A DNA stretch of 64,000 bases from NCBI GenBank assembly GCA_937928575.1, contig CALFWW010000046.1:1-64000 (forward strand), given 5' to 3'. A model generated the notes under the pieces. The model saw nothing but the letters and a program-made list of their open reading frames with translations, was not told where the DNA came from and did not search any database. This DNA is from an uncultured Saprospiraceae bacterium. Its GTDB lineage: Bacteria; Bacteroidota; Bacteroidia; Chitinophagales; Saprospiraceae. The position numbers and the translations under genes are program-made. Below, one piece after another: positions 1-64,000 of the stretch (the stretch's first letter is position 1; each line of letters begins with the position of its first letter).

Positions 1-105
1 ATCTTCGTTAGAAAGCCCTGTCTGCTTGGCGCAGTCAGGCAGGCTCGCCGTAACTAAGGCTATGTCTACGTTTTCTGCCTTGATCTCGAAAAATTTTCCT
101 TCCAA
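1..105 (-). repeat. Dispersed small-peptide element, copy 1 (partial, interrupted in frame by a palindrome)
   Basis: Read on the minus strand from a TTG at 103-105, this stretch encodes EGKFFEIKAENVDIALVTAS, then nine inserted residues, then LSNED, and stays open to the window edge. The peptide closely matches the 32-residue ORF at 42753-42851 (DEKFIEIKTENADITLVTVR then LSNED). The nine extra codons are a 27-bp palindromic block at 17-43 with the outer arms CCTGTCTG and CAGGCAGG. A stop codon lies shortly upstream of the TTG, so this is either a very small gene or the remnant of one. Repeat status is seen directly; coding status is inference. The element continues beyond the left edge. Confidence 0.6.
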
Positions 106-234
106 AATATATCCGCACTTTTAGACTACAATTTGTATAACTGAATAGTTGGGTATTTGGTGAGCTTTCATAGAATTCTTTTTAGTAATATAGTTATTCC
201 TTATTTTTATTTCAAAATTTATTCTACAAAAAGA

Positions 235-262
235 AAAGCCCCCGCAAAAATGCGGAGGCTTT
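235..262 (-). terminator. Rho-independent terminator of the RRM gene
   Basis: An 11-bp stem (AAAGCCTCCGC on the minus strand, one G-U wobble) closes a 6-base loop and is followed on the minus strand by a T-rich run. It lies about 28 bases after the stop codon of the RRM protein gene. Confidence 0.8.
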
Positions 263-289
263 CTTTAGAATAATATTTTTCGATATATC

Positions 290-595
290 CTAGTAGCGAT
301 TTCCACCGCCACCACGGTTGTAACCACCGCCACCGCGGTTGTTATCTCTACGTTCTCTTGGCTCTGCTTTCTTGACTACGATAGTTCTACCATCTAAGTC
401 AGTGTCATTTAAACCGTTAATAGCTGCTTGTCCTTCTTCGTCGCTTGCCATTTCAACAAATCCAAAACCTTTAGATCTGCCTGTAAATTTGTCCATAATG
501 ATTTTGACTGAATCTACTGCACCGTATTGAGCGAATGCATTTTCCAATGTAGACTCGTGTGTGTCAAAGTTTAATTTGGCTACAAAAATGTTCAT
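290..595 (-). CDS. RRM-type RNA-binding protein with Gly-rich tail
   Basis: A 101-residue single-RRM protein. RNP2 is visible as IFVAKL (residues 3-8) and RNP1 as KGFGFVEM (42-49), giving the usual beta-alpha-beta-beta-alpha-beta fold over about residues 1-80. The tail from about 85 is Arg/Gly/Asn-rich (RGGGGYNRGGGG), as in glycine-rich bacterial RNA-binding proteins. Family knowledge: such short RRM proteins in Bacteroidota and cyanobacteria bind RNA and are often induced by cold, perhaps in place of CspA-type proteins. The gene stands alone, with a long A/T-rich leader of about 150 bases behind a TAnnTTTG promoter element and a strong terminator. The start is the only ATG that gives a complete RRM. 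RNA targets cannot be read from the sequence. Confidence 0.93.
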   Translation of the reverse strand: MNIFVAKLNFDTHESTLENAFAQYGAVDSVKIIMDKFTGRSKGFGFVEMASDEEGQAAINGLNDTDLDGRTIVVKKAEPRERRDNNRGGGGYNRGGGGNRY

Positions 596-758
596 AATAA
601 AAAAAAATTAAAAAATTAAAAAATTTGGAAGTCGGATTAGGAGAAGACAAAGACTAATAACTTACTTGAAAGCAAAGAAACTGATAAACTACTAAATGAC
701 TAACATGATAATAACTTAGGAAAACTGAAAGAAGTTCCTTCATTTTCCTTTTACGCTC

Positions 759-766
759 CAAAGATA
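759..766 (-). promoter_or_regulatory. Putative Bacteroidota -7 promoter element for the RRM gene
   Basis: On the minus strand this reads TATCTTTG, a perfect match to the TAnnTTTG element used by the Bacteroidota primary sigma factor. No convincing TTTG -33 box is at the standard distance; the nearest TTTTTTG is only about 12 bases upstream. Transcription from here would give an mRNA leader of about 155 bases, compatible with post-transcriptional or cold-linked control of the RRM gene. Confidence 0.45.
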
Positions 767-1411
767 GACATATTTTTACAAAAAATCCTATATAATCTGA
801 TAACAAGCTGATTTTAAAAGAATTAGCTTGAGTGTTAAATTTTGTTAATTGATATGGCTATTTGTGTTAGTGGGCTCATTTATCGTGTCTTTCTACAATT
901 TAATTAGCTACTGGAAATAATATAAATAACTGATTATCAATAAAATGATTGGTAAATCTCTTTTTTATCAGCCACTCAAATTAATTGACGGTCAACATAT
1001 ATCTCATCCTATTTGAGGTTTTCGAGCATTATGATGCTATTCTTTCAATTGTTGAGTTTGGAATGTTATTAATTGATCTTCAAATTTCAAGTGAATCAAT
1101 ATGAGTGGCTATATCTGAATTAGCAACGATCAAATAGAGGGCGATTTCAATAAGCATAGACTTCAGGTGAGATTGAGCCCAAGGCAAAATATCATATTGC
1201 CACTACAAAATACAATTTGAGAAACGGTACAACCTCTCTCGTAATTATTATGGAATCCAAAACTTTTATGACCTCGTATTCTTTTTGTAGTTAAAAATAA
1301 ATAGGGTTCAAAAGAGCATTGAAATATAGTCGATTATTTATCGATTTTAATCTAAGAAAATGGAATCACACTGTTATACTGAATAGATTGAGTAAATCAA
1401 ATCAGTAAAAT
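767..1411. other. Intergenic region, nothing recognised
   Basis: About 640 bases of AT-rich sequence with no open frame of useful length on either strand, no tRNA-like fold and no clear repeat shared with the rest of the window. It separates the divergently oriented RRM gene and the TPR-like membrane protein gene, so promoters for both probably lie here. Confidence 0.5.
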
Positions 1412-1990
1412 ATGGGATTCTCTGGTTGTCATATTAACAGACATTCGGGTACTGCAAATAAACCCCGAAAAAATATTTTCAAAAGTTCCAAAAAAGGAAT
1501 TGAAATAATACAGGTTGAGGAGGGTAACTACAACATAGACAAATTTGGTGAGATCAAACCTACTCCTCCATTTAGAAACAACAAGCATGATTCGTTGATC
1601 AAATATGGTGTGAAAGTTCCAATAGCAATTTTGTTTTTAATGGCATATGGCAAGGCGATTCACTTTTATGCGAACTACAAATATGACAATTGGCCGATTG
1701 TTCGAGAACGTATTATTTCGGAAGAGCAAAGACGTTTTGACAAAGAACTTATCGATGCGTATCATATCTCTGTCAAACAAGGTTTTCGTTATCTTGATTT
1801 CGCAGAATATCAGTTAGCGCAGGCAGAATTTAGTCATGCAATTCGATTATTTCCTAAAGCTCGAAAAGCTAGAGTAGGTTTATATACCGCTTTAAGTCAA
1901 CAATGTATTTTGGAAAATAAGTATTGCGAAGAGGCAGCTGAGAATTTGAAGTATTTGAAACACATGAATTACAGTGGGGTAGCTGAATAA
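1412..1990 (+). CDS. Hypothetical single-pass membrane protein with a TPR-like segment
   Basis: A 192-residue protein of no recognised family. Residues 1-60 are polar and basic. One hydrophobic segment at about 66-86 (VKVPIAILFLMAYG) should cross the membrane, which with the basic N-terminus predicts an N-in topology. Residues about 121-160 (YLDFAEYQLAQAEFSHAIRL followed by FPKARKARVGLYTALS) look like one TPR hairpin with the usual small-residue and Ala positions. The gene is isolated between two intergenic stretches. A role in a membrane-bound protein complex is a guess from the TPR alone. Confidence 0.6.
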   Translation: MGFSGCHINRHSGTANKPRKNIFKSSKKGIEIIQVEEGNYNIDKFGEIKPTPPFRNNKHDSLIKYGVKVPIAILFLMAYGKAIHFYANYKYDNWPIVRERIISEEQRRFDKELIDAYHISVKQGFRYLDFAEYQLAQAEFSHAIRLFPKARKARVGLYTALSQQCILENKYCEEAAENLKYLKHMNYSGVAE

Positions 1991-2127
1991 GCTAGTAGAA
2001 ATCTGTTAATGTCATAACAATATAGTTGCAATTAATTTATAGCTAATTGGGTATGTGGTATAACCAGATTTTATGGATGACGAGGTACAGCCGTGCGCCG
2101 AACAAAACTTGAATAAAAAATAACAAA

Positions 2128-2811
2128 TTACTGACCCAAATAATTCACACCAAGATTGTCCAATGTTTGAAAATTCAACAGACCAATGGGTAGGTTGTGA
2201 TCTTTTTGATAATTATTTAGCCCGGCTTTCAAAAGTGTATTAATTTTTTCAGTAGGTGGACCTGTTTCATATTTTTTCTCTGCCAGCAGATTCTGAATAT
2301 TTAATACGAGCAATGGAGAAACTTGGTCGTCACAAATTACTTTTTGTTTCTCGACGTAACCACCTTTTTTAATGAGTTTCTTTTTAACAATTTCTTTGAT
2401 TTCATAATTACTAGATTGATTAATATCTTTAAGTACTGTTATAGTCTCAGTCTCAGCAGGAACTTCTACCAGACACCAAACCAGGCAATCATTGGGATCT
2501 GCAGAAAGACAATTTCGGTCGGCTTTTTTCTTGACCCATTCCGTCTTACTAGCTTTGATTTCAATTTCGACTTCTTCTAAATCGACCGCTTCTGTTGATG
2601 CGTCACCAGTGTAAATATGATAGGTAGTGATTTCATCCTCATAAATAGCCGGCATTAAACAATCCTGCCAACAATCTCCGTTTTCGTCCACAAATTGTTT
2701 TTTAGAAATTTTCGTTTGTCCCGCTAATTGATTGTTATTTGGAACATAGTGCGAATTGCAAGAAGAAAAAATGAAGAGAGATAGAATAAAAAGAAGGTGT
2801 CTATATTTCAT
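2128..2811 (-). CDS. Lipoprotein with peptidoglycan-binding-like C-terminus
   Basis: The start is placed at the second Met (2811) because it gives a clean lipoprotein signal: MKYRHLLFILSLFIFSSC, with the lipobox ending FSSC. The longer frame to 2883 would bury this signal behind 24 non-signal residues. The mature protein is about 210 residues and has several Cys (near CWQDC, DRNCLSADPNDC, KVICDD). The C-terminal 40 residues (LLKAGLNNYQKDHNLPIGLL, then a Gly-Val ending) resemble the helical repeat of PG_binding_1 domains. It is probably anchored in the outer membrane and may touch peptidoglycan. Export is well supported; the binding function is inference. Confidence 0.7.
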   Translation of the reverse strand: MKYRHLLFILSLFIFSSCNSHYVPNNNQLAGQTKISKKQFVDENGDCWQDCLMPAIYEDEITTYHIYTGDASTEAVDLEEVEIEIKASKTEWVKKKADRNCLSADPNDCLVWCLVEVPAETETITVLKDINQSSNYEIKEIVKKKLIKKGGYVEKQKVICDDQVSPLLVLNIQNLLAEKKYETGPPTEKINTLLKAGLNNYQKDHNLPIGLLNFQTLDNLGVNYLGQ

Positions 2812-2977
2812 GTTAAGTGATTTTATGGATACTGTGCTCAATTTTTTATTAATTAAATTTAGTCTAAAAAATAAAAGGAGCAAAATTCAGAGTTTACCTT
2901 AACAAAAATTCCTCAATAAGCATCTGCTTCGAATGTGATTGTGCGACTACAAGACAAAGTCAAAAAGATAAAATTAA

Positions 2978-3829
2978 TTACTCCATTAAGTCATAGCCAA
3001 AGAACTCTAGCAAGCCAATATTTCTTTTAAAAATGATATTGATTTTATCTAATTGGGCTTCAGTGATATTGTTGATTTTTTCTTTGTTTAAGTTGGTAAC
3101 ACCGATGTTTTCGTTTCTTACATTTTGTGTTGGATAGTTCAGGGACAATTGGATATCACTGAGTTCGGGTAAGTGTTGTTTTAATTTTTCAACTACTTGA
3201 TCGGGGTGTTCCGACATTTCTTCATAGGAAAAAGAAATTACATTGTTAAGTTGATTGATGTTTTTTTGTTGAAAACGCATACATTTCATAGCGAATTTCG
3301 CTGCATTTGTTGGTCCCCAATTATTTCTTCTCATCAATCCTTCACAATGTGCATACGGATTGCGATAGATGGCAACAAAATAAGCAGGTTGGAATTCTTT
3401 CTCAATCACATTCGCACGAACAATGCTGCACGGACTTTTTTCCAGCAATATTGGTTTCGTAATGTCCCAATATTTTAGCCATTCATTTTTGATAAAGGGC
3501 CATTCAAATTCGGTTTCCGGTTTCCATCGTTGTTTATTTAGAAACATGATTTCACGAACCTTTGGAAGTTGTTGCCCCTCACGAGAGTGAAATATATTAT
3601 TCGAGGAGACATTGGAAGAGGAGGAAATGATATGGTTTAATAGAGTAGAGCCACAAAATGGTGGAGACAAAATAAAGAGAAACTTATTTTCTTTACGATT
3701 GAGGAACGTTCTTCTGAAATAGTTTTTAGTTTTTATCGCATGGTATAAGTTATCAATCGTCCAATCGATCAAGACTTTAGTTCGCTGCTTTCCTAAAACG
3801 CGGTTGGCTGATTTGGTAATCCAATGCAT
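2978..3829 (-). CDS. Sulfotransferase family protein
   Basis: A 283-residue cytosolic-type sulfotransferase. The 5'-phosphosulfate loop is seen as SPPFCGSTLL (residues 55-64). The 3'-phosphate motif is FVAIYRNPYAHCEGLMRR (152-169), with the Arg-Asn-Pro typical of PAPS-dependent enzymes. Such enzymes move sulfate from PAPS to a hydroxyl or amine of a glycan, lipid or small molecule; the acceptor cannot be told. The ATG overlaps the stop codon of the upstream pentapeptide-repeat gene (TAATG arrangement), so the two are translationally coupled. No PAPS synthesis genes are in the window. Confidence 0.82.
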   Translation of the reverse strand: MHWITKSANRVLGKQRTKVLIDWTIDNLYHAIKTKNYFRRTFLNRKENKFLFILSPPFCGSTLLNHIISSSSNVSSNNIFHSREGQQLPKVREIMFLNKQRWKPETEFEWPFIKNEWLKYWDITKPILLEKSPCSIVRANVIEKEFQPAYFVAIYRNPYAHCEGLMRRNNWGPTNAAKFAMKCMRFQQKNINQLNNVISFSYEEMSEHPDQVVEKLKQHLPELSDIQLSLNYPTQNVRNENIGVTNLNKEKINNITEAQLDKINIIFKRNIGLLEFFGYDLME

Positions 3830-4401
3830 TATTTTATGACTAAACTGTATTTATTCAACAAATTGATTACGTTTTCTCTGGAGAAGGAGGCATTCTTGAT
3901 ATTGTTGTTTTCGGGATTGATGATAAAATGAGCAGCCGTCGTGAAATCTGCTTTATTTAAATTGGTATTATGAAAAATGGCATTAGTTAAATTTGTATTG
4001 TCAAAAACAACACCTTTCATGTCTGCACGAGAAAAATCTACTTCAACCAACGAACAATTTTTAAAGATTGTATTTTGTAGGGTCAATTCAATAAAAGTGG
4101 AGTAGTCTAAAATGCAATCAGTAAAAGAGAATTCAAGTAAAAATTTATTACAAGTATCAAATTGAAGTCCAATCAACTTACAATTATTAAAATTCACATC
4201 TCTAAATGCTGCATTCTGGACGTTGGCATTACTAAAATCACAATCCTTTAATTGACATTCTATAAAATTAACTTCAGACATTTTATTTTTGGTGAAATTG
4301 CAATTTATAAAAGTACAATTCTCATAGGTCCCCATCGCAATGGGTTCACTCGTGTAATCTATGTTTTTAAATGTCTTCTCAAAATGCTCTTCTTTAAACA
4401 T
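3829..4401 (-). CDS. Pentapeptide repeat protein
   Basis: A 190-residue protein built almost wholly of pentapeptide repeats of the A(D/N)LXX kind from about residue 25 to 165, for example NCTFINCNFTKN, CDFSNANVQNAAF and VDFSRADMKGVVF. Repeats with central Phe/Leu every five residues fold as a right-handed quadrilateral beta-helix. Members of this size include Qnr- and MfpA-like DNA mimics that protect gyrase, but many have no known role and nothing here proves gyrase binding. No signal peptide. Its stop overlaps the start of the sulfotransferase gene, so the two form an operon. Confidence 0.85.
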   Translation of the reverse strand: MFKEEHFEKTFKNIDYTSEPIAMGTYENCTFINCNFTKNKMSEVNFIECQLKDCDFSNANVQNAAFRDVNFNNCKLIGLQFDTCNKFLLEFSFTDCILDYSTFIELTLQNTIFKNCSLVEVDFSRADMKGVVFDNTNLTNAIFHNTNLNKADFTTAAHFIINPENNNIKNASFSRENVINLLNKYSLVIK

Positions 4402-4773
4402 TCTTCTGCTTTTTAATTCTCATAATTTGATATGGTTGTGGTAGTTCATCAATCCAATGTCGGTACAACGCCTTCTTTCCTCATATAATATTTAAGAATG
4501 GTGATTGTGAATTATTGGGATGTCTAACCATGTTTTTGTCGATGGAAATTTTACTATCCATTCACATGCTTTTGTATCTCTTCAAAGCGCATTTTGGTTT
4601 TTGCGAATAATCTTGATGGATTGGGGAGAGGCTATATTTGTAATTATAATGTTTGAAGTTCAATGATTATGAAATTTTCTTTTAGGTAAACATTGGGGGC
4701 TATTGAGGGACAAATTGTCAACCAACATAAAAACACTTTGATCGATGTAATTTTTTATCTCATCCGCTAGCAT
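4402..4773. other. Intergenic region, nothing recognised
   Basis: About 370 AT-rich bases between two minus-strand genes. No reading frame, hairpin terminator or repeat shared with the rest of the window was found. It should contain the promoter of the pentapeptide/sulfotransferase pair. Confidence 0.5.
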
Positions 4774-5160
4774 TTAATTCCTTCTTGTATTTATTCGATC
4801 TGTAGCCTCTCTGAATTTCTTAATTAAATCTGCTCTAAAACTCGATATTGCTTTTGCTTCATTATCATCCATTCCAGCACTAGCTTTAGACATTTTTTCT
4901 AACAATTCAATCAAATATTGATACTCTTTTTCTGGACCATGGGCTTCGCAACAAGTGATGACTTTTTTATAAGTATCCTCAAGAGGATTTTTTTTCTCTT
5001 TTTCATAGTTAAAAGACCAAAGTACCTGTTCGCCAAATTTGTAATCAGCTAATTCCTCTTTAATAACTTTCAATTCTGAATCTTGAATCTCACCATCGGC
5101 CATAGCAACTACGTACAGCAATTCTCCGAACGCTTCGTAAATTTTTTCAGGATTTCCCAT
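4774..5160 (-). CDS. TerB-like tellurite-resistance family protein
   Basis: A 128-residue all-helical protein. The segment LLYVVAMADGEIQDSELKVI is the hallmark of the TerB/DjlA N-terminal fold, where the Asp and Glu of ADGEI..SE form a divalent-metal site. It lacks a signal peptide. TerB-domain proteins are cytosolic or membrane-peripheral and are linked to tellurite and stress responses and to phage-related systems; the family name does not establish tellurite resistance. It stands alone, without terC/D/E neighbours. On the minus strand a TATCTTCG at 5186-5193, one mismatch from the Bacteroidota -7 element, may be its promoter. Confidence 0.75.
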   Translation of the reverse strand: MGNPEKIYEAFGELLYVVAMADGEIQDSELKVIKEELADYKFGEQVLWSFNYEKEKKNPLEDTYKKVITCCEAHGPEKEYQYLIELLEKMSKASAGMDDNEAKAISSFRADLIKKFREATDRINTRRN

Positions 5161-5589
5161 TGTTTTGTTTTTCGTTTAGTTGAAGCGAAGATAACGAAAA
5201 TGAACGGAATAGTTTATCTATAAAATTTAGCTTATCCACATGATTCAGAATAAAGTCATACTATCAACACTCAAAATTGAAATTTTAGAAAAAAAATTAC
5301 AGGCTATCAATACAATTACATCATATCCTATGGGTAGCATTTTTATCCCATAATAGTTGTCGTTCTTAAAATTTATTAGACTATTTCAGTCAATTTTTAA
5401 ACCAAATGCATGTCACAAAATCATCATCTTAAATACCTAATGTGCTTGTGTTTAGTGTCTTTTCATATAAGACTTTTGGCATATTAATTGGCTAACTATA
5501 TATAAAAACACACTATATTTTGAATTTGCTATAAATTCCTCCTACGATACTAAAGTAAATTCATTTAGAATAAATTTAAAGGTTTGAGC
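5161..5589. other. Divergent intergenic region upstream of the surface-protein island
   Basis: About 430 very AT-rich bases between the TerB-like gene (minus) and the first large adhesin (plus). A TATATTTTG around 5514 is close to a TAnnTTTG -7 element, but the spacing to the nearest upstream TTG (about 22 bases) is only marginally acceptable. No small gene was seen. Confidence 0.4.
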
Positions 5590-8500
5590 ATGAGAAAACT
5601 GATGCAACACTTTGTAGTTGTTGTGCTTGTATTGTTATTTACTTCCCATATCCAAGGTCAGAATATCGACTTTACCCTACGATTTGATGAGATAAGTGGA
5701 CAATACCAAGTTTATGGAAAACCCGATTTTAGCGATGGTCTTTTCTTTGCGGCAGGTGGAAATCAAATATCTTTGGTTGTACCCAGTGCAGTAGTAGACG
5801 CGCCGTTGAATGTCCAAACTGTCAATGGAGGTATCTGGGTCGATAATTCTCAAGTATACAGCCCAACACCCGATCCTGCACATGATTTTCACGGCATCGC
5901 TTCCAATGGTTCCATTATTTCATTAGTTGCGAATCAGGAGATTTTGCTTTTCACTTTTACACTATCTGGCAATCCATGTGTCTCCCAAATTCGATTATTT
6001 GAAAATGGAACAGATCCACAATCCAATGAAAGTGGAATGAGTGGAGGAGACTTTAATAATTACTTCGCCAACGTATTTGATTTCCAAGATTATTATCAAG
6101 CCAATTACGGTAACAGTATTTTTTGTCCGGAACCACCACAAATTGTTCCTGATAGCATCATTGTCCCTGAAGATAGTTTAATGAATCTTTGTTTGGCAAT
6201 TACGGATATCAATATTGGAGATACTTTCTATTCAACATTATGTGCACCAAGTGCTTCAAATGGAACCTCCACCTTGTCAGTTTCTGGTGATCAACTTTGT
6301 ATAAATTATGTTCCTGATCCAGGTTATTGGGGTTTTGATGAATTTTGTGTCACGGTTTGTGATCAAGATTCACTTTGTAATTCATATATGATTCCAGTTG
6401 AAGTAATACCAGATAATTGTTTGGATTCAGATGGTGATAATATTTGTGATTTAGTCGACAATTGTGTTAATATAGCCAATCCGCTTCAAGCAGATTGTGA
6501 TGCCGATGGTATTGGTGATCTTTGCGAACCAGACACCGATGGAGATGGAGTACCTGATGATTGTGATTTGTGTATTGGAAATGATGCAACCGGTGATAGC
6601 GACGGTGATGGAGTGTGTGATGAAATTGACAATTGTATTTTTATTTCAAATCCATTGCAAGCAGATTGTGATGGCGATGGTGAAGGAGATTTATGTGAGA
6701 TAGATAGCGATACAGATGGTGTGCCTGACAATTGTGATTTGTGTATTGGAAATGATGCAACCGGTGATAGCGACGGTGATGGAGTGTGTGATGAAATTGA
6801 TAACTGTGTCCTTACTCCAAATCCAGATCAACTTGATTGTGATGCCGATGGAATTGGTGATTTATGCGCAGCCGATAGTGATGGAGACGCTATTCCTGAT
6901 GGTTGCGATATTTGTTTAGGAAATGACGCAACAGGTGATTCCGATAATGACGGTATTTGTGATGAAATAGACAACTGTGTATTTATTTCAAATCCATTGC
7001 AAGCAGATTGTGATGGAGATGGAGAAGGAAATCTATGCGAAGACGATACGGATAATGATGGCATTCCGGACGGATGTGATCTTTGTTTCGGATTGGATAG
7101 CTCAGGAGATACCGACGGTGATTTGATTTGTGATAACATTGACAATTGTATTGATATTCCAAATCCTGCACAAGCAGATTGTGACAATGATGGAATCGGC
7201 GATGCCTGCGAACCGGATTCAGATGGCGATAGTGTCCCTGATGATTGTGACATCTGTTTTGGAAATGATTTATTCGGTGATGAGGATGGTGATGGTATTT
7301 GCGATGATTTTATGGGCTGTGTGAATGAAGCCGAGGTTGGTAATGATGGTGAGGAATGTGTTCAGCCATACACAGATGTCAATTTGTTTGCTACAATCCT
7401 TGATCCGAATGCCAATCTTGATTTGTATAGTTTTAGTTGGTCAGGTAATAACTTCCAATCTTCAAGTCAAAATCCTATTCTCCCTAACATTCAAAATACG
7501 GATTCGGGAACATATACAGTGACTGTTACCAATACGGTGACCTTATGTGAATCTGTGCTTTCCACAGTAGTCGACGTAACGGTCATACCAAACGAACCAC
7601 AAATAGAAGCAATGGATGATTTGGTTTGTCTCGGAAATACAACTCAACTAACAGTCCCAACTTACAATGGTACTGAAGTTTATTACGAATGGGTAGGGCC
7701 AAATGGTACAACTTCTTCAGGAGCTTATCCAGATCAGTCAATCCTTGAAATTACTAATTTTTCAAATGCCGATGCAGGCAACTATTCGGTCAGCGTCCTT
7801 GTTGATGGATGTAGTTCCTTGATGTCGGCAACTATTAACTTAGGGATTCAAAGTTCGTTGCAAGCACCGTCAATTCTTGGTGACACAGAAGTATGTCAAA
7901 ACAGTGTTGTAAATTTGATGACTGATTTCTTAGCAGATGAATATATTTGGACTGGTCCCAATGGATTTACATCAGATCAACAAAATCCTGCAGTTACGAT
8001 TTCGGCAGCATCGCAACATGAAGGGGCTTATAATTTACAAGTTACTTTGAATGGATGTACTTCACCAATGAGCACGGTCCAAGTCAGTATAAATGAATTT
8101 GAGGAAAATCCAATATTGGAAATGACACAAGATATTTGTGATGGTGATGATATCATTTTAAATGTTGTCGAGTCGACTGGTGATTCCTATCAGTGGATTG
8201 CTCCATCCGCTACTCCTAATAGTTCATTCGGAATGCTTGGTGATCCCGATAACGTGATTTGGACATCAAGTCCTACCACGACAATCTCTTTAACGGATCA
8301 TCCCGAATTCTATGAAAGTGGTGAATGGCGCGTTCAAGCAATCAACTCAATTGGCTGTGCATCAGCACCTTCGATACCTCAAACGCTAACAATACATGAA
8401 GCTCCACCGGCAGCGATTGTCTCTTCAGAAGGGGATGTCTGCGAATATGAACCCGTGTATTTACATGCGAGTCCGGTACCCGATGTGACCTACAGATGGT

Positions 8501-9993
8501 ATGATGGCGATCCTGCTGGAACACCTGCTGGCACATTGGTGGCGACAGGTCAAGATCCAATTTTATATAATGTAACACCAGGTTTACATGAGTATTATGC
8601 GATGGCTTTGAGGAATGACTGTGAAGCAGATGCCTATGCTAAGGTGGATGTTTTTGTCAAAACTCAACCTGTACTCAATACGATTTCAAATGCCGGTCCT
8701 TTCTGTAATGGTGAAAATATTCAGTTGGAAACAGCATCAATTCCAGATGCAACTTATCAATGGTATGGACCAAATGGATTCAGTTCTAACGCCCAAAATC
8801 CGGTAATTACCAATCCAGGAACCAATATGGAAGGAACCTATTTGTTGATCATTGAAGTGGATGGCTGTACTTCTGCACCTTTAACGACAGAAGTAATGTT
8901 GAGTCCAGAAATCGATGTTCCAATTGCGATAAATAATGGTCCCGTGTGTATTGGAAGTGAATTGTTATTCTCTGTAACCAATCCAGATCCAAATTTGACA
9001 TATGAATGGTTCAACTCCATTGGAAATGTAAGCATCGGATTTGGTAGCGAATTTGAAATTGCCAATGTAACAACTGCAACTAATGGTACTTATTATGTAG
9101 TGGCTTCGGATGGAAACTGCTATTCAAATCCTGAGCAGTCAACAAATGCAGGTGAAAATGCTTATACAGTTGCAATTATTGATTTAGCAGATTCTGACGC
9201 AGCATATGTAGGAGAAGATATTTATGCTTGTGAAAATTCAGTAGAAATAAATGCACTACCAACGACGACAGGTACGGGCATCTGGTCTATCCTTGATGCC
9301 GGTCCAAACACAACAATTTTACAACCTGGTCAAGCCAGTAGTTTGGTCGTCAATTTACAAGAAGGTATGAATCAGCTGGTTTGGTCTGTGACCAGCAATA
9401 GCTGTGGTACTATCTCAAATGATACATTGACTGTTGATTGGAGTACAGAGCTGACCGCAATGGATGATTTCTTCCAAACTGATTTCAATGAACCAATCAA
9501 TGGTTTTAATGTGATGGAAAATGATGCGTTAAGTACAGCTGAAGTGGTGATTACGATTCTTTCAGATGTTGAAAATGGAAGTATAGTGTTTGATAATGAA
9601 AATATGATGAGCTATTATCCTAATCAGGGCTTTAAGGGAGTTGAAACTTTTGAATACCGTATTTGTCATGAACATTGCCCAGATATGTGTGATGTAGCGA
9701 AAGTGACGATACAAGTCGCAGGAGAAGGATGTGAAGCTGCCTCAGTCATGACCCCCAATGATGATGGATACAATGATACCTTTATAATCACTTGTATTTT
9801 CGAATATCCAGGATCTGAAATGTCCATTTTTAATCGATGGGGTGATGAAGTGTATTTTAATATGGATTATCAAAATGATTGGAACGGAACTTTCAATGGA
9901 GATCCACTTCCAACTGGAACTTACTTTTATAATTTGAAATTAAATGATGGTCAGGACACCAAAATGTCAGGATACATTTACATAGAAAAATAA
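5590..9993 (+). CDS. SprB-like giant surface adhesin: shared N-module, TSP3 repeats, Ig-like repeats, type B T9SS C-terminal domain
   Basis: About 1467 residues. The ATG at 5590 is preferred over the TTG six bases upstream because it directly starts the signal peptide (basic MRKLMQ, hydrophobic core, cut near HIQGQ). Order of domains: a module of about 155 residues (to ~180) shared with the proteins at 22683 and 27748; a short Cys-bearing cadherin-like domain; five 57-residue thrombospondin type 3 units (~279-563) with DxDxDG calcium loops; about seven Ig/PKD-like domains of the GxNxxQxP kind; a cadherin-like domain (~1290-1375); and a gliding-motility-associated (type B, CHU_C) domain opening with MTPNDDGYND and containing FNRWGDEVY and PTGTYFYNLKL. 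Family knowledge: type B cargo crosses the outer membrane by T9SS and needs a PorP/SprF partner, which is the next gene. Role inferred: adhesion or gliding. Confidence 0.9.
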   Translation: MRKLMQHFVVVVLVLLFTSHIQGQNIDFTLRFDEISGQYQVYGKPDFSDGLFFAAGGNQISLVVPSAVVDAPLNVQTVNGGIWVDNSQVYSPTPDPAHDFHGIASNGSIISLVANQEILLFTFTLSGNPCVSQIRLFENGTDPQSNESGMSGGDFNNYFANVFDFQDYYQANYGNSIFCPEPPQIVPDSIIVPEDSLMNLCLAITDINIGDTFYSTLCAPSASNGTSTLSVSGDQLCINYVPDPGYWGFDEFCVTVCDQDSLCNSYMIPVEVIPDNCLDSDGDNICDLVDNCVNIANPLQADCDADGIGDLCEPDTDGDGVPDDCDLCIGNDATGDSDGDGVCDEIDNCIFISNPLQADCDGDGEGDLCEIDSDTDGVPDNCDLCIGNDATGDSDGDGVCDEIDNCVLTPNPDQLDCDADGIGDLCAADSDGDAIPDGCDICLGNDATGDSDNDGICDEIDNCVFISNPLQADCDGDGEGNLCEDDTDNDGIPDGCDLCFGLDSSGDTDGDLICDNIDNCIDIPNPAQADCDNDGIGDACEPDSDGDSVPDDCDICFGNDLFGDEDGDGICDDFMGCVNEAEVGNDGEECVQPYTDVNLFATILDPNANLDLYSFSWSGNNFQSSSQNPILPNIQNTDSGTYTVTVTNTVTLCESVLSTVVDVTVIPNEPQIEAMDDLVCLGNTTQLTVPTYNGTEVYYEWVGPNGTTSSGAYPDQSILEITNFSNADAGNYSVSVLVDGCSSLMSATINLGIQSSLQAPSILGDTEVCQNSVVNLMTDFLADEYIWTGPNGFTSDQQNPAVTISAASQHEGAYNLQVTLNGCTSPMSTVQVSINEFEENPILEMTQDICDGDDIILNVVESTGDSYQWIAPSATPNSSFGMLGDPDNVIWTSSPTTTISLTDHPEFYESGEWRVQAINSIGCASAPSIPQTLTIHEAPPAAIVSSEGDVCEYEPVYLHASPVPDVTYRWYDGDPAGTPAGTLVATGQDPILYNVTPGLHEYYAMALRNDCEADAYAKVDVFVKTQPVLNTISNAGPFCNGENIQLETASIPDATYQWYGPNGFSSNAQNPVITNPGTNMEGTYLLIIEVDGCTSAPLTTEVMLSPEIDVPIAINNGPVCIGSELLFSVTNPDPNLTYEWFNSIGNVSIGFGSEFEIANVTTATNGTYYVVASDGNCYSNPEQSTNAGENAYTVAIIDLADSDAAYVGEDIYACENSVEINALPTTTGTGIWSILDAGPNTTILQPGQASSLVVNLQEGMNQLVWSVTSNSCGTISNDTLTVDWSTELTAMDDFFQTDFNEPINGFNVMENDALSTAEVVITILSDVENGSIVFDNENMMSYYPNQGFKGVETFEYRICHEHCPDMCDVAKVTIQVAGEGCEAASVMTPNDDGYNDTFIITCIFEYPGSEMSIFNRWGDEVYFNMDYQNDWNGTFNGDPLPTGTYFYNLKLNDGQDTKMSGYIYIEK
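6424..7278 (+). repeat. Five tandem 171-bp (57-residue) thrombospondin type 3 units
   Basis: Each unit starts with DSDGDG(V/I)CDEIDNC and ends with NDATG, with Asp-rich calcium loops between regularly spaced Cys. A sixth partial unit follows. At DNA level 6560-6629 and 6731-6800 are identical over 70 bp at an offset of exactly one unit, which points to recent duplication or gene conversion. Recombination here would change the length of the stalk without breaking the frame. Confidence 0.9.
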
Positions 9994-10068
9994 AAAATTT
10001 TAAATATCCCCCCTGTTTGCCATCGCTATTGATAGCAGTGGATTAATCACAAACTCAAAGGATATCTT

Positions 10069-11016
10069 ATGAGAATTATTTTTATTTGTTTTGTTTGCAT
10101 ACTGTTAGGAGGTAACATTCAAGCACAACAAGAAGCGCAGTTTACACAATTTATGTTTAACAAATTATCCTTCAATCCTGCTTATGCTGGAAGCGCAGAA
10201 TTTGCGAGTATTTCGGCGATACACAGAAGTCAGTGGGTAGGACTCGAAGGAGCACCTGTTAGTCAAGTCGTCAATTTTCATACGCCACTTAGCAATAAGC
10301 GAGTAGGGCTTGGTATGACCGTTTTGCATGATCAGATTGGACCTTCCACAACATGGTCTTATCAACTCAAATATAGTTATGGATTTCCAGTTGCAAACGG
10401 TAGGTTGGCAATTGGGCTACAAGGTTCTTTACGCAATTACCGTGTTAATTGGAGTGCAACTAAAGCTATCCAGCAAGGAGATGCCATCTTGAATACAGAA
10501 CCAACAAGCCGAATGTTGCCGAATTTCGGAATGGGATTATATTTTCAAAATCAACAATTTTATGTTGGTGCTTCATTGCCAAATATTTTGAGTGGTGATA
10601 TTTCTTTTTATGATGGGACCGAAAATAGCACGGACTTCTCGCAAGAAAAACAACACTTTTATTTGATGGGTGGTTTGATACTTCCAATTGGTCAAAGCAC
10701 GAAATTCAAACCAGCATTTCTCATGAAATATACACAAAATGCTCCGGTATCAATCGACCTAAACGCTAGTTTTATTTTCCTAGAAAAGTTATGGCTCGGA
10801 GCAACTTACCGAATGGGTGGAGATCAGTTTACACAACTTGGAGAATCACTCGATGCAATTGTACAATATCAATTGACTCAAAACATTAGAGCGGGTATTG
10901 CTTACGATTTTACTTTGTCTAAAATGAGAAATTACAACTCAGGGACTTACGAAGTGGTATTGGATTATTACTTCAGAAATAAAGATCAAGTGATGACCAA
11001 TCCTAGATTTTTCTAG
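10069..11016 (+). CDS. PorP/SprF family type IX secretion outer-membrane protein
   Basis: A 315-residue outer-membrane beta-barrel protein of the PorP/SprF family. It has a signal peptide (MRIIFICFVCILLGGNIQAQ). The mature start QQEAQFTQFMFNKLSFNPAY and the following HRSQWVGLEGAP are the most conserved blocks of the family. Alternating amphipathic strands follow to the C-terminus. Family knowledge: SprF of Flavobacterium johnsoniae is needed to export or attach SprB, and type B cargo genes are usually followed by a dedicated PorP/SprF gene. Here it lies 75 bases after the type B adhesin and 57 bases before an OmpA/PD40 gene, so it is very probably the partner of that adhesin. Confidence 0.93.
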   Translation: MRIIFICFVCILLGGNIQAQQEAQFTQFMFNKLSFNPAYAGSAEFASISAIHRSQWVGLEGAPVSQVVNFHTPLSNKRVGLGMTVLHDQIGPSTTWSYQLKYSYGFPVANGRLAIGLQGSLRNYRVNWSATKAIQQGDAILNTEPTSRMLPNFGMGLYFQNQQFYVGASLPNILSGDISFYDGTENSTDFSQEKQHFYLMGGLILPIGQSTKFKPAFLMKYTQNAPVSIDLNASFIFLEKLWLGATYRMGGDQFTQLGESLDAIVQYQLTQNIRAGIAYDFTLSKMRNYNSGTYEVVLDYYFRNKDQVMTNPRFF

Positions 11017-11073
11017 TAGTATACAGCCAAAAACCCTAATACAACATTTAATTAAGAATTCTAATCGCATATC

Positions 11074-13047
11074 ATGTATTTAAATATAAAAATAGTAGGC
11101 AGTCTGTTGATAGCTGTATTCTCCATTGGTATCAATAACGCACAAAATAGTGTCAAGGTAGATCAATTGTATCAAGACCTCGCTTACAAGGAAACCATTA
11201 ATTTTTATGCTTCCAAAGATCAATTGAGTCTGGAGGATATGGAAAGAATTGCAAATAGTTACCGACTAAATCATGACACAGAAAACGCTGCATTGTGGTA
11301 TGGTCAAGTAATTGAGCAAAGTAGTGATCCGGTCAACCATCTCTATTATGCACAAGCACTTCAAAGTAATGGCAAATATGGAAAAGCTAAAAAACACTTC
11401 CTAAAATATAATGAATTGCTTGGTGATGATAATGATTTGCGTGGTGTGCAATTGGCAACAGCAATCGACAGAATGAATGAGTGGAAAAATGAAGAAGATA
11501 TTTTGCTACAACCAGAGACTAAGATTAATTCACCAAATTTAGACTTCAGCCCCTCTTATTACAAAGATGGGATTGTCTTTGTATCATCCAGAAAAACTTC
11601 CAACAAGAAAAAATACAAATGGACAGGGGAACATTTTATGAATCTCTTTTATGCGACAGCGGATGAAGACGGGAAATTATCAGAGGTGACTTCTTTTTCT
11701 AAAATGATTAATTCCAAATACCATGAAGGTCCTGTAGCTTTCAGTAAAAGCTATGACAAAATATTTTTTACCAGAAATGATCACGTAAAAGGAAAAGTAA
11801 GAACCAACAAAAAAGGGGTAATGAAATTGGGGATTTTCACTGCAATGAGTAATGGAGAAAATTGGACAGATCCAAAACCAGTATCCTTCAATACTACGGA
11901 GCATGAAGAGTGTCATCCTTCACTTTCAGCCGATGGATCTCATTTATATTTTGCATCTGATCGACCAGGCGGATTTGGTGGGATGGATATTTATGTTTCC
12001 ACTTTTGATGGAGGTAAATGGGGTACACCAACTAATTTAGGACCAACTATCAATACGCCCGGTAATGATGTGTTTCCATTTATTCATGACGATGGAACCT
12101 TGTATTTCGCCTCAGATGGTTGGGGAGGATTAGGTGGACTTGATATTTTTAAGTCTGCTCAAAATGAAGGCGCCCATTGGACGACATCTGAAAATTTAGG
12201 AACACCCTATAATTCCAGAAAAGATGATTTCGGTTTTGTAATGAACGTGTTAGGAACAGAAGGGTATCTAAACTCTTCTCGTGATGGAGGTAGTGGGAAA
12301 GACGATATTTATAGCTTCCAAAGAAATGTAAAAGGAATTGAAAAAGTTGAAGGAAAAGAGCACATCACAAAAAGTGAATTAGGCCCTAATGGAAATATTA
12401 CTATTTATCAATTTATCAATAATGATTTTCAAGGAACACCCAATGAAGTGCATTCTGCAATAAAGGCCATCCAAGAAAAAGTGGACCAAACAAATGATAA
12501 AGAAGTGGTGGTTGTAATAGGAAAAGATGATGCAGAATTGCCAAATATTGCAGCGCCAACAGAGCTAATTGTTGCTGAAAAAAAACCAGTAGAAGAGATG
12601 GTGGTTGAAGAAGCTCCGATGAAACATGTGATGAAAGAGGTTGAAGAAGTAGCTGAAACTTTCATCGTCAAAGAAGATTTAGCGATTGGGAAAACAATCC
12701 AGCTGAAAAATGTTTATCACGATTTTAATATTCATGAACCTAACAAAAAAGGTGAAAAAGAACTAGATAGATTGGTTGAGTTTATGAAAGAAAATCCATC
12801 AATGAAAATCGAATTGTCGTCTCACACAGATGCTCGGGGCAGAACGAGATACAATACATGGTTGTCTAGAAAAAGAGCAGAAGCATCAACCGCGTATATC
12901 GTAAATCAAGGGATCAAAGCGAGTAGAATTATCGCTAAAGGATATGGTGAAACCAAGCTTATTAATAAATGTGTAGATGGTGTTGAGTGTGATGAAAAAG
13001 AACACAAAATTAATCGACGAACGGAAATTAAAATCTTGAAATTATAG
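11074..13047 (+). CDS. OmpA family protein with TPR and PD40 beta-propeller (PorE/SprE-like architecture)
   Basis: A 657-residue exported protein. Its parts in order are: signal peptide; a helical TPR-like region (~30-130, with AALWYGQVIEQS and HLYYAQALQSNGKYGKAKKH); PD40/WD40-like propeller blades (~150-430, for example HPSLSADGSHLYFASDRPGG and FPFIHDDGTLYFASDGWGGL); a Glu/Val-rich linker (~490-535); and a C-terminal OmpA peptidoglycan-binding domain (~540-657). The last has LSSHTDARGRTRYN and LSRKRA, which carry the Asp and Arg that hold meso-diaminopimelate. The layout matches PorE-type proteins that tether the T9SS to the cell wall, but the carboxypeptidase-like domain between propeller and OmpA is not evident. 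Third gene of the adhesin-SprF-OmpA set. Confidence 0.88.
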   Translation: MYLNIKIVGSLLIAVFSIGINNAQNSVKVDQLYQDLAYKETINFYASKDQLSLEDMERIANSYRLNHDTENAALWYGQVIEQSSDPVNHLYYAQALQSNGKYGKAKKHFLKYNELLGDDNDLRGVQLATAIDRMNEWKNEEDILLQPETKINSPNLDFSPSYYKDGIVFVSSRKTSNKKKYKWTGEHFMNLFYATADEDGKLSEVTSFSKMINSKYHEGPVAFSKSYDKIFFTRNDHVKGKVRTNKKGVMKLGIFTAMSNGENWTDPKPVSFNTTEHEECHPSLSADGSHLYFASDRPGGFGGMDIYVSTFDGGKWGTPTNLGPTINTPGNDVFPFIHDDGTLYFASDGWGGLGGLDIFKSAQNEGAHWTTSENLGTPYNSRKDDFGFVMNVLGTEGYLNSSRDGGSGKDDIYSFQRNVKGIEKVEGKEHITKSELGPNGNITIYQFINNDFQGTPNEVHSAIKAIQEKVDQTNDKEVVVVIGKDDAELPNIAAPTELIVAEKKPVEEMVVEEAPMKHVMKEVEEVAETFIVKEDLAIGKTIQLKNVYHDFNIHEPNKKGEKELDRLVEFMKENPSMKIELSSHTDARGRTRYNTWLSRKRAEASTAYIVNQGIKASRIIAKGYGETKLINKCVDGVECDEKEHKINRRTEIKILKL

Positions 13048-13106
13048 AATAGTCTGGTGCTAATGCAATGAAATAATAATGAACCAGAAAAATTGATTGT
13101 GAAAAA

Positions 13107-16100
13107 GTGAAACGAGCTGCAGAAATATTGTCGGTTTTTAAAATGAAATTGTTTAGCTTAACTATCTTTAGTATCGCTGCTATTGGTAGTGGCTATGTTG
13201 TGCATGAAAATGTATTTTTGAACGATAACTTCAACCAACCAATTCCAAGTTTATCTACATCTACATCTACATCTACATCTACATCTACATCTACATCTAC
13301 ATCTACATCTACATCTGTGTCTTCGTCTGGAGTTGTGTTTAAGCATCTTTATCTGTCAGGAACTAATCAATCATTAGATCGAATTGACCCAGTAGCTACA
13401 AATAATACCATAACTCAGACAGCCACTTTTCCTGGATTCGTTACCAACGACCATTTTATTTTAGATCAATTTTTAAACTCAAATTTTGCAGGAAATAACG
13501 GTTCACAAAGTTATTTAAATAATTGGCAAGAAGAAGGAGAATTCGATGGTCCCTTTAGTGGAGTCGTGCAAACAGTCAACTCGGGAAATTGTCCAGCAGG
13601 AAATTGCTTAAGATTTGGTGGCTTTAATGTGAATCTGAATGGGGCTGCTGTAAGACGTATGGCTGACCTTTCTGGTGCTATCTCAGCAGATTTAAATATT
13701 GAATCATTCAGAACGGGCGTTGGGGGAACAAATGCTGCTGTTGATTTGGAAATTTCTAAAGATGGCGGAGCAACTTGGGTGACGCTTAAAACGTACTCCC
13801 TCAATTCATTTGATTCGAATGTTGTTTTGGATGCTTTTGATATCATTGACTACATTTCTCCAAACACACAAATTAGATTTATTGGTTCAGGAACAACTAG
13901 TTTGTTAAGTAGTTGGATTTATTTTGACAACATTCAGATTGGAATCAAAACACCTGAAGGTACCAACATGGTTAGTTTTTCTCAATTACCAGCATTGTGT
14001 GATGATTTGAATATTGTTGAAACTGATTTTATTACTGTCAACACCTACGTGAATGACTTGGCTAATTCGTTGTCTGCAAATCCTAATGTCATAGCTAAAC
14101 TCAGTTATGGTGACAACGATATAATCACTTTGACTAGCCCTATTTACGATAATTCTAGTAATTTAATTACATGGTCAGATATATTACCTACATCAAGTTT
14201 AATTCCTGCGGGAGCAGCAATAGAATTGGAGATTTCAACATCTGACCACACTCTTAATTTCGAAGTGCTCTATGATAGCAAAGAATTTCCTTCAAAAATA
14301 GAACTGCCAGTTTCTACTTTTATAGACGTAGTTGCTTATGAAATCTATGATGCTCCCTATCCAAATGGAAATATTTTAACTTCGACATCGGCAGGTACAA
14401 CAATATATTTGCGAGCTGAGGTGGAAGACCCATTTGGATATGCAGATATAACCGCTCTTCATTTTGATGATTCAAATAACTTATATCCTGGTGAGGCTGT
14501 AGATTCATTTGGCTGCACAAAAATTTACGAATATGCTTTAACAGCTCCCAATATAGATGGTCAATATACTACGAAGACAATCGCTTCTGAAGGATTTGAA
14601 GGTACGGTTGAAAGTAACCTGCCAAACGCAATTGATATCTGCATATATAACATAACAGTTCCGGTTTTTGATCAAGGGAGCTCTTTAGATCGATGTAAAG
14701 GAGAGGAGGTGTTAAATTTTAATGCAACCTCATCATTCAGTACAGATATACGATACCATTTAGATGCTGAGAGTTTGGCAGGAGGTGTTGAAATCGACTC
14801 AATATTCGGAAAGGTAGTTTTCAATCCAACCTATGACGGTACGACGGTCATTACTGCAACAGCGTACGGTTGTGGAGGATCACTCTCAAGCAATTTTATT
14901 ATAAATACTTTTAAAGACGTAGAAATTCCTGTTTTTGAATTAGGGACATCTTCAGAGCGATGTGTTGGTGCAAATGTTGAATTAATTTCAGCCTCAACTT
15001 TGTATAGCACTAGCACATTATATTCATTGGATTCCTTGAGTATCCTTGGCGGCGTAGAAATTGTGGAAGAAAATGGGAAAGTCAGTTTTCCATCGAGTTG
15101 GACAGGCAATACAATTGTGTATGCAACTGCGCAAGGTTGTAATGGACCTACGACTGCAGCGCATGTCATTACCACCAATGCGTCCGTTGTAGCACCAACG
15201 TTTGTGTTGGGATCCGATTCAGAAAATTGCTTTACAGCTCCGTTGGTTTATGAAGTAACTTCTCCAAATGATGATACAATTATATTTACCATCGATGCCA
15301 CAAGTGAAGCAGCTGGAGTTACGATTGATAGTCTAACCGGATATCTGGTATTTGAAATCAGCTATCCAGGTCCCATTACAATAAAGGCAATTGCGGAAGG
15401 TTGTAATGGTACTGCAATTGGTGTGCATGTTGTTAAATTATCAAATGATTGCGCACCAATTGCAGAGGATGACCAAATTTTGGTGGATGTCGGTGAGTCG
15501 GCATTTGAGGACGTTTTAGCAAATGATTTTGATATTAATAATGATATTGATCCTACAACATTGACAATTGTCCAACAACCAATTAATGGTACTGTTACTA
15601 TTGCAAATGGAGAAGTTATATTTAGTCCAATTGGAAATTTTGTAGGAAACGATGAATTTGTATACCAAATTTGTGATGAACAAGGGAATTGTGATAAGGC
15701 AACTGTCTATATCAACATCGTAGAAAATATACATGATCCGTGTGTTCAGGCCAATCAATTGCAAGAATTTTATCTTCCGTTTCCTGAAGAACAGCTATAC
15801 GCATCTTTTAGAGATGCGAGTTGTGATGCTGGAGCACAACATAGTGCAAACGTAAGGAGTGTAATCGCAATAAAAACACCTTATCCCACGATTTTTATCA
15901 AATATGATCATTGGGAGGATGGCTATGAGCCGGATTTGTCTCGGCCAATTCAGGCAAGTACAGAAATTTGGGGCGATGGAAATTTAACTAACGGGATTGC
16001 ACCAGGATATCCAAATGATATTTTGATTGCAGGGAGTTCCATTATTTTGGATAATACTTTTGATTATACACCGCCAAGAGATCCTTCCATAATCGTACAT

Positions 16101-19100
16101 GACGGAAAGGATAAAATAGTTTCTTCATCAGATATTACCATCTCAAAGATTTCTGGAGATGAACCTTTATTTTTATTTCAGGCAGCCAAAACATCGATTT
16201 ATGACACGGATCGTTTTGGAACATCTTTTACCATTCCTTTCGGTGAAGATCTTGGAAATGAGTTCCAATATACGGCACTTTTTATTCGTGCAATGAAGGA
16301 TGGAACCATTGTAAATGTTGACGTAGCAGGAGATGGTATCATTGATGCAAATGATCAAACTGCAATATTGAATGAGGGGGAAGTTTTATTTGTGGAAGGA
16401 GATCCTAATAATGTCAATCAGTTGAATGATCTCAAGTCTGGTGCTTTAGTGACGGCTTCAGAGAAAGTTGGTTTAGATGTTTTATTTGGAGGGTTGGATT
16501 GTTATGGAACCAGAAATATTAATTTGCAACCAGCAGCATTTTATTCCAGTACTTATTACACGCCAGTTCCAACTGTGAATGCTGATGCACCAGCTAAAAT
16601 TTATATGTACAATAAATATGATTACGACCTTACTATCAATTGGACAAGTAAAAACAATAGTGGTTCATTTGATATTGCTGCGGAATCTCCAACACCAGTA
16701 CTATTACCTAATTACGAAACAGCGTATAAATTTGAAAACCTAGGAGGTGAATCGTTTGTAGCAATTGAAGTAATTGATTCTGATAATAATGGGGCTTCTT
16801 ATGATTGGGCTTTTTCGTTGACAGGTGCGGAACAATTATCTGACTTCACCAGTATTGCTTGGGCACCTGGATCATCAGATGGCTCAAGAAATGATGGACC
16901 TATATGGGTAACCCCAGCTGCAAATACGACCTTGTACGTAAAGCTAGATGGCGATGTCACCTCAGGTAGTCCCAATGTCGCACCTTGTGGTCGTTCCTAT
17001 GACATCGCTCAATCAATTAATGAATTTGAAGCATACAGATTGTTAGATAATACCGACAATGATCAAAGCGGAATGGCATTGTTTACTTGTGATGGTACTA
17101 GTTTTTTTAGTGTCTTTGGGGAAGATCCTTCTACCGCAGTACTCGGAAGTCCGTCAATGGATGTAGGAACGACGATGGAGCCATTGTGTTCAGAACGTTT
17201 AATCTTGGCAAATGAAGATGATTATTCTACACCAGTAGCTACACCAATTGATATCCCTGTGCTCGACAATGATGATTCGTTTTTAGCAACCATTGATCCC
17301 AACAAGTTGTACACGAATGGTTTGCTTCAACCTTTAAATGGGACTACTTCAATTGATGCTTCTACGCATCGAATTATTTATACACCAAATCCCGGATGGG
17401 AAGGAATCGAGTATTTTGAATACGAAATTTGTTCGGTAGAAGATGATTACTTATGCGACGTTGCATTGGTTAGCGTTTATGTAGGTAATTGTAATTCAAA
17501 TGCTATTACGGTAGTCGCAAGTGGTTTTACCTATTACGAAAGTATTCCTGACAACGGAACTTATGATGGGGAACCAACAGTAGAAAATATTGATGTTAGC
17601 CTCTATTGGGATGAGAATTCAAATGGTGAAATTGATACGCCACAAGATACTTTGATACTTTCCACCACCTCTAATATTTCTGGATATTATGAATTCAACT
17701 TCAGATTGTTAGGTGACTTCATCATTCAAGTGGATGAGAATAATGGAGGATTTTCTCCTGGTACACTCAATACCGTTTCAGTAAGTTTTTCTTCCTTGAA
17801 TTCCTGTGAAAATGACTTTTATCTTGGATTGAGTCCTATTGTCAATCCAATAGACGACCTACTTACTACAGTTGTCAATTCCAATTTTTCAGGTAATGTC
17901 GTCAATAATGATTTAGGTGATATCAATATTTCATCTATCTCTATTGGTGAAATACATCCATCAAATGGTACAGTAATGATGAACTCAAACGGGATCATGG
18001 ACTATTCTCCCAATTTGGATTTTATTGGCTTAGACTCATTTAATTATCAAATCTGTTCCAATCTTGACCCAAATCTATGCGATTCAGCAATGGTTTATTT
18101 AAATGTACTTTGTCCTGTAGTAGATGGGGTTAACCAAATTACCGGAACCGTATTTTTTGACAACAATCAAGATGGAATACGTGACCTGTCTGATGACGGC
18201 TACCCATTTGTAAGTATAATGTTGTATATGGATGAAAATCAAGATGGATTACTAGATGCATCAGACACTTTTGTAAGTGCTACGTCGACGGATGAGAATG
18301 GCAACTATCAATTTTTAACGACACCAGTAGATTTTATATTGACTGTAGATAGAGCTTCAGTGCCCGGTATTTCTATGACAACCGACAACATTGAAATTGT
18401 TCATTTTTCAACATCTGGACAATCAGATTGTGTTAATAATTTTGGTCTATTCGATTGTGTAGCATCTTGTCCACCTGAGGCAATTGATGATTATGCGACA
18501 ACGGAGGTCAGTCAATCTATAACCATCGATATTTTAGCAAATGACTTTGATGCAAATGGTGATTTAGATGCAACTTCTGTTGCCATTCCTAATAACAGTC
18601 CTATTCCAAATGGGACACTATCTATTAATTCGATTGATGGTTCGATCACTTATCTACCAAATTCAACTTTTGCTGGCCAAGATATCTTTTATTATGAAGT
18701 ATGTGATCTATCGACACCGACAATACTATGTGATACCGCTGTGGTTTATATCAATGTCTCTTGTGCAATAATTCCAAATCAAAATCTTATTTCAGGTTAT
18801 GTTTTCGAAGATTTAAATGGAGACGGTGCATTTAATTTTGGAGAAAATGGCGGAGAAAACATAAAAGTATATCTGCATGAAGACATCAATCAAAATGGTT
18901 TGCTTGATGCCGATGAAGCACCTATCGATTCTATAAATTCAAGTATAAATGGAGCTTACCAATTTGAATTAACGCAATCCATTCCTCCTACCGTGATGGT
19001 TCAGCATATAAGTGTGGCTGAAGATGATGCAGAAGAGCGACTTTCAGATGGAGCAACTTTCCTTTTGAGTAATGACTTGGACTTTGGCGATGATGGGGAT

Positions 19101-22100
19101 CCGGATTTGGTAGGACTTCGTTTTAATAACATTGATATTCCGAATAATGCCACGATCTTAGATGTTTATCTGGAATTCGAAGCAAGAGGAAATACTAGTG
19201 GTGCAATCGATCTGTATATATATTGTGAAGCGACAGATAATTCAGCTATATTTTCTACAAATAATTATGATTTAAGTAACCGTGCCAGAACAAATACTGG
19301 CGTTCCTTGGTCAAATGTTGAGCCATGGATAGGAGATAATTTTTATCAAACACCTCAACTTTCTACTATCGTCCACGAAGTAATTTCAAGGCCAGGATGG
19401 AATCAAGAAAATGCCATTACTTTTTTGATTGAAGGTCGTCCTAGTCCTAGACGCGCGGAGTCTTTTGGTGGAGAAGGAGGTGCAGGTCCTAAATTAGTAA
19501 TCGAATATGAGGTGGATTCAGGGTTCGGCAACCATTTTATTACTAGTATCGAAGAAGGTACATTGCCTACAGGTACAGAAATGACCACATCTAACATCGC
19601 AGTTACGACGTTTAGTGATTTTGTTCAATCAGATTGTGGAAATAATTTTGGATATCAAAGTTGTCCAGGTGGTTGTAGTCCGATTGCTGCGGATGACTAC
19701 GCTTCAACCGAGCTGGCAACTGCTGTCACAATAGATGTTTTGGCAAATGATACAGACGCCGATTTCGATATCAACCCAGCATCTGTATTTATTCCGTCCA
19801 ATGGTCCGATACCCAATGGAAATGTAACGATTATGCCAGGTAGCGGAGTGATTGAATACGAGCCATATCCGATATTTACGGGCCTGGATTCATTTTATTA
19901 TGTTGTTTGTGATTATTCGACGCCAATCATTAAATGTGATACGGCAACTGTTTTTGTAAATGTTGAATGTGCAGATACACCAAATGAAAAAATTATTTCA
20001 GGATATGTATTCAATGATTTTAATGGAGATGGCAATCATTTTGCAAATGAAAATGGAACAGGGAATATCAAAGTATACCTACATGAAGATCTCAATCAAA
20101 ATGGAATATGGGATGCAGGTGACACAACAATCGATTCAATAATTTCAGATGCGAACGGATTTTATCAATTCTCAATGCCATTGACCAGTCCTACTCAAAG
20201 TTTTTTCAGAGATATAAGTGGTGGAAAAGATGATGCGGAAGAAAGTTTGGTTACTGGTGGCGTTTTAGTAGGTGGTACTTCAATGGGTTTGGGTCATGAT
20301 GGCGATTTACAAATGGTAGGGCTTCGATTTAATAACATTGATATTCCGTCCAACTCAAATATTCTGGATGTTTATCTTGAATTTTATGCAAGAGGATTTT
20401 CATGGTTGGCTACCGATCTTACCGTACATGGCGAGGATATAGATAACTCAATAGAATACGCCAGTTCCAACTTTAATATCACGAATCGAAATAAAACAGA
20501 TGCCAGTGTTCCATGGAATAATGTTCCAGTATGGTACGATAATAATTTTTATCAAACACCTAATTTATCACCAATTGTCCAAGAGATAATTTCCAGACCC
20601 GGCTGGACAGCAGGAAATAATATGTCAATGTTAATCGATGGTGGACCAGAAAGAAGAAGAGCAGAAACTTATGAAAGTACTGGAGGACCGCCAGCCAGAT
20701 TAGTTATAATCTATAAAGAAAGCACCTACGGAAATCATTTTATCACCAGTATTGATACCAACGGTTTGCCTGAAGGAACAGAAATGACAACCGATAACAA
20801 TGAAGTCGCGACATTCAGTGCTACCAACACTTCAGATTGTGGTAATAATTTTGGATACAATTACTCACATCTAAATCCTTTGGCTATTGGAGATATTAAT
20901 GCAACAGAATATAACAATCCAGTAGCAGGAAATGTCTTGACAAATGATCAGGCCGTTAGAGGTTTTGATATAGATACACAACCGTTTGATGTTTATGGAG
21001 GTAGTGTTGTCATCCATCAAAATGGAAATTATACATTCACTCCTCAACTTGATTACGTCGGTGAGGCAGGTTTTTCCTATCAAATCTGTGATAGTGTTCA
21101 CCCAAGCTTATGCGATTCTACTACTGTAATAATTGACATTATTGATTGTTTTTCAGTCAATCAAAATCAAGTGATTGGAATGGAGGATTGCTTTCTTCAT
21201 GAAAATATCTTCAAATTATCAGCCAATCTCTTGTCGAATGATCAAGATGTAAACGGAAGTAATTTGCAAATTAATACGACCCCGATCACCTATCCATCAA
21301 AAGGTGTTTTGACAATTAATAGTGATGGTACTTTCATTTACCAGCCAAATACAAATGCTCAAAAGGAAGATGAATTTTCTTATCAAGTTTGCAATGATCT
21401 CAATCCTCAAGCTTGCGATACAGTTACGGTGAATATCTTTCTAATTGATTTTACAAGCGAACCGAATATCTATGCAACGGACGATGCAAATATAGGAGCA
21501 ATAGGAGATACGCTTAGTGGCAATATCGTTGCGAATGACAACTTAACGAATGCAAACACATTCCTAGTTGACATCGTACCTATTGTCGCTCCTCAACATG
21601 GAAGTCTAACGCTTGATGCAACCGGAAACTACCAATACATCCCGGACCAAAACTATGTTGGCAATGATCAATTTTTGTACAAAGTTTGTGACAATATTTC
21701 TAATACAACTTGCGATACAGCAACCGTTTACTTGACCATCCTTGATGATAGAATTCATTTAGATTTTCGGGTAATGCTCCAAGGTGCCTTACATGGAAAT
21801 ACGGATACTTTAATGAGAGCGGATCTTGTAAATCAAAATTTGGTGCCTTTGGTTCAACCGTACTCTGTTGACTTTAATCCATTGTTCTCCAATAGATTGA
21901 CACATGGAAATGGAGGGCATGAAGTCACTACAAACGCTATACTGAGTGCCAATACCTCAACCAAAGATGCGATCGTTGATTGGGTTTTGATAGAGCTTCG
22001 AGACCCAGTAGATTCCGTTACAGTCATCAAATCAATATCCGCACTTGTTCAACGTGATGGTGACATAGTTGACGCCAGATCAGGAGGTAATCTATATGAA

Positions 22101-22577
22101 AAAGACTTAATTGGTCAGTTTTTTGTATGTATAAAACACAGAAACCATTTGGGAGCAATGACCGCTTCTCCAATTGTCATAAATGGAAAAAAAGCTACTG
22201 TTGATTTTACAACTTTGACCAGCAGCGAACTTTTTCACTTTGATGGCTATGATGGATTAGAACAAACTTCCGCAAATGGTTTAAACGCGCTTTGGGCAGG
22301 AAATGCCAATGCAGATACAAAGGTCAAGTACGACGGTATGCTAAATGACCAAATCATATTAGTAGGTGAGATTATCACATCCCCAGGTAATCCCGATTCA
22401 AACTTGAATTATAACAATACAATTGGATATTATCAAGGCGACATCAATATGGATGGCAAAACCAAGTACGATGGCGTATTGAACGATAGAATTATAATTC
22501 AATTTATCAACCTTACTTATCCAAATAATATCGGTTTATTAAATAACTATAACTTGTTAATAGAGCAAGTTAAGTAG
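13107..22577 (+). CDS. 3156-residue modular surface protein with Ser-Thr linker, cadherin-like and SdrD-B-like domains and a dockerin-like C-terminal module
   Basis: The start is a GTG; the ATG at 13143 is a real alternative and keeps the hydrophobic export segment (MKLFSLTIFSIAAIGSGYVV). Then come a Ser-Thr repeat linker (~49-70), a jelly-roll-like module, three Ig-like domains (~540-810), and a cadherin-like domain. A large module follows at ~885-1365 (hallmarks YDHWEDGYEPDLS and STEIWGDGN) that recalls modules in other large bacterial surface proteins. The rest alternates cadherin-like (ANDxDxNGD) and SdrD B-like (DxNxDG) domains. A 180-residue module containing VGLRFNNIDIP occurs twice. 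The last 275 residues (~2882-3156) match those of the next protein and hold two dockerin-like loops. No T9SS tail was recognised. Probably secreted and calcium-stiffened; the ligand is unknown. Confidence 0.82.
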   Translation: MKRAAEILSVFKMKLFSLTIFSIAAIGSGYVVHENVFLNDNFNQPIPSLSTSTSTSTSTSTSTSTSTSTSVSSSGVVFKHLYLSGTNQSLDRIDPVATNNTITQTATFPGFVTNDHFILDQFLNSNFAGNNGSQSYLNNWQEEGEFDGPFSGVVQTVNSGNCPAGNCLRFGGFNVNLNGAAVRRMADLSGAISADLNIESFRTGVGGTNAAVDLEISKDGGATWVTLKTYSLNSFDSNVVLDAFDIIDYISPNTQIRFIGSGTTSLLSSWIYFDNIQIGIKTPEGTNMVSFSQLPALCDDLNIVETDFITVNTYVNDLANSLSANPNVIAKLSYGDNDIITLTSPIYDNSSNLITWSDILPTSSLIPAGAAIELEISTSDHTLNFEVLYDSKEFPSKIELPVSTFIDVVAYEIYDAPYPNGNILTSTSAGTTIYLRAEVEDPFGYADITALHFDDSNNLYPGEAVDSFGCTKIYEYALTAPNIDGQYTTKTIASEGFEGTVESNLPNAIDICIYNITVPVFDQGSSLDRCKGEEVLNFNATSSFSTDIRYHLDAESLAGGVEIDSIFGKVVFNPTYDGTTVITATAYGCGGSLSSNFIINTFKDVEIPVFELGTSSERCVGANVELISASTLYSTSTLYSLDSLSILGGVEIVEENGKVSFPSSWTGNTIVYATAQGCNGPTTAAHVITTNASVVAPTFVLGSDSENCFTAPLVYEVTSPNDDTIIFTIDATSEAAGVTIDSLTGYLVFEISYPGPITIKAIAEGCNGTAIGVHVVKLSNDCAPIAEDDQILVDVGESAFEDVLANDFDINNDIDPTTLTIVQQPINGTVTIANGEVIFSPIGNFVGNDEFVYQICDEQGNCDKATVYINIVENIHDPCVQANQLQEFYLPFPEEQLYASFRDASCDAGAQHSANVRSVIAIKTPYPTIFIKYDHWEDGYEPDLSRPIQASTEIWGDGNLTNGIAPGYPNDILIAGSSIILDNTFDYTPPRDPSIIVHDGKDKIVSSSDITISKISGDEPLFLFQAAKTSIYDTDRFGTSFTIPFGEDLGNEFQYTALFIRAMKDGTIVNVDVAGDGIIDANDQTAILNEGEVLFVEGDPNNVNQLNDLKSGALVTASEKVGLDVLFGGLDCYGTRNINLQPAAFYSSTYYTPVPTVNADAPAKIYMYNKYDYDLTINWTSKNNSGSFDIAAESPTPVLLPNYETAYKFENLGGESFVAIEVIDSDNNGASYDWAFSLTGAEQLSDFTSIAWAPGSSDGSRNDGPIWVTPAANTTLYVKLDGDVTSGSPNVAPCGRSYDIAQSINEFEAYRLLDNTDNDQSGMALFTCDGTSFFSVFGEDPSTAVLGSPSMDVGTTMEPLCSERLILANEDDYSTPVATPIDIPVLDNDDSFLATIDPNKLYTNGLLQPLNGTTSIDASTHRIIYTPNPGWEGIEYFEYEICSVEDDYLCDVALVSVYVGNCNSNAITVVASGFTYYESIPDNGTYDGEPTVENIDVSLYWDENSNGEIDTPQDTLILSTTSNISGYYEFNFRLLGDFIIQVDENNGGFSPGTLNTVSVSFSSLNSCENDFYLGLSPIVNPIDDLLTTVVNSNFSGNVVNNDLGDINISSISIGEIHPSNGTVMMNSNGIMDYSPNLDFIGLDSFNYQICSNLDPNLCDSAMVYLNVLCPVVDGVNQITGTVFFDNNQDGIRDLSDDGYPFVSIMLYMDENQDGLLDASDTFVSATSTDENGNYQFLTTPVDFILTVDRASVPGISMTTDNIEIVHFSTSGQSDCVNNFGLFDCVASCPPEAIDDYATTEVSQSITIDILANDFDANGDLDATSVAIPNNSPIPNGTLSINSIDGSITYLPNSTFAGQDIFYYEVCDLSTPTILCDTAVVYINVSCAIIPNQNLISGYVFEDLNGDGAFNFGENGGENIKVYLHEDINQNGLLDADEAPIDSINSSINGAYQFELTQSIPPTVMVQHISVAEDDAEERLSDGATFLLSNDLDFGDDGDPDLVGLRFNNIDIPNNATILDVYLEFEARGNTSGAIDLYIYCEATDNSAIFSTNNYDLSNRARTNTGVPWSNVEPWIGDNFYQTPQLSTIVHEVISRPGWNQENAITFLIEGRPSPRRAESFGGEGGAGPKLVIEYEVDSGFGNHFITSIEEGTLPTGTEMTTSNIAVTTFSDFVQSDCGNNFGYQSCPGGCSPIAADDYASTELATAVTIDVLANDTDADFDINPASVFIPSNGPIPNGNVTIMPGSGVIEYEPYPIFTGLDSFYYVVCDYSTPIIKCDTATVFVNVECADTPNEKIISGYVFNDFNGDGNHFANENGTGNIKVYLHEDLNQNGIWDAGDTTIDSIISDANGFYQFSMPLTSPTQSFFRDISGGKDDAEESLVTGGVLVGGTSMGLGHDGDLQMVGLRFNNIDIPSNSNILDVYLEFYARGFSWLATDLTVHGEDIDNSIEYASSNFNITNRNKTDASVPWNNVPVWYDNNFYQTPNLSPIVQEIISRPGWTAGNNMSMLIDGGPERRRAETYESTGGPPARLVIIYKESTYGNHFITSIDTNGLPEGTEMTTDNNEVATFSATNTSDCGNNFGYNYSHLNPLAIGDINATEYNNPVAGNVLTNDQAVRGFDIDTQPFDVYGGSVVIHQNGNYTFTPQLDYVGEAGFSYQICDSVHPSLCDSTTVIIDIIDCFSVNQNQVIGMEDCFLHENIFKLSANLLSNDQDVNGSNLQINTTPITYPSKGVLTINSDGTFIYQPNTNAQKEDEFSYQVCNDLNPQACDTVTVNIFLIDFTSEPNIYATDDANIGAIGDTLSGNIVANDNLTNANTFLVDIVPIVAPQHGSLTLDATGNYQYIPDQNYVGNDQFLYKVCDNISNTTCDTATVYLTILDDRIHLDFRVMLQGALHGNTDTLMRADLVNQNLVPLVQPYSVDFNPLFSNRLTHGNGGHEVTTNAILSANTSTKDAIVDWVLIELRDPVDSVTVIKSISALVQRDGDIVDARSGGNLYEKDLIGQFFVCIKHRNHLGAMTASPIVINGKKATVDFTTLTSSELFHFDGYDGLEQTSANGLNALWAGNANADTKVKYDGMLNDQIILVGEIITSPGNPDSNLNYNNTIGYYQGDINMDGKTKYDGVLNDRIIIQFINLTYPNNIGLLNNYNLLIEQVK
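13253..13316 (+). repeat. Hexanucleotide microsatellite (ATCTAC)n coding Ser-Thr repeats
   Basis: Nearly eleven perfect copies of a 6-bp unit in 64 bases, translated as alternating Ser and Thr just after the export signal of the giant protein. Slipped-strand changes of one unit add or remove two residues and never shift the frame, so this tract can tune linker length rather than switch expression. Confidence 0.95.
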
Positions 22578-22682
22578 CAATATATTTTACACCTTAATTA
22601 CATAAAAGCTCTTCTATAATTTACCCTCGTTTAATTAATTCAATCGTTGAAAAATTAATAGAAAAAATTTAATTAAAACATT

Positions 22683-25600
22683 ATGAAAGTTTTTAAGACG
22701 CTTATTTTATTTTTATTCTCAATGGCTGGCTTCTTCAATGCTCAAGGTCAAGATATCGATTTTAATGTTCGATACAATGGAGTAGCCAATGTCTATGAAG
22801 TTTATGCCAGACCAACATTTACAGATCCATTTTACTTCGTTGGAGGTGGTAGTCAAGTAACTGTTTTATTACCATCATCTATTGGAGATACCCCAATTGC
22901 CGTGACGCCAATAAATGGAGGTTTGTGGTCCGATAACTCCCAACTTTATGCCCCATCTGCTGATCCCGCTCATGATTTTCATGGCATCGCAACGAATGGA
23001 GCACCCGTAGCTTTCGTAGCTGGAGTTGAATTGTTACTTTATACATTCGTTTTACCTGATGGTTGTGTGTCCGAAATTAGATTGTTTGAGAATGGTTCAG
23101 ATCCAGCTTCATCGGATCCAGGTATGAATGGAGGTGATTTTGAAATGTTTTTTGCAAATGTGTTTGATCCATTTACCAATGATTGGAATTCCAATTACGT
23201 AAATGGTGGACTTGTATGTCCAAATGCACCACTTGTTTTGCCTAATCCAATTACAATCTCGCAAGGAAGTACAGCGAATCAATGTATGCCGATTTTAGAT
23301 CTCAATCCATTGGATGCATTTACCGCAACTTTATGTAATGGAAGCCCTGCAAATGGGACAACCACTTTAAATGTAACAGACTATACACTTTGCTTAGAAT
23401 ATACACCAAGTGGTAACTTTACAGGACAAGATGATATTTGTATCATTGTTTGCGATATGGCAAATTTATGTGATACGGTTTCAGTTCCAGTAACTGTTTT
23501 GCCAGCTTTAGAAAATTGTACAGATCAGACACCACCAATCGTAATTGCAACACCTATTACAGTCGCACAAGATTCAACAACGACCGTGTGTACTAATATT
23601 TTAGACCATAATGTAGGAGATAGTTTTACCGCTTTACTTTGCGGAGGTACGCCATTAAATGGAAGTGTTACAACGACGGTTATTGCCGATGTTTTATGTA
23701 TTGAATATACACCGAATACAGGTTTCACAGGGACAGATGATCTGTGTATACAAGTTTGTGATCCACTTAATAATTGTGATTTCGTCAATATTCCAGTATC
23801 AGTAATTGCAACACCAGTTGCTGCAGATGTAGCTCAGAACCCAGTATTAGTAATGCCACCTTTGGTAACGCAAGAAGATATAACGCATACGATTTGCGGT
23901 CCTATTATCGATGCAAATATAACAGATGCACATACGGTAACAATATGTGGTCAAGGAAACAATGGGACAGCAACGGCAACAGTTGACAATGCAGGTCACG
24001 AGTTATGTTTGACTTATGATCCAAATCCTAATTTTGCTGGTAGAGATAGTGTTTGTGTAGAAATTTGTGATCAGGCTTCACTTTGTTATTCTCTAATGGT
24101 CCCAGTTGAAGTCACTACCGCTAATGATGCGCCAATAGCAGTGAATGATGTAAATTTAACGCAAATTGAAACGGCTGTCAGCGGTGTAGTTTTGACAAAT
24201 GATTTTGATGTGGAAGGTCATAATTTGACCATCAGTACCACCCCTTTAAATGTCATGAATGGTACCGCTGTCATTGATGCAGCAGGAAACTATACTTTTA
24301 CACCAAATAATGGATTCGTTGGAGATGCTTCTTTTGAATACGAAATTTGTGATGATGGTTGCCCTTCAAGATGTGCTATCGCATTGGTCGTTATTTCTGT
24401 TTTTGATAATGTCGATCCTAATAATAACAATATAGTTGCAATACCTGATAATTACGGAATGTTTAGCGATAATGTTTTAATTTCTAATCTTGTCGCAAAC
24501 GATTATGATCCAGATGGCGATAATATTATTATTAACACGACTCCAATTACAAATCCAACAAATGGTTTGGTTGTGATAAATCCAGATGGAACATTTACCT
24601 ATACACCAAACGCAGGATATTTTGGAACAGATACCTTTGAATACTTAATATGCGACGATGGTTCTCCTGTTGCTTGTGATCAAGCTTTGGTTACGATCAA
24701 TATATTTGAATCTACCAATACGAATAGTACATTTGCAGTTGATGATGCAACTGCTGGAGAAATTAATAATTTGCAAGCTGGTAATGTATTGACCAATGAT
24801 TATGATCCAGAAGGAGACAACATCTTGGTAAACACAACTCCAGTTGTAAACGTAACAAACGGTACACTTACCTTGAATGCGAATGGTACTTATACTTATC
24901 AGCCAAATACAGGATTTATTGGAAATGATTTTTTCGTTTATGAAATCTGTGATGATGGATCACCTGTAGCATGTGATATGGCAACGGTATACATCGCTGT
25001 ACTCGATTCAAAAGACACACCTATTGTCATCACAAATCCGATAACAGTTGATATGGATGATGTGGTAAGTATTTGTGCACCCATTATCGATCCTAATGCT
25101 GGAGATACTTTTGTATTGACCCCGTGTGCTGGCTCACCAGCAAATGGAAGTGTAAATGTAGGTCTGGTAAATGGAAATGTTTGTGTAGACTACACGCCTA
25201 ATATCGGATATGTAGGTACAGATGAGTATTGTGTGATCGTATGTGATCAAACCAACAGATGTGATACTGCAATATTTCCAATTACCGTTGTTCCTCCAGT
25301 ACAACCTGCAACTTTAGCGGATGCACCGGATGCGATTATCACGCCAATAACGGTTGCGCAAGATTCTAGTGCTTATGTATGTTCCACCATTTTAGATGGA
25401 AATGCGGGAGAAACTTTTACGGCATCTTTATGCAATGGAACTCCTGCCAATGGAGCAGTGAATATCAGTTTTTCAGGAAATGAATACTGTATTGAATATA
25501 CACCAAATACTGGATATGCTGGAACTGATCATCTTTGTCTTATTATTTGTGATGCGGGAGGAGATTGTGATAACATCATAGTTCCGGTATCTGTAGTGCC

Positions 25601-27632
25601 AACACCACAAGTAGACGCGATACCTCAAAATCCAATTCTTGTGATGCCGCCGGTGGTTACTTACGAAGATGTAAACGGAAATGCTTGCGGTACAATCATT
25701 GACGCAAACGTTTCAGATACACATACCGTCTCTATCTGTGGTGCAGCTGCAAATGGAGTTGCAACCGCAACAGTAGACAATGCTACTAATAGTTTATGTG
25801 TCGATTACGATCCTAATTCTAATTTCATTGGTTCAGATGAAGTTTGTGTGGAAGTATGTGATCAGAGTGGTTTGTGCTATAACATGTTAGTTCCAATTGA
25901 AGTGATCCCAGTAAACGATCCTCCAATTGCAATTGATGATATCAACAATACACAAGTCAACATCCCTGTTGGCGGAAATGTATTGACTAATGATTCTGAT
26001 CCAGAAGGAGATAATTTAACAGTAACTACCACCGTATTAAATCCGATGAATGGTACCGTAACTATGGATCCATTTGGTGTATATACTTTCACACCTGCCC
26101 CAGGATTTATTGGTACTGGATCATTTGAATATGAAGTTTGTGACGATGGAAATCCAATAGAATGTGATACTGCATTGGTGACAATTGAAGTAATTGACGT
26201 TACCAATCCAAACAATAATGGGGTATTAGGTGTGCCTGATCATTTTACAACAGAAGATGATTCTCCACTTACTGCTGATGTGTTGGCCAATGATTCTGAC
26301 CCTGATGGAGATAATCTAACAATAAATACAACACCTGTTACAATTCCAGCGAATGGGACATTGGTAATCAACCCAGATGGTACTTTTAATTATGTACCAG
26401 TGCTCGGAGTGTATGGTGTTCAGACGTTTAGTTATCAAGTTTGTGATGATGGGACACCTCAAGTATGTGATATTGTTCCTGTAACGATTACTGTTCTTGA
26501 AGGGGATAATACAAACAGTTTGTTTGCCACAGATGATTTTTATATCGGAGATGAAGATGAAACGATTACAGGAAATTTAGTCCTCAATGATAATGATCCA
26601 GAAAATGGAGTCTTATCTGTGAATACAACGCCAGTGGTAGCTCCAACAAATGGTACCCTTACTTTAAATCCAAATGGTACTTTTACGTATGTACCTAATC
26701 CGGACTTTACTGGAAATGATCAATTCGTGTATACCGTGTGTGATGATGGTACACCTACCGCATGCGATGAAGCCACCGTTTACATCACCATCTTAAATGT
26801 TTCAACAGAATTAAGACTAAAAGTAATGTTGCAAGGTGCATTGTATGGAACGACAGACAATTTGATGAGATCGGATTTAGTAACGCAAAATTTAGTGCCA
26901 CTAGCTCAACCTTATGATCCTGCAACAGAACCAGCTTTTGCACAACGTTTCAACCATGTTATTGGTGGAAATGAAGTTACAACTGACGCCGTATTGAATG
27001 CCAACGCAGGCACATCAGATGCAATTGTGGATTGGGTCTTTGTTGAGTTAAGGGATGAGACAGATTCAATTACGGTAATACGTACACTTTCTGCATTGGT
27101 ACAACGAGATGGTGATGTTGTGAATGCTGCTGATGGAGGAGTAATTTATGTGGATAGTTTACCGACTAATTTCTTCGTCGTAGTCAAACACAGAAATCAC
27201 TTAGGGGCGATGACTGCAAGTCCAGTTGTTAGCGTCGCTAAGGTTTCAGCATTTGATTTTTCCGCTGCAAATGCTGCAAGATTGTACCATACAGCAACAG
27301 GATATGACGGAGCTGAACAAGTTACTTACGGAGGTCACCAAGCATTATGGGCTGGTAATTCCAACGCCGACGGAAAGGTGAAGTATGATGGTACAACCAA
27401 TGATCGAATCATTGTTAATGCGAATGTAATTTTAGATCCAGGTAATACTTCGAATACATTGAACTTCAATAATGCAATCGATTATTATCTAGGGGATGTG
27501 AATCTGGATGGAAAAGCGAAATACGACGGAATCAATAACGATAGAATCTTATTGCAATCGGGTGTATTAACTTACCCACTTAACACAGCATTCTTAAATA
27601 ACTACGATTTAATGATCGAGCAAGTTAAGTAA
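22683..27632 (+). CDS. 1649-residue repetitive surface protein: shared N-module, twelve Cys-bearing cadherin-like domains, dockerin-like C-terminal module
   Basis: Signal peptide (MKVFKTLILFLFSMAGFFNAQ) followed by the module shared with the proteins at 5590 and 27748 (~22-180; hallmarks GGGSQVTVLLP and HDFHGIATNGAP). Residues ~181-1374 are twelve cadherin/Big-like domains. Six use the pattern ITVAQDS...GTDDLCIQVCD and six the VLTNDxDPEGDNL...FEYxICDDG pattern. They form two consecutive six-domain blocks of the same order and almost the same length (~598 and ~596 residues). Conserved Cys pairs suggest disulfides, fitting an extracellular site. The C-terminal 275 residues match those of the upstream giant, with two GxxNxDxKxKYDGxxNDRI loops at ~1556 and ~1602. 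No T9SS tail is seen. It lies 105 bases after the giant's stop and ends at a strong terminator. Confidence 0.85.
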   Translation: MKVFKTLILFLFSMAGFFNAQGQDIDFNVRYNGVANVYEVYARPTFTDPFYFVGGGSQVTVLLPSSIGDTPIAVTPINGGLWSDNSQLYAPSADPAHDFHGIATNGAPVAFVAGVELLLYTFVLPDGCVSEIRLFENGSDPASSDPGMNGGDFEMFFANVFDPFTNDWNSNYVNGGLVCPNAPLVLPNPITISQGSTANQCMPILDLNPLDAFTATLCNGSPANGTTTLNVTDYTLCLEYTPSGNFTGQDDICIIVCDMANLCDTVSVPVTVLPALENCTDQTPPIVIATPITVAQDSTTTVCTNILDHNVGDSFTALLCGGTPLNGSVTTTVIADVLCIEYTPNTGFTGTDDLCIQVCDPLNNCDFVNIPVSVIATPVAADVAQNPVLVMPPLVTQEDITHTICGPIIDANITDAHTVTICGQGNNGTATATVDNAGHELCLTYDPNPNFAGRDSVCVEICDQASLCYSLMVPVEVTTANDAPIAVNDVNLTQIETAVSGVVLTNDFDVEGHNLTISTTPLNVMNGTAVIDAAGNYTFTPNNGFVGDASFEYEICDDGCPSRCAIALVVISVFDNVDPNNNNIVAIPDNYGMFSDNVLISNLVANDYDPDGDNIIINTTPITNPTNGLVVINPDGTFTYTPNAGYFGTDTFEYLICDDGSPVACDQALVTINIFESTNTNSTFAVDDATAGEINNLQAGNVLTNDYDPEGDNILVNTTPVVNVTNGTLTLNANGTYTYQPNTGFIGNDFFVYEICDDGSPVACDMATVYIAVLDSKDTPIVITNPITVDMDDVVSICAPIIDPNAGDTFVLTPCAGSPANGSVNVGLVNGNVCVDYTPNIGYVGTDEYCVIVCDQTNRCDTAIFPITVVPPVQPATLADAPDAIITPITVAQDSSAYVCSTILDGNAGETFTASLCNGTPANGAVNISFSGNEYCIEYTPNTGYAGTDHLCLIICDAGGDCDNIIVPVSVVPTPQVDAIPQNPILVMPPVVTYEDVNGNACGTIIDANVSDTHTVSICGAAANGVATATVDNATNSLCVDYDPNSNFIGSDEVCVEVCDQSGLCYNMLVPIEVIPVNDPPIAIDDINNTQVNIPVGGNVLTNDSDPEGDNLTVTTTVLNPMNGTVTMDPFGVYTFTPAPGFIGTGSFEYEVCDDGNPIECDTALVTIEVIDVTNPNNNGVLGVPDHFTTEDDSPLTADVLANDSDPDGDNLTINTTPVTIPANGTLVINPDGTFNYVPVLGVYGVQTFSYQVCDDGTPQVCDIVPVTITVLEGDNTNSLFATDDFYIGDEDETITGNLVLNDNDPENGVLSVNTTPVVAPTNGTLTLNPNGTFTYVPNPDFTGNDQFVYTVCDDGTPTACDEATVYITILNVSTELRLKVMLQGALYGTTDNLMRSDLVTQNLVPLAQPYDPATEPAFAQRFNHVIGGNEVTTDAVLNANAGTSDAIVDWVFVELRDETDSITVIRTLSALVQRDGDVVNAADGGVIYVDSLPTNFFVVVKHRNHLGAMTASPVVSVAKVSAFDFSAANAARLYHTATGYDGAEQVTYGGHQALWAGNSNADGKVKYDGTTNDRIIVNANVILDPGNTSNTLNFNNAIDYYLGDVNLDGKAKYDGINNDRILLQSGVLTYPLNTAFLNNYDLMIEQVK

Positions 27633-27638
27633 TAATAT

Positions 27639-27689
27639 AAACTGCCTGTTGTACTACTTGTAGGACAACAGGCAGTTTATAATTTTTTT
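27639..27689 (+). terminator. Rho-independent terminator after the 1649-residue protein
   Basis: A perfect 14-bp stem (AAACTGCCTGTTGT at 27639-27652 with its complement at 27665-27678), a 12-base loop and a following T-rich tract. It separates this gene from the next surface-protein gene, which must have its own promoter in 27690-27747. Confidence 0.9.
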
Positions 27690-27747
27690 GAAAACGAATT
27701 TGATGAAGGCTTAAAATCTGGCATCAAATTGCTTATAATATTTGTCT

Positions 27748-29409
27748 ATGAGAATTTATATTTCAATTTATTTTGCCCTTCTTTTATTTGGTTGTTGTCT
27801 TGATTTACATGCACAACAAGTAAATATCAGATTGCAATTCAACGAAACAAGTAATTTGTATGAAGTTCATGCAATTCCTGATTTTGATAATGACATTTAT
27901 TTTGTTGGGGGTGGTTCTCAGATTTCAGTCCTACTACCACAAGATTTAGCAGATGTGGCTTTGCAAATCAACTCAGTAAATGGAGGTGTCTGGACAGACA
28001 ACTCTAAAGTATTTGCTCCAGTTGATAATCATATCTACGACTTTCACGGAATTGCTACGAATGGTGGTATGGTTAATTTTGAAATTGCAAATCCACTTTT
28101 ATTATTTACTTTTGAATTACCTGAGGGAATTTGTAGAAGCGATGTTAGATTGTATGAAAATATTTCTGATATTAATGACAAAGCGGCAGGGATGAACAAT
28201 TCCGATTTCAAAAACTTCTTCGCCAATGTCTTCGAGCCTTTCAAAAATAATTATGCAATCAATGAGCATGTGTTAAATACTGCATGTGCGGCTGCGCCTG
28301 TTATAAATTCTGCAGCATTGGAAGTACAACAAGATAAAACGGGTAATATTTGTTTGCCAATAGAAGATCTAAATGAAGGAGATTCTTTTACGGTGACAAT
28401 TTGCGAAGATGTGAGTTCGTCTTTGAATGGTACATCAGTAGCATCTGTTACTGGAAATACGATGTGTTTAGAATATATTCCAAATGCTGGATATATTGGA
28501 CCGGATCAAGTTTGTGTAGAAGTATGTGATCAAACAGGACTTTGTAACAATGCTTTTGTTGCGATTAATGTAGTTCCAGAAATTATTTATTCGACACTTT
28601 CTGCAACATCAGGAACTTGTGAGACCAATTTGAATTGGACCATCCTACAACCTGCTGAATTTGCTTCATTTGAATTGGAACGAAGTCTGGATGGTGTGAA
28701 TTTTACCTCAATCGGTGCATTCGAATCTGTTAATCAAACCAATGATTTGCAATTTACCTATACGGATGAGCAGGTGATGGAAGATTATTTTTATCGATTA
28801 AAGTTAGTTTTCAACAATGAAGAAGCGCAATATTCAGCCATTGTATTTACGACTGCAGATTGTGAAGATCCTACTTTTTACGCGACTATTGAAGCGGAAG
28901 CAAATTTTTGTGAAAACAGAATTCAATGGAATATCTTGTCTCCAAGTGAAGTTACTGGATATGAATTGGAGCGTAGCTCAGATGGGATTGCTTTCGAATT
29001 ATTGAAAGCTTTCCAATCTTCAGATATCAATTCCTACATAGATAGTGAAACCAAAGGGGATCATTATTATCGATTGAAATTAAATACCAACGATGGCACA
29101 TCTATTTATACCAACAACGTGTTTGTAAATACGAATTGTGAAATCAAAGCAGGTGATTTTGTCCTATATCCAAATCCTGCGAGTCAACATACTTCAGTTG
29201 TCACCATCAAGTTTTTCTCAGAATCTGAAAAGTTAAACTTGATTTTGACAGATGCATTAGGTAGAGTAGTGAGACGATTAAATGTGGAAACGAATTTTGG
29301 TGTCAATACGATCAAATTAGATATTTCTAAATTGGCTCCAGCAACTTACTTCGTAACACTTGAAGGAAAAGAAGTAATGACTAAGTCATTTGTTAAGTTT
29401 TTAGAATAA
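27748..29409 (+). CDS. Secreted protein with shared N-module and type A T9SS sorting domain
   Basis: About 553 residues. The ATG at 27748 is preferred over the TTG six bases before it. Signal peptide MRIYISIYFALLLFGCCLDL, cut near HAQQ. The shared module follows (~24-180; GGGSQISVLLP, YDFHGIATNGGM). Then come one Cys-bearing cadherin-like domain (~185-280), two FN3-like domains that begin alike (LNWTILQPAEFASFELERSL and IQWNILSPSEVTGYELERSS), and a C-terminal type A sorting domain (~475-553) with FVLYPNPASQ and the ending KSFVKFLE. Family knowledge: type A domains are cleaved by PorU and the cargo is attached to the surface through A-LPS or released. It combines the island's N-module with a canonical tail, supporting T9SS export for the family. 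Confidence 0.9.
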   Translation: MRIYISIYFALLLFGCCLDLHAQQVNIRLQFNETSNLYEVHAIPDFDNDIYFVGGGSQISVLLPQDLADVALQINSVNGGVWTDNSKVFAPVDNHIYDFHGIATNGGMVNFEIANPLLLFTFELPEGICRSDVRLYENISDINDKAAGMNNSDFKNFFANVFEPFKNNYAINEHVLNTACAAAPVINSAALEVQQDKTGNICLPIEDLNEGDSFTVTICEDVSSSLNGTSVASVTGNTMCLEYIPNAGYIGPDQVCVEVCDQTGLCNNAFVAINVVPEIIYSTLSATSGTCETNLNWTILQPAEFASFELERSLDGVNFTSIGAFESVNQTNDLQFTYTDEQVMEDYFYRLKLVFNNEEAQYSAIVFTTADCEDPTFYATIEAEANFCENRIQWNILSPSEVTGYELERSSDGIAFELLKAFQSSDINSYIDSETKGDHYYRLKLNTNDGTSIYTNNVFVNTNCEIKAGDFVLYPNPASQHTSVVTIKFFSESEKLNLILTDALGRVVRRLNVETNFGVNTIKLDISKLAPATYFVTLEGKEVMTKSFVKFLE

Positions 29410-29427
29410 TTAGTATTAGGTGAATAT

Positions 29428-29463
29428 AAAGCTCCAGTGATTAACGTTGCTGGAGCTTTTTTT
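29428..29463 (+). terminator. Rho-independent terminator at the end of the surface-protein island
   Basis: A 10-bp stem AAAGCTCCAG with its complement CTGGAGCTTT around a 12-base loop, ending in a run of T. It lies 19 bases after the stop of the type A cargo gene. Confidence 0.9.
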
Positions 29464-29610
29464 ATACATGTAATTTCCAACAACTGCTTTCTACCTTTTC
29501 GCCCAACAATAAGTTTTCATCCAAATCTTGAAAATGATTATCTTAGTTTTTTGTCAAGTATAGAATATAATTTGTTGTAGCAAAATTGCATTTTGCTACA
29601 ACTCAAGTCC

Positions 29611-30564
29611 TCAAACATCTTCAACAAGACCTTGTCGATCTCGATTTACCAACAGCTTAGTTACGTCTGGCCTGGAATAATGTCCAACCGGATCAAAATT
29701 CTGACGTTCTTCTAAAACCCGATTAAAATCTAAGGTTTCAACAAACAAACCTTCTTCACCAACTTGTGGTTTCAAAACCCATTTCCCATCCGGACCGGAG
29801 ATACATGAACCACCATTCGCCATTTCATCCGGTGCATTTTTGTGAAGCAAATCAAAATGTGGAGTCGTTGTTGGAATATCTTTTTTATACATCATCCCAC
29901 TCACTGAAATCACAAAGGATCGGCCTTCTAAAGCAACAAAACGAGTAATGTCAATCGTGTTTCGTTCACTTCCTGGCCAAACAGCGATGTGTAAATTTTC
30001 ACCCATACCATACAAGGCAGTTCGTGACAGCGGCATCCAGTTTTCCCAACAATTTAAACCACCTACTGTAAATGGTTTTAAAGAATGGGTCCGCAATCCA
30101 TTCCCATCTCCAGGTGACCATACCAATCGCTCATCATAAGTAGGTTGCAATTTGCGATGCGTTGATTTGATTTTTCCTTTTTTGTTGATGTAAACCAAAG
30201 TAGCATAAACACTGTGCCCGCCACGATTCACTGCTCGTTCAATCGTACCTAAGTAAATGGCAATTTTGTGTATTTTGGCTAGTTCACAAATAGAATCTAA
30301 GTCTCCTTTTTCTATTTCTACTGAATTTCTAACATAATGTGCATACATCTCTTTTTGCATTGGATTATCCCATGCAGCGCCATTGGTAAAAGCAATCCAA
30401 AATGGATAACCGGGTAGGAGACCTTCTCCAAATACAACCAAATCACAACCTTGTGTACCCGCATCAGTAACGTAGGTTTCTATTTTTTCAATCGTTTTTT
30501 GCTTATCCAACCAGACAGGGGACATTTGTGCCAACCCAACTTTCAAAGTGTTTTTCTCAGACAT
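29611..30564 (-). CDS. Carbon-nitrogen hydrolase (nitrilase superfamily)
   Basis: A 317-residue cytosolic enzyme with the full nitrilase catalytic set: Glu47 in VVFGEGLLPGYPFW, Lys138 in HRKLQPTYDERLVW and Cys172 in GGLNCWENWMPL, with the extra conserved Glu at 145. The GYPFW and CWENWMPL motifs fit the branch with true nitrilases (nitrile to acid plus ammonia) rather than omega-amidases, but the substrate cannot be fixed from sequence. The length is a little under that of typical plant and bacterial nitrilases (about 330-350). No neighbour suggests a pathway. The upstream leader repeats part of its own start context (ATTAcGTCTGAG, then ATTATGTCTGAG); the second, with the ATG, is used. Confidence 0.9.
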   Translation of the reverse strand: MSEKNTLKVGLAQMSPVWLDKQKTIEKIETYVTDAGTQGCDLVVFGEGLLPGYPFWIAFTNGAAWDNPMQKEMYAHYVRNSVEIEKGDLDSICELAKIHKIAIYLGTIERAVNRGGHSVYATLVYINKKGKIKSTHRKLQPTYDERLVWSPGDGNGLRTHSLKPFTVGGLNCWENWMPLSRTALYGMGENLHIAVWPGSERNTIDITRFVALEGRSFVISVSGMMYKKDIPTTTPHFDLLHKNAPDEMANGGSCISGPDGKWVLKPQVGEEGLFVETLDFNRVLEERQNFDPVGHYSRPDVTKLLVNRDRQGLVEDV

Positions 30565-30693
30565 AATTAATATAAATTTATTTTACTCAGACGTAATTAT
30601 CTTCTTATTGTAATTGTATAGTTAATTCTTAAAATGGCTTTACTAAGTTTTTTGAAATCATCTATTTTTGTAGTCACTAGATTAAAATACAAA

Positions 30694-30984
30694 TTATCGT
30701 TCTCTTGGATCTATGTTTTTGTTTTTTTTCAATCTTTCCTTGAATGCCATCAAGTCGACTGGTCGATGAAGTGGCTCTTTTTTCATCGGATATTTTACCA
30801 ATCCTGCTTTGGGTCGAGTCGGTCTTTTGGTGAAACCGCCTCCACAATTCGGACAAACATTATGTAATTTGTTATTGACACAAGCTTCACAAAAAGTACA
30901 TTCGTAAGTACAAATCATGGCTTCATCACTTTCATTAGGAAGCGCTTTGTTGCAATTTTCACAAACAGGACGGAGTTCTAGCAT
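30694..30984 (-). CDS. DUF1272 domain zinc-ribbon-like protein
   Basis: A 96-residue protein with the DUF1272 pattern. It opens LELRPVCENCNKALP, followed by the Cys pairs CTYECTFCEAC and VCPNCGGGF. Eight Cys in CxxC-type pairs should bind two zinc ions. The C-terminal third is basic and less conserved (KRPTRPK and MKKEPLHRP). Family members are small, cytosolic and of unknown function. It is monocistronic, 130 bases from the nitrilase gene. The 169 bases upstream hold a TACTTTG resembling, but not matching, a -7 element. Confidence 0.88.
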   Translation of the reverse strand: MLELRPVCENCNKALPNESDEAMICTYECTFCEACVNNKLHNVCPNCGGGFTKRPTRPKAGLVKYPMKKEPLHRPVDLMAFKERLKKNKNIDPRER

Positions 30985-31153
30985 AAGAATGTTTTAAGTT
31001 GCAATTGAAGATGGGACAGGTGCTCTAGTTTTTAAAAATAATGGTTTTTTCTGTACTTGACATAAAGTGTTGTTTTACGCTCTCAAAGTACGAAGTTTTT
31101 AGACAGCTGAAAATTTAATCGCAAAAATTAATTTTAGCACTCCCATTTACAAG

Positions 31154-31906
31154 TTAAGTGTTATCAGCATAAATATCTTTCAACGCATCCCTTTCAATCT
31201 GAATAACCGTTTTTATAATGTTGCGTTGATCTTTAGATGGTAATTGATCAAAGAGCGCATCCCCTTTTGTGATGATTTCTTTCCCAATTTCTAAACCATT
31301 AATCTCAGCCGTTGAATAAACAGCAGGGCGCTTTTTCATTTTATCAATTAAATGTATGACAATCTCTTTTGTTTTTTGGACCAATTGCCGATCATGCAAA
31401 TTTTCAAAAAGATTTTCGCTGTTTTTAATAAACTCATCCAGTTCCGATGGTGTAAATGCTTGAAACATTTGATTGATGTGGTCAGAAGAATAGGGAGGTT
31501 CCAAATTCAATTCAATCGCCTTATCCACCAATCGATTTTCAAATTTGGTGGCAGTTCTGAAAGACCGCAATGCAGCCAATCCAGCCTTCAAAATTTTCGG
31601 TAAATGTCGACCGTACTTAAAAATTAAGGATGCAGAATCCATTAAAATACGAAGCAATTTTTCTGGATTCTTAATGTAACCATCCAATGCATCAAATGCT
31701 TGATTTAGCTCTTGCCGAGTATTGGGATGCGGATAGATATGCTCTAAAAAGAATTCCCTAAACAAGTCCACTCTTTTTTTGTCAAATGAGGGAGGGATAT
31801 CGTATTTTGCATTTATGTTGTTATATTGATATCGATCTTCGATCATTTTTCGATAACCGACAATAAACCCATTCAATATTTCTTTTCTCTCCATAATGTA
31901 CTTCAT
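31154..31906 (-). CDS. Hypothetical helical protein
   Basis: About 250 residues, predicted almost wholly alpha-helical, charged, with no signal peptide. The start is uncertain: the frame extends to 31939, and the Met at 31906 (MKYIMERKEILNGF) or 31894 looks more natural than the hydrophobic MELYFLKAF. Features include a Pro/His-rich turn (FLEHIYPHPNTRQEL), a less charged helix pair in the middle (LIFKYGRHLPKILKAGLAAL), and a C-terminal helix ending IQIERDALKDIYA. No family was recognised. Genes of different function flank it on the same strand with gaps over 120 bases, so an operon is unlikely. Confidence 0.6.
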   Translation of the reverse strand: MKYIMERKEILNGFIVGYRKMIEDRYQYNNINAKYDIPPSFDKKRVDLFREFFLEHIYPHPNTRQELNQAFDALDGYIKNPEKLLRILMDSASLIFKYGRHLPKILKAGLAALRSFRTATKFENRLVDKAIELNLEPPYSSDHINQMFQAFTPSELDEFIKNSENLFENLHDRQLVQKTKEIVIHLIDKMKKRPAVYSTAEINGLEIGKEIITKGDALFDQLPSKDQRNIIKTVIQIERDALKDIYADNT

Positions 31907-31956
31907 GCTTGTAAAAGCTTTCAAAAAATAAAGTTCCAAAATACGTCCTAAGATTC

Positions 31957-32016
31957 ACGTACTCATCTACGATATCAGTGCAAACCCAATTACGTGCTCA
32001 TCTACGGAATCTGTGC
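31957..32016. repeat. Imperfect direct repeat of 25 bp
   Basis: Two copies (31957-31981 and 31992-32016) both read ACGT(A/G)CTCATCTACG, then A/T-rich bases, then TGTGC or AGTGC, separated by 10 bases. They lie between the DUF2185 gene and the helical-protein gene, both on the minus strand, so they are in the upstream region of the latter. They could be an operator or a fragment of a dispersed repeat. Confidence 0.5.
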
Positions 32017-32062
32017 TTTCTGTGTGAGAATTTTCACGACATCAATTTCACGTTATTGTTGG

Positions 32063-32389
32063 TTAGATCAATTTAAAAATATCCGTACCAGGTCGTCTTT
32101 TAAATTCTGACCCAATTGGAAAATCTAAAAATGCAATTATTGCAGGATCATAATTTGCAATTGTATTCAAATCATAAATCGCCGTGTTACTCGATTCATT
32201 AATATATTCTTGAGTTTCAGTTCCAGACATAATTCTCCATCCACTGTCATTCTCGAAACGAGGATTTTCGCGATAAAAAAATCCAACTTTCATTCCTTCC
32301 ACTGTAATTTTATCCGTTGCTGTACAAGTAGTGGTCGCCTCAATTAAGGGAGTTATTTCCGATGCTGCTAGCTTGAATTTTTTAGACAT
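32063..32389 (-). CDS. DUF2185 domain protein (Imm33-like)
   Basis: A 108-residue protein matching the DUF2185/immunity-protein-33 pattern: GWRIMSGTETQEYINESSN, then YDLNTIANYDPAIIAFLDFP and a GSEF(K)RRPG ending. Family knowledge: DUF2185 proteins are often found as immunity proteins beside polymorphic toxins and also as stand-alone genes. There is no toxin gene next to it here, so an immunity role is not supported locally. No signal peptide; probably cytosolic. It lies divergent from the deoxynucleoside operon, with 119 bases between starts. Confidence 0.8.
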   Translation of the reverse strand: MSKKFKLAASEITPLIEATTTCTATDKITVEGMKVGFFYRENPRFENDSGWRIMSGTETQEYINESSNTAIYDLNTIANYDPAIIAFLDFPIGSEFKRRPGTDIFKLI

Positions 32390-32508
32390 AAATTAAAAGT
32401 ACTAAATATTTGAAATTTCCAGCATTTATATGAGAATATGAGGGTATTGTGATTTTTTAAATCCAAATTAACTCAGTATCTTTAGCGGCTGTTTTATAAC
32501 AAAGGAAT

Positions 32509-33684
32509 ATGCAAAAAATCAACAGAGTCATTTTAATGGTATTGGATAGTGTCGGTATTGGTGAATTGCCAGACGCCGATTTATATAATGATGTTGGTAG
32601 CAATACGCTTGGAAATATTGCCAAATTACACCCTGGATTTGAGATTCCTAATCTTGTTAGAATGGGTTTAGGAAATATCGATCCTAATAATGTCATCACA
32701 GGTACCACGATTCCGACAGCTGCGTATGGAAAAGCAAACGAACAATCTGCAGGCAAAGATACAACAACTGGGCACTGGGAAATTTGTGGCCTGATTCTGA
32801 AAAAACCATTTGCTACCTTTCCCGATGGATTTCCCAAGGAATTTATGGAAAAATTTGAAGCAAAAATTGGACACCAAACCATTGGTAATAAATCTGCTTC
32901 CGGTACTACGATCATCAATGAGCTTGGAGAAGAACATCTGAATTCTAAACGACCAATTGTCTATACTTCTGCGGATAGTGTTTTTCAGGTGGCCATGCAC
33001 GAAGAGGTATTTCCAATTGAACAACAATATAAGATTTGTAATATTGCAAGAGAAATGTTACAAGGCGATATGGAAGTGGGTAGAGTCATCGCTCGTCCAT
33101 TTGTGGGTGAACCCGCTAATTTCACCAGAACAAGTAGAAGAAAAGATTTTTCAGTAAGTCCACCAGACAATATTTTAGATGCTATTTCAAATAGTGGACA
33201 AACTGTTTATGCTATTGGAAAAATCGTAGACATCTTTAATAACAAAGGAATTACAAAATACGTAAAAACAGCCAATAATCAAGAAGGAATAACGCAAACA
33301 ATAGAAGCGATCCAATCTGATACGGATGGATTGATTTTTACAAATTTAGTAGATTTCGATATGCTCTTTGGTCATCGAAGAGATATCCCAGGTTATGCAA
33401 ATGCATTGATGGAATTTGATGCAAGGTTGCCGGAAATTACTAGTGCATTGAAAGAAAATGATCTATTAATAATCACAGCTGATCACGGCAATGACCCATC
33501 TGCACCAGGAACCGACCATACCAGAGAATATATTCCGATTTTAAATTGTGGTGCACACGTAAAAAAAGGAGCAAATATCGGAACCCGAAATTCGTTCGCC
33601 GATATTGCCGCAACTATTGCTGAAGCCTTAAATGTGGAACTGGATACAGCTGGAAAAAGTTATTTGAAAGAAATCATTGCCTAA
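32509..33684 (+). CDS. deoB: Phosphopentomutase
   Basis: A 391-residue enzyme of the alkaline-phosphatase-like metalloenzymes that interconverts (deoxy)ribose 1-phosphate and 5-phosphate. The metal-binding Asp13 sits in LMVLDSVGIGELPDA. The phosphorylated Thr85 is in the signature SAGKDTTTGHWEI (80-92). The second metal cluster appears as FDMLFGHRRD and ITADHGNDPSAPGTDHTRE. Length is normal for DeoB. It is first in an operon with pyrimidine and purine nucleoside phosphorylases and DeoC. It supplies deoxyribose 5-phosphate to DeoC. A TATCTTTA at 32477-32484, one mismatch from TAnnTTTG, could be the operon's -7 element, but no good -33 box is seen. Confidence 0.96.
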   Translation: MQKINRVILMVLDSVGIGELPDADLYNDVGSNTLGNIAKLHPGFEIPNLVRMGLGNIDPNNVITGTTIPTAAYGKANEQSAGKDTTTGHWEICGLILKKPFATFPDGFPKEFMEKFEAKIGHQTIGNKSASGTTIINELGEEHLNSKRPIVYTSADSVFQVAMHEEVFPIEQQYKICNIAREMLQGDMEVGRVIARPFVGEPANFTRTSRRKDFSVSPPDNILDAISNSGQTVYAIGKIVDIFNNKGITKYVKTANNQEGITQTIEAIQSDTDGLIFTNLVDFDMLFGHRRDIPGYANALMEFDARLPEITSALKENDLLIITADHGNDPSAPGTDHTREYIPILNCGAHVKKGANIGTRNSFADIAATIAEALNVELDTAGKSYLKEIIA

Positions 33685-33707
33685 CCGGCTCTTAACTCGA
33701 TATTGTT

Positions 33708-35006
33708 ATGGTGGAATTAATCGCAAAAAAAAGAGACGGCAAAGAATTGACCAAACCGGAATTGAAACACATCGTGGATGGATTCGTTGCTGGAAAAATT
33801 CCTGATTATCAAATGTCCGCATTCTTAATGGCATTGTATTTCAATGGGATGAAACCAAAGGAAACTGCTACCTTTACAGAGCTAATGATGCGCTCAGGTG
33901 ATGTCATCGATTTATCTTCTATCAAAGGAATAAAGGTGGACAAACATAGTACCGGTGGTGTTGGAGATAAAACGACATTGATATTAGCACCTTTAGTAGC
34001 AGCAGCGGGCGTGCCTGTTGCAAAAATGACAGGAAGAGGTTTGGGGCATACGGGTGGTACCATTGATAAATTGGAAGCCATAAAAGGAATGAGTGTGGAA
34101 ATGAGCAAAAAGAAGTTCATTGCTCGTTTGAAAAAAATAGGGATTGCAGTTTGTGGTCAAAATGAAAAGTTGGTTCCTGCTGATAAACAAATTTATGCCT
34201 TAAGAGATGTGACTGGAACTGTAAAAGAAAATTCCTTGATCGCATCTAGTATAATGAGTAAAAAACTCGCTTGCGGTGCAGATGCAATTGTGATTGATAT
34301 CAAAGTTGGAGATGGTGCTTTTATGAAAAATTTGAAAGAAGCCACTCAATTGGGTAGAGAAATGCAGGCAATCGGAAAACAGATGGGCCGAAAAGTAATT
34401 GGTGTCTGCACGTCGATGGATCAACCACTTGGAAGATCAGTTGGGAATGCCATTGAAGTCAAAGAAGCAATAGAAACATTGAAAGGAAATGGACCTGCTG
34501 ATTTGACTGCACTTTGTTATCAATTAGGTGCACAAATGTTGTTGCTGTCTTATAAGACCAAAACTATTGACAAAGCAAAAGCAATTTTAAAAGACTTAAT
34601 TGATTCGGGAAAAGCTTTCGAAAAGTTTAAACAATTAGTCAAAGAGCAAGGTGGTGATGTGAATTTTGTTGAAAATCCTGACAAGTTACCTATTTCAAAA
34701 CATAGCGTAGACGTATTAAGTCCAAAAAGTGGATATGTGACCGACTTGAAAGCTTTTGGAGTCGGATTAACTTCAGTGAAATTAGGTGCCGGCCGCGAAA
34801 CAAAAGCAAGTGTCATAGATCCAGGAGCAGGCATTTATTTGCACAAGAAAATTGGAGAGCAAGTAAAAAAAGGAGAGCCTTTGGCAACAATGTATACCCA
34901 AAATAAAAAAGCAATTAAAAAAGCAAAAGAATTGTTGCTGAACGCTTACACGATAAAGTCGACTAAACCAAGAAAGAAAAAACTAATTTTAAAAATAATA
35001 GACTAA
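33708..35006 (+). CDS. deoA: Thymidine/pyrimidine-nucleoside phosphorylase
   Basis: A 432-residue member of nucleoside phosphorylase family II. The phosphate-binding motif KHSTGGVGDKT lies at 79-89 and the family signature TGRGLGHTGGTIDKLE at 108-123. The C-terminal domain (ASVIDPGAGIYLHKKIGEQV and following) has the usual alpha/beta fold. It splits thymidine, deoxyuridine or uridine with phosphate into base and (deoxy)ribose 1-phosphate. Sequence alone does not separate DeoA from the broader Pdp type, so the symbol is tentative. The gene follows deoB by 23 bases. The last 15 residues are Lys-rich (STKPRKKKLILKIID). Confidence 0.92.
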   Translation: MVELIAKKRDGKELTKPELKHIVDGFVAGKIPDYQMSAFLMALYFNGMKPKETATFTELMMRSGDVIDLSSIKGIKVDKHSTGGVGDKTTLILAPLVAAAGVPVAKMTGRGLGHTGGTIDKLEAIKGMSVEMSKKKFIARLKKIGIAVCGQNEKLVPADKQIYALRDVTGTVKENSLIASSIMSKKLACGADAIVIDIKVGDGAFMKNLKEATQLGREMQAIGKQMGRKVIGVCTSMDQPLGRSVGNAIEVKEAIETLKGNGPADLTALCYQLGAQMLLLSYKTKTIDKAKAILKDLIDSGKAFEKFKQLVKEQGGDVNFVENPDKLPISKHSVDVLSPKSGYVTDLKAFGVGLTSVKLGAGRETKASVIDPGAGIYLHKKIGEQVKKGEPLATMYTQNKKAIKKAKELLLNAYTIKSTKPRKKKLILKIID

Positions 35007-35045
35007 ATTTCAGGTCTGTAAATCATAAATAAAATTGTCAAAATT

Positions 35046-36071
35046 ATGGCAAAAACAAAAGCAAGCTCTAATGGGATTGCAATAAAGAAAAAGAAGCCCC
35101 AAAGTGCAAGAGAACGCAACGAAGGGATTCCATTTGACCCTAATTTAATTAGTGGGTTAAATATCAATCGAAGTGCGGTAGAAAGGCGTGGAGCTACGCT
35201 GGCCAAACGTCGTTCTGTCAAAAAGAATTATCAAGCGGCTTGGTTGTTAAAAGCAATCGGGTTTATTGATTTGACAACGTTGGCAGGGGATGATACCACT
35301 GGAAATGTCGTACGCTTATGCGCTAAAGCGAAAGCGCCAGTAAGAGAAGATATACTGGAAGCACTGGGAATGGCGGATGCAAATATCACGACCGGTGCCA
35401 TCTGTGTCTATCACAATTTTATCAAAGATGCACGAAAAGCACTAGGTAATTCTGGCGTTCCGATTGCAGCCGTTTCTACAGGTTTTCCAGCAGGTCATAT
35501 CCCCTTGAAGGAAAAGCTAAAACAAATTGAATTATCTGTAAAAGCAGGCGCGGATGAAATTGACATCGTGATCAGTAGATGGATGGTGTTGAATTCGGAT
35601 TGGAAAGCATTGTACAAAGAAGTAAAAGCTTGCCGGGAAGCATGTGGAAAGGCGCGGATGAAAACCATTTTAGCAACTGGTGAAATTCCTACCTTGACCA
35701 AAGTTGCAAAAGCAAGTTGGGTTTGTATGATGGCTGGATCCGATTACATCAAAACAAGTACAGGTAAAGAACCCGTAAACGCCACACTTCCTGTAAGCCT
35801 CGTCATGACAAGATGTATCCGTGAATACTATGAATTGACTGGAATCAAAGTTGGTTTCAAACCAGCAGGAGGAATTCGTACAGCAAAACAAGCCATCTCT
35901 TGGATGATTCTTATAAAAGAAGAATTAGGCAATGAGTGGTTAGATCCTTACTTATTCAGATTTGGCGTTAGTAGCTTGTTAGGTGATATCGAAAGACAAT
36001 TGGAACACCACGTTACAGGACGTTATTCTGCATCATTCAGACATCCTCTGGGAGGCACCACCTCTTACTAA
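35046..36071 (+). CDS. deoC: Deoxyribose-phosphate aldolase
   Basis: A 341-residue class I aldolase cleaving 2-deoxyribose 5-phosphate to glyceraldehyde 3-phosphate and acetaldehyde. The Schiff-base Lys236 lies in SDYIKTSTGKEPVNA. The catalytic Asp region is GADEIDIVIS (168-177). The early LTTLAGDDT replaces the LTSLNxxDT of E. coli. The protein carries an N-terminal extension of about 70 residues, Lys-rich at first (IAIKKKKPQSARERN), that E. coli DeoC (259 residues) lacks. It sits 39 bases after the phosphorylase and 39 bases before the aldehyde dehydrogenase gene, a natural consumer of the acetaldehyde. Confidence 0.95.
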   Translation: MAKTKASSNGIAIKKKKPQSARERNEGIPFDPNLISGLNINRSAVERRGATLAKRRSVKKNYQAAWLLKAIGFIDLTTLAGDDTTGNVVRLCAKAKAPVREDILEALGMADANITTGAICVYHNFIKDARKALGNSGVPIAAVSTGFPAGHIPLKEKLKQIELSVKAGADEIDIVISRWMVLNSDWKALYKEVKACREACGKARMKTILATGEIPTLTKVAKASWVCMMAGSDYIKTSTGKEPVNATLPVSLVMTRCIREYYELTGIKVGFKPAGGIRTAKQAISWMILIKEELGNEWLDPYLFRFGVSSLLGDIERQLEHHVTGRYSASFRHPLGGTTSY

Positions 36072-36110
36072 ACCATCAAAATTCCAACGGAATTATATAA
36101 TAAGAAAACT

Positions 36111-38501
36111 ATGAAAGTTAAAGAAATATATAAAACATTAGATTATGGACCGGCACCAGAAAGCGACGGTGCTGCACTGAAATTTTTGGAAGAAAGAGGG
36201 AAGAAATTTGACCTTTATATCAACGGAAAATGGAAAGCACCTCGTTCGAAAAAATACTTCGATTCTATTAATCCTTCCAATAAAAAGAAATTGGCAAAGA
36301 TCGCTGAAGGCAATGAAAAAGATGTAGATGATGCAGTGAAAGCAGCCAAAAAAGCATTGCCAGGTTGGGTCAAAATGGGTGGGCATGCCCGGGCACGTTA
36401 CTTGTATGCAATTGCACGACAAATTCAAAAGCACTCTCGACTATTTTCAGTTTTGGAATCAATGGATAATGGAAAACCAATTCGTGAAACCCGTGATATT
36501 GATATTCCACTAGTTGCTCGTCACTTTTATCACCATGCAGGCTGGGCACAACTCATGGAGTCTGATTTGAAAGACTACAAAGAGATCGGTGTGATTGGTC
36601 AAGTGATACCTTGGAATTTCCCGTTATTAATGATGGCATGGAAAATCGCACCAGCAATCGCAATGGGTAATTGTATTGTTTTAAAACCAGCTGAATTCAC
36701 TTCATTGACCGCGTTATTATTTGCAGAAATTTGTGATCAAATCGGTTTACCTCCTGGTGTTGTCAATATTGTAACAGGTGATGGAAAAACAGGAGCTGCC
36801 ATTGTAGAGCACCCGGATGTTCAGAAAATTGCATTCACAGGTTCTACAGAAGTCGGAAAAATTATCCAAAGATCAACTGCTGGTTCTGGCAAAAAATTAT
36901 CATTAGAATTAGGGGGAAAATCTCCATTTGTAGTTTTTGAAGATGCAGATTTAGACAGTGTAGTGGAAGGAATTGTGAATGCTATTTGGTTCAATCAAGG
37001 ACAAGTTTGTTGTGCCGGCTCCAGATTGTTGGTCCAAGAAAGTGTAGCAGAAAAATTATACAAAAAGATTCGCAATCGAATGGAGAAATTGCGTGTAGGA
37101 GATTCATTGGATAAAGGCATCGATATCGGTGCTATTGTCGACAAATCTCAATTAGAAACAATTACCCGATTGGTATCGAAAGGAGTTAAAGATGGTGCAA
37201 AATTATGGCAACCATCTTGGTCTTGCCCGACAGGTGGCTATTTTTATCCGCCAACTATGTTTACAGAAGTAGCACCATCTTCTTACATTTCTCAAGAAGA
37301 AATATTTGGACCTGTTTTGGTTTCTACAACATTCCGTACACATAAAGAAGCAATTAAATTAGCAAACAATACACGTTATGGTTTAGCAGCAAGTATTTGG
37401 ACCGAAAATATCAACTTAGCCTTGGATGTGGCTCCTCAAATCAAAGCGGGTGTTTGTTGGATTAACTGTACCAATGTTTTTGATGCAGCTGCAGGCTTTG
37501 GTGGCTATCGGGAGTCTGGTTATGGTCGTGAAGGGGGTCGCGAAGGATTGCATGAATACATCAAGCTGAAATCAGAAGATAAATTATCCAACAAACCATT
37601 TACAAGAAAGCGTGTCACTGCAAAATCTAATGGCAAACATGATATAGCAGCACCAGATATTGATCGTACTTTGAAGATGTATATTGGTGGCAAACAAGCA
37701 AGACCAGATGGTGGTTATAGTATGGAAGTGACCAATCCGAGTGGTGATTATTTAGGTGAAGTTTCGTTAGGAAATAGAAAAGACATTCGTAATGCAGTCG
37801 AAGCGGCCAGAAAGAACAATAAGTGGGCAGGAATGGTTGGGCACAAAAAAGCGCAAGTCCTTTATTATTTAGCAGAAAATCTGATTTTAAGAAAAGAAGA
37901 GTTTGCAAAAAGAATTGCACAAATGACAGAATGTTCGATGACGGATGCATTGAAAGAGGTAGAATTGTCAATCGATCGCATCTATACCTATGCGGCATGG
38001 GCAGACAAGTACGACGGACATGTTCACCACACCGCACACAGAAACGTGACGATTGCAATGCCAGAAAATATTGGTGTCATGGCAATTATTTGTCCAAATG
38101 AATTTCCATTGTTAGGATTTGTGTCCACAGTAATTCCTGCAATCACAATGGGTAATAATGTGGTCGTAGTCCCTTCTGAAAAATCGCCATTATCTGCTAC
38201 CGATTTCTATCAATTATTGGAAACCTCAGATATGCCAGCGGGTGCAGTAAATATCGTCACCGGTCACCAGGAAGAATTAGCAGATACGCTTGCAAAACAT
38301 TATGATGTTGATGGCATGTGGTATTTCGGAACCAAAGAAGGAAGTAAGCAAGTCGAATTATTGGCTGCAGAAAACATGAAACGCACGTGGGTGAATTTCG
38401 GCAAACATAGAAATTGGCAAGACAGAAAAATGGGAGAAGGCGAATTGTTTTTGAGAAAAGCATCACAAATTAAAAACATCTGGATCCCATACGGTGCCTA
38501 A
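36111..38501 (+). CDS. Two-domain aldehyde dehydrogenase (active N-half, truncated inactive-looking C-half)
   Basis: A 796-residue protein. Residues ~35-510 form a full NAD(P)-dependent aldehyde dehydrogenase: Asn169 in PWNFPLL, Lys192 in LKPAEFTS, Glu266 in LELGGKSPF and the nucleophile Cys300 in FNQGQVCCAGSR. Residues ~515-796 repeat only the coenzyme half (MYIGGKQARPDGGYSMEVTN ... ICPNEFPLLGFVSTVIPAIT). They end without the catalytic Glu and Cys segments, so the second half should be catalytically dead and may serve folding or oligomerisation. From its place after deoC the likely substrate is acetaldehyde, oxidised to acetate; that is inference. Both halves share strong ancestry and the frame is intact, so this is a stable fusion rather than a sequencing error. 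Confidence 0.88.
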   Translation: MKVKEIYKTLDYGPAPESDGAALKFLEERGKKFDLYINGKWKAPRSKKYFDSINPSNKKKLAKIAEGNEKDVDDAVKAAKKALPGWVKMGGHARARYLYAIARQIQKHSRLFSVLESMDNGKPIRETRDIDIPLVARHFYHHAGWAQLMESDLKDYKEIGVIGQVIPWNFPLLMMAWKIAPAIAMGNCIVLKPAEFTSLTALLFAEICDQIGLPPGVVNIVTGDGKTGAAIVEHPDVQKIAFTGSTEVGKIIQRSTAGSGKKLSLELGGKSPFVVFEDADLDSVVEGIVNAIWFNQGQVCCAGSRLLVQESVAEKLYKKIRNRMEKLRVGDSLDKGIDIGAIVDKSQLETITRLVSKGVKDGAKLWQPSWSCPTGGYFYPPTMFTEVAPSSYISQEEIFGPVLVSTTFRTHKEAIKLANNTRYGLAASIWTENINLALDVAPQIKAGVCWINCTNVFDAAAGFGGYRESGYGREGGREGLHEYIKLKSEDKLSNKPFTRKRVTAKSNGKHDIAAPDIDRTLKMYIGGKQARPDGGYSMEVTNPSGDYLGEVSLGNRKDIRNAVEAARKNNKWAGMVGHKKAQVLYYLAENLILRKEEFAKRIAQMTECSMTDALKEVELSIDRIYTYAAWADKYDGHVHHTAHRNVTIAMPENIGVMAIICPNEFPLLGFVSTVIPAITMGNNVVVVPSEKSPLSATDFYQLLETSDMPAGAVNIVTGHQEELADTLAKHYDVDGMWYFGTKEGSKQVELLAAENMKRTWVNFGKHRNWQDRKMGEGELFLRKASQIKNIWIPYGA

Positions 38502-38518
38502 ATAAAAAGTCCTGAAAG

Positions 38519-38548
38519 CCTGTCTGGCTGATCGCCAGAACAGACAGG
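38519..38548. repeat. Palindromic REP-like element
   Basis: A 30-bp palindrome with perfect 8-bp outer arms CCTGTCTG (38519-38526) and CAGACAGG (38541-38548) and an inner CTGGC/GCCAG pairing. The outer arm matches the start of the 27-bp palindrome inserted at 17-43. It lies 17 bases after the aldehyde dehydrogenase stop, inside the deo operon, where it could stabilise or partly terminate the mRNA. Confidence 0.75.
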
Positions 38549-38567
38549 GACGAAATATATTATTAAC

Positions 38568-38585
38568 TAGGGGGTGCAACCCCTA
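38568..38585 (+). promoter_or_regulatory. Hairpin in the deoD leader
   Basis: A 6-bp stem TAGGGG/CCCCTA around the loop GTGCAA, ending 15 bases before the deoD ATG. There is no T-run, so it is not a terminator. Its layout, a stem of CTAG type around TGCAA, recalls the second hairpin of the repeats at 39883, 54297 and 62181. It may be a diverged copy or affect deoD translation. Confidence 0.4.
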
Positions 38586-38600
38586 AGAAAAAACAGAACA

Positions 38601-39302
38601 ATGAGTTTTCATATAGGAGCAAAAAAAGGACAAATCGCCAAAACAGTATTACTCCCAGGCGATCCATTAAGAGCAAAACACGTTGCTGAAACCATGATGA
38701 AAAACGTGAAGCAGTACAACAACGTACGTGGAATGTTAGGTTATACAGGTACCTATAAAGGTAAAAAAGTATCCATCCAAGGATCAGGAATGGGAATGGG
38801 TTCTTTAAGTATTTATGTAAATGAATTAATCAGTGGATTTGGTGTAAAGAATGTCATTAGGGTTGGAACTTGTGGCGCAATCCAAAAGAGTTTGAAAATT
38901 GGTCAAGTGATTTTAGCAACCAGTGCATCCGGAGATTCTGGAGCGAACAGACATTATTTTGAAGGATTGGATTATGCAGCGACTGCAGATTTTGATTTGT
39001 TATTAGAAGCACATAAAATCGCTAAGAGAAAAAAAATAAAAACCTTACAAGGACGTATTTTCAGTACCAATACTTTTTATGATGAAAACCCAAATCGTTG
39101 GGACAAATGGATCAAACATAAAATCTTAGCAGTAGAGATGGAGTCACAAATGTTGTACACATTAGCGGCAAGATTAAATGCAAGAGGGTTGTCAATCTTG
39201 ACCGTAAGTGACAACATCATCACTGGAAAAGCATCCTCTGCCGAAGCTCGTGAAAAGTCATACACAGACATGATGAAAATTGCTTTAGAATTAGCAGAAT
39301 AA
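38601..39302 (+). CDS. deoD: Purine-nucleoside phosphorylase (DeoD type)
   Basis: A 233-residue hexameric-type purine nucleoside phosphorylase converting (deoxy)inosine, guanosine or adenosine plus phosphate to base and (deoxy)ribose 1-phosphate. The family pattern is complete: SFHIGAKKGQIAKTVLLPGD at the start (phosphate-binding Gly and Asp), GSGMGMGSLSIYVNELI, VIRVGTCGAIQ, and AVEMESQMLYTLA, where the Glu contacts ribose. The purine Asp is in TVSDNIITG. A GTG nine codons upstream lies in a hairpin and is not preferred. It is fifth in the deo operon, 99 bases after the dehydrogenase gene. Confidence 0.95.
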   Translation: MSFHIGAKKGQIAKTVLLPGDPLRAKHVAETMMKNVKQYNNVRGMLGYTGTYKGKKVSIQGSGMGMGSLSIYVNELISGFGVKNVIRVGTCGAIQKSLKIGQVILATSASGDSGANRHYFEGLDYAATADFDLLLEAHKIAKRKKIKTLQGRIFSTNTFYDENPNRWDKWIKHKILAVEMESQMLYTLAARLNARGLSILTVSDNIITGKASSAEAREKSYTDMMKIALELAE

Positions 39303-39305
39303 AGA

Positions 39306-39767
39306 ATGAATACCGACCGCTCCCTTTTTAAATCGATTGAAAATTCTGAACTTCATTATGAAGCATTAGAAGCATTTACTGAAAAATCAAAATTGGTAAA
39401 TGAATATCTAAATCAAGCGTTGGATTTGGAAAATCCCGTTTCTCCAATGGACTTATTGGATGAATATGAAGTACTCCTAAATCATATTGAGCAACTAGCA
39501 TATTCATCCGACAAAGTCGTTTCCCATCTCATTAATCTGACGCAGAAAAAAGTCGATGAGTTCGACAATATCCGTTATCAAATCGGTCCTTCATTTGTGG
39601 AATTGCACAACCGATTATTCCCTATGCCTGACCTGAAAGCAAGACACCATGTTTTGAAAACAGCTTGTTATCTCACAAAGTATGATTCTTTAGAAAATCG
39701 TGATTTTATCATCGAGATCAAGCAAATTCATGATAGGCATTTTAAGAAAACGATCAAGCGGGAGTGA
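39306..39767 (+). CDS. Hypothetical protein, last gene of the deo operon
   Basis: A 153-residue soluble, mainly helical protein starting three bases after the deoD stop, so surely co-transcribed. It has acidic N-terminal helices (LHYEALEAFTEKSKLVNEYL), a Glu-rich middle (DLLDEYEVLLNHIEQLAYSS) and a basic end (KQIHDRHFKKTIKRE). No family or catalytic motif was recognised. The tight spacing hints at a link to nucleoside breakdown, or simply at read-through. The sequence then enters a repeat-rich region with no clear terminator, apart from an A/T-rich imperfect hairpin around 39785-39800. Confidence 0.7.
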   Translation: MNTDRSLFKSIENSELHYEALEAFTEKSKLVNEYLNQALDLENPVSPMDLLDEYEVLLNHIEQLAYSSDKVVSHLINLTQKKVDEFDNIRYQIGPSFVELHNRLFPMPDLKARHHVLKTACYLTKYDSLENRDFIIEIKQIHDRHFKKTIKRE

Positions 39768-39882
39768 TGTGGAGCACCTCTTAGAGAGCTTTCTCTAATA
39801 AATATTAAAAAAGTAAAGCTTTAACTTTCTAAAATTTTTATAATTCAGATAGCTCTCGGAGAGGTCTGCAGAGCTTCGAGTT

Positions 39883-40075
39883 CCAAAGCACCAAAGGTGC
39901 ACAAGCAAATAACCTAGTGCAACGCACTAGATTATTTAGATTCCACACACTCTAAAGCACCAAAGGTGCACAAGCAAATAACCTAGTGCAACGCACTAGA
40001 TTATTTAGATTCCACACCCCCCAAAGCACCAAAGGTGCACGAGCAAATAGCCTAGTGCAACGCACTAGGTATTGT
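39883..40075. repeat. Three tandem 69-bp double-hairpin repeats
   Basis: Units begin at about 39883, 39952 and 40021. Each holds hairpin 1 (GCACC-AAA-GGTGC), a spacer near AGCAAATAA, and hairpin 2 (CTAGTGC-AAC-GCACTAG). In the first two units flanking AAATAA and TTATTT extend hairpin 2. Related copies with different but still paired stems occur at 54297-54426 and 62181-62226. There are no uniform spacers of unrelated sequence, so it is not a CRISPR array. It recalls REP/RAYT-type elements, but no transposase gene is in the window. Confidence 0.85.
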
Positions 40076-40102
40076 TATATATTTACGGATCTAAAACTTA
40101 AC

Positions 40103-40350
40103 GCAGGATTTTGTAGAGGGATGGCCTAGGCCTTAAAGATTTATCGTTAAGAAATTTAGAAGTGCGGATGGAGGAAAAAAGATCGTTGTTTGAGCCACTG
40201 AAAGTGTTGCGAGTTTCGAGATTTTGCGTGGGGCAATTTAAATTTTAGATAAATATTTAAAGTCGTGATTTTTTGCATCGTTTTTCATCTAGGAAAAATG
40301 ATGATCAAGAAATATTAATGCTGTATTTATTATTTCTTTTGCAGGATAAG
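40103..40350 (+). repeat. Long dispersed repeat family A, copy 1
   Basis: About 250 non-coding bases that match 42564-42996 from a shared start (GCAGGATTTTG) through CTTAAAGATTTATCGTTAAG, AAGTGCGGA, GGAGGAAAAAAGATCG and ATTTTAGATAAATATT. The 3' end has a hairpin of the form GTTTTTC-ATCTAG-GAAAAAT and the closing GCAGGATAAG. It fills most of the gap between the tandem hairpin array and the WG-repeat gene. No frame of useful length is kept between the two copies. Confidence 0.8.
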
Positions 40351-40467
40351 TTGATGAAAGTCTCAAATTCATAATGCAACATATATCTTCCCATTTTCAC
40401 AATTTCCCTCCTAAATTAATCCAAAATAACTATCTTAGACAGACTCTGAAAAACAGAACTGCATATT

Positions 40468-41373
40468 ATGAAAATTAAATATTTATTACTCCTTGGATTA
40501 TGGTGCTTTTGCATTAATTCCTACGCACAACTAACCATACCAAAGAAAAAATGCACGAGAGGAAAATGCTATTTCGTTGATCAAACCAATAAAAGAATTT
40601 CAGATTACTACGATAACGTAAAAGTATTTAAAGAAGAATTAGCACCAGTCAAACTTAATGGAAAATGGGGATTTATCAACCAAGACATGGAAATAGTAAT
40701 ACCCATTTCATTAGAGAGAGTCGGACAATTCAAAGATGGATTGACTTATATAAAAGAAAACGGACAATTTCATTTAATAGATTTAAAAGGAGAAAGTAAA
40801 AGTGAAAAATATGATTCCATCGGTGTTCGTAAAGATTTTTATGTAGTCAAAAAAGGAGATAAATTGGGCTTATTGGATACCAACGGAATGATAGTAGAAC
40901 CACTTCGATTCGATGAGATAAGTATCTTTTACAAAGGAGATTTTGGTGTCAAGTTAGATGGAAAATGGGCGAATTATAACAACGGAAATTTAGATTTCAA
41001 CAATCCTATTATCTACTATAGCCAACCAGAAGTACAGCCGGTTTTTTCTAAAAGTTGCGTCAACACTGAAAACGCAGAAATGAGAAATGCTTGTTCACAA
41101 AAAAAACTACTGGAAGCAATTTTTCAAAATATCCGCTACCCTAAAGAAGCAAGAACAAAAGGAATAGAAGGAACAGTCGTCATCCGTTTCAATATAAAAA
41201 AAGATGGGAACATTGAAGATCCAGAAATCGTAAAAAATGTTGGAGGAGGTTGCGGGGATGAAGCATTGAACGTCGTAAAAACCTATGTTAGAAAATGGGC
41301 TAAACCAGGAATGGAAAATGGCGAACCTGTCAACACCGTGTATAATTTACCTGTTAAATTTAGATTGGAGTAA
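40468..41373 (+). CDS. Secreted WG-repeat protein with TonB C-terminal domain
   Basis: A 301-residue exported protein. The signal peptide MKIKYLLLLGLWCFCINSYA is followed by WG-repeat blades (~50-185), recognisable as LNGKWGFINQDMEIVIPISL and KKGDKLGLLDTNGMIVEPLR. A TonB C-terminal-like domain occupies ~215-301 (NIRYPKEARTKGIEGTVVIR ... VKFRLE), with two Cys that may pair. Bacteroidota have many such periplasmic or lipoprotein-like TonB_C proteins without a membrane anchor, so energy transduction is not implied. A TATCTTAG at 40431-40438, 30 bases upstream, is one mismatch from the -7 consensus. Repeats flank the gene on both sides. Confidence 0.85.
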   Translation: MKIKYLLLLGLWCFCINSYAQLTIPKKKCTRGKCYFVDQTNKRISDYYDNVKVFKEELAPVKLNGKWGFINQDMEIVIPISLERVGQFKDGLTYIKENGQFHLIDLKGESKSEKYDSIGVRKDFYVVKKGDKLGLLDTNGMIVEPLRFDEISIFYKGDFGVKLDGKWANYNNGNLDFNNPIIYYSQPEVQPVFSKSCVNTENAEMRNACSQKKLLEAIFQNIRYPKEARTKGIEGTVVIRFNIKKDGNIEDPEIVKNVGGGCGDEALNVVKTYVRKWAKPGMENGEPVNTVYNLPVKFRLE

Positions 41374-41491
41374 TATTAAATAATTTGTATTAGTACATAA
41401 TTTAACTAGGAAGGAAATCATAATCATTACAACAATCATAATCCGTACTGTCCTAATTTTCGTTTAGATGGAGCCGATTTAAATTTCAGGG

Positions 41492-41749
41492 TTTGGCATT
41501 ATACAGTTTAGAGGAAAAAGATTTAAAATCCGTTAAAAAATGAAAATTGTAAGAGCTAAAACGGAGTCAAATTCAAAAATTGCCTGTCCACATAGCAAAG
41601 AAAATAAAAGTGAAAAACAATGTTAAGCGAGTTTTTTCATTTTAGGATTTTAAAACTTTTGGAGCGTTAAAAACTGAATAAAGCCAGGATTTTTTGAATA
41701 CTTTTTCATCCGGGAAAAAGTATTGCCGTCCGGCGAGGACAAAGCCAAA
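41492..41749 (+). repeat. Long dispersed repeat family B, copy 1
   Basis: About 258 bases, largely alignable end to end with 58833-59092. Shared blocks are TTTGGCATTATnCAGTTTAG, AAAATCCGTTAAAAAATGAA, ACTTTTGGAGCGTTAAAAAC and AGTATTGCCG. The 3' third folds into an 11-bp hairpin (AATACTTTTTC/GAAAAAGTATT) and a small stem GTCC-GGCGA-GGAC that becomes GCCC-GGCGA-GGGC in the other copy. Non-coding. Confidence 0.85.
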
Positions 41750-41892
41750 TTAATGATCCTAAAACACATCATTCTAAGAAATCAGACAAATCTCATCATT
41801 TAATAATTACTATATCCTAAAGAAGCGATGGAAGGTGATGATCTTGCCAGGCATTTAGTTGAAGATTAAAAATTAAATTTTATTAAAAAAAT

Positions 41893-41924
41893 AAAGCCTG
41901 TCTGATAATATTCAGATGGGCTTT
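41893..41924 (-). terminator. Bidirectional terminator, mainly for the minus-strand gene at 41933-42403
   Basis: A 13-bp stem (AAAGCCTGTCTGA with its partner, two G-T wobbles) around a 6-base loop. T-rich runs follow on both strands: TTTCTTT on plus, TTATTTTTTT on minus. It begins 8 bases after the stop of the minus-strand gene. Confidence 0.8.
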
Positions 41925-41932
41925 TTCTTTGG

Positions 41933-42403
41933 TTATAAACTTTCAAGAATCTCTTGATAATCATATTGCAAATCCTCATGCAACCCTGCAACTTTCTTTT
42001 TTATCATCATTACTTGCCTCCGATATAAATTTGTCAACATAATGTTAAGTCTAAACGAAGGAGAAAAATTTTGTAAGCTGATACAAAAGTAGATTAACAT
42101 TTCCACTTCCGTCTCTCTATTTTTCGAATAACGAATATGCTTTTTAATATTGGCTAATATTTTTCGAACTCCTTTTTTGATGAAATAATAATTCTTGCGA
42201 TTTACATGTTCAAATTGCTCATCAATTTCAATCTTCAATTCTTTAATAAAATTAGCCTCATCAATTGATTCATAGAGCAGGTAAGTCAACAACTCCTTAT
42301 TCTCTTTTTTAAACTTCGCCAACTTTAGACATAATTCAACCAACTCTTTGGGAGGTCGTTCTACTAGTTCTTCTTTAATTTGTTTGACAGTTGCAGCTTT
42401 CAT
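41933..42403 (-). CDS. Hypothetical basic helical protein
   Basis: A 156-residue, all-helical, Lys-rich soluble protein. The N-terminal MKAATVKQIKEELVERPPKE, then LVELCLKLAKFKKENKELLT, resembles the opening of small hypothetical proteins that recur in Bacteroidota genomes. The pattern of a short amphipathic N-terminal helix, a Pro pair and a long helix is clear. The rest (YFIKKGVRKILANIKKHIRY and LYRRQVMMIKKKVAGL) is strongly basic, so contact with nucleic acid is possible but unproven. It has its own terminator and sits between repeat families B and A. Confidence 0.7.
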   Translation of the reverse strand: MKAATVKQIKEELVERPPKELVELCLKLAKFKKENKELLTYLLYESIDEANFIKELKIEIDEQFEHVNRKNYYFIKKGVRKILANIKKHIRYSKNRETEVEMLIYFCISLQNFSPSFRLNIMLTNLYRRQVMMIKKKVAGLHEDLQYDYQEILESL

Positions 42404-42752
42404 ATTTCTAATTTCTTCTAATTAATGTTGGTGAATTGTCACTTCAACACAGAATAATTGGCTCTATTTAGAGTTTGGTGGATAGTCTAATAAATGATGA
42501 ATCAGTCGCCAAACTCAAAACTAAAAAACATTGCTAAATTATTAACCAATAAAAAAACTATTTGCAGGATTTTGAAGCGGGTGGCATCGGCCTTAAAGAT
42601 TTATCGTTAAGAAATTTAGAAGTGCGGAGGGAGGAAAAAAGATCGCTGTTTGAGCTACTGAAAGTGTTAGCGAGTTTCGATAGTTTGCGTGGAGCAATTT
42701 AAATTTTAGATAAATATTCATACAAATTGTATTCTAAAAACGTGATTATTAT

Positions 42753-42851
42753 ATGGATGAAAAATTTATTGAGATCAAGACAGAAAACGCAGACATAACC
42801 TTAGTTACGGTGAGGCTTTCTAACGAAGATATCGATAAATTTTTTTCATAG
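42753..42851 (+). CDS. Small-peptide element, complete copy (32 residues)
   Basis: ATG to TAG, 32 residues: MDEKFIEIKTENADITLV, then TVRLSNEDIDKFFS. The same peptide, changed at several sites and split by nine inserted residues, is encoded at 1-105 on the other strand. Sharing between two distant sites suggests a dispersed element. Whether it is translated is open: it has no clear ribosome-binding site, which is usual here. The peptide is acidic and shows no transmembrane segment. Confidence 0.45.
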   Translation: MDEKFIEIKTENADITLVTVRLSNEDIDKFFS

Positions 42852-42902
42852 AATATTGCGATTTTAGATTTCAATTTGTATTGAGCCTTGATTTTTTGCT
42901 TC

Positions 42903-42927
42903 CTTTCGACAAGCTCAAGGCAAGCTC
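42903..42927. repeat. Short palindromic insertion in the family A hairpin
   Basis: About 25 bases starting CCTTTCGACAAGCTCAAGG, with CCTT/AAGG ends. It interrupts the run TTGCTTC...TTTTTTATCAAG that is continuous in the other A copy. It resembles the widespread bacterial repeat CCTTCGACAAGCTCAGG, recalled from other genomes; its mobiliser is not in the window. Confidence 0.5.
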
Positions 42928-43101
42928 TTTTTTATCAAGAAAAAATGAAGACCAAGAAAAATTAATGCTGCAAATCCTAATTCTTTTGTAGGATAATAAG
43001 TTATCTTAGGTAAAGATAGAAAACAAGCAAAAAAATTGTAGGGAACAGATGTAACCTTTCTCAAACTCACACGACTATCCCCATGAAACAATTATTTAGG
43101 C

Positions 43102-43335
43102 ATGGCTGATTCAAAACAACTGGCTTTTTTAGAGGCATACGAAAGTTGTCATGAACCATTTCTTCGATACTGCTCCGCGTTGGTTTATGGGAAGATGGAT
43201 GTCTAGGATCTCGTACAAGATGTCTTACTTTCTGCGTATCAGCATTTTGATAAAATTGAGAAAAAACATCAATTATTACATTATCTGATTCGAGCTGCCC
43301 GGAATAAAATTTATTTTCAAAATATGCTGATTTAA
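43102..43335 (+). pseudogene. Broken ECF RNA polymerase sigma factor gene
   Basis: The plus frame reads MADSKQLAFLEAYESCHEPF, LRYCSALVYGKMDV, a TAG stop at 43204-43206, then DLVQDVLLSAYQHFDKIEKK, HQLLHYLIRAARNKIYF and a TAA at 43333. This is sigma-70 region 2 (DLVQDVLLSAY equals the conserved DxxQExFLxxW block, and LIRAARN the region 2.4 start). It has an in-frame nonsense codon and loses similarity just where region 2 ends; region 4 is missing. It is therefore a remnant and cannot give a working sigma factor. A 105-residue frame on the opposite strand is only its shadow. It lies between repeat family A and an unknown gene. Confidence 0.8.
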
Positions 43336-43337
43336 CC

Positions 43338-43901
43338 ATGATCGCAGGAGTAGGGTTGGAAAGAGCGATTGAGATGAATGACAAATATATAAAGGTAGGT
43401 GACTTTACAAAAGACGGTTTTAAAGGAAACGGACATGGTACTTTTGAAGAGAAATACGAAGATGCTCCATTCGTTGAAGAAGAAAATGAGCTAGTAGATC
43501 AAATGGTAGATTTTAAAAATGACAGAAAGGAGTTGTTCAATTTCGCCACAAAAATCATGAGTAAATCACAAATAAAAAGTAAAGGAAAATCTTTATTTCC
43601 AATCCGTATAAAAAGCGAAAAATTAATTTTGTTACATGAGGAATTGTACACGCAATTGTTATTGGATAATTTAATTGATTCAAAAAATGATTTTGTATTC
43701 ATTCAACTTCCTAAATACGACATTGCAATAAATGGGAAGAAACTACAAGTGCCATTACCAACAAAATATCTCAATATTGTAGAAGCTTATAAAATAAAAC
43801 AAAGCGGTAGTCGTGCCATTCTTTTAAGCAAAAACACATTCAGTATTGGAGATTTTATCAATGGAGAATTGATAGGAACAAGTGTTGATATTTCAAATTA
43901 A
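43338..43901 (+). CDS. Hypothetical protein downstream of the sigma-factor remnant
   Basis: A 187-residue protein with no recognised domain, starting two bases after the stop of the sigma remnant. N-terminal part: KYIKVGDFTKDGFKGNGHGT, then Glu-rich. The C-terminal part may be beta-rich (DFVFIQLPKYDIAINGKKLQ and SRAILLSKNTFSIGDFINGE). The first residues (MIAGVGLERAIE) may be the artefact of a frame opened by the deletion that removed sigma region 4, so the true protein could start later or be the end of a once longer gene. No signal peptide. A good terminator follows, which argues that the gene was, or is, expressed. Confidence 0.55.
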   Translation: MIAGVGLERAIEMNDKYIKVGDFTKDGFKGNGHGTFEEKYEDAPFVEEENELVDQMVDFKNDRKELFNFATKIMSKSQIKSKGKSLFPIRIKSEKLILLHEELYTQLLLDNLIDSKNDFVFIQLPKYDIAINGKKLQVPLPTKYLNIVEAYKIKQSGSRAILLSKNTFSIGDFINGELIGTSVDISN

Positions 43902-43924
43902 TTAAATTTTATAGATCTACTCAT

Positions 43925-43956
43925 AAGCCATTCTTAGTTTTTAAGAGTGGCTTTTT
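43925..43956 (+). terminator. Rho-independent terminator
   Basis: A 12-bp stem AAGCCATTCTTA/TAAGAGTGGCTT (one G-T wobble), a loop of about 5 bases and a T-run, 23 bases after the hypothetical gene. Its stem is nearly the same as that of the terminator at 53163. Confidence 0.85.
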
Positions 43957-44048
43957 CAATTTGTATAAATGAATATGGAATCAAATTTGAACTACCATAT
44001 AGTTATTCACTAGCACATTTTTCTCCTCCAAAAATTCATCATATTTAA

Positions 44049-46373
44049 ATGGCTAACAAGCTGTTTGTAAATTATATGAAAAATATTCTATCTCTTCTGG
44101 TTTTATTGCAGTTTTCGACTGTTCTATCTGCTCAAATCGTTCAAACATTTGCGGGCATCGTGGATTCTATAGGGTCAAGTGATGGAATCGAAACTGCTAC
44201 TTTCAACAATCCACACGGAATTGCAGTAGGACCAAGTGGAGCAGTTTATATTTGTGATCGATTTAATCATACCATTCGAAAAATATCGCTAAATGGACAG
44301 GTCTTAACTCTAGCTGGACAAGTCGGTATATCTGGAGATGTGGATGGACAAGGTGCTTCAGCCCGATTCCATGAGCCCTGGAGTATTTGTGTCGATCCAA
44401 ACGAAAATGTTTTTGTAACAGACACCAGAAATAATAAAATCAGAAAGATCACACCAGATGGCATGGTCAGCACTTTTGCAGGAACGGGTAATTTTGGTAC
44501 TTCTGATGGACCCACAGATAATTCCACTTTTGGTCAGCCCGTTGGTATCGAAACAGATGGAAATGGCAATTTTTATATTGCCGATCATGGCACACATATT
44601 ATTAGAAAAATTGGAAATGATGGTCAAGTATCGACACTAGCAGGTGCTGCCTACGAGACAGGAGATTTGGATGGACCAGGTCCTGAAGCTCGATTCAATA
44701 AACCATATGGTTTGACAATCGATTTAGATGGTAACATAATACTTGCAGATGAATGGAATCACAAAATTCGTAAAATAACACCAGATGGAATGGTGAGTAC
44801 AATTGCTGGTATTGGGACACCAGGAGGAGACAATGGAGCAAACACAACAGCTTCATTTAATTTCCCATGGGATGTAGCCGTTGATGCCAATGGAGCTATA
44901 TTTGTAGCCGATGGAATCAATTTTGCTATCCGAAAGATCGACAATAATGGGAATGAAGGAACGACAACCTATGCGGGCAAAATTGGAATTTCTGGTCATC
45001 AAGATGGAATAGGTGAGGAGGCAAGGTTTAGTGGTGCGACAGGAGTTGCTTTCTCTAATCTAACAAAAGAATTGTATGTTGCTGATGCTTTCAATCAAAC
45101 AATAAGAAAAATAACCGATCCCCAACAAGGAATAATTTTAACCACTTTTGAGAATACAACATCGTATTGCCCAGCTGAATCCATTCAGTTAAATGCTTTT
45201 CCCAATGCATTTGACCAATATCAATTCATTGTAGATGAGGAAGTATTAGCTATTTCAGAAAATTCAAATTACACTTTCACCGGATTAACACCTGGAAATC
45301 ACACCATAAAAGTGATTGGAGAATTAAACGGCATGGAAATAACTTCTGATGCTTTTCAAATTGAAGTTTTTGAAGTAGTCCCACCCACTATTGAAACGAT
45401 CGGAAGCACTACTTTTTTTGAAGGCGACTCGGTCATTCTCATCTCAAGTTTTGGTGCGGAATATTTCTGGTCAAGCGGAGAGGATACTCCTACATTGACC
45501 GTAATGGAAGCAGGAAGTTATACGGTGGAAGTCACGGATCTTAATAATTGTTCGAGTACTTCGACCCCAGTTGAGGTGACAGTCCAATTTGATCCTGAAG
45601 CAATTTTCATAGCGGCTGAAAGTACAACTGATGTTTGTGAAGGTGAAATACTGTTAATTACGGCTAATCAAACAAACAACTTACAATGGCTAAAGGATGG
45701 CTGGCCAATAAGTGGAGCAACTGAGATTTCATTATCGGTTGTTGAGCCTGGAAATTATCAAGCCCAATATGAAGACATCAATGGGATCGTTGTAATGTCA
45801 AACTCGCTAGAAGTAAATTTCTTACCAGCATTAGAACTCGATTTTGGGGTAAATAAAAATACAGTGAGACAAAATGAAGAGGTGGAATTTTCTATCCTAA
45901 GTCCTGACTTGATAAATGTAGAATGGGATTTTGGAGATGGCAATAAAATGAGCTCAACCGCTTCTTCATTGACTTATCAATATGCTGATATCGGATACTA
46001 TGATGTACAGTTAATTGGAGTAGATAACAGCGGTTGCACGGATACTTTGATTAAGTCAAATCTAGTCCGTGTTTTTTCAGAATCTTTGTCCAAACCAAAA
46101 GATGATGTTTTTATTGCGACTGCTTTCACACCCAATGGAGATGGAAATAATGATCGCCTAATGATCCGAGGGACAGATATGCAAAGTATCCATTTCAAAG
46201 TATTTACCGATTGTGGCAATTTGGTGTTTGAATCAAATTCTCAGAATCAAGGATGGGATGGGACTATTGACAATAGAAAAGCACCTTCTGGAAATTATTT
46301 GTATCAGCTCAATTACAAAGATCTTCAAGGAGTTGAGAAGGTGGTGGTGGGGAAAACTGCTCTTTTAAAATAA
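44049..46373 (+). CDS. NHL-repeat surface protein with type B T9SS C-terminal domain
   Basis: 774 residues. The second Met (44076) begins a better signal peptide (MKNILSLLVLLQFSTVLSAQ) and may be the true start. Residues ~30-350 form five or six NHL propeller blades, repeating the pattern ARFxxPxGIxVDxxGNxYxAD and IRKITPDGMVSTxAG. Ig-like segments follow (~365-590), then a PKD domain (~595-680; VEWDFGDGNKMSS and YADIGYYDVQLIG). The C-terminal gliding-motility-associated domain (~690-774) contains FTPNGDGNNDRLMI and APSGNYLYQL. Export by T9SS follows from the tail. Unlike the adhesin at 5590 it has no PorP/SprF gene beside it, so it must use one encoded elsewhere. It is probably a surface binding protein; the ligand is unknown. 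Confidence 0.87.
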   Translation: MANKLFVNYMKNILSLLVLLQFSTVLSAQIVQTFAGIVDSIGSSDGIETATFNNPHGIAVGPSGAVYICDRFNHTIRKISLNGQVLTLAGQVGISGDVDGQGASARFHEPWSICVDPNENVFVTDTRNNKIRKITPDGMVSTFAGTGNFGTSDGPTDNSTFGQPVGIETDGNGNFYIADHGTHIIRKIGNDGQVSTLAGAAYETGDLDGPGPEARFNKPYGLTIDLDGNIILADEWNHKIRKITPDGMVSTIAGIGTPGGDNGANTTASFNFPWDVAVDANGAIFVADGINFAIRKIDNNGNEGTTTYAGKIGISGHQDGIGEEARFSGATGVAFSNLTKELYVADAFNQTIRKITDPQQGIILTTFENTTSYCPAESIQLNAFPNAFDQYQFIVDEEVLAISENSNYTFTGLTPGNHTIKVIGELNGMEITSDAFQIEVFEVVPPTIETIGSTTFFEGDSVILISSFGAEYFWSSGEDTPTLTVMEAGSYTVEVTDLNNCSSTSTPVEVTVQFDPEAIFIAAESTTDVCEGEILLITANQTNNLQWLKDGWPISGATEISLSVVEPGNYQAQYEDINGIVVMSNSLEVNFLPALELDFGVNKNTVRQNEEVEFSILSPDLINVEWDFGDGNKMSSTASSLTYQYADIGYYDVQLIGVDNSGCTDTLIKSNLVRVFSESLSKPKDDVFIATAFTPNGDGNNDRLMIRGTDMQSIHFKVFTDCGNLVFESNSQNQGWDGTIDNRKAPSGNYLYQLNYKDLQGVEKVVVGKTALLK

Positions 46374-46536
46374 TACTTCATGCATCAGAAGTAGGTGTCC
46401 CATAAAAGTGTAAGTCGAAAATAGACATTTTATTACACAATAAGGACTACTAAACACAAGCTAGGGAGGCAATTAAATCACAAATTTGAACTCTAATTTT
46501 TCGTTCAAAATATATTCTTTCCTTTAAATAAACAGA

Positions 46537-46650
46537 TTACGCCTTCAATATTTTAGTCAAGTCAATTTCAACCGCCTCACGTTCTACTTTTTCCAGTATT
46601 CCTTCCAAGATGAATCCTTCCGTTATTGAGAGAGTAAATCGGTCATACAT
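46537..46650 (-). CDS. Possible small ORF or gene remnant
   Basis: A 37-residue minus-strand frame: MYDRFTLSITEGFILEG, then ILEKVEREAVEIDLTKILKA. The acidic amphipathic helix near the end looks protein-like, and the frame spans most of an otherwise empty 300-base gap between two plus-strand surface-protein genes. It may be the end of a decayed gene. Nothing identifies a family, and promoter and terminator are not evident. Confidence 0.3.
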   Translation of the reverse strand: MYDRFTLSITEGFILEGILEKVEREAVEIDLTKILKA

Positions 46651-46677
46651 TTATTAATTACAAATTACCATTATCAA

Positions 46678-49600
46678 ATGATACTAATTTTTACCTCAAA
46701 ATTTCCTAAATATTTATTTAGTATCCTCCTGTTATTTATTTTTTCAACCTTTCATTTAGCTGCTCAGAACATTACTTTCAATACTTCTGAACCAGATGGC
46801 GTTACAGTATGTGGAGAGTCGGCTGTTTTTTCAGTAGAATTTACCAATAACACAACAACAACATTACAAAATGTAAGTATTACTCTAGTTCTTCCAACTG
46901 GAATAGTTTATGAGCCAGGGAGCATTGTAGAAGGTGCAACTTCCACGATACAAGAATCAAATGTCTCCAACCTTTCTAGTATTGGCTTGTCCTCCAATGA
47001 TATCGCGGCAAATGAAACAGTCGCTTTTACTTTTGAAGCCTCAGCCAATTTTGAAGCCTATAATTCACAAATCGCAGGCAACACATTTTCCAACAATATA
47101 GTTGTAAATTATGATGGAGGTTCAGAAAGTGAAACGACTTCTACTTTTAATGTCCTATATGCAGCACTTTCAATTACGAATGTTAGTCCAATGGCAACCT
47201 CTGTTTTTGTAGGAGGAACTTTTCAACGAACAGTCACAATCGTTAATGGAGGATATGGTTCACTTTCCAATTTTACCCTAAACGATATCCATGATGCGAA
47301 CTCAACTTTGGAATCAGTAGATGTAGGATTGCTAAATGCTGAAGGAAATCAGATAACATTCACTTCTTCGGATTTTACAGGATTCGGAAATGGAGATGAT
47401 AAATTTGATCAGAATGAAGCGATAACAGTTACCCAAACAATCAATGTGTCAGGATGTAACAGTTTTCAATCACAACTATTTGCTGAATGGGGATGTGGCG
47501 GAGAAATTGTTGCAAGTAATGATAAATTTCCTTTTACAACTGTAGTGTTATATCCACCAGATTTATCTTTTACCCCGATTCCATCTTTCAGTACCTGCAT
47601 GACAGGGGGAGCGGACAATCAACAAATTAGTATCACGAATAATGGAAGTGGACCAGCCAATAATACAGAAATTGTAATAACACCAATCTATGATCAACAA
47701 TATACACGCTCTGATATTTCTAGTATAAAATTGACAACAGCTTCTGGTGTAATCCCCTTGACACCAACAGCTACTAAAGAGGCCATCAACTACGATTGTC
47801 TAGGAACTGATCCAAAAGACGGATTTACGGTGTTATTGCCGACAATCGGTCCTGGAGAGACGGTTGTATTGGATTGGGACAACTACACTTGTCCGACTAC
47901 TTACTGTGGCATTGTCCGCCTTCTTGGATGGGAATTCGAATCGACTTATACAGATATGTGTTTTAGTGAAAATTATGAAACTACAAATATTGGACAAGAG
48001 CACACAAGAAAAAATATGAGTACTTTTTTTGAATCACCTGCTGATTTGGTAGATCAACAAGAAGGAAATTATAGCTTGATATTGACAGGCGCTACTTTCA
48101 GTCTACATGAAACAGCAAGCGCTTATTTTGAGGTAGCGTTTGATATTCCAGTAGGACTCAATTGGAATGGTACACCACAAGATGCCGATCTAACTTACAG
48201 CTCCGGCACAAATACTTGGAATCCAAGTGATGTCCAATATGATAATGCAACAAGAAAATTAACTGCCAAATATCCGATGCCGATTCCAAATGGTTTTACA
48301 ATGGTAAATTCAACTTTTGATTTGGATTTAACAGCTGATTGTTCTGCAGGTGTTGGAACCGTAACAGTCGGAATGCAATTGTTCTATATTATGGACACTG
48401 ATTGTAATTCGATTTTCAGAATGCCAATGACTTGTTATGAAACAGCCATTACACAACTCCATTGTCCTGGTCCGTGTCCGCATGGAATGGCTTTTCAAAG
48501 TTTTGATGTGGAAAGGACTAGTTTGGGACAATCGGATAATGACCGAGACGGACTTCCTGATGCAAGCAATAATTTGGATTATACCAAAGTAAAAACAAAT
48601 CGAGTAATGGTGAGTGATACTTTCAATACTACTTTTAATGGAAAAGTATTGACTTCTGCTACTTATCCTTCATGGCAATATGGTTATGCCAAATCAACAG
48701 TTCCTCATGGTCAGTATTTAGAGATCATTGGAGCTCAAATTACAATCCTTGATGCTTCTTCGGGCCAGACACTTACTTGTGATAATGTATCGTTTGTAGA
48801 TGCCTTGTTAGGAGATAATAGAGTAGTAGACTTCGATTTTAGTCCTGTGACACTACTAGCAAATGGATGCACGGATTTCTCAGGATACGTCATGGATCAA
48901 GATGATGAAGTGCATTTAACGGCAACCTATCGAGTTAAAGAAAATCCGGGTGGAATGGTAGAGCAAGTTACTATCCAAAATGAGTTTTATCTTAGTGATA
49001 CTGCCAACGGTTCAAAATTCCAGTGTAACGATTGGAATGGAAATTTCACTTTAATTGGTTACTACTTTTTTCAATACAATTCAGAACAATACGATGTAAA
49101 GACTTGTACCAAAACCATCACTCAAAATTATTATATGAGCATCGGTGTTTGTTGTTCAAGTTACAATGGAGGAAATATTTTCCCTTATGAATATCGTAAT
49201 TGGGGGAACGTGAAAAATCTTCGAGTTGAAATCCCTGATGGATACAATTTTGTAAGTGGACAGGTAAAACAATGGAGAACTAAACATACCAATGGCTCCG
49301 TTTTAGAAACCGCTCAAATAACCCCAAGCAGTACGAATGGCACACAACATTATTTTAGTCTTGAAGATTATCATGTTCAAAATGGGGGTACTTTAAATTT
49401 ATCCGATGATGGATTTAGAGGAACGGTATCCATAGAAGTTGAACCTAATTGCAATGTAAATGAGGCAGCTAATCTTCCGGTCAACTGGTATTTTACTTTT
49501 CAAGAAAACACGGTGTTAGGAGGTATTGAAACGAATGAATATGCTTTTACGCCTGATTATATCCAGTACTATCGAGGTGATATCGTGGTGACAACCCCAC

Positions 49601-52600
49601 TGCCTACACAAGAGGCGACAAGTTCGACAGTAAGTTGGGATCTGAAGATAAAAAGTAGCAACTCTAATACAAATAATAGTTGGGTACATCTGGATTATAT
49701 CGGTACTCATATCAATATTTTGGAGGTAAAAGATTTAAGTGATAACACGGTATTAACACCCGTAAACGGTTTTTATCAACTTGGAGATATGACTATAAAT
49801 GAATTAAAAAATATTCAAATCACAGCGGATTATAATGCTTGCACAACCACAGAAATCAAAGTGACATCCGGTTATGATTGCGATGGTTATCCAACTAGTT
49901 TGACAAATTATACATGTCCTTCTGAAGAGTTAATGCTGTACATTATTCCCGAACCTTCCGAACTACAAGTGAAGTTTAATAGCGAAACACTTTCTGCAGA
50001 TGAATGTGGTAATGAAGTGTCCGTCGAACTAGAAATGTTGAGTTCTAAACTAGCTACCGTAGAAAATCTTTTTGTAAATATTACACAACCTGGTAGTGGA
50101 AACATAGACATTATACCAAGTACTATGCAAGTTTTATATCCAAATAATGGAACGTATTCTTTCATCACAGATCCAGTAGTAAGCGGTGGTGTATACACTA
50201 TATCAGGTGCTGATATGGACGCCATTATTGGTCAAGACGGTTTGGTGGGAATTACAGATATTAGTGCAAATATTGTTAAATTAAAATTCAATATTCAATT
50301 GGAAAGTGGCTTTAAGCCGGGTGATTTTTTGACGATAGATATAGGAGGTGATCGACCTTGTGGTACTGCATTACCAACTTTATCGCTTGTAGTTGATCCT
50401 AGTGCTAAATTTGAGGCAAATGGTGCATCAGGTTTAGAGGAAGAAGGTGATGATTGGGCAGTTGCTTGGGGTGATTATGATAATGATGGATTTGTAGATG
50501 TTTTCATTACTGATTATAGACTCGATGCACCGAACAGATTGTATCAGAACAATGGAGATGGAACCTTTACAAAAGTGACTACGGGTGTGATTGTTACGGA
50601 TATGGCGGCCTCATTAGGCGCTAGTTGGGGAGATTATGATAATGATGGCGACCTCGATATTTTCGTGGCTAATAACATTGGTACTACAAATTGGTTGTAC
50701 AGAAATGACGGGGCTGGTAATTTTACAAAAATCATAAATGACCCAATCGTAAACTACAATGGATATTCACACGGAGTGGCATGGGCGGATTATGACAACG
50801 ATGGTTATTTAGATATGTTCGTTGCAGATTATTTCTCTACCCGTTTCAATCATTTATATCGAAATAATGGAGATGGAACCTTTACAGATGAAAGTACAGC
50901 AACACCATCTTTAGAGGCTGGCTCTTCAATTATTGGACTCTGGGGAGATTACAATAATGATGGAATGATTGACTTGTTTGTCGCAAATATTGAGAATGAA
51001 AATAATAGCCTTTATAAAAATATTGGTAACGGAAATTTTGAAAAAATAACTTCTGGTGCAATTGTGAACGATGGTGGAAATTCAGTAGGTGCAAGTTGGG
51101 GAGATTATAATAATGATGGTTATTTGGATTTATTTGTTTCAAATGCTGGAGAACAAGACAACTTTTTATACCGAAATAATGGCGATGAAACATTCACAAA
51201 AATCACGACAGGTTCAATAGTGAATGACGGTGGTCACTCACACGGATCTGCTTGGGGAGATTATGATAATGATGGGGACATTGATTTATTTGTGAGCAAT
51301 GATAGCGACACCCCTAATTTCCTTTACTCCAATAATGGAGATGGTACTTTTACCAAATTGACTAATAGTATTACTGAAGTGGAAGAATGTTCTTTCGGTG
51401 CTGCATGGGCGGATATCGACAATGATTTAGATCTTGATCTTTTTGTCGCCAATCGGAACATGGACGGTAGTCACTTGTATGAAAACAGCAGAGGTAGATG
51501 TCAGAATAAAGCTTGTTTGGTGTTAGTTGGTTCCAATTCAAATAAATCAGCGATAGGCGCTAAGATACATCTCAAAGCAAATATCTACGGAGAATCAATT
51601 TGGCAAATGCGGGAAGTGTCCAGTCAAACAGGTGGTGGAATCGGAGGTCAAAATGATCTCAAAAATTTAATTGGATTAGGAGATGCCACAACAATAGACT
51701 CCCTGATTATTGAATGGCCTTCTGGCTATCGACAAGTAGTGACTGGCGCAGCGATTAACGATTGCACAACAATTGTAGAAGATCAGGGAGGAGAAATTTG
51801 TGGAGTCGCATATAATGATGAGAATGGTAATTGTGTGCAAGATGGAAATGAGTCCGTTCTCGCAAATATCGACATTTTAATTCAACCTGGTAATCGTATT
51901 GTTACAACAGATGATAATGGGGCGTATAGTGTTTTTGTTTCGCCTGATGTTTATCAATTAGAGCAAGTTGCTAATGACTTGTGGACACCAACTTGTCAAA
52001 TTAGCTTGTCGGTAAATGTTGACCAAATGGGGCAAACGTATTGTGGAAATAATTTCGCCAATACCGCAGTAAATCCTGAAGCAGATGTCTCAATTGAAAT
52101 TTCAAGTACGCCACATAGAATTGGTGAAGAAAATTTAATCGCGCTAACTTATTGCAATAATGGCACGATGACTGCAACTGATGTTGTCGTTCAACTTACC
52201 ATTGACGAACGTCTGACTTTACTCGAAAGCTCGATTCCTTGGAATGATTATACTGGTCAAACTGCAACTTGGAATCTTGGTGATTTAGAAATTGGTGCTT
52301 GTCAAACTATATTCGTAAAAGAAGAAGTCTCCACTGAAACTGAAGTCGGTGAAATCATCGACATCACAGCAGTCATTTCAACAACAGAAACAGAAACGAT
52401 TTATACCAACAATACAGATACAAATTCAGAAGAGGCGGTTGGTTCCTTTGATCCAAATGATATTTTAGTAAGTCCAGAAGGATATATTGACAATGATCAG
52501 GATTTATTTTATACCATACGCTTTCAAAATGTTGGAAATGCATCGGCTTCAACAGTAAGAGTAGAAGATGTTTTGCCAGAGGATTTGAATATGGAAACTT

Positions 52601-53136
52601 TAGTAATGGGGTCTACTTCTCATGCTTACCGATTAGATATTGAAGATGGAAATGTATTAATTTGGACTTTCGATAACATCAATCTGGTTGACAGTACGAC
52701 CAATGAAGTAGAAAGTAATGGTTTTATTAATTTTAAAATCAAACCCATTCAAAATTTAGAAGAAGGTACGAGAATAGAAAATAATGCAGCTATTTATTTT
52801 GACAATAATAATCCAATTCTTACAAATACAGTCATCAATATTATTGGAGAAGAACCTAGACCTGATTTGGCAGATGGAAATGAAGCGGCAATGGATATTT
52901 TCCCGAATCCAATGACGGAATCATCCGTGATACAGATCTTAGATAACAAAGATATACCAATCAAAATAAACTCCATTTTGATAAACGATGTATCAGGAAA
53001 AAGTGTGTACGCAAAAAAAGGAATCAACGTAGATGAATTCAAAATAGAAAAAGGGAATTACACACCAGGTTATTATTTTGTAAGAGCAGTTGCTGAAAAT
53101 GGAAAGGAATACGTTTCCAAACTAATTATTCATTAA
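46678..53136 (+). CDS. 2152-residue surface protein with FG-GAP repeats, ASPIC/UnbV domain and type A T9SS tail
   Basis: Signal peptide from MILIFTSKFPKYLFS to HLAAQ. Residues ~25-1240 are long DUF11/Ig-like beta domains with many Cys. Seven FG-GAP/VCBS repeats (~1260-1600) repeat the form ASWGDYDNDGDLDIFVAN, with the DxDxDG calcium loop, and fit a seven-bladed integrin-like propeller. An ASPIC/UnbV domain (~1611-1700; SAIGAKIHLKA, GLGDATTIDSLIIEWPSG) follows, as is common after FG-GAP repeats. Then come an SdrD B-like domain (~1705-1795), further DUF11-like domains with SFDPNDILVSPEG, and a type A sorting domain (~2065-2152; MDIFPNPMTE and YYFVRAVAENGKEYVSKLII). T9SS export with surface attachment is expected; the function, perhaps carbohydrate or matrix contact, is unknown. 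Flanked by a terminator. Confidence 0.88.
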   Translation: MILIFTSKFPKYLFSILLLFIFSTFHLAAQNITFNTSEPDGVTVCGESAVFSVEFTNNTTTTLQNVSITLVLPTGIVYEPGSIVEGATSTIQESNVSNLSSIGLSSNDIAANETVAFTFEASANFEAYNSQIAGNTFSNNIVVNYDGGSESETTSTFNVLYAALSITNVSPMATSVFVGGTFQRTVTIVNGGYGSLSNFTLNDIHDANSTLESVDVGLLNAEGNQITFTSSDFTGFGNGDDKFDQNEAITVTQTINVSGCNSFQSQLFAEWGCGGEIVASNDKFPFTTVVLYPPDLSFTPIPSFSTCMTGGADNQQISITNNGSGPANNTEIVITPIYDQQYTRSDISSIKLTTASGVIPLTPTATKEAINYDCLGTDPKDGFTVLLPTIGPGETVVLDWDNYTCPTTYCGIVRLLGWEFESTYTDMCFSENYETTNIGQEHTRKNMSTFFESPADLVDQQEGNYSLILTGATFSLHETASAYFEVAFDIPVGLNWNGTPQDADLTYSSGTNTWNPSDVQYDNATRKLTAKYPMPIPNGFTMVNSTFDLDLTADCSAGVGTVTVGMQLFYIMDTDCNSIFRMPMTCYETAITQLHCPGPCPHGMAFQSFDVERTSLGQSDNDRDGLPDASNNLDYTKVKTNRVMVSDTFNTTFNGKVLTSATYPSWQYGYAKSTVPHGQYLEIIGAQITILDASSGQTLTCDNVSFVDALLGDNRVVDFDFSPVTLLANGCTDFSGYVMDQDDEVHLTATYRVKENPGGMVEQVTIQNEFYLSDTANGSKFQCNDWNGNFTLIGYYFFQYNSEQYDVKTCTKTITQNYYMSIGVCCSSYNGGNIFPYEYRNWGNVKNLRVEIPDGYNFVSGQVKQWRTKHTNGSVLETAQITPSSTNGTQHYFSLEDYHVQNGGTLNLSDDGFRGTVSIEVEPNCNVNEAANLPVNWYFTFQENTVLGGIETNEYAFTPDYIQYYRGDIVVTTPLPTQEATSSTVSWDLKIKSSNSNTNNSWVHLDYIGTHINILEVKDLSDNTVLTPVNGFYQLGDMTINELKNIQITADYNACTTTEIKVTSGYDCDGYPTSLTNYTCPSEELMLYIIPEPSELQVKFNSETLSADECGNEVSVELEMLSSKLATVENLFVNITQPGSGNIDIIPSTMQVLYPNNGTYSFITDPVVSGGVYTISGADMDAIIGQDGLVGITDISANIVKLKFNIQLESGFKPGDFLTIDIGGDRPCGTALPTLSLVVDPSAKFEANGASGLEEEGDDWAVAWGDYDNDGFVDVFITDYRLDAPNRLYQNNGDGTFTKVTTGVIVTDMAASLGASWGDYDNDGDLDIFVANNIGTTNWLYRNDGAGNFTKIINDPIVNYNGYSHGVAWADYDNDGYLDMFVADYFSTRFNHLYRNNGDGTFTDESTATPSLEAGSSIIGLWGDYNNDGMIDLFVANIENENNSLYKNIGNGNFEKITSGAIVNDGGNSVGASWGDYNNDGYLDLFVSNAGEQDNFLYRNNGDETFTKITTGSIVNDGGHSHGSAWGDYDNDGDIDLFVSNDSDTPNFLYSNNGDGTFTKLTNSITEVEECSFGAAWADIDNDLDLDLFVANRNMDGSHLYENSRGRCQNKACLVLVGSNSNKSAIGAKIHLKANIYGESIWQMREVSSQTGGGIGGQNDLKNLIGLGDATTIDSLIIEWPSGYRQVVTGAAINDCTTIVEDQGGEICGVAYNDENGNCVQDGNESVLANIDILIQPGNRIVTTDDNGAYSVFVSPDVYQLEQVANDLWTPTCQISLSVNVDQMGQTYCGNNFANTAVNPEADVSIEISSTPHRIGEENLIALTYCNNGTMTATDVVVQLTIDERLTLLESSIPWNDYTGQTATWNLGDLEIGACQTIFVKEEVSTETEVGEIIDITAVISTTETETIYTNNTDTNSEEAVGSFDPNDILVSPEGYIDNDQDLFYTIRFQNVGNASASTVRVEDVLPEDLNMETLVMGSTSHAYRLDIEDGNVLIWTFDNINLVDSTTNEVESNGFINFKIKPIQNLEEGTRIENNAAIYFDNNNPILTNTVINIIGEEPRPDLADGNEAAMDIFPNPMTESSVIQILDNKDIPIKINSILINDVSGKSVYAKKGINVDEFKIEKGNYTPGYYFVRAVAENGKEYVSKLIIH

Positions 53137-53162
53137 ATAGAATCATTTATTTTTTTTAATCT

Positions 53163-53197
53163 AAAAGCCATTCTGAATTATCAGAGTGGCTTTTTTT
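53163..53197 (+). terminator. Rho-independent terminator after the FG-GAP protein
   Basis: A stem AAAAGCCATTCTGA with its partner TCAGAGTGGCTTTT (one wobble), a 4-base loop and a 7-base T-run, 26 bases after the stop. Confidence 0.9.
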
Positions 53198-53238
53198 ATT
53201 ATCCAATTCGAAACTTTTTCAAAATAAAAGATGAATCC

Positions 53239-54168
53239 ATGTATTTCTATTTACCTTCGCACAACATGAGAAAACAAACACGAACTAAAGTAAAATCCAA
53301 ACTTCACAAGCGAAATAAGCATCGAGAACGCTACAATTTTCCCAAATTAATAGAAGCTGCTCCAGATCTAAAACCATTTGTAATTGTCAATGACTACAAA
53401 GACCAATCGATTAGTTTTTTTGATCCAGAGGCAGTGAAAATGCTCAATAAGGCTTTACTTAAATTGCATTATAATATTGATTATTGGGAAATTCCAGACA
53501 ATTATTTATGCCCACCCATTCCTGGTCGAGCGGATTATTTGCATTATGTAGCTGATTTGTTAGAAAAGGTTGAAAAGAATGGGGCGGTAAAGTGTTTAGA
53601 TATTGGAGTTGGCGCTAATTGTATTTATCCACTTTTAGGAGCACAAGAATATGACTGGAGTTTTGTAGGGTCAGATATCGACGAAACTGCAATTGAATAT
53701 GCCAACAACAATGTCAACAACAATCCATCCTTAAAAGACAAAGTTGAAATAAGACATCAAAAAAACCGATTGTTATTCTTTAATGGAATTGTCAAAAGAG
53801 AAGAGCAATTTGACGTGACCATTTGTAATCCACCATTTCATACGACAGCTGATGCAGCACAAAAAGCCAATCTCAGAAAGCTTAAAAATTTGAAAAACAA
53901 TAGAGTTACAAAATCCGTCAAGAATTTCGGTGGACAACACAACGAACTCTGGTACGAAGGAGGGGAAAAAAACTTCGCTACCAAATTAATCCGGGAAAGT
54001 GTCGCCTTCAAACACAACTGTAAATGGTTCACGACTTTAATCTCTAAAAAAATAAATCTAGGAAAAATTTACAAAGAACTGGAAATCGCAAATGCCAAAA
54101 CGGTAGAGACTATTCCAATGGGAACGGGTAATAAAATCTCCAGAATTGTTGCATGGACTTGGAGTTAA
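53239..54168 (+). CDS. rlmF: 23S rRNA (adenine-1618-N6)-methyltransferase RlmF
   Basis: A 309-residue SAM-dependent methyltransferase that methylates N6 of A1618 in 23S rRNA. It aligns through the whole length with my recollection of E. coli RlmF: LHKRNKHRERYNF, WEIPDNYLCPPIPGRADYLH, the SAM motif CLDIGVGANCIYPLLG, the catalytic NPPFHTTADAA, NFGGQHNELWYEGGE and the ending SRIVAWTWS. The NPPF motif marks N6-adenine methylation. The ATG at 53266 (MRKQTRTKVKSKLHKRN) is an equally good start. A housekeeping gene between a surface-protein gene and a repeat cluster, preceded by a terminator. Confidence 0.95.
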   Translation: MYFYLPSHNMRKQTRTKVKSKLHKRNKHRERYNFPKLIEAAPDLKPFVIVNDYKDQSISFFDPEAVKMLNKALLKLHYNIDYWEIPDNYLCPPIPGRADYLHYVADLLEKVEKNGAVKCLDIGVGANCIYPLLGAQEYDWSFVGSDIDETAIEYANNNVNNNPSLKDKVEIRHQKNRLLFFNGIVKREEQFDVTICNPPFHTTADAAQKANLRKLKNLKNNRVTKSVKNFGGQHNELWYEGGEKNFATKLIRESVAFKHNCKWFTTLISKKINLGKIYKELEIANAKTVETIPMGTGNKISRIVAWTWS

Positions 54169-54296
54169 AAGTTTAATGTTAGCGAATTTCGGTCATATGC
54201 AATTGAATATGCATAAAATGTGAATGTTAGGTGCATATCTGAGGACTGTTGGCTCACAGCCAAAGTTGTGACTAGCGTTCCGCTTATGTTCATAAT

Positions 54297-54426
54297 GCTC
54301 CAAAGGAGCTCAAGCAAAACCCTAGTGCATCGCGCAAGGGTAGCAATTAAAATCCACCTAGGGTCGTCCAGCTCCAAAGGAGCGATGGCAACAACCTAGT
54401 GCAACGCACTAAATTGTTGCCATCGC
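54297..54426. repeat. Two double-hairpin repeats of the 39883 family
   Basis: Unit 1: GCTCC-AAA-GGAGC (54297-54309), then CCCTAGTGC-ATC-GCGCAAGGG (54320-54340). Unit 2: GCTCC-AAA-GGAGC (54371-54383), then TAGTGC-AAC-GCACTA. In unit 2 the second hairpin is enclosed by a perfect 13-bp outer stem (382-394 pairing with 414-426 of this kilobase), which overlaps the end of hairpin 1, so the two folds are partly exclusive. They lie between rlmF and the SWIM gene. Confidence 0.8.
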
Positions 54427-54671
54427 CCCGAGTGTTTTGGCGCGTGTTTTTGTGTAAAAAACCGTGACAAAACACAACTCCAAATTTCACCAAAACTCCC
54501 ACATAAATAAATTCTACTCCAACAACAATCTCTTCTTACAACATTTGGCAACCACCATATTGTTTTTTATATTTAATCTTTCAGTAATATAGCGGATAGA
54601 AGGGCACTTTTCTCAAAAGGAAAATAAGTACCGCTTTGTCATCTTAACATTAAACATACATATCCTCGAAA

Positions 54672-56027
54672 TTGGGAGACACCATATACACAGAAGAAAA
54701 TATCCAAAAACTCGCACCAAAACCAAATGCATTTATAGCGGGTAAAAAATTAGCGAATTCAGCAAAATGGGAACTATTCGCAAAATCAGAAAGAAGCATC
54801 TGGGGCAACGTAAAAGGTTCAGGTAAAAAGCCGTATAAAGTACAAATCGATCTTCAAGAATTAGCCTACAAATGTAGTTGCCCATCCCGTCAATTTCCTT
54901 GTAAACATAGTCTTGCCTTACTGCTCCTTCACGCAAAAGAAAACGATAAATTCAAGCAGAAAGAAGAACCTGATTATGTTTCCGAATGGCTCGATAAAAG
55001 AAAGTCAAGAGCAGAAAAAATAGACCAAGAAGAAAAGGAGTTAACCGCCAATGATAAAAAGAAAAGAGCTAGTGCAAAAGCTAAAAGAGATGGCGAACGT
55101 GCAGAATTTGTTGCAAGTGGAGTGAAAGAGTTGAATCTCTGGCTGAAAGATTTAATCCGATTGGGATTATTGACATTGCCAACAAAAGATTCCGCCTATT
55201 TTGAAAATATGGCCAAAAAAATGGTGGATGCCAAAGCACCTGGATTGGCAGCCTGGGTTCGTGCTTTCAATAATCTAAACTACAAAGATAAATCTGCATG
55301 GCAAGAGGATGCGATTTCGATTATTAGTAAACTGCATTTGTTGTTGCAATCCTTCCATCATATGGATCCCGAAAATAAAGTGATGGTCAATACGATCAAA
55401 AGTCATTTAGGATATACCTTTAAAACCAAAGAGCTAACGTCTAATCCAACAACAAAAATACAAAAAGATCACTGGCTGGTTTTAGGGTCAACGGCCGAAG
55501 TAGGAGATGATTTGACCATAAATCGAACTTGGCTCCACGGTCTTGAATCCGATCAAAGTGCCATCATCATTGTTTTCGAATCCAGATTTTCCAATATTGC
55601 CGCAGTCCCATTAATGGATGGTTCTGTTATCGAAGCGGCACTGGCGTTTTATCCGGATAGTGCACCGCATCGCGCAATCATTCAAAAACAAAATGGCGTA
55701 TCCAATACTTATTCCATCCCTCCAAAATTCAATAAAGATTGGATAATGCAGCATACTCAAAAAGTCGGTTTTATAAAAGCAAATCCATGGACGAGTAACC
55801 GATCTTATATCATCGAAAATGTGCAGCTGATTAACGATGGGAAATATTGGCTATTGGTCGATGAAGATAAAAACTACAAAATTATTGAGCATACATATGA
55901 TGAAGAAAAATTGATGTCCTTATTGCTGATGTCCAATAATGCACCATTTAACGTAGCTTTTCTTGAGCGAACAACTGGCATTTACCCGCTAGGTGTATTT
56001 GAAGCCAATAAATATATTTGCCTGTGA
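54672..56027 (+). CDS. SWIM zinc-finger protein
   Basis: 451 residues, starting at a TTG. An in-frame stop 21 bases upstream and the lack of any early ATG or GTG make this start almost certain. The SWIM finger CSCPSRQFPCKHSLALLLL has Cys68, Cys70, Cys77 and His79 in the CxC-CxH spacing that binds one zinc; it follows a short beta domain that also resembles SWIM proteins. A charged Lys/Glu-rich helix (~100-140) follows, then a domain of about 300 residues with no named fold. SWIM fingers bind DNA or protein. It is first of the five-gene set running to the window edge and overlaps the DUF5691 gene by a few bases. In E. coli the comparable gene is yehQ, from memory. Confidence 0.87.
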   Translation: MGDTIYTEENIQKLAPKPNAFIAGKKLANSAKWELFAKSERSIWGNVKGSGKKPYKVQIDLQELAYKCSCPSRQFPCKHSLALLLLHAKENDKFKQKEEPDYVSEWLDKRKSRAEKIDQEEKELTANDKKKRASAKAKRDGERAEFVASGVKELNLWLKDLIRLGLLTLPTKDSAYFENMAKKMVDAKAPGLAAWVRAFNNLNYKDKSAWQEDAISIISKLHLLLQSFHHMDPENKVMVNTIKSHLGYTFKTKELTSNPTTKIQKDHWLVLGSTAEVGDDLTINRTWLHGLESDQSAIIIVFESRFSNIAAVPLMDGSVIEAALAFYPDSAPHRAIIQKQNGVSNTYSIPPKFNKDWIMQHTQKVGFIKANPWTSNRSYIIENVQLINDGKYWLLVDEDKNYKIIEHTYDEEKLMSLLLMSNNAPFNVAFLERTTGIYPLGVFEANKYICL

Positions 56028-57640
56028 AATCAAATCAACACTTAAAAGAAATTGCATTGTTAGGAAGTGCTCGGAAGTCAATTGAACCTGCTCTTTTACC
56101 AGCACCAATTGCTGAAATATTGGAAGAGAAGTCATTTGCAAATTCAGAAGACAAAGTTTTAGAAGCTTTGAGTTTGCAGCATTACTATAACGTAGCAGGA
56201 ACATTGCCTCAAAAATATTCCGGAGCTATTGATGTCAAGCCAATTAAAGAAACTAAGCCAAGTATAGACATGGAATTGGAAAGTATCTTCAAACAAATCA
56301 TAGAGCTGGAAACCATTGGCCAAGAAAGACTAATGAATAACTGGCTCGATGTGGTCATTCGGAAATCACAAATTATTTCAGCCAACCAAATTGTTCCCAT
56401 TCTAAAATTTGCAAAAACGAGTTCTAAAAGAACCAACACCAAAATAAGAGCAGTTATCGGTGAAAAAGGAAAGTGGGTGATGGATCAAAGTGATGTTTAC
56501 AAAATTCCAAAGTTGGACGATTCTGATGAGTTGACAGAGGTATCCAAAATATGGACAGAGGGAAATGCTATTGCCAGAAAAACCTACTTCGAATCATTAA
56601 GAGAAAGTGATCAAGAAGCCGCTATTAAATTGTTGCAATCAACTTGGAATGAAGAGGCCATAAGGGATAAAGTTGCATTTTTGAAAATTATTAAATCAAC
56701 TTATGTGGCTTCAGATGTGCCATTTCTAAATTCATTATATAAAGGTGAGTTCAAATTTAATCCAAAAGAAAAGAACCTAGTTAGGGCTAGTCGTCGAATT
56801 ATTACAGACATTTTGCTGTCTATACCAACAACTGAATTACATATTAGTACCATAAAGCAGCTTGCCAACTATATAGGAAATTCAAAGTCTAAAGGACTTA
56901 TTTCTAAAGTGTTTTCAAAAAGTAAAATACCATTTATATTGCCTAAAGATTCAGATGATTTTTGGAATGAAAATACAATGTTAGAAATATACGGATATGA
57001 CGAAACCAATCCTGATATTGCAAAATTCAAAACAGATAATTTATATTGGTTCAGTTGCTTGGTACAAGTCATTCCATTTGAATCCTGGAAAAAGTTATTT
57101 GCAGCAGATGGTAAAGTTACCATTGATTTCTTTTTAAATGACACTCAATTCCAAAATGTGATAAACGCAAAATCAGAAAGTAATTTAATCGCCTCCTTAA
57201 TCGAGCAAGCCAACAACCATAAAGATCAATTCCTGGTTTTATCCTTGTTGAAATCAATCGGTCGGATGGATAATGTTGAATTACTTAAATTATTAGCACC
57301 TGAAAATTGGGAGAAATATCTTATCAAAAACGACTTGTTGTATACATCACATGCATTAGGATCCTGCAATTTGAAAGAAGGTGCCGAATGGAGTAAATCA
57401 TTTACAGATACATTTGTCAAAAGAATAACAAAGAAATTACAAGAAGGAAAAATAGTTTTAGATTATCAAGTAGGTGTGACTGCAGCCAATTTTTTCAATG
57501 TCGATAGTTTACCATTATTAAAACGTATTCACCAATCAGAAGCCAACATCATGGCACAATATAATTGGTGGGCTAAACACTTTTATAGTAGAATCATGGA
57601 GACGACTTCTATTCGATCACAATTAAAAAATTATAGATAA
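56024..57640 (+). CDS. DUF5691 family protein
   Basis: About 538 residues from a GTG at 56024, which overlaps the SWIM stop (GTGA). A TTG two codons earlier is also possible. The N-terminal block LKEIALLGSARKS, followed later by LEALSLQHYYNVAGTLP, matches what I know of DUF5691 proteins that sit next to SWIM and MoxR genes. The rest is helical with HEAT-like rhythm (WNEEAIRDKVAFLKIIKSTY; HISTIKQLANYIGNS). No catalytic motif or signal peptide. Tight coupling to the SWIM gene and the 4-base gap to the ATPase suggest one complex or process. The family assignment is by pattern, not by search. Confidence 0.72.
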   Translation: MKSNQHLKEIALLGSARKSIEPALLPAPIAEILEEKSFANSEDKVLEALSLQHYYNVAGTLPQKYSGAIDVKPIKETKPSIDMELESIFKQIIELETIGQERLMNNWLDVVIRKSQIISANQIVPILKFAKTSSKRTNTKIRAVIGEKGKWVMDQSDVYKIPKLDDSDELTEVSKIWTEGNAIARKTYFESLRESDQEAAIKLLQSTWNEEAIRDKVAFLKIIKSTYVASDVPFLNSLYKGEFKFNPKEKNLVRASRRIITDILLSIPTTELHISTIKQLANYIGNSKSKGLISKVFSKSKIPFILPKDSDDFWNENTMLEIYGYDETNPDIAKFKTDNLYWFSCLVQVIPFESWKKLFAADGKVTIDFFLNDTQFQNVINAKSESNLIASLIEQANNHKDQFLVLSLLKSIGRMDNVELLKLLAPENWEKYLIKNDLLYTSHALGSCNLKEGAEWSKSFTDTFVKRITKKLQEGKIVLDYQVGVTAANFFNVDSLPLLKRIHQSEANIMAQYNWWAKHFYSRIMETTSIRSQLKNYR

Positions 57641-57644
57641 AAAT

Positions 57645-58724
57645 ATGGGTATTTTAAGACAACATGCTGAAGACGAATTCAAAGAAGAATTAGCAGCGCT
57701 AAAAAAAGAAGACAAAGGTCATAAACCTACCAATTGGGAATTGTCACCGCAAGCCGTCGTCGATTATCTGATCGGTAAAAAATTGAAAAACGGTTTCGAA
57801 GTGATCCCAAAATATATCGGTGATCGAAGATTGATGGAAATTGCTGTAGCTACATTGACCACCGACAGAGCATTGTTATTATATGGTATTCCAGGAACGG
57901 GGAAATCGTGGGTTTCCGAACATTTGTCTGCAGCTATCACAGGAAATTCTACTTTACTCATCCAAGGAACTGCTGGCACAAGCGAAGAAGCAATTCGATA
58001 TGGTTGGAATTATGCCAAGTTATTATCCGAAGGTCCAACCGAAAGTGCATTGGTTGAAACGCCCTTGATGGATGCCATGAAGAACGGAAAAATCGCAAGA
58101 GTAGAAGAGCTCACCAGAATCTCAGCTGATGTGCAAGACAACTTAATTACCATCTTATCAGAAAAATTATTACCCATTCCGGAACTCAACATGGAAGTGC
58201 AAGCCCAACGTGGTTTCAATGTTATTGCAACTGCCAACAACAAAGATAAAGGAGTCAATGAATTGTCTTCCGCTTTAAAGCGTCGTTTCAATACCGTCAT
58301 TCTTCCAACTCCAAAAACTGCAAAAGAAGAAGTCAATATCGTAAAAACCAGAGTTGAAAAAATGGTTTCCAATATCGAATTGCCAGCGGAGTTACCAACG
58401 CTAAAAGAAATACAACGAATCGTGACCATCTTTAGAGAATTAAGATCCGGAGTGACAGAAGATGGAAAAACTAAAATAAAATCACCATCCAGTACGATGA
58501 GCTCTGCTGAAGCAATTGCAGTCGTAAATAATGGTTTGGCACTAGCCGCGCATTTCGGAGATGGAAAATTATCGTCACAAGATATTGCTTCTGGATTGGT
58601 AGGTGCAGTAGTGAAAGATCCGATACAAGACAAGGTGGTTTGGGAAGATTATTTGGAAACGGTTGTCAAGCCAAGAGAAGGATGGAAAGATATTTATCGA
58701 GCTTGTAAAGAAGTACGTGTTTAA
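57645..58724 (+). CDS. MoxR-type AAA+ ATPase
   Basis: 359 residues. The Walker A motif is GIPGTGKS (81-88). The Walker B region is IARVEELTRISADVQDNLIT, in which the usual first Asp is Val, as in the YehL-like branch, while the catalytic Glu is kept. Sensor 1 is NVIATANNKDKGVNEL, and the arginine finger region is SALKRRFNTVILP. MoxR ATPases remodel or load metal or cofactor into partners and nearly always work with a VWA-domain protein. That partner is not in the window, but the downstream DUF5682 gene runs off the edge and a VWA gene commonly follows it. The gap to DUF5691 is four bases. A family B repeat separates it from the next gene. Confidence 0.92.
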   Translation: MGILRQHAEDEFKEELAALKKEDKGHKPTNWELSPQAVVDYLIGKKLKNGFEVIPKYIGDRRLMEIAVATLTTDRALLLYGIPGTGKSWVSEHLSAAITGNSTLLIQGTAGTSEEAIRYGWNYAKLLSEGPTESALVETPLMDAMKNGKIARVEELTRISADVQDNLITILSEKLLPIPELNMEVQAQRGFNVIATANNKDKGVNELSSALKRRFNTVILPTPKTAKEEVNIVKTRVEKMVSNIELPAELPTLKEIQRIVTIFRELRSGVTEDGKTKIKSPSSTMSSAEAIAVVNNGLALAAHFGDGKLSSQDIASGLVGAVVKDPIQDKVVWEDYLETVVKPREGWKDIYRACKEVRV

Positions 58725-58832
58725 TGTGTTGATGAAGTTATATTTTTTCTGAAAATTTATGTCATTAAATACTTGTTTAATTTGAACTTGAACTACTTAA
58801 ATTTTTATAGTTAAGAGCTAGTTGAATTTCAC

Positions 58833-59092
58833 TTTTGGCATTATTCAGTTTAGAGGAAAAAGTTTTAAAATCCGTTAAAAAATGAAAACTGTAAGAGCCG
58901 ATCGAAAAATTCAGTAAAACTTGCCTGCGTGCATAGCGAAGATATTAAGGGCAAAAAAGTATGGTTTAGCTAGTTTTTTCAGTTTAGGATTTTAGAACTT
59001 TTGGAGCGTTAAAAACTGAATAAAGCCAGGATTTTTTGAATACTTTTTCATCTGGGAAAAAGTATTGCCGCCCGGCGAGGGCAAAGCCAAAC
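58833..59092 (+). repeat. Long dispersed repeat family B, copy 2
   Basis: Alignable with 41492-41749 over its full 260 bases. The main differences are scattered substitutions and a paired change in the small 3' stem (GCCC/GGGC here, GTCC/GGAC there). The 11-bp hairpin AATACTTTTTC/GAAAAAGTATT is unchanged. It fills the gap between the MoxR gene and the DUF4132-like gene, so the cluster may have two transcripts. Confidence 0.85.
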
Positions 59093-59185
59093 TATTGAAT
59101 GGATATTAAAAGTTATTGAAAATATGTCTTAATTTATTCTTCGTAGTCTCCCTCAAAAGGATAAATCACAAAGAAAAATAACTAC

Positions 59186-62158
59186 ATGGAAAACAATAAA
59201 GAACGAAACGATTTTATAAAAAACCAAGAAAAAATCTACGCCGCAAACGCAGCCAGATATAATCGTGATCACCACGAAGAAGACGCAAAATTTATTGGAG
59301 AAATTTCCAAAATGTTGACTGGCGAACACCCAATAGATGACAATCTATGGTTAAAATTACAGAATTACAATTTGTACCGAACGGCTCAAAATTTCTTTCG
59401 CGTCGTGATGTTTAACTTCGTTGATAGAGTTAGTGGCAAAAAGAGTTTTGACTACTGGTCAGAAAAAGATGAAATAATGCAAGTAATGTTGAGAAAGCAA
59501 TTGACTGATACCACACAACGATTTTATTGGGGTTGGCAATTCATTAATTTCAAATTATTGGAACCAGATTGCGATGCGTTTATGGAATATTTATTGTCAA
59601 TTGGATTCAAAGCAGAAGAGGTCGTGGAGCGAATGTTTGTTTCAAATCGAGCTGTGATAAATCGAAATTATTATAACTTCCAAACAAAAGAAAGTAAACA
59701 ATTAGAAACAGGAATTTATAAGTATATCAAAAATAAATTACCAATCTCTAAAATTGCTGCAATACTGCATGAACTACCACTCAAGCATAAAAACTTAAAT
59801 TCAAAAGATAGTATTCTCCGATTTTTATTGACGCATGCTAAAGATACAGTGGGCAATGACTTAGACAGATATTTGCAAAAAGTAAATTATCAAACCATCA
59901 TAGAATTGGACAAAGCATGTTTAACAGTTTTGATTTCCTTAGCCGCCAAGGAACATGAAGATCTAATAGTAGAAACCATTGAAAAGAATGCCATCACACC
60001 AGGTGAACGTTTTAGGTGGTACTCCCTTTTGAATGAATCATTGAATGGTAAGTATCACGAGAGCGTAGATGCTTTGGGAACCCAAGGATTTAATTATTAC
60101 ATACATACTCAACCTGAAAAATATTATCATTATCGCGAAGGACATGATCCATTGACATTTTCTAAGTATCTCTTAAAAGTGGATGAACAAGCGGGTAAAA
60201 AGCGAATCATGAATTTTGTAAAAGATACCCAATATCTACCCACTCCATATCTCGTCTTTTTGGAAGCTTCAATGAAAGCGGAAGCCTTACCTTATTTAAT
60301 GGAAGCGATGATGAAAGATTCAAAAGCGGTTGTCACTTCCAATCTCAATTACTATGAAAAATTATTTCAAATTTTGGAGAAGGAAGACGTTACTCCGTAC
60401 TTAGACCGTATTATCGAATTCGCAGTAACGAAAGCAAATAAGAAAACCAGGGTAGAAACCACCAATTTTCTTTCAAAATACATCGATGAAATAACACCAC
60501 GTGCACTTGAATTAGCGAAAGGTAAAAAAATAGATCAACGAATTGTTGGTGCACTCTTACTCATCCAATCTCAAGATGAAAAAATAAAAGAATATCTCCT
60601 TGAATTAGTTGAAAAAGAAAAAAACGATGATACTAGAGATATTTTGTTAGAATCTCTTCATGATTTAAAATTTGCTCAGCCATATACTCACGATGAAGTG
60701 ATTGACATGATTGAAAAAGCGGATAAAAGAAAGAAATTATCCAGATGGGGAGAAAAATGGATTGAAGAAGAAACTTTGCCAAAACTATATTGGAGAGAAA
60801 ATGGAGAAGCTTTGACTCCGACTCAAATCCGTTTTTTATTCTACCGTTCCAAAAGAGCAAAAGGACTCAACTCAGATATTGAAGCAAGACAAATGTTTGC
60901 TCAACTTGATAAAAATAAAACAGATAAATTTGCAAACGCCTTGTTAAAAGCTTTTCAGGATAGCAATGCAGCAACCAAATTTAAATACTACATGACGGTT
61001 GCAGGATTGATTGGTGGAGATGCAGCATTACCAAAACTAAATACCCTTTTTCGAAGTTGTATCACCAACAAACGGTGGCGATTAGCAGAATATTTGGTTG
61101 GTGCCATCGCAATGGTAGGTTCCAACAAAGCCTTACGGATTGTAGAAATGTTGTCCAGAAAGTATGCTTCCAAACGACCACGAATCGGTGTGGCTGCTCG
61201 AGAAGCTTTGGATGCAGTTGCAATCGAATTAAATATCACGGCTGATCAGTTAGCTGACAGAATCATTCCGGATTTCGGTTTCGAAGATTTATATAAAATT
61301 TTTGAAGTGGGTGATGAGACGTATCGAGCATTTGTTTCCAAAGATTATAAACTACATTATTTTAATCAAGATAATAAACTAAGAAAGTCAATTCCCAAGG
61401 AGACACCAAAAGAAATTGTTGCGGAGTTGAAAGCAATTGATAAAACTATCAAAGAGGTTGTAAAAGCTCAAAAAGGTCGCCTCGAAAATTATTTAGTAAT
61501 TGAAAGAGCCTGGACAATAGATGCGTGGGATCAATATTATCGCAACAATCCAATCATGCTGATATATGTGCAAAGATTGTTATGGGGATTGTTTAAAGAC
61601 AACGAACTGGTCACTGCATTCTATTGCGATGAAGACATAGAACTCTACGATGTCAATGATGAAGAAGTCGAGTTAGAAAGTGGAGATACCATCAAAATTT
61701 TGCATCCTCTACATTTAGATACCACTCAATTAGAACAATGGAAAAAGAAAGTCTATGATATGGATATTGAAATGGAATTCCCAATTTTGGACCGCGAAAT
61801 CACTGAAATTTCCGAAGCCGAAAAGGAACTGAATTTCACCAAAGTTTTGTTAAATACCGATATTCCAAAAGGTGCGGATTATGTGGTTAGTTTTTTACCA
61901 AGAAAAGGATGGCTCAAAGAAACAGGGGATGGTGGTCGTTTAAATTTCTATAGAGTTTCACACAATCCAAAAATAAAAGCATGGGCAAATATCGATGGAC
62001 CTACTGCTTGGTATCAGGGTGGAAATGCTAAGGCGACCGTTCATGAAATCACTTTTATGAGAGAAAATTGGAGTGACCAAGTTAAATTAAAAGACGTGCC
62101 AAAAATATTTTATTCTGAAGTACTTGCCGAATTGAAAGAATTGATAAATGCACAATAA
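59186..62158 (+). CDS. Large helical-repeat protein with DUF4132-like C-terminus (MolR/YehI type)
   Basis: 990 residues, no signal peptide. Residues ~1-400 are helical. Residues ~400-710 show HEAT-like helix pairs (GALLLIQSQDEKIKEYLLEL; WRLAEYLVGAIAMVGSNKAL; RPRIGVAAREALDAVAIELN). The C-terminal ~280 residues (QKGRLENYLVIERAWTIDAW; NPIMLIYVQRLLWGLFKDNE; LHPLHLDTTQLEQWKKKVYD) follow the DUF4132 pattern found in E. coli MolR/YehI. A scaffold role for the MoxR system is plausible. Only the double-hairpin repeat separates it from the DUF5682 gene. No enzymatic motif was found. The family call is by recollection; a profile search would settle it. Confidence 0.68.
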   Translation: MENNKERNDFIKNQEKIYAANAARYNRDHHEEDAKFIGEISKMLTGEHPIDDNLWLKLQNYNLYRTAQNFFRVVMFNFVDRVSGKKSFDYWSEKDEIMQVMLRKQLTDTTQRFYWGWQFINFKLLEPDCDAFMEYLLSIGFKAEEVVERMFVSNRAVINRNYYNFQTKESKQLETGIYKYIKNKLPISKIAAILHELPLKHKNLNSKDSILRFLLTHAKDTVGNDLDRYLQKVNYQTIIELDKACLTVLISLAAKEHEDLIVETIEKNAITPGERFRWYSLLNESLNGKYHESVDALGTQGFNYYIHTQPEKYYHYREGHDPLTFSKYLLKVDEQAGKKRIMNFVKDTQYLPTPYLVFLEASMKAEALPYLMEAMMKDSKAVVTSNLNYYEKLFQILEKEDVTPYLDRIIEFAVTKANKKTRVETTNFLSKYIDEITPRALELAKGKKIDQRIVGALLLIQSQDEKIKEYLLELVEKEKNDDTRDILLESLHDLKFAQPYTHDEVIDMIEKADKRKKLSRWGEKWIEEETLPKLYWRENGEALTPTQIRFLFYRSKRAKGLNSDIEARQMFAQLDKNKTDKFANALLKAFQDSNAATKFKYYMTVAGLIGGDAALPKLNTLFRSCITNKRWRLAEYLVGAIAMVGSNKALRIVEMLSRKYASKRPRIGVAAREALDAVAIELNITADQLADRIIPDFGFEDLYKIFEVGDETYRAFVSKDYKLHYFNQDNKLRKSIPKETPKEIVAELKAIDKTIKEVVKAQKGRLENYLVIERAWTIDAWDQYYRNNPIMLIYVQRLLWGLFKDNELVTAFYCDEDIELYDVNDEEVELESGDTIKILHPLHLDTTQLEQWKKKVYDMDIEMEFPILDREITEISEAEKELNFTKVLLNTDIPKGADYVVSFLPRKGWLKETGDGGRLNFYRVSHNPKIKAWANIDGPTAWYQGGNAKATVHEITFMRENWSDQVKLKDVPKIFYSEVLAELKELINAQ

Positions 62159-62180
62159 TGAATTTATTGCGATTGCAAAA

Positions 62181-62226
62181 GACTCCAAAGGAGTCAAGCA
62201 GATTAGCTAGTGGCAACGCCACTAGC
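62181..62226. repeat. Single double-hairpin repeat inside the MoxR gene cluster
   Basis: Hairpin 1: GACTCC-AAA-GGAGTC (62181-62195). Hairpin 2: GCTAGTGGC-AAC-GCCACTAGC (62206-62226). Both stems differ from the 39883 and 54297 copies, yet pairing is complete while the AAA and AAC loops are unchanged. It sits between the DUF4132-like stop and the DUF5682 start and has no T-run, so it may be an mRNA stability or processing structure. Confidence 0.85.
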
Positions 62227-62244
62227 AGAAAAAAATAAAAAAAA

Positions 62245-64000
62245 ATGCCAACACACATACTAGGAATACGACACCACGGAGTAGGCTCCGCCAAAAAAGT
62301 GGCCGAACGCCTGGCAGCGATAAAACCAGATATCGTCCTGATCGAAGGGCCACCAGAAATTTCCGAAATGCTCAAACATATTGGAAATAAAGACTTGGTA
62401 CCACCAGTCGCATTAATGGTATATAACAGTAAAATTCCGGCATCCTCTACCTTTTATCCATTCGCAGAATTTTCACCAGAATGGGTCGCTGCCAAATATG
62501 CAAATGACCACAAAATCCCAGTTCGCGCATTGGACTTACCAGCAGCGATCAGTCTCAAAATAGAAGAAAACAAACAAAAAGCACTTGATAAAAAGGCAGC
62601 AGAATTAGCAGAAAAAACAAAAGAAGAAATCACAGCTGAGTTGCCTGAAAATCTACCAGCACCACCTCAGCCAATACGAGATCCATTATCTTATTTAGCG
62701 GAAGTTTCAGGATTCAAAACAGGTGAAGATTGGTGGGAGCATCAGTTTGAAAAGGTATCTGCAACACCAGCTGAAGAGCATTTCGAAGCAGTGCATTTGA
62801 CGATGAAAACACTGAGAGAAGAGGAAATTGTATCAACCCTTGATGAAGAAAATGTAGCACGTGAAGCATATATGCGAAACATTATTCAGGCAGTACAATT
62901 AGAGTTGTACAACAATATAGTGGTGGTCTGTGGTGCTTGGCATGGACCAGAGCTCTATGACATGGACGAGAAAGTAAAGGAAGATCAAAAGATATTAAAG
63001 AAACTTCCTAAATCAAAAATTGACATTGCGTGCACGTGGATACCATGGACCAATGGAAGACTTTCAATGTACTCCGGATACGGTGCAGGACTGCGTTCAC
63101 CTGGTTGGTACGAGCATCAATGGACAAAACTAGAAGATATGGAAGTGGAGTGGTTATCCAAAGTAGCCACTGCATTTCGAGAAGAAGGAGTTGACATTTC
63201 AACAGCACATGTTTTAGAATCTTATCGATTGGCACATGCTTTGGCAGCACTTCGAAACAAGTCGCATATTTCATTGGAAGAACTCAATGAGTCCATTCGT
63301 ACCGTCATGTGTATGGGCGATAGCATATTGTTTGAATTGGTGAAAACGAAGATTATAGTTGGTGAAAAATTAGGAGAAATACCTGATGAATTACCGAAAG
63401 TTCCATTGCAAAAAGATTTTGAAACGACGGCCAAATCCCTTCGCTTGACCATGTCCGCAATGGAAAAAACCTATAATCTGGATTTGAGAAAACAATTGGA
63501 TTTAAAACGGAGTATCTTTTTCCATCGACTTGAATTGTTGGAAATCAACTGGCCAACAAGAGCGGAAAGTAGAAGTAAAGGAACCTTCAAAGAAAGCTGG
63601 TCTCTGGAATGGGAACCTTCCATGCAAATCGCTTTGATCGATAAAGCTTACTACGGCAATACCATGTTGGATGCATGTGTCGGATTTGTCAATTTCAAAA
63701 TGAAGAAGACGAGAGCGATTGCTGATTTGGTACAATTAGTAGAGTTTTGTATTCCTGCTGAATTGTTCGGTTCCATTGATGCGCTGTTGTCTAAGATCAG
63801 TAATGAGTCCGCTATTTCAGCCGACACCAAAGATTTGATGACCGCCATTCCAGGATTGGTAGACATCATCAAATATGGTAATGTTCGTAAATCGGATGTG
63901 TCACAATTACGGAATATTACGATACGTTTATTTTCAAAAGTTTGTATCAGTTTGGCGAATGCTTGTTATGGATTGGATGAGCAAAATTCAAATGATATGT
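62245..64000 (+). CDS. DUF5682 family protein, partial (runs off the window)
   Basis: An open frame of 585 codons with no stop before the edge. The start MPTHILGIRHHGVGSAKKVA, the block PDIVLIEGPPEISEML and VVVCGAWHGPELY (~223-235) are the conserved marks of DUF5682. The trio of a His-rich start, a Glu-Gly-Pro-Pro and a late GAWH recalls the ChaN/TIKI-like hydrolase fold, with metal or acid-base residues at these places; that is inference. Family members are about 750-850 residues, so about a quarter is missing. In other bacteria this gene lies between MoxR and VWA genes, matching this position. Confidence 0.85.
   Translation, partial: MPTHILGIRHHGVGSAKKVAERLAAIKPDIVLIEGPPEISEMLKHIGNKDLVPPVALMVYNSKIPASSTFYPFAEFSPEWVAAKYANDHKIPVRALDLPAAISLKIEENKQKALDKKAAELAEKTKEEITAELPENLPAPPQPIRDPLSYLAEVSGFKTGEDWWEHQFEKVSATPAEEHFEAVHLTMKTLREEEIVSTLDEENVAREAYMRNIIQAVQLELYNNIVVVCGAWHGPELYDMDEKVKEDQKILKKLPKSKIDIACTWIPWTNGRLSMYSGYGAGLRSPGWYEHQWTKLEDMEVEWLSKVATAFREEGVDISTAHVLESYRLAHALAALRNKSHISLEELNESIRTVMCMGDSILFELVKTKIIVGEKLGEIPDELPKVPLQKDFETTAKSLRLTMSAMEKTYNLDLRKQLDLKRSIFFHRLELLEINWPTRAESRSKGTFKESWSLEWEPSMQIALIDKAYYGNTMLDACVGFVNFKMKKTRAIADLVQLVEFCIPAELFGSIDALLSKISNESAISADTKDLMTAIPGLVDIIKYGNVRKSDVSQLRNITIRLFSKVCISLANACYGLDEQNSNDM

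Follow-up and report, generated by a model that had tools for sequence, protein, structure and literature searches.

Two large proteins encoded in the window, which here means the whole analysed stretch of 64,000 nucleotides from an uncultured Saprospiraceae bacterium (contig CALFWW010000046.1), end in a homologous module of about 275 residues, and our analysis suggested that this module is probably a plug resembling an X-dockerin, which would fit into cohesin-like sockets that are in some cases anchored by T9SS tails. The observations behind this proposal are two protein families, conserved loop residues, two predicted folds, sorting tails and gene linkage. From these we infer calcium binding, the binding of plug to socket, the choice and specificity of partners, their order and their assembly at the surface.

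The first of the two proteins, adhesin-like and 3156 residues long, is encoded by an open reading frame at 13107..22577 on the forward strand, as are all features whose coordinate ranges are given below; it contains Pfam Big_9, Cadherin and SdrD_B repeats and carries the module at 21750..22574. The second protein, with 1649 residues (22683..27632), was shown by its open reading frame, Pfam matches and N-terminal comparison to consist of a cohesin-like domain, Big_9/cadherin repeats and the module (26805..27629, 275 aa). The initial annotation had described the two C-termini as homologous, and the alignment confirmed it with 161/274 identities (59%, E 4e-118), while no further copy was found in the window's genome (G000, 5.35 Mb) at E <= 0.01. 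According to the model and the alignment, the module begins with a beta-rich X-like part (residues 1-183, 26805..27353 in the 1649-residue protein) with H-R-N/S-H at positions 129-132. It is followed by two calcium-type loops, one at residues 185-200 (27357..27404) with a helix at 200-209 and the other at residues 231-246 (27495..27542) with a helix at 246-255. The alignment placed the corresponding loops of the 3156-residue protein at 22302..22349 and 22440..22487. As had been reported from the sequence, both modules contain the loop unit GxxNxD...KYDG..ND twice, at a spacing of 46 residues, although loop 1 in the 3156-residue protein has NDQI in place of NDRI. These units make up a tandem duplication that takes in the last 92 residues of the module, with 19/46 and 20/46 identities between the 46-residue units of the two copies (z 12.0 and 9.7 against shuffles), and unit-versus-unit z exceeded 3 in 82 of 84 module family members. 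Searches with both modules, both proteins and the 84 aligned family members found no fitting family in Pfam or NCBIfam. Sequence searches of the PDB gave no usable match either; the top profile hit there for the module, LpxD (E 0.025), covered only 50 residues and was taken as chance.

Relatives of the module were detected in 20 of 60 related genomes (E <= 1e-4) and in 40 of 296 genomes sampled from the phylum (E <= 1e-6), and three genomes were rich in them (at least 42 matches in G004, at least 42 in G006 and 33 in G047). For the contig scan, the best 80 of 154 relatives were kept, in 79 loci (L031-L109); by their record titles, these best 80 belong to Saprospiraceae, Flavobacterium, Spirosoma, Runella, Winogradskyella and other Bacteroidota. 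One relative (L040) came from a record titled only "bacterium". The module lay within 5 residues of the stop in 81 of the 85 distinct stop-ended proteins of these loci; the remaining four had 22 residues (two proteins) or 170-176 residues (two proteins) behind it, and two further modules were found in open-ended frames. Its C-terminus is conserved as E-Q-L-P, with the P present in 77 of the 84 aligned rows. The alignment was built from 82 of 85 references from L031-L109 and the two window copies, leaving out a duplicate (L033), two internal modules (L056 and L105) and 14 references from other search loci. Distant family members have shorter loop units, and the modules at the G006 and G047 loci that were read (L010, L013, L026 and L028) were such short-loop forms.

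A structure prediction for EF-hand-like loops had also been proposed, and the AlphaFold2 model built from the 84 sequences (pLDDT 97.0, pTM 0.93) contained the paired loop-helix units, with a helix behind each loop. When this model was compared with the PDB by VIA-align, rows 1-8 were all X-dockerin chains (4wi0, 3kcp, 4u3s, 4fl4, 5m0y, 2b59, 5g5d and 5k39), with Z 8.6-7.5, rmsd 3.4-4.0 and 146-152 residues aligned, and the next row fell to Z 3.9. Six of these eight entries are titled as type II cohesin-dockerin or XDoc complexes, while 3kcp and 4fl4 are scaffoldin fragments whose aligned residues 158-310/311 we take to be their X-dockerin. The aligned region extended over the X-like and the dockerin-like parts of the module alike. 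Foldseek with the same model gave no E below 0.001, though several of the same X-dockerin chains were listed.

The loop residues agreed with this assignment. Among the 84 rows, the ligand positions of loop 1 were conserved as N/D185 in 83, N/D187 in 68, D/N189 in 81 and D/E200 in 84, and those of loop 2 as D231 in 84, N/D233 in 83, D/N235 in 83 and D/E246 in 84, suggesting that the module loops may bind calcium. The EF-hand-type loop of dockerins has 12 residues (D1, N/D3, D/N5, D12), and the window loops, counted with both of their outermost acidic positions, have 16, four more; two canonical 12-residue calcium loops were present in 12 of 141 family tails, against a shuffle mean of 0.08. Pfam Dockerin_1 gave no match in the window and a single one, at E 0.057, among the 84 relatives. 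It scored above the Pfam cut-off (40.5 to 22.9 bits) in the tails of seven distant family members (G003:C73:137728; G047:C81, C78 and C1; G006:C13, C37 and C39), where, within one frame, it either shares residues with the module match or comes immediately after it. The loop part of the module family therefore includes dockerins by Pfam's rule, and the window copies do not qualify. Together, the X-module plus dockerin model, the conserved ligand positions and the seven Dockerin_1 matches gave good support to the "paired dockerin-like loops" noticed at the outset.

The initial annotation had further stated that neither protein has a recognisable T9SS tail and that neighbours on both sides do. 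Both statements proved correct: the NCBIfam matches obtained for the 3156- and 1649-residue proteins include no tail model, while the 1469-residue protein encoded at 5584..9993 (the 5584 protein) ends with a type B sorting domain (about 9739-9981, TIGR04131 65.2 bits) and the 555-residue protein at 27742..29409 (the 27742 protein) with a type A sorting domain (about 29164-29397, TIGR04183 31.8 bits, cut-off 23). A type B tail was also found on the protein starting at 44049 (56.5 bits). The N-terminal 160 residues or so of the 1649-residue protein (22746..23225) are common to the 5584 protein (5656..6135, 52% identity) and the 27742 protein (27814..28284, 49% identity), and these are the only three copies of this domain in the window's genome at E <= 0.01; it was not found in the 3156-residue protein. 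One shared N-terminal domain is thus combined with three different C-termini, type B tail, module and type A tail, so that the three proteins start alike and end differently.

This arrangement bears on the reading that the module represents a C-terminal sorting domain of a new T9SS class, which the translocon or a shuttle would recognise, with an X-dockerin-like shape that is incidental or serves the shuttle. Behind the shared domain the module occupies the place of a tail, and its extreme C-terminal position and conserved E-Q-L-P end fit a signal; PMC10202324 indicates that type B signals may need more than 200 residues, and the C-terminal domain of a T9SS substrate (8qb1_C, mirolase) appeared at VIA-align rank 15 for the module, at only Z 3.5. 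SprA was present in all 40 module-bearing genomes of the 296, compared with 228/296 overall (P 1.2e-5), but the association was gone at genus level (36/36 versus 136/140, P 0.30) and is therefore not leaned on as support for T9SS dependence. NCBIfam tail models matched neither the two modules nor their 84 relatives. Some modules are internal, and the same models found no tail at E <= 0.01 on the ends of five internal-module proteins or on one Winogradskyella module with a 22-residue extension, which speaks against this reading, as does the predicted order of the module's C-terminal residues (pLDDT 95). We regard a sorting signal as conceivable but rather unlikely, and a role of the module in surface retention or assembly as the best explanation of the data.

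The cohesin-fold candidate partner, present as the N-terminal domain of three window proteins, had been overlooked in the initial annotation. It was guessed to be a cohesin because it is common to these three proteins and often starts the gene behind a module gene elsewhere, and the guess was made after the modelling of the domain had been started and before its result was available. The AlphaFold2 model of the domain from the 1649-residue protein reached pLDDT 94.7 and pTM 0.90. Its VIA-align rows 1-21 were all cohesins, with Z 8.9-7.5 and the cohesin chain within PDB complexes assigned by title, length and aligned range; the first other row was a GH20 enzyme at Z 7.3. Foldseek placed cohesins at ranks 1, 2, 4, 5, 6 and 8, with no E below 0.001, and CBM3 chains were among its matches. 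Cohesin and CBM3 folds are related, and further jelly rolls also come near the cohesin fold. For common arrangements VIA-align can reach Z values of about 8, so the weight rests on two separate predictions that name both halves of one known complex. At the sequence level, none of six copies of the domain matched Pfam Cohesin. Profile-profile comparison (hhalign) gave 0.4% for the domain against 34 Pfam-type cohesins and 5% for the module tail against 13 dockerins from these genomes, where unrelated pairs gave 0.08-2.1%, so no sequence homology to cohesins or dockerins is claimed. Of 54 distinct copies of the domain, 52 start no later than residue 80 of their frame, and in G016 three copies lie in one 1664-residue frame, as a scaffold would have. 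Its alignment contained 38 of 41 references and the three window copies, after two L033 duplicates and one diverged L047 copy had been dropped.

The linkage between module and domain was examined in the 86 distinct module frames of L031-L109 (the best 80 of 154 relatives), of which 80 had at least 1.2 kb of downstream DNA. In 39 of these 80 genes, a domain copy on the same strand was found to start 93-600 nt past the module stop; the closest group (L031-L053) contributed 23 of its 24 genes and the others 16 of 56. Behind the remaining 41 of 80 none was detected. At L064, L094 and L098 the downstream gene resembles a diverged domain copy by eye and was left uncounted, as was L075, which passed an earlier linkage screen and not the final one. 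The upstream test is weak, the 3-kb upstream flank being mostly filled by the module gene. At least 5 of the 86 frames encode both domain and module, many frames being cut by the locus start. Among the 60 related genomes, the domain was found in seven, all within the 20 that have the module (hypergeometric P 2e-4, for genomes that are not independent), and was not detected in the other 13 of these 20 (E <= 1e-4); in the phylum set it was found in 2 of 296 genomes, both module-bearing, and not in the other 38 of 40 module-bearing ones (E <= 1e-6). In all, 23 of 27 domain copies, across eight genomes, lay within 20 kb of a listed module. Neither the domain nor Pfam cohesins were found in the module-rich genomes G006 and G047.

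Many of these linked domain proteins carry a recognised tail themselves. In a set of 30 complete domain proteins, from which L060 (unknown residues) and all open-ended frames were excluded, a type A tail was detected on 11 (TIGR04183) or 12 (PF18962) and CVP-CTERM on five, each at E <= 0.001; with 12 type A and five CVP-CTERM, a recognised tail is present on at most 17 of the 30. Seven consist of the bare domain, in frames of 193-220 residues. One of the 30 matches Dockerin_1 itself.

Fold comparison and linkage also speak to another possibility, in which the domain would be a jelly roll that binds a carbohydrate or ligand, the module would serve as an independent folding cap, and the two would be neighbours only through shared large adhesin clusters. 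The CBM3 chains in the Foldseek result would fit this, as would the many modules without a domain nearby. It leaves unexplained, however, why the leading VIA-align rows give cohesins for the domain and X-dockerins for the module, and a domain placed immediately behind the module is a more specific arrangement than joint membership of a cluster, so we consider this reading improbable. It is very improbable that the module docks on ordinary Pfam-type cohesins elsewhere in the genome and not on the neighbouring N-terminal domains: the window's genome does contain matches to Pfam Cohesin (31) and Dockerin_1 (18), all of them on contigs other than that of the window, but 13 of the 18 Dockerin_1 matches lie about 400 bp before a cohesin in the same frame, G006 and G047 have many modules and no Pfam cohesin, and gene linkage favours the neighbouring domain. 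These 31 and 18 matches indicate that the organism probably uses the cohesin-dockerin principle in other proteins too.

Under the preferred reading of plug and socket, the beta-rich X-like part of the module would carry the duplicated calcium-loop-helix part, and the helices of the latter would bind the cohesin-like socket, namely the N-terminal domain of the 5584, 1649-residue and 27742 proteins. As the 5584 and 27742 proteins carry ordinary T9SS tails, the socket would be presented outside the cell. Behind the gene of the 5584 protein, a PorP/SprF family protein (10069..11016; TIGR03519 255.3 bits, cut-off 90.55) and a PorE-like/OmpA-like outer-membrane protein (11074..13047; NF053607 412 and NF052230 319.6 bits, below the cut-offs of 620 and 600) are encoded, the PorP/SprF family being the usual partner of type B substrates. 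The 5584 protein would thus have a type B tail with PorP-like and PorE-like proteins of its own, and the 27742 protein would use its type A tail. According to PMC9143113, the current view is that PorP-like proteins, sometimes with PorE-like ones, retain type B proteins at the surface and that type A proteins are retained there through linkage to A-LPS. The 1649-residue protein may be a two-headed adaptor, with a socket at the N-terminus and a plug at the C-terminus, and would then connect the 3156-residue adhesin with a protein that is anchored. Read most simply, the genes would stand in the order of assembly, from the gene at 13107 (plug) over that at 22683 (socket and plug) to that at 27742 (socket and type A tail), and the 5584 protein could serve as an alternative anchored socket. 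Plug-only proteins might cross the outer membrane either because the T9SS reads the module or by travelling with a tailed partner.

More tentatively, and with somewhat less than even confidence, the same data may point to a general T9SS-coupled cohesin/X-dockerin-like fastening in Bacteroidota, without detectable sequence relation to the known one, in which giant proteins form ordered fibres, gene order corresponds to tip, adaptor and anchor, and tailless proteins are displayed through tailed sockets. A literature search listed no cohesin/dockerin-like pair with T9SS tails among its matches, and a search with the motif strings of the module gave no relevant paper among its matches. The proposal offers a testable function and a likely partner for a C-terminal module that has no name and occurs in 40 of the 296 sampled Bacteroidota genomes. 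If it is true, cohesin-dockerin assembly would extend from cellulosomes to the adhesin fibres of T9SS bacteria, the absence of a sorting tail from some huge secreted proteins would have an explanation, and new plug-socket pairs would become available for protein engineering.

Compared with known systems, the module resembles the T9SS type A, B and C sorting domains (TIGR04183, TIGR04131 and type C of ChiA) in being C-terminal, in taking the tail position behind the same N-terminal domain and in its occurrence here only in Bacteroidota. It differs from them in that no NCBIfam tail model matched it, its predicted fold is a two-domain X-dockerin-like one, and it is sometimes internal. The putative CVP-CTERM sorting domain (NF058574), seen on 5/30 candidate partners, is a tail of the partner and not of the module. 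The cohesin-like domain shares with cellulosomal and non-cellulosomal cohesins (PF00963; for instance 2xdh from Archaeoglobus, 2vo8/2jh2 from Clostridium perfringens) a jelly-roll fold, predicted for the domain, linkage with dockerin-like modules and the ability to occur in tandem. Unlike cohesins, it gave no sequence or profile match to that family and stands at the N-terminus of adhesin-like proteins, often with T9SS tails. Module and domain are named X-dockerin-like and cohesin-like, not members of those families: the predicted folds agree with them, but sequence and loop length do not. A close counterpart of the module is the type II X-dockerin of cellulosomal scaffoldins such as CipA/ScaA from Clostridium thermocellum (2b59, 5k39, 5g5d and 3kcp), with which it shares the X plus dockerin fold (predicted for the module), the C-terminal place, the duplicated loop-helix units with acidic loop ligands, and a cohesin-fold candidate partner encoded nearby and often surface-tailed. 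The type II X-dockerin is about 155 residues long and the module 275, at 13-18% identity, and the module has 46-residue units, 16-residue loops and no Pfam Dockerin_1 match in the window. While type II X-dockerins are borne by scaffoldins or cellulases, the module is borne by adhesin-like proteins of T9SS bacteria.

The 84 aligned sequences of the X-dockerin-like C-terminal module were examined for conserved positions, and a short motif, H-R-N/S-H, was observed at module residues 129-132, inside the beta-rich X-like part. Its two histidines and the arginine were invariant in all 84 rows, and they may serve in metal binding, packing or contact. In a few Saprospiraceae MAGs (L056, L104, L105, L106 and L189-L191) the module was internal and was followed by D-rich repeats, which were TSP3-like as judged by eye. 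When the protein ends beyond these internal modules were compared with NCBIfam sorting models, no match was obtained among the ends tested.

The 13107 protein, the 3156-residue adhesin-like protein ending in the module, also had a long Ser-Thr dipeptide run near its N-terminus (residues ~49-70), and the DNA repeat encoding this run could be a hypermutable tract. Elsewhere in the window, the minus strand at 3829-4401 encoded a pentapeptide-repeat protein resembling the Qnr/HetL families, every match being far under the cut-off.

The module was abundant in two related genomes, with at least 42 matches in G006 and 33 in G047. Among those read, the modules were short-loop forms, and the proteins were dockerin-tailed. 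Both genomes were searched for the cohesin-like domain, the putative partner of the module, and for Pfam cohesins, and neither was found.

In the window's own genome, a search at E <= 0.001 gave 31 matches to Pfam Cohesin and 18 to Dockerin_1, located outside the window on contigs C118, C129, C36, C37, C75, C140 and C154. Thirteen of the 18 dockerins lay ~400 bp ahead of a cohesin in the same frame, a tandem pattern also present in relatives such as G001. Some single frames contained multiple cohesins, with six in a 3430-aa frame on C36 and four in a 2277-aa frame on C118.

At six loci from other Bacteroidota (L047-L052), the module gene was followed by one whose frame of 193-220 residues covered hardly anything beyond the cohesin-like domain and had no sorting tail. 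A further gene with this domain lay downstream within each locus. At L107 the bare-domain gene took second place, preceded by a gene with a tail-like end. In the related genome G016 (C67:45493-47592), one 1664-residue frame carried three copies of the cohesin-like domain, a scaffold-like arrangement.
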